Shown: positions 1 to 64,000 of the stretch, one piece after another
Position numbering within the stretch: position 1 is the stretch's first letter
How the letters are laid out: every line of letters starts with the position of its first letter
Assembly: GCA_902635225.1 (NCBI GenBank)
Contig: CACPNG010000001.1
Span: 36,050-100,049 of the forward strand
Origin: an uncultured Pelagibacteraceae bacterium
GTDB taxonomy: Bacteria > Pseudomonadota > Alphaproteobacteria > Pelagibacterales > Pelagibacteraceae
Direction of reading: 5' to 3'
DNA: 64,000 nt
Made by a program: the position numbers and the translations under genes
Notes under the pieces: generated by a model
What the model was told of the DNA's origin: nothing
Databases searched by the model: none
The model's input: the letters and a program-made list of their open reading frames with translations, nothing else

Positions 1-1181
1 GCATCTTTTATTTCTGCTCTTTCATAAAATTTTATACCTCCTAAAACTCGATAACCAATACCGACTTGAAGAAATCTTTCCTCAAATTCCCTAGTTTGAT
101 AGATTGCTCTGACTAAAATCGCTGTATCGTTTAATGAATATTTATTTTTAATTTTTTTTTCAATTATATCACTTATACCCTGCGCTTCATCTTTTCCTGA
201 TCTATAACAATTCAGTTTGACCAACTCACCCTGAGTCGCCGACGACCATAATTTTTTACCAACCCTATTTGAATTGTTCGATATTAAATTCGAAGCAGTT
301 TCCAATATATTTTTTGTTGACCTATAATTTTGTTCTAATTTAAAAACTTTACAGTTTTTATAAATCTGATCAAAAGTTAGAAAATTTTTAATTTCAGCGC
401 CCCGCCAGCTATAAATTGACTGGTCATCATCTCCTACACAGCAAATATTTTCTTTTTCATTGACCAATAAATTTAACCATTTGTTTTGAATAAAGTTAGT
501 ATCTTGAAATTCGTCAACTAATATATATTTGAAATTATTATTATAAATTTCTTTAATATCCTTATGATCTTCAAAAAGTTTCACACAAAATAAAATCAAA
601 TCGCCAAAATCAAAAGCATTTAAATCTTTTGTTTTATTTTGATATATTTCATAAACTTTTAGTATCGATTTCAAAATTGAGCTTGATCTTTCAGGTTTTA
701 CATCTTTAGGCAACAAACCCTTATTTTTCCATTGATCTATATGATATAAGATCAATTGAGGAGAAAATTTCTTAGCATCTAAATCCTCGGCCTTAACTAT
801 ATTCCTTAAAAGCTTTTTTTGATCGTCTGTATCTAAAATAGTAAAATTACTCTTATAACCAAGAGCCTCAGCATGTCTTCTTAAAATCTTCACACTTATG
901 GAATGAAATGTTCCAAGCCAAGGTATAGAGCTTGAACTTCCCTTTATGTGCTGCATAACTCGGTTTTGCATCTCTTTTGCAGCTTTATTTGTAAACGTGA
1001 CACAGAGTATTTGATTAGGAAATGCTTTTTTCTTATCGATAATATGCATCAATCTTGTTGTTAAAACTCTTGTCTTACCTGAGCCGGCACCTGCAACAAT
1101 TAAATTAGGTCCTTCAGTGCTAAGAACTGCATCTTTTTGTTCTTTGTTTAATTTTTCTATTAATTTTACTATGCTATTCAT
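1..1181 (-). CDS. uvrD: UvrD/PcrA-family ATP-dependent DNA helicase (C-terminal part outside window)
   Basis: Hand translation from ATG at 1181: MNSIVKLIEKLNKEQKDAVLSTEGPNLIVAGAGSGKTRVL...VTFTNKAAKEM...DEFQDTN...GDDDQSIYSWRGA; SF1 helicase motifs I-III. Absent from ORF track because it runs off the edge. Confidence 0.93.
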   Translation of the reverse strand, partial: MNSIVKLIEKLNKEQKDAVLSTEGPNLIVAGAGSGKTRVLTTRLMHIIDKKKAFPNQILCVTFTNKAAKEMQNRVMQHIKGSSSSIPWLGTFHSISVKILRRHAEALGYKSNFTILDTDDQKKLLRNIVKAEDLDAKKFSPQLILYHIDQWKNKGLLPKDVKPERSSSILKSILKVYEIYQNKTKDLNAFDFGDLILFCVKLFEDHKDIKEIYNNNFKYILVDEFQDTNFIQNKWLNLLVNEKENICCVGDDDQSIYSWRGAEIKNFLTFDQIYKNCKVFKLEQNYRSTKNILETASNLISNNSNRVGKKLWSSATQGELVKLNCYRSGKDEAQGISDIIEKKIKNKYSLNDTAILVRAIYQTREFEERFLQVGIGYRVLGGIKFYERAEIKD

Positions 1182-1225
1182 AACTTGAAATTTTCATTTA
1201 TATACTAGTTACAAAAATAAAAAAA

Positions 1226-2626
1226 ATGTTAAATAAAATCTACAAAATAATTCACAACAAATTTTCAATATTTTTTAAATTTATTTTTTTTATAAGATAT
1301 ATTTTTGTAGTTTTTTTTGTCGCAACATTCCTTTTTTTAATTATACCTTATTTTTTTGATTATAAAAAAAAAGAGATTCTTATAACTGGTCAATTATTTC
1401 AATCTTATGGTTTAAAAATAAATGAAATTGAAACGATAAAATACCAACCTTTACCAGCCCCTCATTTGCAACTTATAAATTCTTCTGGAAATTTGTTTTC
1501 TAATGACATTGAAATCAAAATTAATAATTTGATATTATATCCTAGTCTTCCGAGTGTTTATAACTTTAGCAAATTTCAAATTAATAAAATTAAATTAAAT
1601 AAAAGTAGAGTTAAAATAGATGCTAATCAATTAAGTGGACTAGTCAAAAAACTTTTAAGCTTAGAGAATAAATTATTTTTAGGCGATTTAGTTTTAAAAG
1701 TTCAAAATGATAAAATCAATCTTATTAATCTTAGAAGTATCAATTTCAAAAATTATGGTTTTAAAAGAAATATAATAGATGGCGAGATATTCGATAGGGG
1801 ATTTAAGATAACATTTTCAGATAAATATAAAAATTTAAAATTTAAACTGTTAAATACAGGAGTCTCCGCTGAGGTAGATTTTGAAAATCTTGAAGATAGT
1901 TCCGGTAAAAAAGGTAAATTAAAAACTAAGTTATTAACTTCAAATTTAAAACTAAATTTTATTTATGATAACAATTCTATAAAAATTGAAGATCTTTTTT
2001 TTAGAGATAGAAAATTATCTTTTGATGGTAGTGGCAATTTAAAAATTAATCCTTTTTTTGAAATAATTCTTAATTCAAATATTAGAAATTTGAGACCAGA
2101 GATATTTTCAAATTTAGATTTATCCAAATTATTTTCTATTAAAGATTTAATTAAAAAAATAAATAGTCAAATAAATATTAATTATAAGCCAAAAAAATTT
2201 AGTAATAACTTAATAAACAATATTTCTTTGAAAACTAAATTAGAAATCGGAAGATTAAGTGTTTCAAAAATCTTATCAATTGTTAATAGTAATACGATTT
2301 GTAAAGGAGAAGTAAATTTATTAGAAGATTTTCCCATTCTTGATTTTGACTGTTCTATTGTTTCACCGGATAAGAGAAAATTTTTAAAGAAGTTAGATAT
2401 TAATTATAAAACAAAAAACGAGCCTTTTAATTTGAGTTTAAAAGGTAAACTTAATATTTTAAAAAATAAAGTAAATTTTGATTATATAAAAATGAATAAT
2501 TATCAAGCGTCAGCTGAAGACTTAAAATATTACAAAAACATCTTTGAAAATAGTTTCTTTGAAAAAAATTTATTTATAAATTTTAATAAAGAAAATATAA
2601 AAGAGTTTATTCTAGAAATTTCTTAG
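1226..2626 (+). CDS. Membrane-anchored AsmA/DUF3971-like hypothetical protein
   Basis: 466 aa ORF with N-terminal TM segment followed by a long beta-rich region; family assignment tentative. Confidence 0.6.
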   Translation: MLNKIYKIIHNKFSIFFKFIFFIRYIFVVFFVATFLFLIIPYFFDYKKKEILITGQLFQSYGLKINEIETIKYQPLPAPHLQLINSSGNLFSNDIEIKINNLILYPSLPSVYNFSKFQINKIKLNKSRVKIDANQLSGLVKKLLSLENKLFLGDLVLKVQNDKINLINLRSINFKNYGFKRNIIDGEIFDRGFKITFSDKYKNLKFKLLNTGVSAEVDFENLEDSSGKKGKLKTKLLTSNLKLNFIYDNNSIKIEDLFFRDRKLSFDGSGNLKINPFFEIILNSNIRNLRPEIFSNLDLSKLFSIKDLIKKINSQININYKPKKFSNNLINNISLKTKLEIGRLSVSKILSIVNSNTICKGEVNLLEDFPILDFDCSIVSPDKRKFLKKLDINYKTKNEPFNLSLKGKLNILKNKVNFDYIKMNNYQASAEDLKYYKNIFENSFFEKNLFINFNKENIKEFILEIS

Positions 2627-4015
2627 TTATTTAGGTTTTGTCATTTTAATAGGACTCATTATTCGATTATATTCTTTCTCGTTTATAAGACCAGATTTTA
2701 TAACCTCTTCTTTTAAAGTTGTACCATTCTTGTGGGCTATTTTTGCTATACTGGCAGCTTTATCATAACCAATCTTTGGAGCTAAAGCTGTAACGAGCAT
2801 TAAAGAATTTTCTAAAAGATATTTAATTCTTTTTTTATCAGCTTTTATGCCTTTAACACAGTATAGAGCAAAGGTTTTTGTAGAGTCACTCATGATTTCT
2901 ATCGATTGTAGGATATTATGAATAATAAGCGGTTTAAAAACATTAAGTTCGAAATGTCCGTGTGAGCCGGCCATAGTGATACCATTATGATTTCCGATTA
3001 CTTTAACACATACCATTGTAACAGCTTCTGATTGAGTTGGATTTACTTTACCAGGCATTATTGAAGACCCAGGTTCATTTGATGGTAATATTAATTCACC
3101 GTATCCTGCCCGAGGTCCAGAACCTAAAAATCTTATATCGTTTGCTATTTTCATTAAACATACTGCAGTGGTGTTTAAAGAACCTGAAAAATTTACGATT
3201 TCATCATGAGCGGCTAAAGATGCAAATTTATTTCTAGACGGTCTAAAAGGAAGTTTAGTTATTTTGCTTATTTCTCTGATAATTTTTTTATCAAAATTTT
3301 TTCTTGTGTTGAGACCAGTGCCTACTGCAGTTCCGCCTTGCGCTAAATAATAAATCTCTTTTAAGGCAGCCTCAATTCTAATTATACAATTTTTTAATTG
3401 TGTATGATAACCTGAAAACTCCTGTCCCAAAGTCAAAGGAGTTGCATCTTGTAAGTGAGTTCTTCCAACTTTAACAATTTTTTTAAATTCTTTGGATTTT
3501 CTTGCTAGTTCTTTTTCTAATAATTTGAGCGAGGGTAAAAGCTTCTCTCTTGCTTTTAAAGCAATCGAAATATGCATAGCAGTTGGGAATACGTCATTAG
3601 TTGATTGTGATTTATTTACGTGATCGTTAGGATGAATGGGTTTTTTTGTACCCATTTTGCCCCCCATTAATTGTATAGCTCTATTAGCTATGACCTCATT
3701 AACATTCATATTTGTCTGAGTACCCGAACCTGTTTGCCATACTTTTAAAGGAAAATGTTTATCAAGTTTACCTTTGATAACTTCATCAGAGGCTTTGACG
3801 ATGTATTTACTCAATCTAGGCTCTAAGTCTTTATTTTTAGTATTCACTATGGCTGCTGCTTTTTTAATAATTGCAATTGAGTGGATAACTAATGGCCTTA
3901 CTAAAAAATCACCGATATTAAAATATTTATTGGATCTTTCAGTTGAGGCACCCCAATACTTATCACCAGGCACTTTTATTTTTCCAATACTGTCAAATTC
4001 TGTCCTATATTTCAT
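2627..4015 (-). CDS. fumC: Class II fumarate hydratase
   Basis: GSGTQTNMNVNEVIANRA and GSSIMPGKVNPTQSEA signatures. Likely start is MKYRTEFDSIG at 4015 rather than the track start at 4123. Confidence 0.95.
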   Translation of the reverse strand: MKYRTEFDSIGKIKVPGDKYWGASTERSNKYFNIGDFLVRPLVIHSIAIIKKAAAIVNTKNKDLEPRLSKYIVKASDEVIKGKLDKHFPLKVWQTGSGTQTNMNVNEVIANRAIQLMGGKMGTKKPIHPNDHVNKSQSTNDVFPTAMHISIALKAREKLLPSLKLLEKELARKSKEFKKIVKVGRTHLQDATPLTLGQEFSGYHTQLKNCIIRIEAALKEIYYLAQGGTAVGTGLNTRKNFDKKIIREISKITKLPFRPSRNKFASLAAHDEIVNFSGSLNTTAVCLMKIANDIRFLGSGPRAGYGELILPSNEPGSSIMPGKVNPTQSEAVTMVCVKVIGNHNGITMAGSHGHFELNVFKPLIIHNILQSIEIMSDSTKTFALYCVKGIKADKKRIKYLLENSLMLVTALAPKIGYDKAASIAKIAHKNGTTLKEEVIKSGLINEKEYNRIMSPIKMTKPK

Positions 4016-4075
4016 CTCTGATTCTTTGATATAATACACTTTAACAAGACAATTATAAAACATAAAGGACGAGAA

Positions 4076-4447
4076 ATGAGTAATTTTGATAGTGTTAGAA
4101 AATTCATGAAAACATTTGGCCAAGAAGTAAAAGAAAAAGCTGAATTTCCAAGCGATAAAATCACTTCTTTAAGATATGATTTAATTAGTGAAGAATTATC
4201 TGAATTAAAAGAGGCGATTAATAACAAAGATATACAAGAGGTCGCAGACGCTCTTACTGATATTTTGTATGTAACTTATGGTGCAGGACATGCATTTGGA
4301 ATTAATTTAGATAAATGTTTTCAAGAAGTTCAAAGTTCAAATATGAGTAAGTTAGGTGAAGATGGCAAACCAATTTATGATGATAAAGGTAAAGTTATGA
4401 AGGGGCCAAATTATTTTAAACCAAATCTAAATAAATTTGTTGCATGA
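4076..4447 (+). CDS. MazG-like / phosphoribosyl-ATP pyrophosphohydrolase-like nucleotide pyrophosphohydrolase
   Basis: SEELSELKEAI...EVADALTDILYVTYGAGHAFGI: EExxE and ExxD motifs of the MazG superfamily. Confidence 0.8.
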   Translation: MSNFDSVRKFMKTFGQEVKEKAEFPSDKITSLRYDLISEELSELKEAINNKDIQEVADALTDILYVTYGAGHAFGINLDKCFQEVQSSNMSKLGEDGKPIYDDKGKVMKGPNYFKPNLNKFVA

Positions 4448-4527
4448 TAAAAGATAATTATCACTGGATCCTCTTAGGTATAGCTGCTGGCTTAATCATC
4501 TATATGATAGATAAGTATATTTTCTAG
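4444..4527 (+). CDS. 27-aa putative single-TM small protein (MIKDNYHWILLGIAAGLIIYMIDKYIF)
   Basis: ATG overlaps the upstream stop (ATGA, 4444-4447); peptide is one hydrophobic helix with charged ends. Below ORF-track cutoff. Confidence 0.5.
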   Translation: MIKDNYHWILLGIAAGLIIYMIDKYIF

Positions 4528-4541
4528 GAGATTTAAATTTT

Positions 4542-4784
4542 ATGAAAAAATTGAAACCAAAACCCCATCAATTTTGGGCATGGTGCTCAACATTAACAAT
4601 TTTAGCGGGTGCCGCAACTGCGGCTTTAGGCTTTTATCCATTATATTGTTATATTTTTTTAATAGGCAACAGTGGATTAGCTATAATTTCTTGGATATGG
4701 AATGAAAAATCTTTAGTTGCCTTGAACACTGGATTAGCCAGTATATATCTTATCGGTTTAATAAATTTATATTCAAAAGGGTGA
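4542..4784 (+). CDS. Small membrane protein, hypothetical
   Basis: 80 aa ORF with 2-3 hydrophobic segments, preceded by AGGAG. Confidence 0.65.
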   Translation: MKKLKPKPHQFWAWCSTLTILAGAATAALGFYPLYCYIFLIGNSGLAIISWIWNEKSLVALNTGLASIYLIGLINLYSKG

Positions 4785-4790
4785 TAATTC

Positions 4791-6005
4791 ATGAATTTAT
4801 TAAAATATATATTGATAGCTTTACTATTTACTTTTTTAGGATATGAAAATCCAGAATTAGTTGAATCTCCAAAAAAATATATAAAAGGCTTTTTAAAAAA
4901 AGATGTGAATAATAAAAATTTAAACACTAGCAAAAATTTGACTAATATTGGGGAAGTCGAAGGAAACTCTTTTGACTTAACTTACAGAAAAGTTTTAGAG
5001 TACGATGATAGGACAGCAAGTTTTTACGTAGAAGTAGATGATAATAATAAAGCAAAATTTGAAGTTTTTCTTCAAGATGGAATTAAAATAATTGATTATA
5101 ACGCAATTAAGATGTCAATGCCTTTCAACGTTACATTTGAAAATAATGGCGGAGTAAAAAGTGTGTTTAAAAAAAATAGTAAAAATTATGCCCTGATATC
5201 TTCTAAAAAAAATTCAAACTGCTATTACGCATCAATTTACGCATTGGATCTAAAAAAAAATATCTTAGAGACTGATTGTTTGCCTGACTTTGAAAATGTT
5301 GATTTTAATGGATTAGGTGGAGCATTCATAAACTATGGAGATAATTTAATTTTGTCTATAGGAGCACCCGAGTGGAATTCAGAGAAAATAAGAAATCTAG
5401 CACAAATAAATGAAAGTTTATTTGGTAAAACCTTGATATTTAAAAATGAACATTTAAACATTGATCAATTAAAGTCGATTAAAAAAGAGGACTTAGAAAT
5501 TTTTACTAAAGGTCATAAAAATCCCCAAGGCTTAACTTTAATAGAGGAAAAAATTTACTCTGTCGAACACGGACCTCAAGGTGGAGATGAGTTGAATTTA
5601 TTAGAGCAAGGTAAAAACTATGGTTGGCCAATAGTATCTTATGGAACATTGTATAATAATGGCAAAGGTTTTTTAAAGAGAAACAATAGTACTATTAGTC
5701 CAATCTTCACATTTTTACCTTCTATTGCGCCGTCATCGATAGGGAATTGTCCATCAAATTTAAAAAATTATTATAAGGAAAACCATTGTATGTTGATACT
5801 TAGTTTGAGGGGCATGTCTTTGTTTATTGCATTAGTTGATAAAAATGACTCCAGACTAATATCATTAGAAAAATTTTTAATTAACCAAAGATTAAGACAC
5901 TTTGGATTGAACTCTGATAATGTAGTATTCCAAAAAAATGATGTTTTTTATGTTTCATTTGATAACGAAGGAATCTACGAATTAGAATTTAAAAACTTTA
6001 GATAA
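4791..6005 (+). CDS. PQQ-dependent sugar dehydrogenase-like (glucose/sorbosone dehydrogenase beta-propeller) protein
   Basis: GHKNPQGLTL...VEHGPQGGDELNLLEQGKNYGWPIVSYGTLYN matches the GSDH family motif. Confidence 0.8.
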   Translation: MNLLKYILIALLFTFLGYENPELVESPKKYIKGFLKKDVNNKNLNTSKNLTNIGEVEGNSFDLTYRKVLEYDDRTASFYVEVDDNNKAKFEVFLQDGIKIIDYNAIKMSMPFNVTFENNGGVKSVFKKNSKNYALISSKKNSNCYYASIYALDLKKNILETDCLPDFENVDFNGLGGAFINYGDNLILSIGAPEWNSEKIRNLAQINESLFGKTLIFKNEHLNIDQLKSIKKEDLEIFTKGHKNPQGLTLIEEKIYSVEHGPQGGDELNLLEQGKNYGWPIVSYGTLYNNGKGFLKRNNSTISPIFTFLPSIAPSSIGNCPSNLKNYYKENHCMLILSLRGMSLFIALVDKNDSRLISLEKFLINQRLRHFGLNSDNVVFQKNDVFYVSFDNEGIYELEFKNFR

Positions 6006-6032
6006 ATAAAATTTTATTTAAGAGAAAAAATA

Positions 6033-6055
6033 GGGGCGTTATGTTGCCAGGTGCC
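6033..6055 (-). repeat. Degenerate copy of ssrA 3'-terminal hairpin (DR1)
   Basis: ggggcgttatgttgccaggtgcc: one mismatch over 23 nt to the tmRNA end at 7853-7875. Confidence 0.85.
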
Positions 6056-6078
6056 TATAATTTTAGTTAATATATTAA

Positions 6079-6441
6079 ATGTATGAATTGTTTGCAAATC
6101 TTACATTAATTGCACATTTAATCTTTATCTTATTTGTTATTTTTGGTGGATTGCTTTTCTTTATTTTTTCAAAAATATTGTATATTCATCTTCCTGCATT
6201 ATTATGGGGAATTTATATAGAACTAAATAATTCTGTTTGCCCATTAACATATTTAGAAAATTGGTTTTTAGATAAAGCTGAGTTGGAAACTTATTCTAAT
6301 GGTTTTATTAACAACTATCTTTATCTAATAATTTATCCCGAGGGCTTAACTAATAACATTCAGATATATCTTGGCATAACATTGATAGTTATTAATATTT
6401 TAATATACGGATTTATTTTTAAAAATTTTAAAAGATTTTAA
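6079..6441 (+). CDS. DUF2784-family membrane protein
   Basis: LIFILFVIFGGLL...LPALLWGIYIELNNSVCPLTYLENWF pattern. Confidence 0.75.
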   Translation: MYELFANLTLIAHLIFILFVIFGGLLFFIFSKILYIHLPALLWGIYIELNNSVCPLTYLENWFLDKAELETYSNGFINNYLYLIIYPEGLTNNIQIYLGITLIVINILIYGFIFKNFKRF

Positions 6442-6465
6442 GGGGCGTTCTGTTACCAGGTGCCC
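6442..6465 (-). repeat. Copy of ssrA 3'-terminal hairpin (DR2)
   Basis: ggggcgttctgttaccaggtgccc: one mismatch to the tmRNA end; starts directly after the stop codon of the 6079 gene. Confidence 0.88.
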
Positions 6466-6560
6466 TTAACCTTTTAACGTTATACAACAATTCTAGATCA
6501 TAAAAAACGGCTATTTCTTTGCTGGGTGTGATCGTATTGTGATCGCCAGTGTGTTCGATT

Positions 6561-6806
6561 ATGATGAGTCCAATGAGCCAAGGTGGTTTTGGGATATTAG
6601 TATTAATCTTCTACGGTGTTATGGGATATGGCATCACTAACGCTACAGGTTTTGCAGCGTTAATGTTCGGTATTTTATCTTTTGCTTCATTTGGCTTTAT
6701 ACCATTTTTATATGCAAGACTTGTTGAAGATCATCAAGATCATAAAAAAGAAAAATATAAACTTGAAAAAGAAATTGAAGAATTAAAAAGAAGAAAGAAA
6801 CGTTGA
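6561..6806 (+). CDS. Small membrane protein with C-terminal charged coiled coil
   Basis: ORF track starts at GTG 6549; ATG 6561 is equally plausible. Two TM segments then HKKEKYKLEKEIEELKRRKKR. Confidence 0.6.
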   Translation: MMSPMSQGGFGILVLIFYGVMGYGITNATGFAALMFGILSFASFGFIPFLYARLVEDHQDHKKEKYKLEKEIEELKRRKKR

Positions 6807-6815
6807 TTTTTCAAT

Positions 6816-6853
6816 TTTTTAAAACAAATAAATGTATTTATTTGTTTTAAAAA
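6816..6853. repeat. 38-bp perfect inverted repeat (18-bp arms, 2-nt centre)
   Basis: TTTTTAAAACAAATAAAT-GT-ATTTATTTGTTTTAAAAA. Confidence 0.95.
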
Positions 6854-6873
6854 TATTCTTATATTCTTTAGTT

Positions 6874-7851
6874 ATGAGGATAGTTTTACTATTAGTTTTT
6901 TTAATTTTCTCATTTCCAATTAATACTTATAGTTGGGAAAAAGTTCCTGTTCCAGATTATGTAAATAAAAAAACAAAATCACCATGGAATTTTTATGATA
7001 ATTTTGAAGACCAAAAAGTTGGAAAAGTAAATCTAAGAAAATACGAAATTAATGATAAAGGAAAAGGCAAGAAACCATTTAAAATTAGACAAGATAACGA
7101 TGGTAACAAGTATTTAGAAATTACAGTTAAACATGGTTGGAATAAGGGAAAATATTTCAAAACAGAAAGAGCAGAATTTCAAACAAAAGGTAAAAGAAGT
7201 TTAAATAAAGAAATATGGTATGGTTTCAAATTACGATTTCCTAAAGATTTCACACATATTAACGATAGGGTTTTAATAAATCAGTTTAAAAATAATTTTG
7301 ATAATATGAAAAAAAGTCCCTTATTGGGTATTAGATTTTATGATGAAGGTAAAAGATTAGGTCTTGGTGGTGATACTGGAGGAATTGCAACTACAAAATG
7401 GAATGAAGCAGAAACAAAAAAGCATGGAATAAGAGTTAAATATTTAAAAATAGATAATAATTGGAAATTATATGAAACAAAAGCAAGGGGAGAAAATAAG
7501 AAAAAAATTTTTAAATGTAGTGAAAAACAAAAACCAGAATATTGCAAAAATTTAAGTTTAGAAAAAACTTTGGATATTACAAAATTAGGTGAATGGACAA
7601 CATTTAAAATTGGTATAAAAAATTCAAAAAAAAGTGATGGGTACGTCCAAGTTTATAAAAATAATAAATTAATTATGAATTATGAAGGGGTTACTTTTGA
7701 TTGGAAAGGGAATTATTATGCTAGTTATGTGAGGATAGGTATTTATAGAGACTCTGATCCAAGTGGAGCAGGATACCCAGATCAAGTAGTTCACTTTGAT
7801 GATTTTATTGTCGTTTCAGATAAAAAAACTTTAGATAAATATTTAAATTGA
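6874..7851 (+). CDS. Secreted polysaccharide lyase-like protein (heparin-lyase-like, PF14099-type)
   Basis: Signal peptide MRIVLLLVFLIFSFPINTYS; RAEFQTKGKR...WYGFKLRFP...INQFK...GYVQVYKNNKLI...YVRIGIYRD jelly-roll lyase pattern. Track start at 6832 lies inside the palindrome, so ATG 6874 preferred. Confidence 0.75.
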   Translation: MRIVLLLVFLIFSFPINTYSWEKVPVPDYVNKKTKSPWNFYDNFEDQKVGKVNLRKYEINDKGKGKKPFKIRQDNDGNKYLEITVKHGWNKGKYFKTERAEFQTKGKRSLNKEIWYGFKLRFPKDFTHINDRVLINQFKNNFDNMKKSPLLGIRFYDEGKRLGLGGDTGGIATTKWNEAETKKHGIRVKYLKIDNNWKLYETKARGENKKKIFKCSEKQKPEYCKNLSLEKTLDITKLGEWTTFKIGIKNSKKSDGYVQVYKNNKLIMNYEGVTFDWKGNYYASYVRIGIYRDSDPSGAGYPDQVVHFDDFIVVSDKKTLDKYLN

Positions 7852-7852
7852 A

Positions 7853-8112
7853 GGGGCGTTCTGTTGCCAGGTGCCCCAAGACCCCGTAACTTAATTAACT
7901 AAGTTAATTAAGCTGCAAGTGCAAATTTTTGATTTGCATTTGTAAATTAGCCCGTTACGTCGGAACCATCTCGTACGAAAGAATAGCCTTTAGACACCCG
8001 TCGATCCTAATTCACCCCCGTAAGTTGTAAATGGTGGAGGTGGTGGGTACTGCCCCCACGTCCGTGATGTTTATTACGAAATTCGTTTATCGTCATAGTT
8101 GGAAAACCAACA
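7853..8112 (-). ncRNA. ssrA: Circularly permuted two-piece tmRNA (acceptor piece ~8032-8112, coding piece ~7853-8019)
   Basis: Minus strand: T-arm GTGGG-GGCAGTA-CCCAC, CACCTCC-ACCA end at 8032, 12-nt intervening segment, then GGGGGTGAATTAGGATCGACGGG (tmRNA-like 5' end). GGGGGTG pairs with CACCTCC over 7 bp. Tag frame GCA AAT CAA AAA TTT GCA CTT GCA GCT TAA at 7937-7908. Terminal hairpin GGGGC...GCCCC. Confidence 0.93.
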
Positions 8113-8159
8113 CTATTAATATAAAACTCTTTTTAAGAGATTCAATAATTAATTCAAAA

Positions 8160-9107
8160 ATGAAACTTACAAATGAACAAAAGCAAGAAATTGCCGACCA
8201 ACAATCACAAAAAAATACTACTAAAAGAGTTACCTCTCCCGAATTAGAAAAAATTCTTTACGAGGCTTTACCGGTCTTAGATCATGGATTTGTCAGAGTG
8301 GTAGATTACATGGGAGATGATAGTTCTATAGTTCAATCTGCAAGAGTTTCATATGGAAAAGGAACTAAAAAAGTTTCAACAGATGAAGGTCTTATTAAAT
8401 ATTTAATGAGACATTGGCATTCAACACCTTTTGAAATGTGTGAAATAAAGTATCATGTGAAACTTCCAATCTTCATAGCAAGGCAATGGATTAGACATAG
8501 AACAGCCAACGTAAATGAATATTCTGCAAGATATTCAATTTTAGATAAGGAGTTTTATATTCCTACAAAAGATCAGCTTTCGGCTCAATCAACTTCTAAT
8601 CGTCAAGGAAGAGGTGATTTGATAACCGGGGAGCAAGCAGATGAAGTTTTAAAAATTTTAAAAGATGATGCAACTAGGACTTACGATAATTATGAAAAGA
8701 TGCTTAACGAAAGATATGACGGGTCTACTATAGATGAAAACAAGTCTGGCCTAGCAAGAGAACTTGCGAGAATGAATTTAACCTTAAATTCTTACACTCA
8801 ATGGTACTGGAAGACAGATTTATTAAACCTTTTAAACTTTTTATTTTTAAGAGCTGATAGCCATGCGCAATATGAAATAAGAGTTTATGCTGAAGCAATG
8901 CTCGATACTGTAAAAAAGTGGGTCCCAATTACCCATGCAGCTTTTTTAGATTATAGAGTAGGAGCTGTGCATGTCTCTGCTAAGGGAAAAAAAGTTATTC
9001 AACAAATGGCAAAAGGTAAAAAAGTATCCCATGAAAACTCAGGTCTTTCAAAAAGAGAGTGGAACGAATTGATGACATCTTTTGGTTTTACAGAAAAGAT
9101 TGTTTAA
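8160..9107 (+). CDS. thyX: Flavin-dependent thymidylate synthase
   Basis: [43 protein letters not shown] contains the ThyX motif RHRxxxxNExSxR. Start corrected to ATG 8160; the track start 8031 lies in ssrA. Confidence 0.95.
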
Positions 9108-9882
9108 TTTTTTTAGCCATATCTATAAATATCTTAGAAATTTTGTGATCAGGTTTTGAATAAGTCAAAGGTTCTCCGTTATCAGCTGAAGTTCTTAAGT
9201 CTTCATTTAAAGGTAAGAATCCTAAGAATTCTTTGTCAAATTCTTTAGCAGTTTTTTCAACACCTCCTTCTCCAAAAATTTTATATTTTTTTCCATCATC
9301 ACCTTCAAAAAAACTCATGTTATCTAACAGTCCTAAAATTTTTACTCCAGTTTTTTCAAACATTTGAATTCCTCTTTTTACATCTAATAAAGCAAGATCT
9401 TGAGGTGTAGAAACTATTATTGTCCCATCTATTTTTACCTCTTGTACAAAAGTTAATTGAGTATCACCTGTGCCAGGCGGCATATCAATTATTATTACAT
9501 CTCTATCTTTCCACAAGACCTTTTGGGTCATTGTTTTAATGGCGCTAATAACCATTGGACCTCTCCACATCATTGGCGTTTGTTCATCAATTAGTAAACC
9601 CATAGACATACATTGAACTCCAAATTTTTCTAAAGGTATTATTATTTTATTATCTTCGCTCTTGGGTTTTTCATTTAAATTTAAAAGTTTAGGTAAAGAC
9701 GGTCCATAAACATCTGCATCAAGTATTCCAATTCTCAATCCTAAATGTTGTAAGGCATAAGCAAGATTAACTGCTACTGTGGATTTACCAACCCCACCTT
9801 TTGCACTTGAAATCATTATTACTGACTTTGTGCCTTTAATTGGCGATTTTATAAATTGTTTTGGAGGAGGTTTTTGGCTCAT
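9088..9882 (-). CDS. mrp: Mrp/ApbC (NBP35)-family P-loop ATPase, Fe-S carrier
   Basis: [46 protein letters not shown]. Confidence 0.93.
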
Positions 9883-9965
9883 GCTTCAGTTTTATCAAAT
9901 GTTTTAGACATTATAGCGCTCCTTCTTATCTTGTTTTTAGGATAAAAGTCACTATATAAAGTGTC

Positions 9966-11081
9966 ATGAGTTTCAAAGACAAGATTTTAAACAACCAATC
10001 ACCATGGGGAGCACCTCCAGGTGGAGACGGAGGAAGAGGTTCGCCTGGTGGAAATGGATCAGGATCTAGACAAGACCCACCTAGCCTTGACGATGTTATA
10101 AAAAACTTTCAAAAAACCATTAATAAGTTTTCTGGCGGAAAATCAGGAGGCTCTCGACCAATAATTATAGGTTTAATTATTATAGCATTACTTTACGTTG
10201 CAAGTGGTCTTTACAGAGTTTTACCAGATGAACAAGGTGTAGTTTTAAGATTTGGTAAATACGTAAATACTACTCAACCAGGATTACATTATCATTTCCC
10301 AACACCTTTTGAGAGAGTATTAACCCCTAAAGTAACTAAAGTTAATAGAGTAGATGTTGGTTTCAGGCCAGCAAGTGACTCAGGTAGATCATCTGGAGTT
10401 GGAAACGTCCCAGAGGAAAGCTTAATGTTAACGGGTGACGAAAATATAGTAGATATTAATTACTCAGTTTTTTGGGTGATAAAAGATGCACAAAAATTTT
10501 TATTTAACATTCAAAGTCCAGTTGAAACAGTTAAAGCTGCCTCAGAGACAGCAATGAGAGAAGTCATAGCAAAAAATAAAATTCAAAATATTTTAACAGA
10601 AGGTAGGTCTAAAATAGAAGTTGAGGTACAAGAAATAGCTCAATTAATTTTAGACGAATATGGTTCAGGTATTCAATTAACTCAAGTACAAACACAACAA
10701 GCTGATCCACCTGAACAAGTTATTGATGCATTTAGGGATGTACAGGCCGCTAGAGCAGATAGAGAAAGATCAAAGAACGAAGCCGAGGCTTACGCTAACG
10801 ACGTTATACCGAGAGCGCGAGGTGAAGCTGAGCAAGTTTTACAACAAGCAGAAGCATATAAGAAAGAAGTTGTTGCAAAAGCTGAGGGTGAGGCTAGCAG
10901 GTTTTTAGCCATCTATAATGAATATAAAGATGCAAAACAAGTTACTCAAGAGCGAATGTATTTGGAAACAATGGAAAAAGTTTTAGCAGATATAGACAAA
11001 GTAATTATAGATAAAGAATCTGGTTCAGGAGTTGTTCCTTATCTACCATTGCCTGAATTAAAAAAAGGAAGCAATAATTAA
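9966..11081 (+). CDS. hflK: FtsH protease activity modulator HflK
   Basis: Gly-rich N-terminus, single TM, SPFH/band-7 domain, followed by hflC. Confidence 0.93.
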   Translation: MSFKDKILNNQSPWGAPPGGDGGRGSPGGNGSGSRQDPPSLDDVIKNFQKTINKFSGGKSGGSRPIIIGLIIIALLYVASGLYRVLPDEQGVVLRFGKYVNTTQPGLHYHFPTPFERVLTPKVTKVNRVDVGFRPASDSGRSSGVGNVPEESLMLTGDENIVDINYSVFWVIKDAQKFLFNIQSPVETVKAASETAMREVIAKNKIQNILTEGRSKIEVEVQEIAQLILDEYGSGIQLTQVQTQQADPPEQVIDAFRDVQAARADRERSKNEAEAYANDVIPRARGEAEQVLQQAEAYKKEVVAKAEGEASRFLAIYNEYKDAKQVTQERMYLETMEKVLADIDKVIIDKESGSGVVPYLPLPELKKGSNN

Positions 11082-11956
11082 TGAGAGGTGTTAAATTTAT
11101 AGTTCCGGCAATAATTTTAATTGGTGTAGTGATTTTCCAATCTTTATTTATTGTGCAAGAAATAAGCCAAGCAATTGTTCTTCAATTTGGTGATCCTAAA
11201 AAAATTGTAACTAAAGCTGGTTTAAACTTTAAATTACCTTTCATTCAAAACGTTGTCTATTTAGATAAAAGAATTTTAAATCTAGATAATGATCCAGAAG
11301 AAGTTATCGCTGCTGACCAAAAAAGGTTAATTGTTGACGCTTTCGCGAGATTCAAAATTGTAGACCCTTTAAAGTTTTATATTTCAGTTGGAAATGAAAG
11401 AGTAGCAAGATCTAGGTTATCTACAATCATAAATTCCAGAATCAGAGGTGTGTTAGGTACTCAAGAACTAGCAACGTTATTATCTACAGATAGAGCAAGA
11501 CAGATGCAGATAATCCAATCTCAAGTAAACGAAGAGGCAAAGAATTTTGGAATTAATATCGTTGACGTTCGAATAAAAAGAGCTGATTTACCTCCAGCAA
11601 ACAGTGAAGCGATTTATAAAAGAATGCAAACAGAAAGAGAGAGAGAAGCAAAGGAATTTAGAGCACAAGGTGCAGAGATAGCTCAAAAAATTAGATCGAC
11701 AGCAGACAAAGACGTTACCGTTATCTTAGCTCAAGCGAATAAAAAATCAGAAATTATGAAAGGTGAGGGTGATGGCCTGAGAAACAAAATTTTTGCTGAT
11801 GCGTTCGGAAGAGATCCACAGTTTTTTGCTTTTTACAGAGCAATGCAAGCATATGAAAAAGCTTTAATTGGAGGCGAGACATCACTCGTTTTATCACCTG
11901 ATAGTGAATTCTTTAAGTTTTTTGGTAAGTCTGTGAAGCCTGCTATAAAAAGGTAA
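11081..11956 (+). CDS. hflC: Protease modulator HflC
   Basis: SPFH domain; overlaps the hflK stop. Confidence 0.93.
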   Translation: MRGVKFIVPAIILIGVVIFQSLFIVQEISQAIVLQFGDPKKIVTKAGLNFKLPFIQNVVYLDKRILNLDNDPEEVIAADQKRLIVDAFARFKIVDPLKFYISVGNERVARSRLSTIINSRIRGVLGTQELATLLSTDRARQMQIIQSQVNEEAKNFGINIVDVRIKRADLPPANSEAIYKRMQTEREREAKEFRAQGAEIAQKIRSTADKDVTVILAQANKKSEIMKGEGDGLRNKIFADAFGRDPQFFAFYRAMQAYEKALIGGETSLVLSPDSEFFKFFGKSVKPAIKR

Positions 11957-11971
11957 GAATTTAAAATATTT

Positions 11972-12157
11972 GTGAGTGAGTTTATTATCGCAATTGGATT
12001 AATTTTTTTTGTGGAAGGTCTGTTTTTAGCCATTTTCCCGTCAAGAATTAAAAGCATATTAGAATTAATTAAAAATACTCCTGAGAATAAATTAAGAATT
12101 CTAGGAATTGTTTTTTTGATTATCGGTTTTTTAATAATTTGGTATATAAAAAGTTAG
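11972..12157 (+). CDS. DUF2065-family inner-membrane protein
   Basis: 61 aa, IGLIFFVEGLFLAIFPSRIKSILELI...LRILGIVFLIIGFLIIW; located between hflC and degP. Confidence 0.85.
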   Translation: MSEFIIAIGLIFFVEGLFLAIFPSRIKSILELIKNTPENKLRILGIVFLIIGFLIIWYIKS

Positions 12158-13561
12158 ATGAAATTAGTAAGCAAAATATTATTTTTTTTAATTGTAATTA
12201 ATTTTTCTTTTGTACATTCAAAACCTGTTCCAGATTCATTTGCAGATTTAGCAGATAAACTAATGCCATCTGTTGTTAATATTTCTACAACTCAAACGGT
12301 CAGAACAACTACAAACCAATTTCCTTTTCAATTCCCTCCAGGATCACCATTTGGTGAAATGTTTAAAGATTTTGAAAGACCTACAGAGAGAAAAGCTTCT
12401 TCGTTGGGTTCAGGATTTATTATTGATACAAAAGGAACAGTTATAACTAATAATCATGTAATCTCTGGAGCTGATGATATTTTAGTAAGGGTAGGAGATA
12501 AAGAATTTAAAGCTAAAGTGGTTGGTGCAGATCCTTATATGGATATAGCAGTTTTAAAAATGGAAACTAAAGATAAATTTACACCTGTAAGTTTTGGTGA
12601 CTCTGATAAAGCAAGGGTTGGAGACTGGGCTGTTGCAATTGGAAATCCTTTTGGTTTAGGTGGAACAGTAACTGCTGGAATTATATCTGCAAGAAACAGA
12701 GATATTAATCTTACAAGATATGATGATTTCATTCAAACCGATGCTTCTATAAATCAAGGTAACTCAGGTGGACCTTTATTTAATCTTAAAGGAGAGGTGA
12801 TTGGGATCAACACTGCAATTATTGCTCCGGGCCAATCGGGTTCAATCGGAATAGGATTTGCTATACCAGCTAATGCAGCGTCAAACGTAATCAACCAATT
12901 AATAAAATTTGGAGAAACTAAAAGAGGTTGGTTAGGAGTTCGAATTCAAGAGGTTACAAAAGAAATTGCTGAGGTGGAAAAACTCAAAAAACCTCAAGGT
13001 GCTTTGGTTGCTAGTGTAGGTGAAAATAGTCCCGCAGATAAAGCAGGAATAAAAGCAGGCGATATAATTTTAAATTTTGATGGCAAAAAAATTGATACAA
13101 TGAGAACTCTACCAAAAGTCGTTGCCTCTACAGAGGTTGGAAAAAGTGTAGAGCTAAAAATTTGGAGAAACAAAAAACTTATATCTAAAAGATTAGTTAT
13201 TGGACGACTCGAGTCCTCTGAAGAATTTAAAGATAAGAAAACAAAAACAGTAAAAAAAGTTGTAGATATTGATAAATTAAAAATAGCTGTGAGAGATTTA
13301 AATAGCGAAGACATTACCTCAAGAAATTTGAATAAAAAAACTTCTGGTGTTGTAATTACAGAAATTTCCAGCAGAAGCCCGCTTATAAATCTTTTGAGCG
13401 TAAATGATATAATAATTGAAGTTCAAAAGTCTCCAATAAAATCGACTTCAGATTTAAAAAAGTCAGTTGATAGTTTTTTTAAAAAAGGTGAGAAAACATT
13501 ACTATTAACAGTCATAAATAAGAATAATCAAAGACGTTATCTAGGCGTTAAAATAAATTAG
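12158..13561 (+). CDS. degP: Do/DegP-like periplasmic serine protease with PDZ domains
   Basis: VITNNHVISGAD, MDIAVLKM, NQGNSGGPLFNLKGEVIGINTAI. Confidence 0.94.
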   Translation: MKLVSKILFFLIVINFSFVHSKPVPDSFADLADKLMPSVVNISTTQTVRTTTNQFPFQFPPGSPFGEMFKDFERPTERKASSLGSGFIIDTKGTVITNNHVISGADDILVRVGDKEFKAKVVGADPYMDIAVLKMETKDKFTPVSFGDSDKARVGDWAVAIGNPFGLGGTVTAGIISARNRDINLTRYDDFIQTDASINQGNSGGPLFNLKGEVIGINTAIIAPGQSGSIGIGFAIPANAASNVINQLIKFGETKRGWLGVRIQEVTKEIAEVEKLKKPQGALVASVGENSPADKAGIKAGDIILNFDGKKIDTMRTLPKVVASTEVGKSVELKIWRNKKLISKRLVIGRLESSEEFKDKKTKTVKKVVDIDKLKIAVRDLNSEDITSRNLNKKTSGVVITEISSRSPLINLLSVNDIIIEVQKSPIKSTSDLKKSVDSFFKKGEKTLLLTVINKNNQRRYLGVKIN

Positions 13562-13563
13562 TT

Positions 13564-14481
13564 TTGCTTAAAAAGTTAATACTCTTAGCAGGACCTACAG
13601 CTTCAGGAAAATCAAATTTAGCAATTAAATTAGCGGAAAAAATAAATGGTGAGATTATTAACGCAGATAGTATGCAAGTTTTTAAAGAATTTTCTGTTTT
13701 ATCTTCACGACCAACTTTAGCTCAAACTAGAAAAATTAAACACCATCTTTACGGAATTATTACTGTAAAAAAACATTTTTCAGCTGGTGATTGGCTCAAA
13801 CAAGTAAAAAAAAAGATTAATATCTGTAAAAAAAAAAGGAAAGTGCCAATAATTGTTGGAGGTACTGGGCTTTACTTTAATATAATTACAAAGGGCATAA
13901 GTAAAATACCTGACATTGATATTAAAACCAGAAATAAAGTAAGAAACTTATTTAAAAAACTTGGTTATAAAAAATTCTATTATCAACTGCTCAAACTTGA
14001 TCCAAAAATCAAAGGAAGAATACTTCGAACGGACTCTCAAAGATTACAAAGGGCGTACGAAGTAAAACTTAAGACAAAAAAATCATTATATGATTGGTTC
14101 CTAAATACAAAATCTGATTTTTCGGATTTTGAAATAAAAAAGATTTTTATCAATATGCCTAGAGAAGTATTACTTAAAAAAATCTCTCTTAGAACAGAGG
14201 AAATGTTTAAGAAAAAATGTATTAGTGAAGTCAAAAGATTTAATGCCTTAAAAATAAATGAAAATTTATCAGCAAATAAAATTATAGGCGTGAAGGAAAT
14301 TAATGATTTTTTGAGCAAATCTATCTCTTTAGAGCAGTGCAAAGAACTTATAAATATAAAGACCAGACAATATGCAAAAAGACAAAATACTTGGGCCAGA
14401 GGCCATATGAAGAATTGGAATAAGCTATATTCGAAAAATTTCTCAAATCTTTTAAAAAAATCATTAAAAGTTGTAAGCTAA
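13564..14481 (+). CDS. miaA: tRNA dimethylallyltransferase
   Basis: LLAGPTASGKSNLAIKLAE; IINADSMQVFKEFSVLSSRP; VGGTGLYF; TTG start. Confidence 0.93.
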   Translation: MLKKLILLAGPTASGKSNLAIKLAEKINGEIINADSMQVFKEFSVLSSRPTLAQTRKIKHHLYGIITVKKHFSAGDWLKQVKKKINICKKKRKVPIIVGGTGLYFNIITKGISKIPDIDIKTRNKVRNLFKKLGYKKFYYQLLKLDPKIKGRILRTDSQRLQRAYEVKLKTKKSLYDWFLNTKSDFSDFEIKKIFINMPREVLLKKISLRTEEMFKKKCISEVKRFNALKINENLSANKIIGVKEINDFLSKSISLEQCKELINIKTRQYAKRQNTWARGHMKNWNKLYSKNFSNLLKKSLKVVS

Positions 14482-14518
14482 AACTTGACGCAACTCATTT
14501 CTAGGCTAGATTGTATAT

Positions 14519-16284
14519 ATGCCAAAATTATTGAGTGGAGCAGAAATTGTTTTTAAAGCACTAGAGGATCAAAAGGTAGAATATATTTTTGGTTATCCTG
14601 GTGGTGCGGTATTACCAATTTATGATGAACTAAAAAATCATAAATCAATAAAACATATTTTAGCCAGGCACGAGCAAGGTGCAGGACATTCCGCAGAGGG
14701 ATACGCAAGGTCAAGTGGAAAGCCGGGAGTTTTATTGGTTACATCAGGGCCTGGCGCTACAAATGCAGTAACAGCTTTAACAGATGCTTACATGGACTCA
14801 ATCCCACTTGTTTGTATTTCTGGACAAGTACCAACACACTTGATTGGCACTGATGCATTTCAAGAGTGTGATACAACTGGAATTACAAGACCGTGTACAA
14901 AACATAACTGGTTAGTAAAAGATGTAAACGATCTTTCTAAAATTTTACACTTAGCTTTTGAAGTTGCTACTACTGGTAGACCCGGTCCAGTCTTAGTTGA
15001 TATTCCAAAAGACATACAATTTAAAAAAGGTAAATATAAATTCTTAAAAAATACTTTAAAGAAAAAACTTAATGGAAAAGCAACTCGCAAATTATCTAAT
15101 TCAGATTTGGATAAATTTATAGATCTGATTAAAAAATCTTCAAAGCCTATTTTTTATACAGGAGGTGGAGTTATTAATTCTGGCCCGGAAGCTAGTAAAT
15201 ATTTAAGAGAACTAGTTTCATTAACTGGTTTCCCAATTACTTCTACATTGCAAGGACTTGGAGCATATCCTGGAGACGATCCACAATTTCTAGGCATGCT
15301 TGGTATGCACGGAACTTATGAAGCAAACAATGCAATGCATGATTGTGACTTAATGATAAATATTGGAGCAAGGTTCGATGATAGAATTACAGGTAAAGTG
15401 GATGAATTTTCACCAGGCTCAAAAAAAATTCACGTCGATATTGATCCATCCTCAATTGGAAAAAATATAAAAGTTGATCTTGCAATCATCAGCGATGTCA
15501 CTGAACTTTTAAAATCTTTAATTAAGAGATTTAAAGAGAAAAATAAGAACTTTTTGAACTCTAATAAACAAAAAACTTCAAAATGGTGGGAACAAATTGG
15601 GAAGTGGAGAGAAAAAAAATCTTTAAACTTCATTAATAGTGATAAAATTATCAAACCTCAACATGCTGTACAGAGATTGTATGAATTAACAAAAAATCAA
15701 GATACCTTTATTACTACTGAGGTAGGCCAGCATCAAATGTGGGCAGCCCAACATTATAAGTTTAATAAGCCTAACAGATGGATGACATCTGGAGGTTTAG
15801 GGACAATGGGGTATGGGCTTCCAGCTGCAATCGGTGTTCAAATTGCAAATCCTGGAAAGCTAGTTGTTGACATTGCAGGAGAAGCATCGGTTTTGATGAC
15901 AATGCAAGAAATGTCTACTGCTGTACAATATAGATTACCAATTAAAATATTTATTTTAAATAATGAATACATGGGAATGGTTAGACAATGGCAAGAGCTT
16001 TTACATGAAAAGAATTATTCTGAAAGCTATACAGCCGCTTTACCAGACTTTGTTAAACTTGCAGAGTCTTATGGTTGTGTTGGTATTAGAGCGAAAACAC
16101 CAAGTGAGCTAGATGAAAAGATTAAAGAAATGATTAGTATTGATAGGCCGGTGATATTTGACTGTGTAGTTGATAAAGCAGAAAATTGTTTTCCAATGAT
16201 ACCTTCAGGCAAGCCTCACAATCAGATGATTTTAGGACCTGAAGAAGAAGAAGAAATTTCTGATGAAGGGAAAGTTTTAGTTTA

Positions 16285-16285
<1 letters not shown>
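14519..16285 (+). CDS. ilvB: Acetolactate synthase large subunit
   Basis: ThDP enzyme: FGYPGGAVLPIYDEL, RHEQGAGHSAEGYARSSGKPGVLLVTSGPGATN. Confidence 0.95.
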
Positions 16286-17855
<1,570 letters not shown>

Positions 17856-17950
17856 CCCAATCTGAGTCCAAAACACTAACTTGAACTACATAATTATTTG
17901 CAAATTCTAGCTTTGATTGTAATATGAGAGGCTTTAAATTTTTATAAATT

Positions 17951-20558
<2,608 letters not shown>

Positions 20559-20577
20559 TTTATCTGCAGATGAATAA

Positions 20578-21423
20578 ATGTCAGTTAGTAGAGATGATTT
20601 TAGCATAGCTTTTCGTTCGGCTCTTCTTCAAAGAGGTGGAGCACAAAAATTCTCTGTACTATCGTTAATTTTTTTAGCTTTAATTATTTTTTTTCTAGAT
20701 GTTTATGGAGCAAAGTTTACTAAGCCTGTAAGAGGTTTTTTAAATGATGTAGTTTATCGGATAACTTTTTTAGCCTCTACGCCAACTAGATTTTTTCCTC
20801 AAGCAAGCAAAAATTTCTCTAGTTATTTAAATGTTAAAGCAGAAAACGAAAGATTAAAAGCAGAGATAGAAAAATATAAATCACTTGAACTTAATGTAGA
20901 ATTTTTGTCAGATGAAAACAAAAACTTACAAAAAATTTTAGAAACAGAATATTTTAATAAAAATCTTAGTAATATTGTCCTCGCAAAAGTTTTAGTAGAT
21001 AAAAATAGTCCTTTTTTAAAATCAATTATAATTAATAAAGGCACTAGTAGAGGCATAATGAAGGGTATGCCGGTTACTCATAATAACTACTTAGTTGGAA
21101 GAATAGTTGAGACAAATTATTTATCTTCAAGAGTTCTTTTATTGAATGATTTAAATAGTCGTATTCCTGTCACACTTGACCAAGGTGCACAAGCAATCCT
21201 TTCTGGTAGTGGTACAAGTAATCCAACCTTAGAATATTTGCCAGAGAATTATAAAATTATTGATGAGATAAATGTATTTGCCTCAGGTAAAGATGGAATA
21301 TTTTCTCCAGGTACTCCAATTGGAATCACCAACCTAGATGGAGAAGTTGAATTATTTGTTGATCCCAATCAACTTTCTTTCGTAACAGTAAATTTAAGCA
21401 TTCAAAATGCAGGAAAATTATAA
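20578..21423 (+). CDS. mreC: Rod shape-determining protein MreC
   Basis: Position between mreB and mreD; N-terminal TM, coiled coil, KGMPVTHNNYLVGRI. Confidence 0.92.
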   Translation: MSVSRDDFSIAFRSALLQRGGAQKFSVLSLIFLALIIFFLDVYGAKFTKPVRGFLNDVVYRITFLASTPTRFFPQASKNFSSYLNVKAENERLKAEIEKYKSLELNVEFLSDENKNLQKILETEYFNKNLSNIVLAKVLVDKNSPFLKSIIINKGTSRGIMKGMPVTHNNYLVGRIVETNYLSSRVLLLNDLNSRIPVTLDQGAQAILSGSGTSNPTLEYLPENYKIIDEINVFASGKDGIFSPGTPIGITNLDGEVELFVDPNQLSFVTVNLSIQNAGKL

Positions 21424-21935
21424 TGGCAAAAACTTCTCTATTTAATAAAATTTACAATGCTGGGCCATTATTACTTTTGTATTATCTTTGTATTAGTGAA
21501 GTAGATACAAATCTTGAAAAAATATTTGAAATTTTTACTCTGAATTTTCAAATTATTTTAATTTATTTTTGGGTTTTAAAAAGACCAGAGATAATGGCTA
21601 ACGGTCATATTTTTTTGGCAGGTTTAATTAATGATGTTGTTATGGGTTTCCCTTTGGGTATAAGTTCACTGTCATATTTAATAATTATTTTTGTAGGAAC
21701 TTACGTAAGAAATAAAAGCGTGAATACAACAATAGCTTCAGACTGGTTTACTTTTTTTATGGCGATGATATTTTCAAATTTGTTATTTTTTTCACTAATA
21801 AACAACTTTTCAGATTTACAATTTAGTTATTCAAAAATTGGATATAACATGTTTTTTACTCTTTTTATGTTTCCAATATTTTGGTTTTTGTTCAACATTT
21901 ATCAAATGTCATTAATAGGAAATCGCGATGCTTAA
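21423..21935 (+). CDS. mreD: Rod shape-determining protein MreD
   Basis: Multi-TM protein in mre operon position. Confidence 0.85.
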   Translation: MAKTSLFNKIYNAGPLLLLYYLCISEVDTNLEKIFEIFTLNFQIILIYFWVLKRPEIMANGHIFLAGLINDVVMGFPLGISSLSYLIIIFVGTYVRNKSVNTTIASDWFTFFMAMIFSNLLFFSLINNFSDLQFSYSKIGYNMFFTLFMFPIFWFLFNIYQMSLIGNRDA

Positions 21936-23862
21936 TCCAAGTTCAGGTAATACAGTTATTAAATCAAAGTTAATTGGTCGTAGAATGTTTTTGCTTAGTG
22001 CAGCTAAAGCGGTGGTAATGGTAGGCATTATTGGTAGATTAGTGACTTTACAGATTAACGAAAGATCAAAATACAAAACTCTATCTGATAAAAATAGGTT
22101 CAGAGAATGGAAACTGGCACCTGAAAGAGGAGTAATAAAGGATTTTTTTGATAAAGAAATAGCATCGAATGAGCAGGTTTACCAAGTTCACCTTATACCT
22201 GAAAATTCTAAAGATATAGAAAAACTTTTTGTAAGATTAAAAACAATTTTAAATTTAACAGATAATAGATTGGTTTATTTAAAAAGAGTTATAGCTAAAC
22301 AGAAACCATGGGAACCTATAATTGTTTCAGATAATATAACTTGGTCAGAATTTTCGAGATTAAATCTATTTTTACATGAATTGGAGGGGGTTAAGCCAGT
22401 TGTATCAGTTGCAAGAATGTATCCGGATAATTCCTCGGCGCATATCTTAGGTTATGTTTCACAAGCAAGTGTAAAAGACCTTGAAACGAAAAAATACTTA
22501 AAAGATTTACATGTGCCCGGTATGAGCGTTGGAAAAACTGGACTAGAAAGAAAACTTGATGAAAAGATCATTGGCAAAATAGGATTTCAAAGATATGAGG
22601 TGAATGCTTTTGGAAAAAGAGTAAAACAAATTCAAATTAACGAAGGTCAAGCAGGAGAAAGTTACAAAACTACATTGGATTTTGAAGTTCAAAAGTACAC
22701 AAATGAACTTTTAAAAGATAAGGCTGCAGCAGTATGTGTAATGGATGTATATAATGGAGACATAGTATCTATGGTATCGTCTCCTGGTTTTGAGCCAAAT
22801 GAATTTGTTCATGGTTTAGATAAAAAATACTGGAATGATCTAATTAAAAATGAATTAAGACCATTAACAAACAAAACAATTTCAGGATTATACCCACCAG
22901 GTTCTACTATCAAAACTTTGGTCGCACTTAGTGCTTTAGAAAACGGAGTAATTAAACCCTTAGATACTTTTAGATGCAAAGGGAAAATTGAACTTTATGG
23001 AGAAAAATTTCACTGCTGGGAAAAGGATGGTCATGGAATAGTAAATTTGAGAAAAGGAATACAAAGATCATGTGACGTTTACTTTTATGAAGTTGCTAGA
23101 AAATTAGGAGTTGACCGTCTATCTGAAACAGCAAAAAAATTTGGATTAGGGAAAAAAGTACTTAATGGCTTCATTGAAGAAAGAGCTGGCGTTGTTCCTA
23201 ATACTAAATGGAAGAAGAAGTTTATTGGACAAAATTGGTACCTTGGAGAGACACTACATTCTGGTATTGGTCAGGGTTATTTTCAAAGTACACCTTTACA
23301 ATTATGTTTGATGACAGCTCAAATTGCTAATGGAGGATTTGAGATTAAACCAAGGATAATTTTTGACGAAAAAAATAATAGATTGAGAGATTATATTAAA
23401 TATAAAAATGAAAATCCAAATGATCCATTGCCCACAGATCTTTTGCTTTCTAATTTTGAATTAAAACCTTTATTTAAAAATCAAGAGCATATAAATTTGA
23501 TTAAAGATGCAATGTTTTCATCTTCAAATGAACCTGGAGGAACTTCTTATAGACATCGGTGGGAAAACAAAAAATTTACATTTGCAGGCAAGACAGGATC
23601 ATCTCAAATAAAAAGATTTACAGAGGCACAGCGAGAGGCAGAGGTTAAACAAGAAAGTCTCCCTTATAAAGATAGGGATCATGCATTATTTGTAGCATTT
23701 GCTCCTTACAACAATCCTCAATACGCTATAAGTGTTTTAGTAGAACATGGAGGATCTGGAGGAAAAGCAGCGGCTCCAATAGCAAAAAAAGTTATTAAAA
23801 AAGTATTAGAAAGACACGAATTAAGAAAAAAAATTAACAGTTTAATAGGAGAATCTGTCTAA
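21928..23862 (+). CDS. mrdA: Penicillin-binding protein 2
   Basis: GLYPPGSTIKTLVALSAL (SxxK), FAGKTGSSQ (KTG); followed by rodA. Confidence 0.95.
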   Translation: MLNPSSGNTVIKSKLIGRRMFLLSAAKAVVMVGIIGRLVTLQINERSKYKTLSDKNRFREWKLAPERGVIKDFFDKEIASNEQVYQVHLIPENSKDIEKLFVRLKTILNLTDNRLVYLKRVIAKQKPWEPIIVSDNITWSEFSRLNLFLHELEGVKPVVSVARMYPDNSSAHILGYVSQASVKDLETKKYLKDLHVPGMSVGKTGLERKLDEKIIGKIGFQRYEVNAFGKRVKQIQINEGQAGESYKTTLDFEVQKYTNELLKDKAAAVCVMDVYNGDIVSMVSSPGFEPNEFVHGLDKKYWNDLIKNELRPLTNKTISGLYPPGSTIKTLVALSALENGVIKPLDTFRCKGKIELYGEKFHCWEKDGHGIVNLRKGIQRSCDVYFYEVARKLGVDRLSETAKKFGLGKKVLNGFIEERAGVVPNTKWKKKFIGQNWYLGETLHSGIGQGYFQSTPLQLCLMTAQIANGGFEIKPRIIFDEKNNRLRDYIKYKNENPNDPLPTDLLLSNFELKPLFKNQEHINLIKDAMFSSSNEPGGTSYRHRWENKKFTFAGKTGSSQIKRFTEAQREAEVKQESLPYKDRDHALFVAFAPYNNPQYAISVLVEHGGSGGKAAAPIAKKVIKKVLERHELRKKINSLIGESV

Positions 23863-24986
23863 TGTTTAGAGCAAGATCAATTCAATCCTCTTTAAGTTTA
23901 AAGGATAAAATTCTATCTATAGATTACGTTTTAGTGATCTCTATTTTTATACTCGGACTTTTAAGTATTTTAGCTATGTATTCAACTGATGGAGGAGAAT
24001 TTAAATATCATACAAATAGCCACATTCTTAGATTCTTTGTTTTTTTTGGAATGTTTTTTGTTGTTTCGTTTATACAAATTAGATTTTGGCATAGCCAAAG
24101 CTATCTAATATATATTTTATTTTTTATTTTATTACTTGGAGTAAAATACTTTGGTTTGACTTCATCAGGTTCAAAACGATGGCTTGATTTATACTTTATG
24201 AATCTTCAACCGTCTGAATTAATGAAAATTGGACTGATTTTGTTTTTAGCTAAATATTATCACAGAGTTTCAATTGAAAATATAAACCAGATTAGATATC
24301 TTTTTTTACCTGTTGTAGTACTTATTTCCCCAATAATTTTAGTTGCAACACAACCTGATTTAGGGACATCTCTATTAATTGCTGCTGGTGGAATAACAGT
24401 AGCCTGGTTAGCTGGGGTAAGGGTAAAATTTTTTGCGATCTCTGGTTTTGCTTTTCTTGCTTTATTACCAATAGCTATTTCATTTTTAAAACCATATCAA
24501 AAGTCGAGAATATTAACTTTTTTAAATCCAGAAAGAGATCCTCTTGGTGCTGGATATCAAATCATTCAATCTAAAATTGCTATTGGTTCAGGCGGACTAT
24601 TCGGAAAAGGTTTTTTACAAGGATCACAAAGCTATTTAGATTATTTGCCAGAAAAACATACCGACTTTATATTTACCCTGTTTTCTGAAGAATTTGGATT
24701 TTTTGGATCACTTTTCATTTTACTGCTATATGCTTTAATAGTTTGGAGAATAGTTAAAATTGGAAACGTGACACGAAGCAACTTTGGCAAATTATACTGT
24801 TATAGCTTTGCAACCGCATTTTTCATTTATGTGGTTGTAAATATGATGATGGTACTTGGTTTACTTCCAATTGTTGGATCTCCATTACCTATCATGTCTT
24901 ATGGTGGATCCTCAATGATGGCTATAATGTTAGGTTTAGGAATAGCAATGTCTTGTAAAATTTATAAAGATACCCCAGTTAATTAA
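23862..24986 (+). CDS. mrdB: Rod shape-determining SEDS glycosyltransferase RodA
   Basis: SEDS pattern: FLQGSQSYLDYLPEKHTDFIFTLFSEEFGF, GSPLPIMSYGGSSMMAIMLGLGI. Confidence 0.95.
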   Translation: MFRARSIQSSLSLKDKILSIDYVLVISIFILGLLSILAMYSTDGGEFKYHTNSHILRFFVFFGMFFVVSFIQIRFWHSQSYLIYILFFILLLGVKYFGLTSSGSKRWLDLYFMNLQPSELMKIGLILFLAKYYHRVSIENINQIRYLFLPVVVLISPIILVATQPDLGTSLLIAAGGITVAWLAGVRVKFFAISGFAFLALLPIAISFLKPYQKSRILTFLNPERDPLGAGYQIIQSKIAIGSGGLFGKGFLQGSQSYLDYLPEKHTDFIFTLFSEEFGFFGSLFILLLYALIVWRIVKIGNVTRSNFGKLYCYSFATAFFIYVVVNMMMVLGLLPIVGSPLPIMSYGGSSMMAIMLGLGIAMSCKIYKDTPVN

Positions 24987-25061
24987 ACCTATTTTGGTCA
25001 AATTTGATTTTATTATCATCTTGTATAATATGTAAATTGGTGGTTAATTTATGAAAATAAT

Positions 25062-25517
25062 ATGTTTGGTGATAAGAAAAAAAAACTTACAGACTCAGAA
25101 AGATCTTTAATTAGTGAAACGGTTAGCATTGAGGGCACTATAAATAGTTCAGGCGCTATAGACGTGGCTGGATTAATTAAAGGTCCGGTGTATTCCAAAG
25201 AGATTATAATTAGAGAAACTGGATCTATCACTGGCACAATAGAAGGTGACCACGTTGAAATTCACGGACATCTTGATGGAAAAGTTTCAGGCCAGGATGT
25301 AGTTATTGGTGCAACAGGGACTGTAAAAGGCGATATTGAATTTGGAAACAATTTAAAAACAGAGAATGGTGCAGATATAGATGGCTATATCAAAAAAACA
25401 AATAAATCTAAATCTACACTAACAGGTGACTTCTTATTTAAGAAGAAAGATAAAAAAGACCCTTCAGAAAATTCAGAGGAAAGACCAGAAGTTGTTAATA
25501 AAGAGGCCTTAGCCTAA
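25062..25517 (+). CDS. Bactofilin-family polymer-forming protein
   Basis: Right-handed beta-helix repeats: SISGTIEGDHVEIHGHLDGKVSGQDVVIGATGTVKGDIE-like pattern (SITGTIEGDHVEIHGHLDG...). Confidence 0.9.
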   Translation: MFGDKKKKLTDSERSLISETVSIEGTINSSGAIDVAGLIKGPVYSKEIIIRETGSITGTIEGDHVEIHGHLDGKVSGQDVVIGATGTVKGDIEFGNNLKTENGADIDGYIKKTNKSKSTLTGDFLFKKKDKKDPSENSEERPEVVNKEALA

Positions 25518-25544
25518 TCTACCGCACTACTATTTCTTTGAACA

Positions 25545-26822
25545 TTGAAATATAATTTCCTAATGGAAAATTATAAATGTAAATCAGTTGGAATAATAGG
25601 TTCTGGTATCCAAGGCGTTTGTACAGGTTTGCAACTAATAAAAAAAGGAATACCTGTCACAATTTTCGACCGTCAAGATCCTTTATCTCAAGATTTTAAA
25701 CCAGCTTCGTATGGAAACGCTGGACATTTTTCACCTTACGCTGTTTTACAACTCAATCGCCCCGATATTTTATTTGATGTTCCAAAGATGTTATTTAGTT
25801 CTTATGGACCTTTAGCCTTAAAATGGAATTACGTCCCCAAAATGATAAATTGGTTTTTTTACTATTTAAAAAACTGCAATAAAAAATCTATGATGCATAC
25901 TGCTAAAAATATGCATCAAATTCTTAGTCTGTCAAATGATGCCTATGAGGAAATTTTCCAAGAAATAGATACAAATGGATTAGTTGAAAAAAAAGGCATA
26001 ATTTATGTTTGGACAAATAAAAATCTTAAAAGTAGAAATTTAGAGATAAAAGTTCGGGATGAACTTGGAATTAAGCAAAAACTATTATCACAAAAAGAAG
26101 TTTTAGAATTAGAACCTAATTTGAATCCAGTTTTTGATGCTGGTATTATATATGAGTCCGCTATGCACGCTAGAGATCCACATGGAATACTAAAACAAAT
26201 TTTCAAATTATTTTTAAAAAGAGGTGGAAAATTTATTCAAACGAATATTAAAAGCGTTGAACAGTCTAAAAATGATGAAACTATACTGAGATCAGAGAAA
26301 GAAGAATATAAATTTGAAAAATCTGTGGTAGCTTCAGGAGCTTTCTCCAAACAGTTTACAGATCAATTAGGAGAAAAAATTCCATTAGATACCGAGAGAG
26401 GTTATCACGTACATTTTAAAGGACAAGAAAAATTGATTTCAAGACCGGTAATCTTCTTAGACAGAGGTTTTGGAATGACACCAATGAATCAAGGACTTAG
26501 AGCAGTAGGCACTGTAGAACTCGGCGGAACTGAAAATCCTTTATCAAAAAAAAGAATTGATTATGTAATTAGATGTGCGAAAGAACTTCTTCCACAACTG
26601 GGAGCTCATGAGGATGAATGGCTAGGATTCAGGCCTACGCTACCAGATTTTCTACCAATACTCGGACCATCTTTAAAAAATAAAAACATCATCTATGCTT
26701 TTGGCCATCAACATTTAGGCTGGACTTTGGGAGCTATTACAGGCAAAATCGTATCAGGTATTGTTGCTGGAGAAAAAACAAATTTAGATTTATCTCCTTA
26801 CAGTTCAAAAAGATTTAATTAG
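25545..26822 (+). CDS. FAD-dependent oxidoreductase, D-amino-acid dehydrogenase (DadA)-like
   Basis: SVGIIGSGIQGVCTGLQLIKKGIPVTIFDR Rossmann; C-terminal WLGFRPTLPDFLPILGPS...GHQHLGWTLGAITGKIV. Confidence 0.87.
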   Translation: MKYNFLMENYKCKSVGIIGSGIQGVCTGLQLIKKGIPVTIFDRQDPLSQDFKPASYGNAGHFSPYAVLQLNRPDILFDVPKMLFSSYGPLALKWNYVPKMINWFFYYLKNCNKKSMMHTAKNMHQILSLSNDAYEEIFQEIDTNGLVEKKGIIYVWTNKNLKSRNLEIKVRDELGIKQKLLSQKEVLELEPNLNPVFDAGIIYESAMHARDPHGILKQIFKLFLKRGGKFIQTNIKSVEQSKNDETILRSEKEEYKFEKSVVASGAFSKQFTDQLGEKIPLDTERGYHVHFKGQEKLISRPVIFLDRGFGMTPMNQGLRAVGTVELGGTENPLSKKRIDYVIRCAKELLPQLGAHEDEWLGFRPTLPDFLPILGPSLKNKNIIYAFGHQHLGWTLGAITGKIVSGIVAGEKTNLDLSPYSSKRFN

Positions 26823-26829
26823 AAAATTC

Positions 26830-27720
26830 TTGTCAAAAAATTATTTAGCTTATACTTTTCTTACATTTGCGGCTTTATTCTGGTCAGGAAACTTTATTGT
26901 TGGAAAATTTGCTACTTTATTTGAGGTGCCACCTCTTACTTTAAATTTTCTAAGATGGGTCATGGTATGGTTTATTTTAATTCCTTTCACAATAAAAGAA
27001 ATTGTAGCAAAGAAAAACTATATTAAAGAAAATTTTTTTGCCATTGGTATCATGGGAATATTATCAATCAGCACTTTTAATTCTGTCGTGTACCTTGCCT
27101 TAAATTTTACTCAAGTTATAAACGCAGTTTTAATGTTGGCTGCTATTCCACCCATGATAATAATTTTTTCCTCACTTATGAAAATTGAAAAAACAAATAT
27201 GTTTCAATTATCTGGATTGTTTTTGTCAATATTTGGAGTTGCAACAATTATATCAAATGCAGATGTTCAAAAAATAATTTCTTTAAGTTTTAATAAAGGA
27301 GACATATGGATGCTAGTTTGTGTTTTGAGCTGGTCATTATATTCAACTTTACTCAAAAAAAATAAATTTCAATTATCTCAATTTTCTTTAATCCAAATCA
27401 TGGTAACTGTGGGATTAATATTTTTAGTTCCGCAATTTTTATATGAACAATCAATCGGATTAGATGTAAAAATTAATAAAGCTTTTATATTTATTTTAAT
27501 TTATGTAGTTATCTTTCCTGCGATCGCAGCTTACTATTGTTGGCAAAAAGCTATAGAATTAATAGGGCCTAATAGATCATCGATGTTTATCCAGTTAATG
27601 CCACTTTTCAGTGCATTAATGGCAATTATAATTTTCAAAGAAAAATTTCAATTATTCCATTTTATTGGAGCATCTTTTATTATATCTGGTATTTATTTAT
27701 CAAATAGGAAAACTCAATGA
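26830..27720 (+). CDS. EamA/DMT-superfamily transporter
   Basis: About 10 TM segments; AAYYCWQKAIELIGPNRSSMFIQLMPLFSALMAIIIFKEK. Confidence 0.88.
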   Translation: MSKNYLAYTFLTFAALFWSGNFIVGKFATLFEVPPLTLNFLRWVMVWFILIPFTIKEIVAKKNYIKENFFAIGIMGILSISTFNSVVYLALNFTQVINAVLMLAAIPPMIIIFSSLMKIEKTNMFQLSGLFLSIFGVATIISNADVQKIISLSFNKGDIWMLVCVLSWSLYSTLLKKNKFQLSQFSLIQIMVTVGLIFLVPQFLYEQSIGLDVKINKAFIFILIYVVIFPAIAAYYCWQKAIELIGPNRSSMFIQLMPLFSALMAIIIFKEKFQLFHFIGASFIISGIYLSNRKTQ

Positions 27721-28667
27721 TTAAAGTTGCAGTACTGGACGATTATCAAAGTGCCTTTGAAGAGATTATCGATATAGAAAAATTTAAGAAAAAATTTGAC
27801 TTTAAAATTTTTAATGAAGCTTTCATCGATGAAAATGAAGCTATTGAAGCCTTGGAGGAATTTGATGCATTATTTATTATGAGAGAAAGAACACCCATCA
27901 CAAAAAATTTATTAATAAATTTACCAAATCTTAAATATATAATGACCTCAGGTATGCGCAATAACTCAATTAATTTAGAAGAAACGAAAAAAAAAGGTAT
28001 TTTGGTGTGTGGAACTGAAATAAATCCAAATCCAGCAGCTGAGATCACTTGGACTTTAATATTAGGCCTTTTGAGAAACGTTAAGCAAGAAATTGATAAT
28101 ATGTTTCAAGGATATTGGCAGACTACCATTGGTTCAGAATTAAAAGGTAAAATGTTGGGAGTAATAGGCTTGGGAAAAATTGGAACACAAGTTGCAAAGG
28201 TAGGCAAAGCTTTTGGAATGGAAGTTTGTGCTTGGAGTGAAAATCTAAATTTGTCTCACGCAAATGAACTTGGTGTATTACCTATGAGTAAAGAAGATTT
28301 ACTTAAAAATTCAGATATAATTTCTATTCATTTAGTCTTAGGTGAAAGATATAAAAACTTAATTACAAAAAAAGAAATTGAAATGATGAAAAAAACTTGT
28401 TTTCTAATCAACACTTCGAGAGGCCCAATTATTAATGAAAACGATTTAGTTGATGCTTTAAAAGATGAAAAAATAGCTGGTGTTGGTTTAGATGTTTATG
28501 ATAAAGAACCTCTTCCACAAGACCATAAACTTCGATTTTTTCCAAATGCTTTATTATTACCCCATATTGGTTACGTGACTGCTGAGAATTACTCAAAATT
28601 TTATCCGCAAATGATTGAAAATTTAGAAAGTTGTCTAGAAAACAAGCCTCTACGGATAATCTCATAG
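27717..28667 (+). CDS. D-2-hydroxyacid dehydrogenase family protein
   Basis: GKMLGVIGLGKIGTQVAKVGKAFGM; NTSRGPIINENDLVDAL; LPHIGYVT. Confidence 0.9.
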   Translation: MIKVAVLDDYQSAFEEIIDIEKFKKKFDFKIFNEAFIDENEAIEALEEFDALFIMRERTPITKNLLINLPNLKYIMTSGMRNNSINLEETKKKGILVCGTEINPNPAAEITWTLILGLLRNVKQEIDNMFQGYWQTTIGSELKGKMLGVIGLGKIGTQVAKVGKAFGMEVCAWSENLNLSHANELGVLPMSKEDLLKNSDIISIHLVLGERYKNLITKKEIEMMKKTCFLINTSRGPIINENDLVDALKDEKIAGVGLDVYDKEPLPQDHKLRFFPNALLLPHIGYVTAENYSKFYPQMIENLESCLENKPLRIIS

Positions 28668-28776
28668 AAAAGCACTTCCATTACAGGTTGTATTATATAT
28701 AAACTCATTTTGAGTGATTCGTTTGTTTTGTAACGAACAAATCTCTGCTTAAATTGGGGAAATTATAAAAGGGAGT

Positions 28777-29181
28777 ATGAAAAAAATTTTAGGCTGTTTG
28801 CTTGGACTCACTTTGCTAACTGGTTGTGCAGAGTCTTTAGCTCTATTAGGACCTACCTCTACCGCAGTAACTGGTGGAAAAATTACACAATCAGCTTTTT
28901 CTACAGCAGTAAATTATGGAGTAAAAAAACAAACTGGAAAAAGTGCGATGGAACATGTAATGACATACGCTGAAGAAATGAATCCACAGAAAAAAAAGAA
29001 AGAGCCCTGCCTATCATTTGCTGAAAAAACTAACTCAGAAATTTGTGCTATTGTGAAAACACAATTAAAAATAACTAAATCGAAGATCTTAGAAATATCA
29101 AAAGAAAAATCTTTAAAAGATCTTACATCATCACTTCAGTCCAAAATAAATAAAAAATCTAAAATTAAGTACTTAGATTAA
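28777..29181 (+). CDS. Small lipoprotein, tandem paralog 1
   Basis: Lipobox LTGC at N-terminus; AESLALLGP...YGVKKQTGKSAMEHVMTYAEEMNP. Confidence 0.8.
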   Translation: MKKILGCLLGLTLLTGCAESLALLGPTSTAVTGGKITQSAFSTAVNYGVKKQTGKSAMEHVMTYAEEMNPQKKKKEPCLSFAEKTNSEICAIVKTQLKITKSKILEISKEKSLKDLTSSLQSKINKKSKIKYLD

Positions 29182-29290
29182 CTAATCTAAAACGAAATCA
29201 GTCTAGCCAATTTAAGATCTTGACAACTGTAGGTTGTGTTAATAAAACTAATGCGCTCACAATTAACTTTTAATTAAAGATGAAGCAGAT

Positions 29291-29725
29291 ATGAACCATT
29301 TAAAACAAATTTCAAACATGAAAAAAATATTAATTCTATTATCAACGGTTTTTTTACTTACTGGGTGCGCTGAGTCTTTAGCATTACTCGGTACTGGCAC
29401 ATCTAATGGAAAAATATTACAGTCTTCTATTAATTCAGCAGTAAGTTATGGAGTTAAAAAACAAACAGGAAAAACTCCATTGGAACACGTTATTGCTTAT
29501 GCAGAAGAAAAAAATCCTGAGAAAAAAAAAGAAACCTGTATTACTTCGTTTGAAATAACAAGATCTGAATTTTGCACGATTGTTAAAAAACAAATTAAGT
29601 CTAAAAGCACTAATATGATGGAAAAGACTACCGAAATTGCGAAAGAATATCCAAAAAAAATAATTAAAGAGATATCTAAGATTGAAAAGATAGCCAAAAA
29701 TTCAACTATTTATAATAGAAGGTAA
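29291..29725 (+). CDS. Small lipoprotein, tandem paralog 2
   Basis: Same architecture: LTGCAESLALLGTG...YGVKKQTGKTPLEHVIAYAEEKNP; start may be ATG 29320 (MKKILILLS). Confidence 0.8.
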   Translation: MNHLKQISNMKKILILLSTVFLLTGCAESLALLGTGTSNGKILQSSINSAVSYGVKKQTGKTPLEHVIAYAEEKNPEKKKETCITSFEITRSEFCTIVKKQIKSKSTNMMEKTTEIAKEYPKKIIKEISKIEKIAKNSTIYNRR

Positions 29726-29747
29726 AATTAATTTTTTCTTAAAAGAT

Positions 29748-29770
29748 GGCCCCAACAAATAATTGGGACC
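29748..29770 (-). terminator. Possible terminator downstream of metY
   Basis: Hairpin GGTCCCAA-(N7)-TTGGGGCC on minus strand; U-run weak. Confidence 0.4.
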
Positions 29771-29783
29771 ACCTAGTTTATTT

Positions 29784-31076
29784 TTATGCAGCCAAAGCTT
29801 GTTTAATATCTGCAACAATATCATCTGGATGTTCTATACCAATTGATAATCGAACATAACCTGGCGTAACACCTGCAGCTAACATTTCTTGCTCAGTTAA
29901 TTGACTGTGAGTTGTTGTAGCCGGATGAATCGCTAAGCTTCTAGCATCACCAATATTTGCCACGTGGTAAAGCATTTTTAAGTTATCAATAAACTTAGCT
30001 CCTGCTTCTTTTGTGCCTAGATCCATACCTATCAAAGATCCATAACCACCTTGCATATATTTTTTAGCTCTATCTCTAATTTCACCTTGGTAATTAGTTG
30101 GATAGATTACTTTTTTAACTTTTTTGTGCCCATCTAAGAAATTAACAACTTTTTCAGCATTACTACAATGTTGTTTCATTCTTAAAGCTACAGTTTCCAA
30201 ACCTTGAATGATTTGAAAAGCGTTGAATGGACTTAATGGAGCACCCAAGTCTCTCAATAAAACCACTCTAGCTCTAATTACAAATGGAATATTAGCACCA
30301 GTTAATTGTGGAACTGCATCTGCCCAAACTGCACCGTGATAACTTTGATCTGGCTCATTTAATAGAGGTTGTCTTTTTCTATCTTTAATCCAATCAAAAT
30401 TTCCTCCGTCTACAATTATTCCTCCAATCGAAGTACCATGACCACCAATATATTTTGTCAAAGAGTGCATTACGATTGCAGCTCCATGAGCTAAAGGTTT
30501 ACATATTACCGGTGAAGCTGTGTTATCGATAATTAAAGGTATACCTTTTTTTTTACCGATATCAGAAACTTCTTTAATTGGAAAAACACGAAGGTATGGA
30601 TTTGGAAGAGTCTCACCGTAGTAAGCTCTTGTTTTATCATCAGTCACTTTTTCAAAGTTTTTTGGATCTGCAGGATCTGCAAATCTAACTTCAATACCTT
30701 GTTGTCTTAAAGTATTTTTAAATAAGTTTACTGTGCCTCCATATAAGTCAGTCGAAGCAACGATGTTATCTCCAGCTTGTGCTAAGTTTTGTATACACAT
30801 TGCTGAAGCAGCTTGACCTGATCCAACTGCGCATGCCGCCACACCGCCTTCAAGCGCTGCAACTCTTTTTTCTAGCACATCAACAGTTGGGTTCATTATA
30901 CGTGTGTAAATGTTACCAAACTCTTTTAGACCAAATAAATTTGCAGCATGTTCTGCATTTTTAAATTGGTAAGAAGTTGTTTGATAAATCGGAACTGCTA
31001 CAGCTGTTGTAGTAGGATCAGCTCTATAATCACTACCATGTAAGCCAATAGTTTCCGGATGTTTAAAATCAGCCAT
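29784..31076 (-). CDS. metY: O-acetylhomoserine sulfhydrylase / PLP-dependent Cys-Met metabolism enzyme
   Basis: QTTSYQFKNAEHAANLFGLKEFGNIYTRIMNPTVDVLEKRVAALEGG; VMHSLTKYIGGHGTSIGG; SAM riboswitch leader. Confidence 0.93.
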   Translation of the reverse strand: MADFKHPETIGLHGSDYRADPTTTAVAVPIYQTTSYQFKNAEHAANLFGLKEFGNIYTRIMNPTVDVLEKRVAALEGGVAACAVGSGQAASAMCIQNLAQAGDNIVASTDLYGGTVNLFKNTLRQQGIEVRFADPADPKNFEKVTDDKTRAYYGETLPNPYLRVFPIKEVSDIGKKKGIPLIIDNTASPVICKPLAHGAAIVMHSLTKYIGGHGTSIGGIIVDGGNFDWIKDRKRQPLLNEPDQSYHGAVWADAVPQLTGANIPFVIRARVVLLRDLGAPLSPFNAFQIIQGLETVALRMKQHCSNAEKVVNFLDGHKKVKKVIYPTNYQGEIRDRAKKYMQGGYGSLIGMDLGTKEAGAKFIDNLKMLYHVANIGDARSLAIHPATTTHSQLTEQEMLAAGVTPGYVRLSIGIEHPDDIVADIKQALAA

Positions 31077-31110
31077 TGATTTTCCCCCTTATTGTTTCTC
31101 TTGTTGTTTC

Positions 31111-31173
31111 GTTCATTTTTTCTCCGTCTTTCTGGAGAAGAATGAACGAAGTTAAATTCTGTTCATCTTCTCC
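31111..31173 (-). promoter_or_regulatory. Three-segment mutually exclusive hairpin in metY leader
   Basis: A GGAGAAGATGAAC (31173-31161), B GTTCATTCTTCTCC (31147-31134), A' GGAGAAAAAATGAAC (31125-31111). B is complementary to A and to A'; A and A' each carry an SD-like GGAG followed by ATGAAC. Confidence 0.65.
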
Positions 31174-31226
31174 TTTTTAGTACTTCGGCATATGCCAGGT
31201 GTACAATATGGTTCAAATACCCGGTT
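31168..31226 (-). promoter_or_regulatory. SAM-V-like riboswitch aptamer covering a Shine-Dalgarno
   Basis: Minus strand ACCGGGTATTTGAACCATATTGTACACCTGGCATATGCCGAAGTACTAAAAAGGAG; UUGAACC...UUGUA...CUAAAAAGGAG pattern as remembered for SAM-V. Confidence 0.65.
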
Positions 31227-31243
31227 TAATTTTAGATTGGGTC

Positions 31244-31273
31244 CAAAAAAAAACCACCGGCTAAAGCGGTGGT
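31244..31273 (-). terminator. Intrinsic terminator of the SAM-II riboswitch
   Basis: Minus strand ACCACCGCTTTAGCCGGTGG followed by a 9-10 nt U-run. Confidence 0.88.
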
Positions 31274-31284
31274 CTAAATGACTT

Positions 31285-31340
31285 TTGCGCTTTAGCTGGA
31301 TTTATTAAGCGCCCGCAAGTTGCCTTAACTCAGCGCTATT
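31285..31340 (-). promoter_or_regulatory. SAM-II riboswitch aptamer
   Basis: Minus strand AGCGCTGAGTTAAGGCAACTTGCGGGCGCTTAATAAATCCAGCTAAAGCGC aligns with the SAM-II core (GCGCUGAUUUAACC..UUGCAAGCGCGUGAUAAAUGUAGCUAAA). Confidence 0.85.
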
Positions 31341-31380
31341 TAATTTATAGCAATAAATTCAGGATTTTGTCAACTATCAA

Positions 31381-32298
31381 TTAAATATTATTCCAGAACG
31401 ATTTTGCAAGGTTTATTCCTGACAAATCTTTATATGCGGTTAGTCCAGTAGGGCTAGTAATGTTAATATCACCGATCAATTTTTCTTGTACGAAATCTAT
31501 CCCAGCAAAGTATATATTATTTTTCACTAAAAGTTTCCCTATTGCTTTACTAGCATTAACTTCTTTACTTGTTAGTTTTGTTAAGTTCGCTTTAGCTCCT
31601 TTACTCATATTAGATAAAATACTACCTTTTTTTGGCACTCTAGAAATAGCACCTACAACCTTTCCTTTTATAATAAAAACTCTTTTATCACCTTTAGAAA
31701 CTCCAGGTAAAAACTTTTGAAAAAATAAATGATTATGATTTTTTATTAATTTTTTAATTTTATTAGCATTAAAGGTTTTAAACAAAATTACATTATTGCC
31801 ACTAAAACCATTAATTGGTTTAGCTACAACAGCTTTATATCTTTTAAAAAAATTCCTTATCTCATTAAGATTTTCACTGATTAAAGTAGGAGGCATATAC
31901 CTCATAAAATTAATAGAAAAAAGCTTTTCAGAAACATTTCTTACTGCTGATGGATTATTGATTATCTTTACTTTTTTGGAAATATGGCTAAGCAAAAACG
32001 TTGTATATAAATAACGATTATCAAAAGGAGGATCATTTCTAATTAGAATGACCTTTGATTTTTCAAGGTTAAAATTGATCGTTTTTAATAATGAGTAAAA
32101 TTTCTTTTTGCTATTAAGAATTTTAATATGCTTACATAAAGCTACAACTTTTCCATTTAAAAAACTTAAATTTTCTGGTTCAAAATAAAATATTTTATAA
32201 CCTCTTTTTTGCGCTTCTGCAGCTAGGAGTATAGTCGTATCTGTTTTAAGATTTACTCTTTTAAGATCAGAACCCTGAATAGCTAAAATTTTCGTCAT
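31381..32298 (-). CDS. gshB: Glutathione synthetase
   Basis: ATP-grasp: IRNDPPFDNRYLYTT, KPINGFSGNNVILF, DINITSPTGLTAY. Confidence 0.9.
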   Translation of the reverse strand: MTKILAIQGSDLKRVNLKTDTTILLAAEAQKRGYKIFYFEPENLSFLNGKVVALCKHIKILNSKKKFYSLLKTINFNLEKSKVILIRNDPPFDNRYLYTTFLLSHISKKVKIINNPSAVRNVSEKLFSINFMRYMPPTLISENLNEIRNFFKRYKAVVAKPINGFSGNNVILFKTFNANKIKKLIKNHNHLFFQKFLPGVSKGDKRVFIIKGKVVGAISRVPKKGSILSNMSKGAKANLTKLTSKEVNASKAIGKLLVKNNIYFAGIDFVQEKLIGDINITSPTGLTAYKDLSGINLAKSFWNNI

Positions 32299-33610
32299 GA
32301 TTTACTAAAAAGTTTAAGTTTTTTGTTTTGTTATATTGTTCAATCAGTATTTCTGCTCTAGTTTTTTTATTCTTAATAATTTCCTCTATATGTTTTAAGT
32401 AGATTGTCTCATTTTTTCCACTTTTATTAAGCTCATTTCTTTTATCTAAGCCTTTTTTAGAAATATCCAAAAATATTTTTGCCCAATCAATTAATTTTTT
32501 ATTTTTTAGCAAAGTGTTTAATCCTTGTTTGGGCGCGTTTAAATATGCATCCATTACTTCTTCTTTTTTCCAGTTTTTAATTATTTCATAAGTCTCATCT
32601 AAAGATCCATAAATTAATCCAGTAAAAAATGAGGGGCCGTTACAAATACAGCCAAAATTACATGTATCTAAAGATCTAAATTCTATAACTTGCTTTAATC
32701 TTATCTCAGTAAAAATAGTGCCTAGGTGATTTTCAAAATCTTCTAAGGTTGGTTTTTCTCCTTTAAGAAAATTTAAACTACCATCTAAAAAGTCTTTAAA
32801 AGTTTGACCATTAGGCGAGAAGTATTTTCCTTTTTTTTTAAGAAATAAAATTGGGTAATTGATTACATAATCAATATATTTTTCAAAATTAAGTTTTTCA
32901 AAAGTAATAGGTATTATTCCGCCTCTATTAGTTTCTTGCCAAACTTTTCCTCTATAAGATAAAAAACCTGAAAGCTTGTTTTCATTAAAAGGAGAGTTTG
33001 CAAAAAGAGCAATAGTTAAGGGAGCTAAATAGTTTCCAATTTTAAATTTTTTTTCAAAATCTTCTTCAGAAGTGTAATCATAATTAATCTGAATACCGGC
33101 AGTTTTGTACATCATATCTAAACTTAATTTCCCGCCTTTTGGCATTTCTGATGTCATAATTTTGTAACGTTCTTTAGGGCTTTTAGGGATCTCAATTAAT
33201 TTATTAAAAGGATCGTATGCAATAGATGAAGTTGTTATAGAGGCAGAGTTAAAAACTTCTTTCAACTCATTGAAATGAGAACTATTTTCTGAACAAACTA
33301 AATGTATATTTTTAAAAGGTGCACCTGATAATTCATATTGAAACCCTGGCTCAGTAGTAATCTTTTGATTTTTCCTTTTTAAACCAATTATTTTGTCTTT
33401 TTCATATTGAAGCTCCCAACCATTATTTTGTAGAAGTTTAAATATTTTTTTTATCTCTTCATAATCAATTCTTTTGAGATCTTTTTTATTAAAAAGAAAT
33501 TTTTCATGCTCAACACCTATTCTAAGTTGATTATCCTCTTTTATTCCGTCAGTGAAATATTTAATTAATTGGCTTTTATTTTCTACGAGTGTAGGTGAGT
33601 TATTAGTCAA
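32267..33610 (-). CDS. gshA: Glutamate-cysteine ligase (plant/alphaproteobacterial type)
   Basis: RIGVEHEKFLF; QYELSGAPF; KGGKLSLDMMYKTAGIQINYDY; EFRSLD. Confidence 0.92.
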   Translation of the reverse strand: MTNNSPTLVENKSQLIKYFTDGIKEDNQLRIGVEHEKFLFNKKDLKRIDYEEIKKIFKLLQNNGWELQYEKDKIIGLKRKNQKITTEPGFQYELSGAPFKNIHLVCSENSSHFNELKEVFNSASITTSSIAYDPFNKLIEIPKSPKERYKIMTSEMPKGGKLSLDMMYKTAGIQINYDYTSEEDFEKKFKIGNYLAPLTIALFANSPFNENKLSGFLSYRGKVWQETNRGGIIPITFEKLNFEKYIDYVINYPILFLKKKGKYFSPNGQTFKDFLDGSLNFLKGEKPTLEDFENHLGTIFTEIRLKQVIEFRSLDTCNFGCICNGPSFFTGLIYGSLDETYEIIKNWKKEEVMDAYLNAPKQGLNTLLKNKKLIDWAKIFLDISKKGLDKRNELNKSGKNETIYLKHIEEIIKNKKTRAEILIEQYNKTKNLNFLVNHDENFSYSGF

Positions 33611-33995
33611 AAGTCTTTAACTCTAATACATTTCCATTTGGATCTTCAATAAAAAATGTATTCTGTTCAAACTCTGTTCCCTCAAACCTTGTGTAGGGCT
33701 TATCAATATAATTAATTTTATTGGCTTCAATATTAGATTTGATTTTATTAAAAACTTCTTTTTTTAAATGTACGCCAAAGTGCGGGACTGGAACTTGCCC
33801 CATATCTACATCATGTCTCTCTCTAGGCAGTTTCATAGATGTTTGGTGTAAAGTAAGTTCGTTTCCCCAAAAATCTATATCAACCCATTTACCATCTTCA
33901 CGATTACCAGTTTTGCACCCTAAAATATCAGTGTAAAAAGCTTCCGCTTTTTTTAAATCTCCCGCAGGGATGGCTAAATGAAATGAATTACTCAT
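33603..33995 (-). CDS. VOC/glyoxalase-family protein
   Basis: [23 protein letters not shown]...[14 protein letters not shown]. Confidence 0.88.
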
Positions 33996-34050
33996 GCGAA
34001 CTTGTATATATTCTTCTTTAAATTTTTCAAGTAGTCATTATATACATATT

Positions 34051-34626
34051 ATGATCGAGTATTTAGAATCTATTAAAAAAAGAGATCCTGCGGCAAAATC
34101 CATACTGAGTATCATTCTTACTTACCCAGGGGTTAAGGCAGTTTTCTTTCACCAAATTTCTAACTTCTTTTACAAGGCTGGCTTTGATCTTATCGCTAGG
34201 ATAATTTCACAAACAGTAAGATTTTTTACTGGCATAGAAATACATCCGGGAGCAAAGCTTGGAAAAAATTTATTTATTGATCACGGAATGGGTGTAGTGA
34301 TTGGTGAAACTTCTGAAGTAGGAGATAATGTAACTATTTATCACGCAGTTACCCTTGGAGGAAGTTCTCCTAGTATAGATAGTGAAAAACAACGTCACGA
34401 GAAAAGACATCCTACTATTGGTCACGATGTTGTAATAGGTTCTGGCGCTCAAATTATTGGTCCAGTAAAAGTTGGAAATAATTCTAGAATAGCAGCTAAC
34501 GCGGTTGTTGTGAAAGATGTTCCAGAAAATGCAACAATGGTTGGAATCCCTGCTAAAGCAGTCAAGCTAGACAATAAAGGTAACTTTAGACCTTACGGTG
34601 TCGATGATAAAGTAAAAGATGAATAA
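34051..34626 (+). CDS. cysE: Serine O-acetyltransferase
   Basis: Left-handed beta-helix: [44 protein letters not shown]; start ATG 34051. Confidence 0.94.
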
Positions 34627-34996
34627 GGATTGGGATCCAAATTTAACTCCAGAACAAAATTATGTTTTGAAACAAGAGGGTACCGAGTCTCCTGGCAGCA
34701 GTCCATTGAACCAGGAAAAAAGAGAGGGTTCTTATCATTGCGTTGGATGTGGAACAAAATTATTTGAGTCTTCTACTAAATACGAAAGTGGTTCTGGTTG
34801 GCCTTCTTTTTTTGAATCTATTCCTGGTGTATTTGAGGAAAAAAAAGATATGCACATAGGTTATCCGAGGACCGAATATCATTGCAAAAAATGTGGAGGT
34901 CATCACGGTCATGTATTTGATGACGGTCCAAAACCTACTGGAAAACGTTATTGTAACAACGGTATCTGTTTAGTTTTTAAACCAAAAGGCGAGTAG
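34619..34996 (+). CDS. msrB: Peptide-methionine (R)-S-oxide reductase (cytoplasmic copy)
   Basis: CVGCGTKLF...SGSGWPSF...[18 protein letters not shown]...RYCNNG. Confidence 0.94.
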
Positions 34997-35111
34997 TTAC
35001 TCACAAACCAATTAAGTGTTTTAATACAACTTATCAAAAAATTATAATTATTCTTGTCATGTCCTCTAGACCAAGGCGGCACAAGTTTGTAAGATTATCA
35101 TTTCATCCACC

Positions 35112-35669
35112 ATGAAGAAGCAAATTATTTCCCTACTTATAATTATATTCTCGTTAATTTCATTTCATACTCACGCATTAGAACAAAATTGGAAACCAGC
35201 TCAGGATGGAGATAAAATTATTTTAATAAGACATGCTAAAGCTCCTGGGGGCGGAGACCCAAAAGGATTTAAAATTGATGATTGTAAAACTCAAAGAAAT
35301 CTCGACATGATGGGCATTAATCAAGCAAAAAAAATTGGTAAACTTTTTAGAAAAAAAAAAATTAAAATTGATAGAGTTTTATCAAGCCAGTGGTGTAGAT
35401 GCAAAGATACAGCAAAATATGCTTTTGGCAATTTCAAAGAATTTTCTGCGTTAAATTCTACTTATACTCCGCCATACGATCAAAATGAAAAACAACAGAT
35501 TAAGGACTTAAAAAAATATGTAAATAGTTGGAATGGTAAAGGGGGAAACCTAGTTTTAGTTACGCATTATGTAATTATCTTGGCAATAACTGGAGAAACA
35601 ACAAGATCTGGTGAACTAGTCATCACTGATAAAAATTTTAAAGTTTTATCTACAATTAATACTTTTTAA
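35112..35669 (+). CDS. Secreted histidine-phosphatase-superfamily protein
   Basis: Signal peptide; IILIRHAKAPGGGDP; SSQWCRCKDTA; VLVTHYVII. Confidence 0.83.
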   Translation: MKKQIISLLIIIFSLISFHTHALEQNWKPAQDGDKIILIRHAKAPGGGDPKGFKIDDCKTQRNLDMMGINQAKKIGKLFRKKKIKIDRVLSSQWCRCKDTAKYAFGNFKEFSALNSTYTPPYDQNEKQQIKDLKKYVNSWNGKGGNLVLVTHYVIILAITGETTRSGELVITDKNFKVLSTINTF

Positions 35670-36010
35670 AAAAATATAAAATATCCAACTGCAATTAAAA
35701 TTAAATATTCAATAAATGTTTTTATTTTTAAAAGAGTGTTCTTATCCTGAAATTTGTTATTGATGAATAAAGTTAATCGAGAAAAAGCCAATTGAACCAA
35801 AATAATACTTAAAGCTATACCAAGTAAAGCATGGTAAAAGCTAAAATTTTTTAGTCCATAAAAGCAAGCTGCGATAAATGTGAACCAGGATATATTGGTT
35901 ACAAATAAAGTAATTAAAATACCTGATCCTTTTTTAAAAATACTTTGAGACTTGATGAAAGTATATGACCACAAAAGGGTGAATAAAAAACCTGCATATT
36001 TAATTATCAT
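35666..36010 (-). CDS. Hypothetical membrane protein
   Basis: 114 aa, 4 TM segments; convergent 4-bp overlap with upstream gene. Confidence 0.65.
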   Translation of the reverse strand: MIIKYAGFLFTLLWSYTFIKSQSIFKKGSGILITLFVTNISWFTFIAACFYGLKNFSFYHALLGIALSIILVQLAFSRLTLFINNKFQDKNTLLKIKTFIEYLILIAVGYFIFF

Positions 36011-36060
36011 GAGCCAATATTGTAATTGCGGTAAAGTTCAAAGGCAAATATAAACGTTAT

Positions 36061-36777
36061 ATGATCATTAAACTTGTGTTTGCTTTTGGGGCTGGATTTA
36101 TAAGTTTTCTTACACCTTGTGTACTTCCAATTATCCCTGGTTATATTTCTTATATTACTGGAAAAGATTTGGGAGAAATAGATAAAAACAAATCAATAGT
36201 TCTAACTAAAACTATTCTTTTTTCATTAGGTTTCTCATTTGTTTTTATAACACTTGGAGCCGCCGCCTCTGCAATAGGGAACGTGCTTCTTTTTTTTTCT
36301 AATGAATTAAGAATTTTTGCAGGATTAATAATTATTATTTTTTCATTACAGATGTTAGGCTTTTTAAATTTTTCTTTTTTAAATACTGAAAAAAGATTTG
36401 AAACTAATTCAAATTATAAAGATAATTATGCATTTCCATTTATAGTTGGTGCAGCTTTTGCATTCGGTTGGACCCCATGCATCGGCCCAGTTTTAGGATC
36501 TATAATTGCTTTATCTGCAACTGAGGCTACGATTAGTAAAGGAATTTTATTATTATCATTTTACTCCTTAGGATTAGCCATTCCATTTATATTATCAGGA
36601 TACTATATGAGTAGATTTTTAAATTCTAAAAAAGGTTTTGGAAAATATTATGGGACTATTACAAAATCTGGCGGAGCTATTCTTTTAATTACTGGCATCT
36701 TGATTACCACAAATTATATTCAAGTAATAAGTTATTATATTTTGACGACCTTTCCAATTCTCGCTAAGGTTGGTTAA
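36061..36777 (+). CDS. ccdA: CcdA/DsbD-like cytochrome c biogenesis transmembrane protein
   Basis: FGAGFISFLTPCVLPIIPGYISYITG; FAFGWTPCIGPVLGSI. Confidence 0.94.
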   Translation: MIIKLVFAFGAGFISFLTPCVLPIIPGYISYITGKDLGEIDKNKSIVLTKTILFSLGFSFVFITLGAAASAIGNVLLFFSNELRIFAGLIIIIFSLQMLGFLNFSFLNTEKRFETNSNYKDNYAFPFIVGAAFAFGWTPCIGPVLGSIIALSATEATISKGILLLSFYSLGLAIPFILSGYYMSRFLNSKKGFGKYYGTITKSGGAILLITGILITTNYIQVISYYILTTFPILAKVG

Positions 36778-37679
36778 TGAGCGAAATAACGGTCTTAGGA
36801 ATTTTTGTTGCCGACATAAGTTTTTCTGGACCTAAAATCCCATCAATAGGTGAAACTATTTTGGGAAAAAAATATAATGTGGGTCCAGGCGGAAAAGGTT
36901 GCAATCAAGCCATAGCAATTGCCAGACTTGGCGGAAATACAAACTTTATAAGTAAAATTGGTAAGGATGCATACGGAGATTTAGCTCTTAAAACTCTTGA
37001 AAAAAATAAAATTTCTACAGAAAATATTATTCAAGATGGCAATCAACAAACTGGTGTAGCTGGAATTTTAGTTGATCAAAATACTGGAAAAAATGCAATA
37101 AATGTAATTGTAGGCGCCCCAAGTTCTTTGAAGATAAGTGAAATTGAAAAACAAATTAATTTAATAAAAAAATCGAAAATTTTTTTAACTCAATTAGAAG
37201 TTCCAAAAGTTGTTACATTACATTGTTTGAAAACTGCTAAAGAAAATGGATGTACTACAATTTTAAATCCTGCACCAGCTTCTGAAATTTCAAATGAGTT
37301 TTATAATAATATCGATTTTTTTACACCTAATGAAACTGAGGCTGAATTTTATACAGGCATAAAGATAACTAATGAACAAGAGGCAAAGCATGCAGCAGAT
37401 AAGCTTATAAATTTAGGAATAAAAAAAGTAATAATTACTCTAGGAGAAAAAGGTTTATTTTATTCTGATGGAAAAGAAGAAATTTATCTAAAAGCTAGTG
37501 CAGTAAAAGCTATTGACACTACTGGAGCAGGAGATGCTTTTAATGGAGGTTTAGCTTTCAGTTTATTGAAAGAAAAACCTATTAAAGATTGTTTAGAATT
37601 CGCAAATAAAGTTGCTGGAATATCTACAACTAAACTTGGAGCAGGGGATGCAATGCCTTTTATTCAAGATATTAAATAA
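36777..37679 (+). CDS. rbsK: Ribokinase (PfkB family)
   Basis: GPGGKGCNQAIAIARLGG; DTTGAGDAFNGGLAFSL. Confidence 0.9.
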   Translation: MSEITVLGIFVADISFSGPKIPSIGETILGKKYNVGPGGKGCNQAIAIARLGGNTNFISKIGKDAYGDLALKTLEKNKISTENIIQDGNQQTGVAGILVDQNTGKNAINVIVGAPSSLKISEIEKQINLIKKSKIFLTQLEVPKVVTLHCLKTAKENGCTTILNPAPASEISNEFYNNIDFFTPNETEAEFYTGIKITNEQEAKHAADKLINLGIKKVIITLGEKGLFYSDGKEEIYLKASAVKAIDTTGAGDAFNGGLAFSLLKEKPIKDCLEFANKVAGISTTKLGAGDAMPFIQDIK

Positions 37680-37681
37680 TT

Positions 37682-38134
37682 TTATTCAGGTTTAAAAATT
37701 AAACAAAGACCATTATTACAAAATCTTTTACCACTTTTTGTTGGTCCATCATTAAAGACATGTCCATGATGCGCGCCGCATTTAGCACAATGATATTCTG
37801 TTCTTTTCATTCCAAATTTATAATCTATTTTAGTTTTAAATGCTCCAGGTAAAGCCTCTGAAAATGATGGCCAACCAGTGCCACTGTCGAATTTACTAGT
37901 AGAGGCAAAAAGTTTATTTCCACAATTAGCGCAATGATAAAAACCCTTTCTACTTTCTCTTAGTAAATCACTAGAAAAAGGTCTTTCAGTACCCTCGTTA
38001 AACATTATTTCTTTTTGTTTTTTTGTAAGGTTTTTATTGATAATTTTCTTTGTATTAGCAAATAGTGAGTTTAAAGGAAGAATAAAAGAAGAAAAAATTG
38101 TTAAGCTTAAATATTTTAAAAAATTTCTCCTCAT
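37682..38134 (-). CDS. msrB: Peptide-methionine (R)-S-oxide reductase with twin-arginine signal
   Basis: MRRNFLKYLSLTIFSSFILPLNSLFA signal (RRxFLK); CANCGNKLF...GTGWPSF...CAKCGAHHGHVF...RFCNNG. Confidence 0.92.
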   Translation of the reverse strand: MRRNFLKYLSLTIFSSFILPLNSLFANTKKIINKNLTKKQKEIMFNEGTERPFSSDLLRESRKGFYHCANCGNKLFASTSKFDSGTGWPSFSEALPGAFKTKIDYKFGMKRTEYHCAKCGAHHGHVFNDGPTKSGKRFCNNGLCLIFKPE

Positions 38135-38391
38135 TTTTCATCTATTATTTTATCTAATTCACCATTTTTATTAGCTTCCTGAAGTTTATCATTACCACCA
38201 ATGTAATGATCGCCGATAAAAATTTGAGGGATAGTTCTTACGCCATTAGTTCTTTGGAGCATTTCTTTAGCATTTGCTGGATCTGCCCAAATATCTATTT
38301 CCTCTATCTCAACATTTTTTGTTTTTAACAACGCTTTAGCTGCCGCGCAAAATGAGCAAGGATTACCAGTATACATTGTAACTTTTTTCAT
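38131..38391 (-). CDS. grxC: Glutaredoxin 3
   Basis: MYTGNPCSFCAAAKALL...GVRTIPQIFIGDHYIGGNDKL. Confidence 0.92.
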   Translation of the reverse strand: MKKVTMYTGNPCSFCAAAKALLKTKNVEIEEIDIWADPANAKEMLQRTNGVRTIPQIFIGDHYIGGNDKLQEANKNGELDKIIDEK

Positions 38392-38393
38392 AA

Positions 38394-38690
38394 TTAATAT
38401 ATATCAGTTAATTTTATTTTTTCTCTAAGTTTCTTTCTACCTAATTGAAACTTTTTTCTGTGTTTAATGCTAGTATTGTGCACTCTTTTCCTCCACAAAC
38501 GGAAGGAGCCTGGTTTTAAATTTTTCCTCATTATTTTAATGACTTGAGATTCATTCTTTCCAGTTTTTTCTTTTATCTCCTCAAAAGTTATCCTATCGGC
38601 CCACGCAGCCCAAATAATCCAATTATCATCTTTTTCTTTTGGCTCAGGATTTTTAACTCTTGTTTGAGGGATAAAACTTTTTTTCTTCAT
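38394..38690 (-). CDS. TIGR03643/DUF2805-family protein
   Basis: IIWAAWADRITFEEIKEKTGKNESQVIKIMRKNLKPGSFRLWRKRV. Confidence 0.85.
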   Translation of the reverse strand: MKKKSFIPQTRVKNPEPKEKDDNWIIWAAWADRITFEEIKEKTGKNESQVIKIMRKNLKPGSFRLWRKRVHNTSIKHRKKFQLGRKKLREKIKLTDIY

Positions 38691-38715
38691 AAATTTATAT
38701 ATAGTGACTAATTAA

Positions 38716-39330
38716 ATGTTTCCAACAGACTATATAATATTTTTACAAATCATTTTATTTTTATTTATTTCTCCAGGTCCGCCCAGAGTTGTAATTGTTT
38801 CACACACTTTAAACTATGGATTAAATAGATCTGTGTGGACTGCTTTTGGAGATATATCTGCAAATACTATTCAAGCTATTTTAGTAGTTTTTTTAATTGG
38901 ATCATTTTTAAGCGATAATCCTCAAGTGCTCTATTATCTTAAATGGGCAGGTATATTTTATATTGTATATCTAGCTTATGACACTTTTACTTCGAAAATA
39001 AAAAGTTTTCATTCTAAAGATCAAAATTTAAAATCACCATTTTCTTTTTATAAAGATGGTTTATTAGTTGCAGGTTTAAGTCCAAAAGCGATTTTATTTT
39101 TTGGAACTATTTTTCCAAGTTTTATAAATTTCAGTTCAAATATTCTTTCACAGTTTTTAATCTTATTAATTACCTATGTTGTTTTAGATTTTTTAACTTT
39201 AATGATTTATGGATTAGCAGCTGAGAAAATTTCAGTATGGTTAAGAAGCAAACCAAAGCTATTAAATACAATTTCTGCGTGTGTTCTTCTAATTTTAGCA
39301 GTTTACATTGCTGCGACACAGAATTTTTAA
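38716..39330 (+). CDS. LysE/RhtB-family exporter
   Basis: Six-TM LysE pattern: FLFISPGPPRVVIVSHTLNYGLNRSVWTAFGDISANTIQ...GLSPKAILFF. Confidence 0.85.
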   Translation: MFPTDYIIFLQIILFLFISPGPPRVVIVSHTLNYGLNRSVWTAFGDISANTIQAILVVFLIGSFLSDNPQVLYYLKWAGIFYIVYLAYDTFTSKIKSFHSKDQNLKSPFSFYKDGLLVAGLSPKAILFFGTIFPSFINFSSNILSQFLILLITYVVLDFLTLMIYGLAAEKISVWLRSKPKLLNTISACVLLILAVYIAATQNF

Positions 39331-39414
39331 TTAATACTAACTGTTGTCAAAAACTTTATTTCTTGTTTTAATTATTCAATTTTAATTAATTAATTAATAA
39401 CAAGAAGGGAAATA

Positions 39415-40656
39415 ATGAATAAAATAGCAAAACTATTTGTTACATTTTTTTCAGCAATAACTTTAGCACTTGTATCGTTTACTTCTTCTTTTGCAAAAGT
39501 AGAAGGTGAATACATTGTGTTAGGTTCTGCAATATCTCTTACAGGTAAATACTCTTCAAATGGAGTTCATACTCAAAATGGTTATAACATGGCCGTTGAT
39601 AGAATTAACAAAATGGGTGGAGTAGAAGTACAAGGTAAGAAATATAAGTTTGAGATCATTTACTATGATGATGAATCAAATCCAAAAAGAGCCGCTCAGT
39701 TAGCTGAAAGACTAATTAAACAAGATGGCGTTCATTACATGCTTGGACCATACAGTTCAGGTTTAACGAAAGCCATTGCACCAGTAACCGAGAAATATAA
39801 AATTCCTATGGTTGAAGCGAATGGTGCATCTAGATCTTTATTTACAAAAGGATACAAATATTTGTTCGCGGTGTTATCACCAGCTAACCAATACCTTGAA
39901 GTAGCTATTGATTTAGCGGTAGAAAAAAACGGTGGTAAAGGAGTAAAAATTGCTCAAGCATTTGAACAAGATGCTTTCTCACAAGACGTGAGACTTGGTA
40001 TTTTAGATGCAGCAAAAAGAACTGGATCTGAGATCATCATCGATGACAAACTACCAAAAGAACTTAACGATATGGCAGCTACATTGGCTAAAGTAAAAGC
40101 TGTTAAGCCAGATGTGCTTGTTGTATCAGGTCACACAAAAGGTGCGTTAACTGCAATCAGACAAATATCTGAAATGAAAGTTGATGTTCCTATGTTAGCG
40201 ATGACACACTGTGATGCTGCTAAACTTTCTAAACAACACGGAAAGAAATCAGAATTCGCGCTGTGTGCTTCTCAGTGGCACAAAAATTTATCTTACAAAG
40301 ATAAATTCTTTGGCTCTGGTAAGAAATACGCTAAAGACTTCCAAAAAGAATTTGGATATGACCCGCCATATCAATCAGCAGAGTCTTCTGCAGCATTGTT
40401 AGTATTTAAAGATGCGTTCGAAAGAGCAAATTCTTTTGATAGAGATGCAGTAAGAGATGCGCTAGTTGATACAGAAATGCAAACTTTCTATGGAAATATT
40501 AAATTTGGACCTGGTGGCCAAAACGTTGCCAAGCCAATGATCTTGTTCCAAGTAAGATGTAAAGGCGATGATTGTGAGAATAGAGTAGTAGCTCCTACAA
40601 AATGGGCTTCTGACAAGTTCTATCATCCAATCCCGAAATGGTCTGAAAGAAGCTAA
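39415..40656 (+). CDS. livK: Branched-chain/hydrophobic amino-acid-type ABC transporter substrate-binding protein
   Basis: Signal peptide; GSAISLTGKYSSNGVHTQNGYNMAVDRINKMGG; YDDESNPKRAAQLAERLI; upstream of livHMGF. Confidence 0.92.
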   Translation: MNKIAKLFVTFFSAITLALVSFTSSFAKVEGEYIVLGSAISLTGKYSSNGVHTQNGYNMAVDRINKMGGVEVQGKKYKFEIIYYDDESNPKRAAQLAERLIKQDGVHYMLGPYSSGLTKAIAPVTEKYKIPMVEANGASRSLFTKGYKYLFAVLSPANQYLEVAIDLAVEKNGGKGVKIAQAFEQDAFSQDVRLGILDAAKRTGSEIIIDDKLPKELNDMAATLAKVKAVKPDVLVVSGHTKGALTAIRQISEMKVDVPMLAMTHCDAAKLSKQHGKKSEFALCASQWHKNLSYKDKFFGSGKKYAKDFQKEFGYDPPYQSAESSAALLVFKDAFERANSFDRDAVRDALVDTEMQTFYGNIKFGPGGQNVAKPMILFQVRCKGDDCENRVVAPTKWASDKFYHPIPKWSERS

Positions 40657-40676
40657 TAACTTCTGAATAATTTGAA

Positions 40677-40707
40677 AAGCCCCTAGTTTTCTAGGGGCTT
40701 TTCTTTT
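40677..40707 (+). terminator. Intrinsic terminator/attenuator after livK
   Basis: gcccctag-tttt-ctaggggc followed by ttttctttt. Confidence 0.9.
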
Positions 40708-40724
40708 ATAAGTTTTGAAATTTT

Positions 40725-41618
40725 ATGGACTTTCTTATTTTTAAAGCTCCAATGTTAATGGTCCAGGCATCACTGGACGGAATTCTTTTAGGTATTTTGT
40801 TTGCTTTGATTGCATATGGAATGGCACTTCAATGGGGCGTAATGAATATAATTAACATTGCGCAAGGAGACTTAGTTATTCTTGGAGGTTATATTGCATA
40901 CACTATTTATCTCTGGGGAATTCATCCTGCTTGGGGAGTTATTATTTCTCCAATTATAATGTTTTTTGTGGGATGGGGACTTTACAAACTTGTAATTAAT
41001 AAAGTTGTAGATCGAGATTTATTTATTTCAATATTAGCAACTTTTGGAATAGCTATTGTCTTCCAACAATTAATGAATTTTATTTTTGGTGCAGACGTAG
41101 TTGTTGCACAGTCTGAATACGGAACAACAATGTTATTTGATAACTCAGTAACTTTACCGAATTCAAAAATATTCTCAGCTTTTATTAGTGTTTTATACGC
41201 AATAGCTTTAGTTATTTATATGAGGAAATCTAAACTTGGAAGGGCTATAAGAGCAACGGCACAAAATGCAAGAGCTGCAAAAATTTTAGGTGTAGATACA
41301 GAAAAAGTTTATGCTGCAACTTTTGGAATTAACGCTGCGCTATGCGGAATTGCAGGAGCTTTAATTTCAATAACTCTAACACTTCACCCTTATGTAGGTC
41401 TTCCATATACAGTAAGATCCTTCATGATAGTTATCGTTGCAGGTCTTGGAAACTTACCTGCAGTAGCGGTTTCAGGGATGGGGCTAGGACTTTTTGAGGA
41501 ATTTGCTGATTATATTTTAGGGACAGAATTTAGAATTGGCGCGGTATTTTTACTACTAGTTTTAATATTAGTTTACAGAAGATTTAAACTTTCGAAAAAA
41601 AGGGAATATTTAAAATGA
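40725..41618 (+). CDS. livH: ABC transporter permease LivH
   Basis: GILFALIAYGMALQWGVMNIINIAQGDLVILGGYI. Confidence 0.93.
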   Translation: MDFLIFKAPMLMVQASLDGILLGILFALIAYGMALQWGVMNIINIAQGDLVILGGYIAYTIYLWGIHPAWGVIISPIIMFFVGWGLYKLVINKVVDRDLFISILATFGIAIVFQQLMNFIFGADVVVAQSEYGTTMLFDNSVTLPNSKIFSAFISVLYAIALVIYMRKSKLGRAIRATAQNARAAKILGVDTEKVYAATFGINAALCGIAGALISITLTLHPYVGLPYTVRSFMIVIVAGLGNLPAVAVSGMGLGLFEEFADYILGTEFRIGAVFLLLVLILVYRRFKLSKKREYLK

Positions 41619-42478
41619 GAAAAATTATTTTATTTTTAACTTTGTTGATGGTTTCATCTGCATTTGCTGATGAAAAACCAGGTAGATTTTTTAAAGATCA
41701 GCCAGATGTAACTAATGATCCGCAAGTTCATTTCATTTACTTGTTAAATAAAGATAGCATAGACAATGAGTGGGATATTAATGGAAAAATGGAATCTGAA
41801 CTCATGGAAGTGAATGAAAAATTTTTTAAAATGACAAAAGGTAAACAAAAATTTAGATATGATATGAGAAAAGATGGAAAACTAGATATTTCATTTGTTA
41901 GATTAGACAAAAAATTCAAAGGAAATTATGGAATGAACTATCCAGATGCTTTTCTTACTAAAAACGGATTTAATGATCCAAATAAACTTTATTTTACATG
42001 GGCTGATGTTGGTCATCGAGATGGTGGTCAAGGATCCGTTCATCATGGATACATATTTTTAAAAAGTAAACACATTGGTGTAAAAGCAAAAAGAAGTATT
42101 ATGACACTGCATGAATTAGCTCACGTAGCTGGTTTTGCATGGACGTGTAACAAAGGAAATTACGGAGGTAGTCATATTAGAAATACAATCGTTGGAGGAC
42201 CTGAGAGTGGTGATAAATACAAATTGGGTAGTATATATGATCACGGAGATCCTGCCTGCCCAGATATGAAAGACTTGGTTTTTTTAACACCAACTTCAGA
42301 TACACCTTTCAATCCGGTCGAATTAAAATGTGCTATGGCCGCAGAAGTTGGAAGAGGTATTGCGCCTAACCCTGATTATAAATGGAGAGATAGATATTCT
42401 CATAAAAAATTACAAAAAGTATCTAAGAAAAGAACTTGGTGCACTTATAACCGTTATAAAAACTTTAAAGAGGGTTAA
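41615..42478 (+). CDS. Secreted putative zinc metallopeptidase (HExxHxxG), unknown family
   Basis: Signal peptide MRKIILFLTLLMVSSAFA; IMTLHELAHVAGFAW; ATGA overlap with livH. Confidence 0.7.
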   Translation: MRKIILFLTLLMVSSAFADEKPGRFFKDQPDVTNDPQVHFIYLLNKDSIDNEWDINGKMESELMEVNEKFFKMTKGKQKFRYDMRKDGKLDISFVRLDKKFKGNYGMNYPDAFLTKNGFNDPNKLYFTWADVGHRDGGQGSVHHGYIFLKSKHIGVKAKRSIMTLHELAHVAGFAWTCNKGNYGGSHIRNTIVGGPESGDKYKLGSIYDHGDPACPDMKDLVFLTPTSDTPFNPVELKCAMAAEVGRGIAPNPDYKWRDRYSHKKLQKVSKKRTWCTYNRYKNFKEG

Positions 42479-42486
42479 CATTAAAA

Positions 42487-43542
42487 ATGAAACAAAAAGA
42501 TTTAATTTTATACTCTGGTTTAATTATCTTAGGTTTAGCAGCACCTTATTTGTTTTCTGCTTTTAAAGTTCAGCTTACATATCTTTGCGTCTTGATTGTT
42601 CTAGCAATGACTTGGAACTTACAAGGTGGAGAGATGGGCTACAATACCTTTGGAAATATTCTTTTCTATGGTTTAGGAATGTATTTAACTGCCTCGGTTC
42701 AAGTGGGAATGTTTTTTCCGCTAGCTGAGTGGACTGAAAGTGGTGGAGAAAAAACATTTGTTCATACTACGGCACAATATTTTCAAGGAATAGGTGTCGG
42801 ATTATTAGTTTCAGCAATTGTTCCTGCTGTTATTGCTGGCGCTATAGGTTATGCAATTTTGGGATTAAGAGGGCACTATTTTGCCATTTGCACTTTAGGT
42901 TTAGGTATCGCGGCAGGTGAAATTGCTGGCGGAATAGAAATAATTGGAGCTGGTCAAGGTTTCACCACTCCACCTTTTCCTGCTGAAATAGTTGACACAG
43001 AAGCTAGAGGGAAATTCTTCTACTTTTTAAGTTTCGCATTACTAGTTGGAACATTTATTTTTGTTAAATACATTTACGGTTCTAGATTTAGATTAATTTT
43101 AAATGCAATAAGAGACAATGAGGATAAAGCGGAAGCTATGGGTATTCAAACTATGAAATATAAAATTGTAGGTTGGATGTGTTCAGCTTTCTTCTGTGGT
43201 CTTGCAGGTGGAATTATGGGTGGACTAATTGGGTATATAGACTCAACAGATGTTGCATTTGATGGAAGAGAGATGGGAGTATTTATGGTTCTCATGGCAA
43301 TACTTGGCGGTAAAGGAACTTTATGGGGACCAGTAATTGGTGCAACTTTATTTCATTTTTTCAAAGAAGGACTATGGACGTTAATATTAGGCTGGCAGTA
43401 TGTAGCGTTAGGAGTTTTAATCGTAGTAATCGTAGTTTATTTCCCAGAGGGATTAATGGGTTGGTTGCGAGAAAAATATCCTGAAAGATTTGGTGAAGTG
43501 ATAGATGAAAAAGATCGTAAAGCACAGGTGGAATTAAAATGA
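42487..43542 (+). CDS. livM: ABC transporter permease LivM
   Basis: LAMTWNLQGGEMGYNTFGNILFYGLGMY; IRDNEDKAEAMGIQTMKYK. Confidence 0.93.
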   Translation: MKQKDLILYSGLIILGLAAPYLFSAFKVQLTYLCVLIVLAMTWNLQGGEMGYNTFGNILFYGLGMYLTASVQVGMFFPLAEWTESGGEKTFVHTTAQYFQGIGVGLLVSAIVPAVIAGAIGYAILGLRGHYFAICTLGLGIAAGEIAGGIEIIGAGQGFTTPPFPAEIVDTEARGKFFYFLSFALLVGTFIFVKYIYGSRFRLILNAIRDNEDKAEAMGIQTMKYKIVGWMCSAFFCGLAGGIMGGLIGYIDSTDVAFDGREMGVFMVLMAILGGKGTLWGPVIGATLFHFFKEGLWTLILGWQYVALGVLIVVIVVYFPEGLMGWLREKYPERFGEVIDEKDRKAQVELK

Positions 43543-44273
43543 GTATTTTACAAGTTAAAAATGTAAGTAAATCTTTTGGTGGTGTTCAAGCTAACGTAGA
43601 TATTTCTGTTTCGGTAGAGCAGGGATCAATAGTTGGTTTAATAGGACCTAATGGTTCAGGTAAAACTACTTTATTTAATTCTATTGTTGGAACTCATCCG
43701 ATTGATAAAGGATCAATTGTTTTTGATAATACAGAAGTTTCCGAAATGCCAGTTCCAGCAGTTGCTAAACTTGGTTTATTAAGAACCTTTCAACAAACAA
43801 GAATTTACTCGAAACTAAATTGTGTAGAGAATATGCTAATAAGTCACAAAGCTAGTGATTCAGGATTTATTTTTGCAAAAGTACCTGTTGAACTTACTGA
43901 GAAAGCAGAAAATATTTTAAACTTTGTTGGTCTTTATCAAAAAAGAAATTTGAGAGCGGGTGATTTATCATTTGGACAACAAAAATTACTAGAATTAGCG
44001 ATGGCTTTGATGAATGAGCCTAAAATGCTTTTATTAGACGAGCCTACAGCTGGAATTAATCCAACTTTAATTAACGGTATCATAGATAGATTAATTAAAA
44101 TAAATAAAGATTATGGAATTACTTTATTAGTCATAGAGCACAATATGAAAGTAATTATGAGTTTAGCACAAAAAATTTTCTGTTTAGCGCACGGTAAAAT
44201 GCTAGCAGAAGGTTCACCAGATCAAATTAAAAATGATAAGCGGGTTGTTGACGCTTATTTAGGGGCGCAATAA
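43539..44273 (+). CDS. livG: ABC transporter ATP-binding protein LivG
   Basis: GLIGPNGSGKTTLFN; LSFGQQKLLELAMAL; LLLDEPTAGINP. Confidence 0.94.
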   Translation: MSILQVKNVSKSFGGVQANVDISVSVEQGSIVGLIGPNGSGKTTLFNSIVGTHPIDKGSIVFDNTEVSEMPVPAVAKLGLLRTFQQTRIYSKLNCVENMLISHKASDSGFIFAKVPVELTEKAENILNFVGLYQKRNLRAGDLSFGQQKLLELAMALMNEPKMLLLDEPTAGINPTLINGIIDRLIKINKDYGITLLVIEHNMKVIMSLAQKIFCLAHGKMLAEGSPDQIKNDKRVVDAYLGAQ

Positions 44274-45058
44274 TGGCAAATCAATACGATGTTTTAGGTA
44301 AAGCACCTGGTTTAGAAGATTTAAATAAATTATCTCCTAACGACGTTCATCTAACCATAAGAGGTTTAAATGCTGGCTACGGAAAAATGGAGATCCTACA
44401 TAATTTTGATTTAACAGTAAGTAAAGCTCAATCTTTGTGTTTAATAGGTCCTAACGGAGCAGGAAAATCTACAATACTTCACTCCATTTATGGGTTTACA
44501 AATATATTTGATGGGAAAATTGAATTAGAAGGAAATGAAATTACGACATTAACTCCTGCACAGAAGCTTAGTAAAGTGGGTATAGCTTATATCTTACAGG
44601 ATAACTCAGTATTTCCTGATATGACAGTGGAGGAAAATCTTTTAATGGGTGGATACATTAAAGATAAACAAGACGAGGCTTATGAAGAAGCTGAGAGAAT
44701 TTTTCAAAAATATGAGAGATTAAGAAATAGAAGAAATCAACCTGCAAAAGTTTTATCAGGTGGTGAGAGAAGATTATTAGAAATTTCAAGAGCGTTAGTT
44801 ATGAAGCCATCAGTTTTACTAGTAGATGAACCATCAATTGGTTTGGAACCAAAATATATAAATATGGTTTTTGAAATTTTAGAAGATCTTCAAAAATCAG
44901 AGAAGAAAACAATAATACTTGTAGAACAAAACGCAAAAAAAGGTTTAGAGTTTGCAGATATAGGTTACGTATTAGTGTCTGGTCAAACAGCTATTGCAGG
45001 CAAAGGGGATGATCTTTTAAAAAATCCAGACGTAGGAAGATTATTCCTAGGTGGATGA
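44273..45058 (+). CDS. livF: ABC transporter ATP-binding protein LivF
   Basis: LIGPNGAGKSTILHS; LSGGERRLLEISRAL; LLVDEPSIGLEPK. Confidence 0.94.
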   Translation: MANQYDVLGKAPGLEDLNKLSPNDVHLTIRGLNAGYGKMEILHNFDLTVSKAQSLCLIGPNGAGKSTILHSIYGFTNIFDGKIELEGNEITTLTPAQKLSKVGIAYILQDNSVFPDMTVEENLLMGGYIKDKQDEAYEEAERIFQKYERLRNRRNQPAKVLSGGERRLLEISRALVMKPSVLLVDEPSIGLEPKYINMVFEILEDLQKSEKKTIILVEQNAKKGLEFADIGYVLVSGQTAIAGKGDDLLKNPDVGRLFLGG

Positions 45059-45759
45059 TTAATTCACAAGCTTTCTTTACAGGGTTAAAATCTTTAAAAG
45101 GTGCCAGAAGTCCAGCTTTGCCCTTAGCTGCTTGCTTTGTTGCTCTAGGAGCTTTGTTTAAAGACGCAGGCTTTAACATTCAACAAAGTGCTGCCTCCAG
45201 TTTATTTACTTACGCACTACCCGGTCAATTAGTAATGGCGGAGTCATTATTATTAGGCGCATCTGTAATAAATATTTTTTTAGCAGTTTGGCTAGTAAAT
45301 TTTAGACTTTATCCAATGACAGTTTCTTTGTTTCCTTTACTTGAACATAAATCGCAACCAAAGTGGAAATATTATTTATCTTGTCACTTCCTTGCAGTTT
45401 CTTCTTGGTTAATCGCAAAAGAATCTTATAAAAAGATAAATGCAAAATATCGAATAGATTTTTGGATGGGTATAGGTACTGGCACTTGGCTTACCGCAAT
45501 TCTTATGACAGTTATTGGATATTTAGCAGCTGATTTATTAAATAAAGAAATGTTGATCGGCTTAGCTATCGTAAATCCAATTTATTTTTTTTGTATGATG
45601 ATTGGTGCTATGAAAAACCTAGCTGTATCCATCTCGGTAATTCTAGGAACAGTATTAGGCCCAGTTATTTATATATTTTCCTCTGAGTGGTCATTGTTAT
45701 TTGCAGGATTGATTGCTGGATCAGTAGCCTTTTTATTCGGAGAAAAAAATGGCCAGTAG
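45055..45759 (+). CDS. azlC: AzlC-family branched-chain amino-acid exporter subunit
   Basis: LGALFKDAGFNIQQSAASSLFTYALPGQLVMAESLLLGA; paired with AzlD. Confidence 0.88.
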   Translation: MINSQAFFTGLKSLKGARSPALPLAACFVALGALFKDAGFNIQQSAASSLFTYALPGQLVMAESLLLGASVINIFLAVWLVNFRLYPMTVSLFPLLEHKSQPKWKYYLSCHFLAVSSWLIAKESYKKINAKYRIDFWMGIGTGTWLTAILMTVIGYLAADLLNKEMLIGLAIVNPIYFFCMMIGAMKNLAVSISVILGTVLGPVIYIFSSEWSLLFAGLIAGSVAFLFGEKNGQ

Positions 45760-46075
45760 TCAAATTATAATTTTAGCTATTATAGCAACTTCAATTGCAA
45801 CATATATCTCAAGATTCATGGGAGCTTTAACATCTGAAAAAGTGAGCGTAAAATCAAAAATTTTTAAATGGTTTAATTGTGTTGCTTACTCAACTTTGGC
45901 GGCTTTGTTAGGAAGAATGATTATTTTCCCTGCCGGAGTTTTAGCGGACTCTGAATTAATAATGAGACTAATAGTATTCTTTACCTGCATTTCAATATTT
46001 ATATTATCAAAAAAAAATTTAGTAATTCCTACAATTGCTTCGGCATTTTTGCTTAGTTTTTTGACTAACATCTAA
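45749..46075 (+). CDS. azlD: AzlD-family branched-chain amino-acid exporter subunit
   Basis: About 100 aa, 3-4 TM segments, TYISRFMGALTSEKV; directly after azlC. Confidence 0.85.
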   Translation: MASSQIIILAIIATSIATYISRFMGALTSEKVSVKSKIFKWFNCVAYSTLAALLGRMIIFPAGVLADSELIMRLIVFFTCISIFILSKKNLVIPTIASAFLLSFLTNI

Positions 46076-46093
46076 TTTGTGGTAAAATTAATA

Positions 46094-46150
46094 ATGGAAC
46101 CAATATTAGCAATTTTTATTGTTTTGTGGATCATGGGCACTATTAATTAA
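46094..46150 (+). CDS. 18-aa hydrophobic mini-ORF (MEPILAIFIVLWIMGTIN)
   Basis: Stop directly abuts the glaH ATG at 46151; no clear independent RBS. Confidence 0.3.
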   Translation: MEPILAIFIVLWIMGTIN

Positions 46151-47047
46151 ATGAGTTTTTCGATTTCAGATCATAACAACTCTAAGAGAGTTCGAGTAAT
46201 CAAGTTAAATGAAAGTGACTTAGATAGATTGATTTTTCCTTTTAAAAAACATTCAATATTGTCTTTAGAATACAAACCATTTTCGAGATTTAGCCTTGCC
46301 AAAAGCTTAGATGAAGTATTTCAAAATACACTTAGTAAAACTTTAAGTGAAATTCTTAATGATCGTAGCACAGGTACGGTGATCGTAGAGCCTGATATTA
46401 ATAATAAAAAATTTGATAAAGATTTTCTGGTCAAGCTTTCGACAGGTCTTGCCTATTTAGTTGGTAATCCGAATTTTGATTCTATGACAGGTAAATATTA
46501 TGCCAGGTTTTATGTCAAACACCAAGATAGTAGCGACTCTTATCTTAGAAAAGCCTATACGAATTTAGATCTTCATACTGATGGAACGTATGTAAAAGAG
46601 AAAACAGATTGGTTAATAATGACAAAAATGGAAGAGCAAAATGTTAGTGGTGGAGAAAGTGTAATTTTACATTTAGACGACTGGGAGCATTTAGAGGATC
46701 TTAGCAGTGATCCTGTAGGCCAAGAAGATTTTATTTGGGGATCACCAAAAAGTAAAAATGTAGATTATAAAGTTGAGCACCCAGTTTTTTCAAAGGATAA
46801 AAATGGTAAACCTATAATTTCCTACATTGATCAATTTCCAGAACCAAAAAATATGAAACAAGGTTTATTTTTACAAAAACTATCTGATGCCTTAGAGCAA
46901 AGTAAAAATAAAATAAGTTTCCCTTTACCCGTAGGATCTACAATTTTTTCAAATAATTATTTTTGGCTTCATGGAAGAAAAGCTTTCAAAGAGCATTCTG
47001 GGTTATCTAGAGAATTACTGAGGATTAGAGGAACTTTCTTTCATTAA
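46151..47047 (+). CDS. glaH: Glutarate 2-hydroxylase (CsiD/GlaH, Fe(II)/2-oxoglutarate dioxygenase)
   Basis: Collinear with remembered E. coli CsiD: GKYYARFYVKHQDSSDSYLRKAYTNLDLHTDGTYVKEKTD, GGESVILHLDDWEHLED, SKNVDYKVEHPVF, NNYFWLHGRKAF, RELLRIRG. Confidence 0.93.
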   Translation: MSFSISDHNNSKRVRVIKLNESDLDRLIFPFKKHSILSLEYKPFSRFSLAKSLDEVFQNTLSKTLSEILNDRSTGTVIVEPDINNKKFDKDFLVKLSTGLAYLVGNPNFDSMTGKYYARFYVKHQDSSDSYLRKAYTNLDLHTDGTYVKEKTDWLIMTKMEEQNVSGGESVILHLDDWEHLEDLSSDPVGQEDFIWGSPKSKNVDYKVEHPVFSKDKNGKPIISYIDQFPEPKNMKQGLFLQKLSDALEQSKNKISFPLPVGSTIFSNNYFWLHGRKAFKEHSGLSRELLRIRGTFFH

Positions 47048-47136
47048 TTGGAATCATTCTAAAAAATAGCTTATTGACTCTCTTTAATAATTTGATTTTA
47101 ATAATCTACTTTTATTAATTAACAGAGGGAAATAAT

Positions 47137-48117
47137 ATGTTTAATAATTTGAAAAAATTAATTAGCTTAGTTTTCGCAACTGTTCTTTTAACTTCAATCT
47201 CATCAACTAGTTTTGCAGTCGATAAATTACACTTCATTATCGGTGGTGGTGCTGGTGGTGGTTGGGATGGAACTGCTAGAGGAACTGGTGAGGCTTTAAC
47301 TAAAGCTGGTTTTCTAAAAAGTGCTTCGTATGAAAATATGTCAGGTGGTGGCGGAGGAAAAGCTCTATCTTACATAATTAATTCAAAGCCTGAGGGAACT
47401 GTACTAGTTCAATCAACACCTTTAGTTTTAAGATCAATCACTAGACACAAAGGGTATGTTAAAGGATCTGGGGTTTTATCTTACAAAGATGTTAAGCCAA
47501 TCGCTGGTGTAATCGGTGACTACGGTGCAATTGCAGTCGCTAAAAATTCACCATACAAAAACTTTAAAGACGTAGTGGATGCTTACAAAAAAAATCCTAA
47601 GTCAGTTAAAATGGCTGGCGGATCTGTAAGAGGAAGCATGGATCATCTTATTGGTGCACTTGCATTCCAAGAAGCTGGCGCAAACCCTAACGATGTAGTT
47701 TACGTGCCTTACGATGCTGGTGGTAAAGCTTTAGCTGGACTTTTATCAGGAGAAACTCAAATTCTTTCAACTGGTTTGGGAGAAGTAATGGGTGCTAGAG
47801 ACCAAGTAAGAATTATTGGTATTACAGCTCCTAAAAGAGTAGGTGATGCTCCAGAAGTCCCAACTTTGAAAGAACAAGGATACGATGTTCAGTTTGTTAA
47901 CTGGAGAGGTTTCTTTGCTCCTAAGAGTATGCCAAGTTCAGATGTTAAGAAGATCGAAAAAATGTTAGGTGATGTTCAAAAAACACCTGAATGGGAAGCA
48001 GTAAGAAAAAGAAATGCTTGGGTGAATATCTATAACCCAGGACGTAAGTTTGACAGTTTCTTAAAGGGTCAAACAAAAGAGATGACAGCGTTAATGAAAA
48101 AACTAGGCGTAATCTAG
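47137..48117 (+). CDS. tctC: Tripartite tricarboxylate transporter substrate-binding protein (TctC/Bug)
   Basis: LHFIIGGGAGGGWDGTARGTGEAL...FVNWRGFFAPKSMP; followed by TctB and TctA. Confidence 0.92.
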   Translation: MFNNLKKLISLVFATVLLTSISSTSFAVDKLHFIIGGGAGGGWDGTARGTGEALTKAGFLKSASYENMSGGGGGKALSYIINSKPEGTVLVQSTPLVLRSITRHKGYVKGSGVLSYKDVKPIAGVIGDYGAIAVAKNSPYKNFKDVVDAYKKNPKSVKMAGGSVRGSMDHLIGALAFQEAGANPNDVVYVPYDAGGKALAGLLSGETQILSTGLGEVMGARDQVRIIGITAPKRVGDAPEVPTLKEQGYDVQFVNWRGFFAPKSMPSSDVKKIEKMLGDVQKTPEWEAVRKRNAWVNIYNPGRKFDSFLKGQTKEMTALMKKLGVI

Positions 48118-48139
48118 TTGTTAACTTGAAGTAAGAGCA

Positions 48140-48610
48140 GTGAAAATTAGTCCATCAAAATTAATTTCACTGCTCTTCTTTATCTTTTCGGGTTATTATT
48201 TATATACAGCTTATCAAATACAGGTTTTTGCTTTTGATGAAAATGCACCATTTAATGCTAAGACATTTCCAATTTATTTAGGTTTTGCTGGATTAGTTTT
48301 TTCTGCACTTTACGTTATTTTACCAGAGACAAATCCTACTGATGTTGATTTAAGAGTTTTAGATTATAAAAAAACTATAGGGTTAGTTATTTTAATGATC
48401 TTATATGGCTTAACTATTTTGAGAGCCGGATATTTTCTTTCAACTTCAATTTTTTTAGTTGCCTCTTACATAATTTTAGGCGAACGAAAATGGATTTGGA
48501 TATTTACTCTATCTTTTCCTTTTGTAGCAATATTTATGTATCTTCTTCACGGACTACTAAATATTTATCTACGTGATCCTTTTTTAAAATACTTAGGAAT
48601 AATGGGATGA
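48140..48610 (+). CDS. tctB: Tripartite tricarboxylate transporter small subunit TctB
   Basis: 4-TM small protein between TctC and TctA; FNAKTFPIYLGFAGLVFSALYV. Confidence 0.88.
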   Translation: MKISPSKLISLLFFIFSGYYLYTAYQIQVFAFDENAPFNAKTFPIYLGFAGLVFSALYVILPETNPTDVDLRVLDYKKTIGLVILMILYGLTILRAGYFLSTSIFLVASYIILGERKWIWIFTLSFPFVAIFMYLLHGLLNIYLRDPFLKYLGIMG

Positions 48611-50106
48611 TTGAAGGAATACTAATAGGATTACAAACTGCTTTATCATTTAAAAATTTAATGATGGTAATGATTGGTTGTTTTGCTGGGACAATTATTG
48701 GAATGCTCCCAGGTTTAGGACCGATGACAGCTATAGCGTTAATGATACCGATTACTTATGGGTTTGATCCATCAACAGGATTAATTTTAATGGCTGGGGT
48801 TTATTACGGTGCAGTCTTTGGCGGATCAACTTCCTCTATTTTAATTAATGCACCTGGTGTTCCAGGAACTGTAGCAACTTCTTTCGATGGTTATCCAATG
48901 GCACAACAAGGTAAAGCTGGTAAAGCGTTAGCTATCGCTGCTTATAGTTCATTTGCAGGAGGAACTATTTCTGCAATTTTTTTACTTATTGCAGCACCTA
49001 GCTTATCTTTAATAAGTTTATCTTTTAGATCTCCAGATTATTTTGGTTTAATGATCCTTGGTTTGACCGCTGTAGCAGCATTTTCATCAAAAGGTAATTT
49101 TTTAAAAGCTATGATGATGGTAGTTCTAGGTTTAATGTTAGCTAGTGTTGGTCAAGATACTCTCTCAGATATTCCAAGATTTACCTTTAATAACATGAAT
49201 TTATCAGATGGAATTAGTTTCGTTTTAGTTGTTATGGCTACTTTTGCTATGACTGAGGCATTGACATTAATTTTTAAAGCTAAAGATCCAACTAAAGCAG
49301 CAAAACAAATTTCTCTTTCACAGTTGGGTTCTATTAAACTCGATAAAACTGAAACAAAAAAAATGGTCACTACAATTCCAAGATCATCCGTTTTAGGATT
49401 TATAGTTGGAGTTTTGCCAGGCGCAGGCGCAACAATTGCATCTTTCTTAGCTTATGGTATGGAAAGAAACTTTGTCAATGATGAGGAAAAGCAAAAATTT
49501 GGTAAAGGAAGTGTAAACGGAATTGCCGCTCCAGAAACTGCCAACAATGCAGCATGCTCTGGTTCATTTGTTCCTCTACTCACATTAGGAATACCTGGAA
49601 GCGGAACCACAGCTGTTATGCTTGGAGCTTTGTTAGGCTTTGGTATCCAGCCAGGTCCAAGATTATATCAAACAAATCCGGAGATTTTTTGGTCTGTGAT
49701 TATGTCTATGTACATAGGGATGGTTGTTCTTTTAATACTTAACCTTCCTTTAATTCCTTATATTGCTAGAGTTTTAGCAACACCTAGAACTTTTTTAATT
49801 CCTTTAATTTTATTCTTTTCACTGACTGGAGTATATTTAATGTCCTTTAACAATTTCGATATTTACTTAATGATTGGTATTGCAGTAATAGCAACAGTGC
49901 TTCGTTTATATAATTTTCCGATGCCACCTCTTATACTTGCATTTGTTCTTGGAGGTTTGATGGAAGAAAATTTAAGAAGATCTCTATTAATTAGTGACGG
50001 ATCATGGACGTTTTTATGGGATAGACCTTTAACACTTATAATAATGTTGACCATAATTCTCATAGTGGGATGGCAAATTTATAGGAGTTTTTTTGTTAAA
50101 AAGTAG
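48607..50106 (+). CDS. tctA: Tripartite tricarboxylate transporter large subunit TctA
   Basis: GTIIGMLPGLGPMTAIALMIPITYG; YYGAVFGGSTSSILINAPGVPGTVATSFDGYPMAQQGKAGKAL. Confidence 0.95.
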   Translation: MIEGILIGLQTALSFKNLMMVMIGCFAGTIIGMLPGLGPMTAIALMIPITYGFDPSTGLILMAGVYYGAVFGGSTSSILINAPGVPGTVATSFDGYPMAQQGKAGKALAIAAYSSFAGGTISAIFLLIAAPSLSLISLSFRSPDYFGLMILGLTAVAAFSSKGNFLKAMMMVVLGLMLASVGQDTLSDIPRFTFNNMNLSDGISFVLVVMATFAMTEALTLIFKAKDPTKAAKQISLSQLGSIKLDKTETKKMVTTIPRSSVLGFIVGVLPGAGATIASFLAYGMERNFVNDEEKQKFGKGSVNGIAAPETANNAACSGSFVPLLTLGIPGSGTTAVMLGALLGFGIQPGPRLYQTNPEIFWSVIMSMYIGMVVLLILNLPLIPYIARVLATPRTFLIPLILFFSLTGVYLMSFNNFDIYLMIGIAVIATVLRLYNFPMPPLILAFVLGGLMEENLRRSLLISDGSWTFLWDRPLTLIIMLTIILIVGWQIYRSFFVKK

Positions 50107-50194
50107 CATATGTGGTTTTATTGCAACACAAGAAACAGCATTAATACTAACTAATTTAATAATACAAGAATAAATTGAATTTGACGTATTTAGG

Positions 50195-50206
50195 TTAAAC
50201 GTTTAA
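50195..50206. repeat. 12-bp perfect palindrome, possible operator
   Basis: TTAAACGTTTAA upstream of the 50242 ORF. Confidence 0.6.
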
Positions 50207-50241
50207 ATACAAGTTATTATTAATATTAATACAGGTTAAAT

Positions 50242-50883
50242 ATGAGAAAAATAATTAGTTCAATAGCTGGTTCAATTCTTTTATTTTGGACATCTCTAGC
50301 GCAAGCTGAAGGAGTTCAATTTGGTTTCGGATTAATAGCTGGTCAACTAAGTGCAGATGGTACTGAGACAGAAGGTACTGCTGCTGATACATCTAACAGA
50401 TCTAAATCTTTCGACGAAATGTTTTATGGTGCAGACATATTTATTGAAGTTGCCGGAGATAACGGTGGTGCAATAGGATTGTCATATGTACCTGTAGATT
50501 TTGAAATCGGAAGTGGTTCTAGAACCGACACTGATGGCGATGACGCTGCAGAAAACGATGATGGTACAAGAACTGCGAGTGCAGATGTTTCTGACTTAAT
50601 AACTCTTTATACAAACATACCAATGGGTACTAATGGTTGGTATGCTTTATTAGGTGGTCACTTAGCAACAATCAAAACATCAGAGACTCTTCCAAACTCA
50701 AGTTACGGAGATGAAGATGTTTATGGTTACCAAGTAGGTCTAGGAATGCGAAGCGGAAATAGAAAAATTGAATTATCTTATTCAGATTTTGAAGATATAA
50801 ATATTGATGCAACAGGTGGGGGCACTAACAGTGTTTCAGCAGATGCTGACTCTCTACAGCTAAGAATATCTTACGGATTTTAG
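50242..50883 (+). CDS. Outer-membrane beta-barrel-like protein
   Basis: Signal peptide; alternating beta-strands; C-terminal LQLRISYGF with terminal Phe. Confidence 0.72.
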   Translation: MRKIISSIAGSILLFWTSLAQAEGVQFGFGLIAGQLSADGTETEGTAADTSNRSKSFDEMFYGADIFIEVAGDNGGAIGLSYVPVDFEIGSGSRTDTDGDDAAENDDGTRTASADVSDLITLYTNIPMGTNGWYALLGGHLATIKTSETLPNSSYGDEDVYGYQVGLGMRSGNRKIELSYSDFEDINIDATGGGTNSVSADADSLQLRISYGF

Positions 50884-50905
50884 ATAAATAATTTTTTAAA
50901 AAATT

Positions 50906-50939
50906 AAACCCATTCTTTTATTAAGAGTGGGTTTTTTTT
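50906..50939. terminator. Bidirectional intrinsic terminator
   Basis: aaacccattctt-ttatt-aagagtgggttttttt between convergent genes. Confidence 0.88.
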
Positions 50940-51324
50940 ACAATCTTACATATTTTTTCTCTTTATCAACCGACCATTCTTTAGTTCCATTTACGACAAT
51001 AAATAAAAAGCCACCGGCTAAACCAATGTTTTTTAAAAAAGAAATTGTTTGTCCTTGATCTGAAAAATCAAAATGAAACAAAAATGCGGTTATGGTACAA
51101 AAAATTGCAAGTAAGCCTGCAGATATCCTTGCGTTATATCCAATAATAACAAACAATGGTAAAATAATTTCTAATGCTATTGTGGGATAAAGTAGAAATC
51201 CTGGCACACCATAACCTTCCATCCAAGATATCGATCCATCAATATCAAATATTTTATTGTAAGCTGAGATTAAAAACAAAGCTGAAATAAAAATTCTTCC
51301 AAAAAAATCTAAAATATTTGCCAT
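50938..51324 (-). CDS. DoxX-family membrane protein
   Basis: FFGRIFISALFLISAYNKI...LEIILPLFVIIGYNARISAGLLAIFCTITAFLFH. Confidence 0.85.
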   Translation of the reverse strand: MANILDFFGRIFISALFLISAYNKIFDIDGSISWMEGYGVPGFLLYPTIALEIILPLFVIIGYNARISAGLLAIFCTITAFLFHFDFSDQGQTISFLKNIGLAGGFLFIVVNGTKEWSVDKEKKYVRL

Positions 51325-51354
51325 ATGAGAAATTTAAATAACTTTAAAGTAATG

Positions 51355-51384
51355 TCAAAAAACGATCTGTTTAAAACAGGTTTT
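51355..51384 (-). terminator. Intrinsic terminator downstream of TauE/SafE gene
   Basis: Minus strand CCTGTTTTAAACAG followed by ATCGTTTTTT. Confidence 0.65.
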
Positions 51385-51389
51385 TTTAG

Positions 51390-52163
51390 CTAGAATGTTA
51401 AAGCTCTATAGATCATTACAGCACCCCCAAGCACTACACAAACTTCAATAATGATTGTATGCATCTTAACTCCAAGTTTATCTGCTATTTTTTTTGCTGT
51501 ATAAGATCCAAAAATAGAAACTAAACCGATTAGAGATCCAACATATAAAGCATCTAAGTTTAATAAACCTAAATTCCAAAAAGATATTAATCTTATCGTA
51601 CAATTGATTAATGTTACAAAAGCATCAGTGCCAATTATCTGTCCACCTACCAAACCATTTGCAGCTAGAGCTGTAAGCAAAACAGAACCTGGACCTAATA
51701 TTACTCCGCTTATTGTTCCATAAAAAATTGCCATTATCCCTAAACCAAACCACCCAATGTTTAAATTTATTTTTTTAAATACTCTTCTTAAAATAACAAT
51801 AAACGCTAAACCGAAGCCCAAACAAAAATATAATGTTTTTTCTGATACCGCTGCATAGAAATTTGTTCCTGCTATTAAAAAAGGGGTAGAAATGATTGCA
51901 AAGTAAAAACCTTTTTTCCAAAAAATATTTTTTCTGTAATAATACATTCTTGATAAGTTAGAAAATAAAACAAATACAGACATTAAAGGTACTAGAAGTT
52001 TTACAGGTATAAAAGGAGAGACTAATAAACCTAAAGTCATTCCCCCACCATAGCCGGAAATACCTGATACAACTGAAGCAAAAAAAGCAGTTAAGATTAA
52101 AATTGAGAGTTCTAAAAAACCAAGACTTGCAAATAGTGCCGCTATATCAAAATTTGACTCCAT
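51390..52163 (-). CDS. TauE/SafE-family permease
   Basis: FFASVVSGISGYGGGMTLGLLVSPFIPVKLLVPLMSVFVLFSNLSR. Confidence 0.88.
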   Translation of the reverse strand: MESNFDIAALFASLGFLELSILILTAFFASVVSGISGYGGGMTLGLLVSPFIPVKLLVPLMSVFVLFSNLSRMYYYRKNIFWKKGFYFAIISTPFLIAGTNFYAAVSEKTLYFCLGFGLAFIVILRRVFKKINLNIGWFGLGIMAIFYGTISGVILGPGSVLLTALAANGLVGGQIIGTDAFVTLINCTIRLISFWNLGLLNLDALYVGSLIGLVSIFGSYTAKKIADKLGVKMHTIIIEVCVVLGGAVMIYRALTF

Positions 52164-53516
52164 TTACTCTTTTAAGTTCAAATTACAGAGTTTGACTAAT
52201 TCATCTACTGTGAAATTTTTATGGAGAATTAGATCAATTAAATCATCAGTTTGACTTGTTTTGAATACTTCCAATAGTCGTTTTGATTTAGCCGTAATAT
52301 CCTTTTCATCCATTGGGTTATCTGGAGTGCCCCTAACTGACTTAGCGTGGTAAAATAATTCCTTATTATTACTAAATTTTATTCTAATTTTTGATTGCCT
52401 TTCAGGCCTTGCAATCGCTAATTCATCGCTAGAAACCGCTTTAATCTTTTTTCTTAAACTCACAACCTCAGAATCATCAAATAATTTTTCATCATGAGCC
52501 TCTACATAACCCATTTTCTTTTTTATTAAATGCACTGCTATTAAATGCTGAGCACTTATTGATAAAATTTTTCTGTCATTTACAATGTGATACCTATCTG
52601 ACGGTATATCCACAACTAGTTCAGTTATGTCTTTATGATCAAATTTATTATTTTTTAATAAATATTCTACAGCATCCATCATTGATTGAATTGGGGATCC
52701 TACTGACCATTTTTTAAGAGAAGCAGTATCAATTTTAAAATTCTCTCCAAGTTTTTCTACTATTAGCTTTGGGTTTGGATTATGGGCAAATCCCTCATGA
52801 AAACCTCGTTCACCTAATAGAGGATCTGTTACTGATGTAAAATTTTCTTTAGCTAGGAGAGCAGAATAAATTGCATTTCTAGTTGTCATACCTGAAAAAA
52901 CGAATGCTTTCTCAATATGATCCGGATCTCTATTCCAACATGCTAAACCCGAAGTTTGTTGAACGGTGTATGACAAAAGATAATTACATTGTTCGTGTGT
53001 CAGTTTAAGTAAAGCACCGGCAGAAGCAGCACAGCCAAATATTGGCCCGATACTATGAGTTGCAAAAATCGATGTCTTAGGAGTTTTATATCCCAAGCTT
53101 GTTGTAATTCTAACACCTATGTCATAACCAAGAGCGATTGCTTTAATGATTTCTTCACTACCTAATTTCTCTCTTTCAGCTACTGCTAAGGTAGCAGGGA
53201 CGATAGCACAACCTGGGTGAAATCTACCTTCTGTTGTTGAGTCATCAGTCTCATTAGCATGCGCAGCCATTCCATTAGAGAAACCAGCATTAATTGCCGA
53301 AACTTTTATATCGCTTCCGAGCAATGTGGACTCTTTTACACCACCTTGAGTTTTTGAAAATTGAAAAGCTTTTTTTCCAGGCGGCAGCAGTCTACCAGTA
53401 AGTATAGATACTAATGTATCTAATAGATGAAACCGAGTTTTAAATTCTGTTTTTTTCGGCAAATCATTACTTAAAGCTTTAGAAATATATTTAGTTAATT
53501 CTTGTTGTACGTCCAT
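52164..53516 (-). CDS. MmgE/PrpD-family protein (copy 1)
   Basis: NAGFSNGMAAHANETDDSTTEGRFHPGCAIVPATLAVAE; SIGPIFGCAASAGALLKL. Confidence 0.9.
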   Translation of the reverse strand: MDVQQELTKYISKALSNDLPKKTEFKTRFHLLDTLVSILTGRLLPPGKKAFQFSKTQGGVKESTLLGSDIKVSAINAGFSNGMAAHANETDDSTTEGRFHPGCAIVPATLAVAEREKLGSEEIIKAIALGYDIGVRITTSLGYKTPKTSIFATHSIGPIFGCAASAGALLKLTHEQCNYLLSYTVQQTSGLACWNRDPDHIEKAFVFSGMTTRNAIYSALLAKENFTSVTDPLLGERGFHEGFAHNPNPKLIVEKLGENFKIDTASLKKWSVGSPIQSMMDAVEYLLKNNKFDHKDITELVVDIPSDRYHIVNDRKILSISAQHLIAVHLIKKKMGYVEAHDEKLFDDSEVVSLRKKIKAVSSDELAIARPERQSKIRIKFSNNKELFYHAKSVRGTPDNPMDEKDITAKSKRLLEVFKTSQTDDLIDLILHKNFTVDELVKLCNLNLKE

Positions 53517-55027
53517 TAATAAATCCCTTTAATTTTATTATTATCTAAATTCAAAAAACCCTCTTTACAATTTACATTAAGCCTTTTTACCTCATCTTGG
53601 TTTAAATTGCTTAAATTATCAATCAAATTTAAAAATCTTTCTTCTTCTTTTTCTTCGACAATATTTTTAAACAATTTTTTCATCTTATTAATATAGTTTT
53701 CCCTAACGAAAGGTGTTTTTCCTTTAGGATGTGCATTTGCATAATCTAATTGGTCAGTAATTTTATCATTATTATTTAATATAATTTCAACTTTTGCCCC
53801 TTGAGCTTTCTTTAAAGGATCACTCACATCATAATATTTCTTATTCCATTCATCACTTTCGAACGTTTCAATTTTATTCCACAAATCAATAGTTTCTTTC
53901 CTCTTTTTTCTATTTTCTGCGTAACTTTTTTCATGGTGCCATTCACCGTCTTCAAGCGCTACTGCAAATATATACATTGCAGAATGATCGAGTGTTTCTC
54001 TTGAGGCCTCAGGACTATATTTTTCTTTGTCATTACTTCCGCTTCCCATAACTATGTGAGTGTACTCTTTCGTAAATATATTTATTTTTCTTATTTCCTT
54101 TGTGTCTTTAATCTTTTTTCTCATATTAAACGCTAAATCAATTAACGAATTTCCGTGATATCCAGCTGAATGTTCTTTTGTAAAAGTATTTAAAATTCCC
54201 TCTCTTGGCTCATTGGTCTCAGGAAGTTGAATTTTAATCTCTTCGCTAATTTTTTTTAATAAAATTTGAACAATTCCATAATCACCTTCCCAAACAGGAC
54301 TTGGAGAAGTATCTCCTCTGATCGCTCTATCTATTGCATCAATTGCATTTTTTCCAACTAATCCAGGGGCGTATGCTTTCCAACTTGACAACTTACCTTT
54401 TCTTCCTTGTCTTGTAAAAACTGAGGTATGAGCACTCCACTGTATTGCTTGGTAAATCGTTTCAGTATCAAGTTTTAATAGTTTACCTAGCCCACTTGTA
54501 ATAGCTGGACCTAAATGACCAACGTGATCTATTCGGTTAGGATTAAGGGCTATAGACAACGATAACCTTAGTTGTGTCTCGTAACTAGTGGCTATTGCTT
54601 TTACTAATTCTTCTCCATTACAATTTTTTTGCTGAGCTACAGCTAATATTGTGGGAATACAATCTCCAGGATGACAAGTCTCTTTGGCCATTATATTGTC
54701 GTGAAAATCTAATTCTCTTACAGCTACAGCATTAGCCCATGCAGCCCACTGACAATCATATTTTTTACTTTGATCTAAACCAAAAAGAGTTGATCCATAA
54801 TTATTTTCAAACTTCATTGCTTGAGCTCTAGCAATTTTAACTGCTTTATTATTCAAGGCAGCGATTGCAACCCCTGCGTTATCTATAATTCTATTACCAA
54901 CCATGTCTGAAATTTCTTTAGTTAAATTCCAATCCTCTGCGGCCATATTCGCAATAAGCCATGCAAGTTGATTTTGTTTTTCTAATTTTGTACCAGGTTT
55001 TTGAAGTTTAATTTTGAATGATTTCAT
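53516..55027 (-). CDS. prpD: PrpD-like 2-methylcitrate dehydratase (copy 2)
   Basis: NAVAVRELDFHDNIMAKETCHPGDCIPTILAVAQQ; NRIDHVGHLGPAITSGLGKLL. Likely start MKSFKIKL at 55027. Confidence 0.9.
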   Translation of the reverse strand: MKSFKIKLQKPGTKLEKQNQLAWLIANMAAEDWNLTKEISDMVGNRIIDNAGVAIAALNNKAVKIARAQAMKFENNYGSTLFGLDQSKKYDCQWAAWANAVAVRELDFHDNIMAKETCHPGDCIPTILAVAQQKNCNGEELVKAIATSYETQLRLSLSIALNPNRIDHVGHLGPAITSGLGKLLKLDTETIYQAIQWSAHTSVFTRQGRKGKLSSWKAYAPGLVGKNAIDAIDRAIRGDTSPSPVWEGDYGIVQILLKKISEEIKIQLPETNEPREGILNTFTKEHSAGYHGNSLIDLAFNMRKKIKDTKEIRKINIFTKEYTHIVMGSGSNDKEKYSPEASRETLDHSAMYIFAVALEDGEWHHEKSYAENRKKRKETIDLWNKIETFESDEWNKKYYDVSDPLKKAQGAKVEIILNNNDKITDQLDYANAHPKGKTPFVRENYINKMKKLFKNIVEEKEEERFLNLIDNLSNLNQDEVKRLNVNCKEGFLNLDNNKIKGIY

Positions 55028-55124
55028 AATATGAAATGACATTTTACATATTGAACTTAAGTCTAATATCGTGTTAACTTTTGTCAATTATATATAACAA
55101 CTAACAAACAAAATGGGAGAAGAT

Positions 55125-56132
55125 ATGATAAAATTAACTAGAAAGTTTTTTGCTTTATCTGCATTCTTATCTGCACTTGTTTTTGCTTCATTTGCTATAA
55201 CTTCAAATGCTGAGGCATCTTCTCATAAGAAAGGAACTTTTGCTACTGAGGCTTGTAATCCAATCCAAGTAGTAATTCACGCTTCTTATGGTGGTGGAAC
55301 TGATACGACTGCACGAATGATGTCTATTAGATCTAGAAGAACTCTTGCTGCTGATATGCAAATTGTTGGTAAGAGAGGTGGATCAGGAGCTAAAGCTCAA
55401 AACTACACTTTAACTAGACCAAAAGATGGTTGTACAATTATGGCTCTAACAGAGTCTCACTTGTATACTATGGCTAGAGGAAAATCTGATATGAAGATCG
55501 ATGATCTTGTTGGAGTTGCTAGAGCTATGGAAGAACCAACTTTTATTGTTGTTAACGCTAAAAATAAAGAGTTAAGCACAATTAAAAAGTTTATCAAAAG
55601 ATCTCAAAAGAAACCTATCGTAACTGCTATCGCATCTATTGGAGGAACAGAGCACATTGGAATGTATAACTATTCTAAAACTGCTGGTGTGCCTTTCAAA
55701 GCGGTATCATTTGGATCAGGAGCGCAAAGCTTACAAGCATTGGCTTCTGGTAAAGTAGAGGCTTCATTACTTAACCCTTCTGAAGCAGCGGCTTTAATTG
55801 AAGATAAAAAAATTAAAGCAATTCTATTGTTACATGACAAAAAAATGGCTGATTATCCAAAAGTACCAACTTCGTACGAAATGGGTCATGAAGTTAAAGT
55901 TGTGACTACAAGAGGTTACGCTGTACTTAAAGGAACTCCACCAGAAAGAATAAAAGAACTTTCTGATGGTATGGTAAAAGCTATGCAACATGAAACTTTT
56001 GGAAATTATCTTAAAGGTGCATCTCTAGACCCTAAAACTAGCCCAGCTGGTACAGATGTTTGGGATAAGCAACTTAAAGAAAATTACAAAAAAGCTGCAG
56101 AAGCTCTAAAAGGTTTAGGTTTAACTAATTAG
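55125..56132 (+). CDS. tctC: Second tripartite tricarboxylate transporter TctC-like protein
   Basis: Signal peptide (MIKLTRKFFALSAFLSALVFASFAITSNAEA; track start 55113), IQVVIHASYGGGTDTTARMMSIRSRR; followed by TctB and TctA. Confidence 0.9.
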   Translation: MIKLTRKFFALSAFLSALVFASFAITSNAEASSHKKGTFATEACNPIQVVIHASYGGGTDTTARMMSIRSRRTLAADMQIVGKRGGSGAKAQNYTLTRPKDGCTIMALTESHLYTMARGKSDMKIDDLVGVARAMEEPTFIVVNAKNKELSTIKKFIKRSQKKPIVTAIASIGGTEHIGMYNYSKTAGVPFKAVSFGSGAQSLQALASGKVEASLLNPSEAAALIEDKKIKAILLLHDKKMADYPKVPTSYEMGHEVKVVTTRGYAVLKGTPPERIKELSDGMVKAMQHETFGNYLKGASLDPKTSPAGTDVWDKQLKENYKKAAEALKGLGLTN

Positions 56133-56135
56133 TTA

Positions 56136-56666
56136 ATGTCTAACCAAAAAAAAATACATGATTTCGCGCCCAGAACTTTGGGCGCGGGATTCGTTCATAA
56201 AAAAGATTTAGTTCTCGCGATAATTTTAGTCGCGTTCGGAGCCTTTATGTATTACGAGGCTAGTAAGTTTCCTGAAGCACCAGCAATATTAGGAGATACA
56301 CTTAACGCTGATGTATTTCCAAAAATGTTGATTACAATAATGTTTTTGCTGGTAGCAATTATACCTTTCGAATTTAGATTAACCCCTGACAAAGTAGCGA
56401 AAATTGACAAAGACCGTGATGATAAAACTTTAACAATTACTTGGTTAACGATTTTACTATTATTAACAATAGTATCTTTCGCTGAATTTTTAGGAGCTGT
56501 AGTAACAATGGTTATTACTTGCCTAGCACTACCGCTACTGTGGGGTGAAAGGAATTATATTGCAGTAATTATTTATTCAATTTTATTCCCTGGATTTGTT
56601 TACTTATTATTTAATAAACTCTTAGGTTTATATTTCAACCCAGGTATTTTGGAGGCATTTAAATAG
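56136..56666 (+). CDS. tctB: TctB-like protein
   Basis: 4-TM small subunit between TctC and TctA. Confidence 0.87.
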   Translation: MSNQKKIHDFAPRTLGAGFVHKKDLVLAIILVAFGAFMYYEASKFPEAPAILGDTLNADVFPKMLITIMFLLVAIIPFEFRLTPDKVAKIDKDRDDKTLTITWLTILLLLTIVSFAEFLGAVVTMVITCLALPLLWGERNYIAVIIYSILFPGFVYLLFNKLLGLYFNPGILEAFK

Positions 56667-56670
56667 TATT

Positions 56671-58155
56671 ATGGAAGATGTAATAAGAGGTTTTCAATTA
56701 TTAATGGAGGTACAGAACCTAGCCTTAATTTTTGGCGGAGTTTTGATTGGAGTATTAGTTGGTGCTTTACCAGGACTGAGTTCTCCAATGGCTATAGCTT
56801 TACTAATGCCATTTACAATTAGTCTAGATCCGGTTGCATCAATTTCTATGATGGCTGCTCTATATTGCGCAGGAACCTTTGGTGGTTCCATCACAGCAAT
56901 ATTAATTAATGCACCAGGAGCACCACCAGCGGTAGCTACTGCTTTAGATGGATACATGATGGCAAAAAAAGGTGAACCAGGGAGAGCTCTTGGTTTAGCG
57001 GCGATCTGTAGTGTCTTAGGTGGAATTTTTGCAATTGTAATATTTTTGTTTGCTACTCCACTATTAGCAGAGATAGCTCTTAAATTTGGGCCAGTTGAAT
57101 ATTTTGGTCTAACATTATTTGCTTTATCTATGTTAGCCGCAATGAGTGGAAAATCATCTATAAGAAATTTAATAGCTGGAGCTATGGGAGTTTTAGTGTC
57201 AACAATAGGTGTACACTTAGCAACTGGTGTAGAAAGATATGAATTTGGTGTTCCTGAATTGACAGAAGGAATTAAGTTTGTCCCAGTTCTAATAGGACTT
57301 TTTGCGATGTCCGAACTACTCAATCAATCAAAAACACTTAATGCTGCAGTGGAGAGAATGTCAGCGAAAGCTTTAAAACTTCCAACAATTGCAGAACTAA
57401 AAGAATTAAAAGGTACAATTTTAAGATCATCCGGATTAGGAACATTCATAGGTATTTTACCTGCTGAAGGAGCGACTGTAGCTGCAATGATGGGTTACAA
57501 TGAAGCGAAAAGATTTTCTAAAACACCAGAAAAATTTGGTACGGGATGTGCCGAAGGTATCGCTGGGCCAGAAGCTGCCAATAATGCTGCAGCTGGTGGA
57601 GCGATGGTTCCAACCCTAGCTTTAGGAATACCTGGTAGTGGAACTACAGCATTAATTTTGGCTGCATTAGTAATGCACGGTTTTCGACCTGGACCTTATC
57701 TGATTTCAGAAACTCCACACTTAGTTTATGCAATATTTGGCGCAATGTTGTTTGCTAATTTTGCCTTTTTAGGAATTGGTTTAGTGGGAGCTAAGTTCTT
57801 TTCATATGTAACGTTTATTCCAAAAAGATTTTTGTGGCCATCAGTGTTTATTTTCTCTTTAATCGGATCATATGCATATAGCTCAGCAATATTTGATGTT
57901 TGGGTAATGCTAATCTCAGGTATCATTGGTTATTTTGCATTGAGAAACGGATTTTCTCCAGCTCCATTCGTAATGGGACTGATATTAGGAAAAATGGTAG
58001 AGGAAACATTCACTCAATCAATGGTGATTTATGAGAGTAATTTTTTCAATTTCTTTGAAAGTGGAGTATTTATCTTCTTCATAATTCTTACGTGTATCAG
58101 TCTTACAACACCTTTCTGGGGTACAATCCGCAAAAAATTAGCTGCAAAAAGTTGA
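56671..58155 (+). CDS. tctA: TctA-like protein
   Basis: GVLVGALPGLSSPMAIALLMPFTI; CAGTFGGSITAILINAPGAPPAVATALDGYMMAKKGEPGRALG. Confidence 0.95.
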   Translation: MEDVIRGFQLLMEVQNLALIFGGVLIGVLVGALPGLSSPMAIALLMPFTISLDPVASISMMAALYCAGTFGGSITAILINAPGAPPAVATALDGYMMAKKGEPGRALGLAAICSVLGGIFAIVIFLFATPLLAEIALKFGPVEYFGLTLFALSMLAAMSGKSSIRNLIAGAMGVLVSTIGVHLATGVERYEFGVPELTEGIKFVPVLIGLFAMSELLNQSKTLNAAVERMSAKALKLPTIAELKELKGTILRSSGLGTFIGILPAEGATVAAMMGYNEAKRFSKTPEKFGTGCAEGIAGPEAANNAAAGGAMVPTLALGIPGSGTTALILAALVMHGFRPGPYLISETPHLVYAIFGAMLFANFAFLGIGLVGAKFFSYVTFIPKRFLWPSVFIFSLIGSYAYSSAIFDVWVMLISGIIGYFALRNGFSPAPFVMGLILGKMVEETFTQSMVIYESNFFNFFESGVFIFFIILTCISLTTPFWGTIRKKLAAKS

Positions 58156-58916
58156 GCAAGGATTTCAATAAAAACAAAGTTGCAGTTCTTACTGGCGCAG
58201 CAAAGAAAATTGGAAGATCAACAGCAATAAAATTAGCAGAGCAAGGTTTTAATATATTAATTCATACTGGTGGCAAAAGCATCGAGGAAGCTAAAGATAC
58301 AATAAAATTACTTGAAAAGTTTAAAATTAAATCAAACTACGTTACAGGGGACCTAGCAAATTTAGAAACAATTAATATCATTAAAGATGCGGCTTTAAAA
58401 CTAGGAACGCCATCTGTTCTTGTAAATAATGCCGGATTGAGAATCCACGAGCATTTTGAAAAGATAGATTATAAAGATTGGAAAAAAGTGATGACTGTGA
58501 ATGTCGATGCTTCATTTTTATGTGCTCAAGCTTTAATTAATTATATGGTAAAACAAAAATGGGGACGGGTAATTAATATTGGTGGCTTATCAGCACATAT
58601 AGGGGCAAAAGAAAGAGCTCACGTTGTAACTTCAAAAGCAGCTTTAGTTGGTTTAACAAAAGCTATTAGTATGGAATTTATAGAGAAAGGTGTAACTTGT
58701 AATTGCGTTGTTCCTGGATTTATTGAAGATTTTGATAGCAAAGAAACTAAACTAAGTGGTCACTGGTTGCGCCACCCTCAAACACCTAGTTTGGTACAAA
58801 ATAGATTTGGAAATCCAGACGAAGTAGCGGAAGTCATTGCAAATCTTTGTAAGAAAGAAGCTGATTATATAAATGGACAGACTCTTCATGTGAATGGTGG
58901 TAGTTATACTCCATGA
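58152..58916 (+). CDS. SDR-family oxidoreductase
   Basis: VAVLTGAAKKIGRSTAIKLAEQG, VLVNNAG, INGQTLHVNGG. Likely TTG start at 58152 overlapping the tctA stop (TTGA); track start 58092 is inside tctA. Confidence 0.88.
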   Translation: MSKDFNKNKVAVLTGAAKKIGRSTAIKLAEQGFNILIHTGGKSIEEAKDTIKLLEKFKIKSNYVTGDLANLETINIIKDAALKLGTPSVLVNNAGLRIHEHFEKIDYKDWKKVMTVNVDASFLCAQALINYMVKQKWGRVINIGGLSAHIGAKERAHVVTSKAALVGLTKAISMEFIEKGVTCNCVVPGFIEDFDSKETKLSGHWLRHPQTPSLVQNRFGNPDEVAEVIANLCKKEADYINGQTLHVNGGSYTP

Positions 58917-60262
58917 CAATTTCTGAAGATTTTTCTAAATGGGCAAAAAATTTATCGACTAAAGATATTTCTGATAAGTCAAAGAAGACTTTAAATTATC
59001 TAATTAAAGATATTTGTGGAATTATCCTTTCTGCTAGAAATGAAAATTATGTTCAAAGTCTTGTCAAAGCTTATAAAGGATCAGGAAAATTTATTTCATT
59101 AGGACATGGGAGTGACTTTGATATTTCCTCCTCTGCTATAATTGCGGGTACTGCTGCACATGGTGAAGACTTCGACGATACATTCGAGGGAAATCCTATG
59201 CATGTTGGAGCTTGTATGATTCCGGCTATATTAGCTGCAGCGCAAAGATTTAATTTAAATGGTGATCAGATTTTAAAAAGTTTAGCTGTAGGTACAGAGT
59301 TAATGTGTAGATTAGCCTTGGTTGCGCCAACTGCCATGCATAAACAAGGCTTTCATCCTACTGCTGTTTGCGGTACTTTTGGTGTAGCAGCTGGCCTTTC
59401 ATCTGTTTTAAATTTAACTGAAAAGCAGATGGTGTCTTCATTAGGAATAGCCGGTAGTTTTACTTCAGGAATTATCGAATATCTTGCAGAAGGTTCTTGG
59501 ACTAAAAGAATTCATCCTGGATGGTCTGCCAACTCAGGGATAAATTCTGTTTTAATAGCTCAAACAGATTTTTATGGACCTAGGACTGTTTTCGAGGGTG
59601 ATCACGGTTTCTTTAGCGCTTTTGCAATTAAAGAAGTAAAAAGAGATTATTCTAAATTAACTGACTCTCTAGGTTCGAGGTGGGAAATAGAAAATTTGGC
59701 TTTTAAACCATTTGCTTGTGGAACTATGGCTCAGCCATTTGTAGATTGTGCGATTAAATTAGGAGATAAAATAAAAGACTTTAAAAAGATTAAATCTATA
59801 AAGGCAAAAGTTGGAGAGGGTACAGTACATCGGTTATGGGAGCCTTCTAAAGAAAAAAAGAAACCTTCTACACCATACTCTGCAAAATTTTCTGTCCCGT
59901 ACTGTGTTGCTGTAGGCTTTATAAGAAAAGACGCAGGATTAAAAGAATTTGATGAGAAAAGCATTAATGATAAAGAAATTTTAGACTTAGCTAACAAAGT
60001 TGAGTATGAAGTTGACCCAAATGATGAATATCCAAAAAATTATACAGGAACTTTGACTTGTATTACAGAAGAGGGAAAATTCACTGAACATCAACCTTGT
60101 TTTAGAGGAGGTAGAAAACAACCCTTGACAGAAAATGATATTGATAAAAAATTTAATGCAAATCTCAATTACTCTAAAATTAATGAAACCGAAAAAAATA
60201 ATGTTAAAGATTTTATTAAAAATATTTTTACGAAGCCAAATTTTTCAAAAATTTTAACTTAG
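58913..60262 (+). CDS. MmgE/PrpD-family protein (copy 3)
   Basis: IIAGTAAHGEDFDDTFEGNPMHVGACMIPAILAAAQRF; HKQGFHPTAVCGTFGVAAGLSSVL. Confidence 0.9.
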   Translation: MTISEDFSKWAKNLSTKDISDKSKKTLNYLIKDICGIILSARNENYVQSLVKAYKGSGKFISLGHGSDFDISSSAIIAGTAAHGEDFDDTFEGNPMHVGACMIPAILAAAQRFNLNGDQILKSLAVGTELMCRLALVAPTAMHKQGFHPTAVCGTFGVAAGLSSVLNLTEKQMVSSLGIAGSFTSGIIEYLAEGSWTKRIHPGWSANSGINSVLIAQTDFYGPRTVFEGDHGFFSAFAIKEVKRDYSKLTDSLGSRWEIENLAFKPFACGTMAQPFVDCAIKLGDKIKDFKKIKSIKAKVGEGTVHRLWEPSKEKKKPSTPYSAKFSVPYCVAVGFIRKDAGLKEFDEKSINDKEILDLANKVEYEVDPNDEYPKNYTGTLTCITEEGKFTEHQPCFRGGRKQPLTENDIDKKFNANLNYSKINETEKNNVKDFIKNIFTKPNFSKILT

Positions 60263-60266
60263 TAGA

Positions 60267-61025
60267 ATGGAATATTCTATTTTATTACCTCAAACGATTT
60301 CAATTAACAGTGCAATATTTTTAATTTTTTTTAATTTTTTAACATGTTTTATATCAACTGCACTTAGTCTAGGTGGAGGAATGTTGATGCTTGTGGGATT
60401 ATCATTTATTTTACCAACGACAGCTTTAATACCGGTACACGGGCTTGTACAGCTTGGTTCTAATTTTGGAAGAATTTTTGTTTCAATTAAAGATTTAGAT
60501 AAAAAGATTATTTTGCCTTTTGTCATTGGAACAATAGTGGGGTCTCTTTTTGGAGCAAATATAGTTGATTATCTATCTCCTGGAGTAGGACAAGTTGGGG
60601 TAGGTTTATTTATATTATATTCTTTATTCGGTACTTTTCCGCCACTAGGGAGAAAATATATTTTAGTTGGGGGTATCGCTACTACAATAATGTCGATGTT
60701 ATTTGGTGCATCAGGACCAATAGTTTCTACTCTGATAAGAAATATGGGTTTTAACCCTACAAAGCATGTGACAATTCATGGAGCATTCATGACTTCACAA
60801 CACCTATTTAAATCAATTGGTTTCTTTTTTATTGGTTTTGCTTTTCAAGAATATATTCTACTCGTAGCGACAATGATTTTTGTAGGTTTTTTTGGTACTT
60901 ATTTTGGAAAAAAAGTATTAATTTCAAAAGGTAAACACTACTTTCAAAAAGTTTTAACAATCATTTTACTATTAGGTGGAATAAGAATTATTTACTTGGG
61001 TCTACAAAATTTAAATTTATTATAG
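60267..61025 (+). CDS. TauE/SafE-family permease (second copy)
   Basis: STALSLGGGMLMLVGLSFILPTTALIPVHGLVQLGSNFGR; ILLLGGIRIIYLG. Confidence 0.87.
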   Translation: MEYSILLPQTISINSAIFLIFFNFLTCFISTALSLGGGMLMLVGLSFILPTTALIPVHGLVQLGSNFGRIFVSIKDLDKKIILPFVIGTIVGSLFGANIVDYLSPGVGQVGVGLFILYSLFGTFPPLGRKYILVGGIATTIMSMLFGASGPIVSTLIRNMGFNPTKHVTIHGAFMTSQHLFKSIGFFFIGFAFQEYILLVATMIFVGFFGTYFGKKVLISKGKHYFQKVLTIILLLGGIRIIYLGLQNLNLL

Positions 61026-61026
61026 T

Positions 61027-62160
61027 TTAAACTAAAACTTCACCTCTCATTAAAGGTCTAAAAGTTCTAAAAAAAATTGCAGATTTTGCAAAAGGCTTGC
61101 CATTTTTATTTTCGATTATTGCACCTGCTGTCATTATTCCTGATGGATTTCCTGCACGTAACTCTAAAGGATCTGAATTTTTTCTTTTTACTTTGTTTGG
61201 AATAGTTCCATCAATAGCTGCAGCAACCCCAATATTTACACCTGCAGTTCCCATTATAGCTTTATGAGTTTTTTCCATTGAAAACATTCTAGTTGTAATA
61301 TCTTGATCATTGGAACTAATTTTTGTTTTATCTAAACTTACATAATCTTTCGGGGAAGTTACAATTCCTATTCGAGGTGTATTCATAGGAGCTTCATTTT
61401 CAGAATTTGAAAGGCCTATGATGTGTGCAGATTTTCTTCTAATTTTTTGAATTAAATTCATTTTGTCAGTTTTAGCGTCAAGTTCATCTGGTGTTTCTGT
61501 TCCTTTAAGACCTATATCTTCTGCAAGTAAATACACTAATGGGGTAGCTGCATCGACAATGCTTACTTTTATTTTTCCATAATCTTTTATTTCAATTTCA
61601 TCTATTACATTGCCAGTTGGAAGAAGTTTACCTGTTCCTGATCCTCCTGGTTCAATATAGTCTAATCTAACTTTAGATCCTGCGCCATGAACGCCAGCAA
61701 TAGAGTAATCTCCTTCTATTAAAGGCTTTCCATCTTTAACTTGAAAAGTTGAATGTATAATCTTATCAGTATTGACTTGATAAATTCTAACCAAATTCTC
61801 CCCCTCTTTTGGTTTTATTATGCCCTCTTGAATTGCATACGGACCAACTGCGCCAGATAAATTACCACAATTGTTGTTCCACTCCGCAATAGGTTTATCT
61901 ATAGCAATTTGAATAAAATTATAATCTATGTCAGCATCATCTCTCTCTGAAGGGCTTATTATTACGCATTTTGATACTGAAGATACTCCACCTCCCATCC
62001 CATTAAGCTGTCTTTGATTTGTATCTGGACTACCTATAACTTTTAAAAATAATTCATTTAATTTATTTTGGTCGGAAGTGGGCAGGTCTTTTTTCTGAAA
62101 AAAAACACCTTTGCTAGTTCCACCTCTATAGTAAGTAGCTTTAATCCATTTTTGGCTCAT
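61027..62160 (-). CDS. prpF: PrpF-family 2-methylaconitate isomerase
   Basis: KATYYRGGTSKGVFFQKKDLP; GGVSSVSKCVIISPS; GNLSGAVGPYAI; EPGGSGTGKLLPTGN. Confidence 0.92.
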   Translation of the reverse strand: MSQKWIKATYYRGGTSKGVFFQKKDLPTSDQNKLNELFLKVIGSPDTNQRQLNGMGGGVSSVSKCVIISPSERDDADIDYNFIQIAIDKPIAEWNNNCGNLSGAVGPYAIQEGIIKPKEGENLVRIYQVNTDKIIHSTFQVKDGKPLIEGDYSIAGVHGAGSKVRLDYIEPGGSGTGKLLPTGNVIDEIEIKDYGKIKVSIVDAATPLVYLLAEDIGLKGTETPDELDAKTDKMNLIQKIRRKSAHIIGLSNSENEAPMNTPRIGIVTSPKDYVSLDKTKISSNDQDITTRMFSMEKTHKAIMGTAGVNIGVAAAIDGTIPNKVKRKNSDPLELRAGNPSGIMTAGAIIENKNGKPFAKSAIFFRTFRPLMRGEVLV

Positions 62161-62165
62161 TAAAT

Positions 62166-64000
62166 TTAAGCTTCCTTATAAGCAGTTGGTAAAATACCGC
62201 CATTTTTCCAAAAGACAACTTCTTCAGGAACATCTAATCTAACATTTAGTTTTATATCAATTACATCTCCTGTTTCTTTATGAATTTTCATTTGCACTTT
62301 TTTTTGATTATCATTTATTTTATCGAGACCTAAAATACTAAATTGATCATTACTTTGTATTCCTATTTCTTCAATTCCTTGCCCTTTTTCAAATTCTAAT
62401 GGCAATAATCCCATACCAATTAAATTAGATCTATGGATTCTCTCAAAACTTTTAGCCACAATGGCTCTAACTCCAATTAATAATGGACCTTTTGCAGCTA
62501 CATCTCTTGATGAACCGCAGCCATAATTTTCTCCAGCTATAACTATTATCTCTTTATTCTCTTTTTTATACTCCATTGCAACTTCATAAAGTCTCTTCAC
62601 TTTATTTTCTGGATATTTAACAGTTAAACTTCCTTCTTGATTAGGTGTCATCAAATTTCGGAGCCTTAAACTTGCAAAAGTTGATCTTGCAACAATCTCA
62701 TGATTAGCTCTTCTTGTTAAATAATTATTAAAATCTTTTGAGTCAATCCCAAGCGCTGTTAAATAATCCCATGCAGCAGTACCCTTGGTGATAACACTTG
62801 ATGGTGAAATATGATCTGTTGTAACTGAGTCTCCTAAAAGTACAATTGGTCTAGCCAATTTTATATCTTTAATTTCATTATTTTCAGCCTTCTTCATATA
62901 CGGTGGCTTTTTAATGTAAGTGCTATCAGGCCAATCATAATTATTTGAGTTTGAAACATTTAAATTTTCCCATAATTCTCCACCATCATTAACTTCTTTA
63001 TACTTTTCTTTAAAAGTTTCAGATTTATAAAATTGATCAATAACTTTATTCACTTCATTATTTGACGGCCAAACATTTTTAAAATAAATATCATTTCCTT
63101 TAGTATCTTTTCCTAAAGCATCTTTAGATAAATCTTTTTTTACTGAGCCAAGTATTGAAAACAAAACTACTAACGCAGGAGATGCTAAGTAAGATGCTCT
63201 TATATTTGGGTGTATCCTGCCTTGAAAATTTCTATTTCCAGATAAAACTGCAACAGAAAAAACTTTTTCTTTTTCAATTGTGTTTGCTAAGTTCTCTTCT
63301 AATGGACCTGAACTTCCGTTACAAGTAGTACAACCAAATCCAACGACATTAAAACCAAGTTCATCTAAATATTTTTGTAAACCAGATTTTTTTAAGATTT
63401 CAGCTGTAACTTTACTACCGGGTGCAAAAGAGGTTTTTATTTTATTTTTCTTCTTAAAACCAAGGTTAATTAATTTTTTTGCAATTAAACCCGCTGCTAT
63501 AACATTTTTTGGATTTGCAGTATTTGTGCAGCTTGTGATAGCAGCTATCATAATATCTGCATCTTTAATTTTATATCCTTGAGTGGGCACTTCGAACTCG
63601 TCATCCCTAAGATCTTTGTTATAAAGCATTTTAGAATGTGAATTAATTTCTTTTGAGAATTTATCTAAATCAATTTTATCTTCAGGATTTCTTGGTCCTG
63701 ATACACATGGCTCTATCGTGGACAAGTCTAAATCTAGAACCCGATTGTACTCTGGAGCAGTATTAGATTTTCTCCATAAATTTTGGCACTTCGAATATTC
63801 TTCAACAATTTTTATTTCCTCTTCTGTTCTTCCTGTCATACTCAAATAGTTTAAAGTTGCTTTATCTACAGGAAACAAAACTGCTGTTGCACCATATTCT
63901 GGTGCCATATTTGAAATAGTTGCTCTATCACCAACAGTTAAATTTTCAACTCCTTCACCACAAAATTCAATAAAACTACCCACTACTTTGCTGTCTCTTA
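62166..64000 (-). CDS. Aconitase-family hydratase (AcnA/AcnD type), N-terminal part outside window
   Basis: SCTNTANPKNVIAAGLIAKKL; GFGCTTCNGSSGPL; SPSSVITKGTAAWDYL; ENYGCGSSRDVAAKGP; frame stays open to 64000. Confidence 0.93.
   Translation of the reverse strand, partial: RDSKVVGSFIEFCGEGVENLTVGDRATISNMAPEYGATAVLFPVDKATLNYLSMTGRTEEEIKIVEEYSKCQNLWRKSNTAPEYNRVLDLDLSTIEPCVSGPRNPEDKIDLDKFSKEINSHSKMLYNKDLRDDEFEVPTQGYKIKDADIMIAAITSCTNTANPKNVIAAGLIAKKLINLGFKKKNKIKTSFAPGSKVTAEILKKSGLQKYLDELGFNVVGFGCTTCNGSSGPLEENLANTIEKEKVFSVAVLSGNRNFQGRIHPNIRASYLASPALVVLFSILGSVKKDLSKDALGKDTKGNDIYFKNVWPSNNEVNKVIDQFYKSETFKEKYKEVNDGGELWENLNVSNSNNYDWPDSTYIKKPPYMKKAENNEIKDIKLARPIVLLGDSVTTDHISPSSVITKGTAAWDYLTALGIDSKDFNNYLTRRANHEIVARSTFASLRLRNLMTPNQEGSLTVKYPENKVKRLYEVAMEYKKENKEIIVIAGENYGCGSSRDVAAKGPLLIGVRAIVAKSFERIHRSNLIGMGLLPLEFEKGQGIEEIGIQSNDQFSILGLDKINDNQKKVQMKIHKETGDVIDIKLNVRLDVPEEVVFWKNGGILPTAYKEA

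Follow-up and report, generated by a model that had tools for sequence, protein, structure and literature searches.

Which acid does SAR11 handle with a locus that combines several MmgE/PrpD-family genes, a TTT transporter and an SDR oxidoreductase, and is this locus a variant of the 2-methylcitrate pathway or a system of its own? We addressed this question in a stretch of 64,000 nucleotides (the window), where the locus sits at a contig end of a SAR11 draft genome that is 58% complete.

Gene content and conservation of the island

Nine genes, called beforehand, were confirmed in place as intact ORFs, with Pfam matches all well above cut-off. They form two tightly packed divergent operons, TauE-PrpD-PrpD against TctC-TctB-TctA-SDR-PrpD-TauE, so that the original prediction of two arms with a complete TTT transporter, an SDR and a TauE at each end holds. 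The left arm (minus strand) ends in TauE/SafE-family permease 1 (51390..52163; PF01925, 73 bits, cut-off 32.6) and further comprises the divergent MmgE/PrpD protein PrpD-B (52164..53516; PF03972, 171 bits; PF19305, 70 bits) and the 2-methylcitrate-dehydratase-like PrpD-A (53516..55027; NF042438, 609 bits, cut-off 950), the ORF of which stays open to a TTG at 55087. PrpD-A is separated from TctC by 85 bp (55028..55112), presumed to be the shared promoter region of both arms; a consensus promoter scan of this interval gave no more sites than shuffles did.

The right arm (plus strand) encodes in one operon all three TTT components, each above the cut-off of its Pfam family: the periplasmic solute-binding protein TctC (55113..56132, alternative start 55125; PF03401, 72 bits, cut-off 27), the small membrane subunit TctB (56136..56666; PF07331, 55 bits, cut-off 29.1) and the large membrane subunit TctA (56671..58155; PF01970, 492 bits). 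These are followed by the SDR (58152..58916; PF13561, 142 bits), PrpD-C of a TTT/SDR-linked MmgE/PrpD subfamily (58913..60262; PF03972, 186 bits) and, at the end of the arm, TauE/SafE-family permease 2 (60267..61025; PF01925, 61 bits). For the SDR, TTG 58152, which gives a 4-base overlap with the TctA stop, is the most likely start rather than the mechanical GTG 58092, judging from the sequence and from the HIMB114 orthologue, which likewise has a TTG start. The very next genes, in the same block, lie on the minus strand and encode a PrpF-family aconitate/methylaconitate isomerase (61027..62160; PF04303, 354 bits; TIGR02334, 327 bits, cut-off 440) and the aconitase paralogue Acn2 (62166..64000; NF006757, AcnA subfamily, 803 bits, cut-off 686; TIGR02333, AcnD, 575 bits). 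The contig end truncates Acn2; a piece from its N-terminal side was located on contig C18 of the same genome (G000:C18:3-536), and the gene is intact in AG-916-E17.

A divergent TctC and PrpD-B adjoin PrpD-A in all SAR11 loci with PrpD-A (18/18), and SDR-PrpD-C is present wherever such a locus is long enough to show it (14/14). Order and content are kept in 18 SAR11 loci, chance is excluded, and the two arms behave as the single unit that had been proposed; the earlier proviso that arms failing to co-occur in other genomes would refute the proposal was checked and does not hold. In intact relatives the block further includes Ldh2, a TcuA-like FAD dehydrogenase, a fourth PrpD (PrpD-D), an IclR regulator, a PrpB-like (PEPmut-type) lyase and an AbrB-type permease; all of these are contiguous with PrpF and Acn2 in AG-916-E17, in an arrangement largely common to HIMB114 and others. 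Of this conserved SAR11 island, the window holds the left part: the genes of the earlier frame were right, but the frame was too small, as PrpF, Acn2, the TcuA-like enzyme, Ldh2, PrpD-D and the lyase belong to it as well. The PrpF family was found in 3 of 101 relatives searched, all three of them island carriers.

TauE-family genes occur in nearly all covered islands. Loci L055 and L056 showed no TauE 2, HIMB114-type islands have an 89% orthologue of TauE 1 on the other arm, and HIMB114, with its two TauE genes on opposite arms, also carries a YeiH-family permease. The absence of one TauE from some islands and the arm placement in HIMB114 leave the idea that TauE exports an anionic product unsupported.

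Four MmgE/PrpD proteins and their enzymatic context

Most members of the MmgE/PrpD superfamily are uncharacterised; a methylsuccinate isomerase is among those described (PMC12290011). The three MmgE/PrpD proteins of the window are present and distinct, as predicted, but unequal in kind, and relatives have the fourth. Sequence comparison suggests that PrpD-A is 2-methylcitrate-dehydratase-like, PrpD-D epimerase-like, and the uncharacterised PrpD-B and PrpD-C members of the IDS-epimerase/cis-aconitate-decarboxylase side of the superfamily.

PrpD-A fell below the cut-offs of three 2-methylcitrate dehydratase equivalog models (the 609 of 950 bits for NF042438 given above, 94 of 575 and 80 of 458), and PrpD-B and PrpD-C scored far lower. 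The nearest solved structures of PrpD-A are PrpD 6s62 and 1szq, and its aligned catalytic columns (Arg, Asp, Lys, Lys) equal those of E. coli PrpD and 21 canonical proteins; a column with Glu in 21/21 canonical PrpD has Gly in 20/20 island-type PrpD-A. This residue and the best tree, which sets PrpD-A apart, indicate that it is probably an island lineage separate from the SAR11 resident PrpD. An AU test did not reject the two as one clade (p 0.17), which softens the claim.

The nearest solved structure of PrpD-B is IDS epimerase (E 2e-15). At E <= 1e-80 it recurs in three other class-level genomes, each time near a relative of PrpD-C, and other Alphaproteobacteria have PrpD-C relatives (42-51%) next to genes for TTT, SDR or both. 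PrpD-D keeps the conserved His/Asp/Lys set together with the catalytic Tyr column of the IDS epimerase/methylsuccinate isomerase type (6/6 in SAR11). PrpD-C has His at this column; in PrpD-B the Tyr is missing and the region aligns poorly. Where cis-aconitate decarboxylase has His (mouse position 277), all examined proteins of the four PrpD types have Gly. That B, C and D are ordinary 2-methylcitrate dehydratases is rejected on the residue columns and the nearest solved structures. AlphaFold models from shallow SAR11 alignments reached a mean pLDDT of 43 (PrpD-B) and 53 (PrpD-C) and were set aside.

Among the other enzymes, PrpF, Ldh2 and the lyase are, like PrpD-A, below equivalog cut-offs, and the SDR reaches the cut-off of none of the NCBIfam models listed. 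The top NCBIfam match of Ldh2, L-sulfolactate dehydrogenase, stays far under its cut-off; the lyase comes closest to petal death protein and also resembles 2,3-dimethylmalate lyase. The TcuA-like protein exceeds the equivalog cut-off of NF006130 (549 against 369 bits) and stays under that of TIGR02485 (238 against 372.55 bits). TcuA oxidises tricarballylate to cis-aconitate, and in Salmonella tricarballylate is taken up by the TcuC permease; the island resembles Salmonella TcuABC in its TcuA-like enzyme, but has a TTT transporter instead of TcuC, many more enzymes, and no TcuB, the Salmonella partner of TcuA, recognised in the island cluster. The nearest solved structures of PrpF are 3g7k and 2pvz, and its Lys64 and Cys98 match, by motif and spacing (same offset), K73 and C107 of Shewanella PrpF, where both are essential (PMC5690661). 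Acn2 scores as AcnA and not as AcnD: the HIMB114 orthologue reached 811 bits against the AcnD cut-off of 1419.85 (TIGR02333) and 1141 bits against the AcnA model, cut-off 686.

Neighbourhoods in other Alphaproteobacteria, examined by tblastn, contain modules that combine several MmgE/PrpD genes with TTT and SDR. Those of Pacificitalea manganoxidans pDY25-A, Paracoccus versutus pTAV3 and a Phyllobacterium zundukense plasmid, for example, share with the SAR11 island TctCBA, an SDR, a relative of PrpD-C and additional MmgE/PrpD genes; all four PrpDs have homologues on pDY25-A, and the pTAV3 cluster carries tcuA, comparable to the TcuA-like gene of the island, along with a phosphosulfolactate-synthase-like gene. 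These clusters differ from the island in variable extras (PdxA, tartrate dehydrogenase, IPMDH-type, chromate transporter), and the stretches read showed neither PrpF nor an aconitase. A literature search returned no published account of the island, none on SAR11 with tricarballylate, and on TTT with MmgE nothing apart from an itaconate cluster and a brief mention for Paracoccus yeei; the SAR11 island is apparently undescribed.

Propionate genes and the absence of prpD

The original prediction contrasted the locus with the textbook 2-methylcitrate cycle, and the locus is indeed no textbook prpBCD operon: prpB and prpC are not adjacent to prpD, and no PrpD of the window exceeds a 2-methylcitrate dehydratase equivalog cut-off. 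PrpB and PrpC are absent from the window as stated, a finding of little weight given that the contig stops where the window does. Both genes, above curated cut-offs, were found by searching the same genome (contig C11), and other island genomes also have a separate prpBC locus. The 2-methylcitrate cycle is therefore probably present in this organism.

Of the 17 island genomes searched, 15, the complete HIMB114 among them, lack canonical prpD and two keep it; prpB and prpC are retained. In AG-895-E15 prpD is missing from the slot after acnA. The acnD and prpF genes are able to replace prpD (PMC5690661). In island genomes, PrpF and Acn2 could stand in for the resident enzyme. The island is like the AcnD/PrpF pair in having an aconitase-family gene adjoining prpF, in a genome with prpB and prpC and mostly without the usual prpD. 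It is unlike it in that the aconitase scores as AcnA, prpBC is unlinked and the pair sits in a TTT/MmgE island with its own PrpD-A.

A predicted role in tricarboxylate scavenging

We consider the island to serve the scavenging of a tricarboxylate of the aconitate/tricarballylate/citrate class, fed into central metabolism, a reading on which our confidence is evenly divided. TctABC would import the acid, and the TcuA-like FAD enzyme, Ldh2 and the SDR would shift its oxidation state. The MmgE/PrpD enzymes would apply enolate chemistry to its 1,4-dicarboxylate core, D epimerising, A dehydrating, and B and C otherwise rearranging it. PrpF would set the double-bond isomer of an aconitate-type intermediate, which Acn2 would hydrate to an acid of isocitrate type, destined for the TCA cycle or for cleavage by the PrpB-like lyase. 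As a by-product, 2-methylcitrate dehydration may have passed to PrpF and Acn2, or to PrpD-A, which would explain why most island genomes lost their resident prpD next to acnA but kept prpB and prpC. The conserved unit, the TcuA-like match, the PrpF residues, the AcnA-type Acn2, the kinship of PrpD-A, the homologous alphaproteobacterial sets and the absence of prpD all point in this direction. Against it, no gene fixes the substrate, TTT transporters accept many acids, several enzymes are below equivalog cut-offs, TcuB was not seen in the cluster, the AU test on PrpD-A gave p 0.17, the genome is incomplete, Acn2, scoring as AcnA, may be no 2-methylcitrate dehydratase, and the TauD-like dioxygenase of HIMB114-type islands has no role in the scheme. 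The dedicated carboxylate pathway originally envisaged is the most economical reading, without its TauE export step.

Alternatively, the island could be a rearranged propionate pathway, in which the product of the distant PrpC is dehydrated by PrpD-A and/or PrpF-Acn2 and cleaved by PrpB, the rest being loosely attached organic-acid genes. The presence of prpBC, the missing resident prpD, the catalytic residues of PrpD-A and the precedent of acnD and prpF agree with this, but we find it unlikely: it leaves TTT, SDR, PrpD-B, -C, -D, the TcuA-like enzyme and Ldh2, a conserved unit partly recurring in other Alphaproteobacteria, unexplained, the Gly of PrpD-A departs from the canonical Glu, and two island genomes still have canonical prpD. 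The earlier proviso that nearby prpBC and three PrpDs acting only on 2-methylcitrate would refute the dedicated pathway is only half borne out: prpBC exist but not nearby, and PrpD-B and PrpD-C look unlike 2-methylcitrate dehydratases.

A branched C4-C5 dicarboxylate (methylsuccinate, citramalate, itaconate, dimethylmalate class), which the MmgE/PrpD enzymes would isomerise and the PrpB-like lyase would split, would fit the affinities of this lyase, the epimerase Tyr column of PrpD-D and a PrpF equally close to 3-methylitaconate isomerase and PrpF. In the itaconate/methylsuccinate degradation cluster, too, a dicarboxylate is isomerised by an MmgE/PrpD protein (PMC12290011). Unlike that cluster, however, the island has no recognised CoA transferase, CoA hydratase, CoA lyase (citramalyl-CoA lyase included) or acyl-CoA dehydrogenase, and the TcuA-like enzyme and AcnA-type aconitase indicate tricarboxylates, which makes such a substrate quite unlikely. 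Very unlikely, in our view, is a sulfonated or sulfur-bearing carboxylate, from which a TauD-like dioxygenase or other enzyme would free sulfite for export by TauE (and by YeiH in some islands). The TauE and YeiH permeases, the L-sulfolactate dehydrogenase match of Ldh2, the phosphosulfolactate-synthase-like gene of Paracoccus versutus and a TauD-family gene in most HIMB114-type islands, of which the homologous cluster in another genome (G227) has a 53% relative, are compatible with it. Islands of the window's own clade have no TauD-like gene, however, the TauD-like protein reaches 146 bits against the taurine dioxygenase cut-off of 313, no known desulfonation lyase was recognised, and TauE-family proteins have other substrates.

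More broadly, we tentatively propose an undescribed catabolic pathway for a marine tri- or dicarboxylate, possibly sulfonated, with four different MmgE/PrpD enzymes, of which at least PrpD-B and PrpD-C would catalyse new reactions; the pathway would be spread in Alphaproteobacteria and in part of SAR11, where its arrival would have displaced the resident 2-methylcitrate dehydratase. Cultured strain HIMB114 has a version of the island, and growth and expression work can be proposed; for the SAR11 IIIa strain LSUCC0261, citrate was among the carbon sources tested (PMC10030771). For PrpD-B and PrpD-C, the transporter and neighbouring enzymes narrow the candidate substrates within the MmgE/PrpD superfamily, and the absence of prpD from island genomes offers a testable case of one pathway's enzymes assuming a step of another. 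SAR11 are among the most abundant ocean heterotrophs and have small genomes; a conserved island of some 19 genes, carried by just a part of the group, therefore indicates a real carbon source that divides ecotypes.

Architecture and conservation of the island

The divergent island at 51390-61025 is a conserved variant of known organic-acid catabolic clusters that has apparently not yet been described. ORFs and Pfam matches confirmed the observation behind the original prediction: all nine genes are intact and real, at the predicted coordinates. Within each arm (TauE, PrpD-B and PrpD-A on the minus strand; TctC, TctB, TctA, SDR, PrpD-C and TauE on the plus strand), spacing is four bases or fewer if TTG 58152, a codon overlapping the TctA stop, is taken as the SDR start; the arms are 85 bases apart. 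The predicted extent was too small, as further genes adjoin. A PrpF-family gene (61027-62160, minus strand) lies one base past the right-hand TauE and is followed by an aconitase gene, also on the minus strand, cut by the end of contig C1, which coincides exactly with the end of the window. An N-terminal portion of this aconitase is encoded at the start of contig C18 of the same assembly (a 717 kb draft, 39 contigs, 58% complete). AG-916-E17 has the entire block uninterrupted, in the order aconitase, Ldh2, TcuA-like FAD dehydrogenase (549 bits against a curated equivalog cut-off of 369, the one model passed), PrpD-D, IclR, PrpB-like lyase, AbrB-type permease, alpha/beta hydrolase and rhodanese-like protein.

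The host belongs to SAR11, and its nearest named genomes are single-cell genomes of Pelagibacteraceae; HIMB114 carries a more distant version of the island. One scan of the genome collection yielded 18 SAR11 loci with PrpD-A (77-99% identity). PrpD-B directly adjoins PrpD-A and TctC diverges from it in 18/18, bearing out both arms as one unit, and SDR and PrpD-C keep their order in all 14 loci extending far enough. Of the 17 loci sequenced far enough to tell, 16 have PrpF and aconitase; the island of AG-915-L04 (L049) has neither. An exporter of its own at the end of each arm, as originally read, is no fixed feature, because the two TauE genes are swapped between the arms in the window clade versus the HIMB114-type clade (L044-L061) and L055 and L056 each lack one of them. 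HIMB114-type islands have an extra TauD-family dioxygenase gene and some an extra YeiH-family permease, assigned in loci other than HIMB114 by ORF position and length. The dioxygenase gene lies at 14659-15510 of L050, with a 53% identical counterpart around 17606 of L158, a homologous cluster of a non-SAR11 genome; the window's island is without it. HIMB114 also encodes a further TTT (L174, 10025-15412) with a TctC-like and a 668-aa TctA-like protein, directly ahead of the housekeeping acnA and adjoined by another PrpF-family gene, 32% identical to the first.

Elsewhere in the window (46151-50106), a gene for a CsiD/GlaH glutarate dioxygenase (432 bits against a cut-off of 333) directly precedes another complete TTT transporter, at 47137-50106, which makes a link to glutarate uptake possible. 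Two adjoining genes for small lipoprotein-like paralogues (28777-29181 and 29291-29725), with LTGCAESLALLG common to both, are apparently a tandem duplication. A tmRNA gene (7817-8127, minus strand; ARAGORN asterisk flag) encodes the tag peptide ANQKFALAA.

MmgE/PrpD proteins and the imported substrate

The solved structures nearest to PrpD-A are 2-methylcitrate dehydratases, with which it shares the Arg/Asp/Lys/Lys columns; one column is Gly in 20/20 island-type PrpD-A proteins versus Glu in 21/21 canonical ones. In the best tree PrpD-A clusters with two TTT-linked homologues of other Alphaproteobacteria (support 100/99-100), apart from the other 34 PrpDs, including every prpBC- or acnA-linked one sampled. 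PrpD-A is thus probably a lineage separate from the resident SAR11 PrpD, and not a proven one, because its branch is long and an AU test did not reject a clade with the latter (p 0.17). PrpD-D keeps the epimerase residues, Tyr column included; PrpD-C keeps the common residue set, but has His in the Tyr column; the alignment of the divergent PrpD-B is poor at two of the columns. In the aligned columns, His277 of cis-aconitate decarboxylase is found in none of the three. The island brings two MmgE/PrpD subfamilies without an assigned reaction.

Judged by sequence, the module reaches past SAR11, since relatives and similar clusters occur in other Alphaproteobacteria. Most PrpD-C relatives there (42-51% identity) have an SDR gene, TctA/TctC genes or the two together as neighbours, and further MmgE/PrpD genes are often nearby. 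PrpD-B orthologues (E <= 1e-80) occur in just three other genomes of the 289-genome class sample, and each of these has one near a PrpD-C relative. All four PrpDs have homologues on a Pacificitalea plasmid (A 44%, B 40%, C 43%, D 58%), which also carries an SDR and two TTT systems, and the cluster on Paracoccus versutus pTAV3 has tcuA in addition. No characterisation of the TTT-SDR-MmgE/PrpD module was found in the searched literature.

TcuA converts tricarballylate to cis-aconitate, aconitase hydrates aconitates, and PrpB-like lyases split isocitrate-type acids. PrpF isomerises aconitates (PMC5690661), and a common enolate chemistry, acting on a 1,4-dicarboxylate core, has been proposed for MmgE/PrpD enzymes (PMC12290011). 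Together, these chemistries favour a tricarboxylate of the aconitate/tricarballylate class as the substrate that would be imported; propionate-only, branched-dicarboxylate and sulfonate readings are the rival explanations.

Proposed displacement of the resident prpD

The original interpretation was partly supported; its inference from the absence of prpB and prpC in the window fails, because both genes, above cut-offs, are adjacent on contig C11 of the same genome, unlinked to the island. In the ordinary same-genus relatives read, a canonical prpD (~50% identical to PrpD-A) directly follows the housekeeping acnA. It was found in 37/57 same-genus genomes without the island versus 0/4 with it, a split with a probability of about 0.02 by drawing alone, many of these genomes being incomplete. 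With the genome of the window counted in, it was found in just two of 17 distinct island genomes: the MAG PW7.metabat2.87 and AG-915-L04, whose island is the sole covered one without PrpF and aconitase. It is absent from the complete HIMB114 genome, and AG-895-E15 has no room for it after acnA, where the next gene lies 3 bases away. prpC (61-99% identity) is kept in 15 of the 17 island-genome entries searched, and PrpF occurs in 3/101 relatives, all three island carriers.

Takeover of 2-methylcitrate dehydration by AcnD/PrpF is known (PMC5690661); the island aconitase scores as AcnA, not AcnD. This pattern, with prpD mostly gone, prpC kept and PrpF confined to island carriers among the 101 relatives, would fit island enzymes having taken over this dehydration, with several of them as candidates. 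The proposed displacement of prpD in island genomes is testable.
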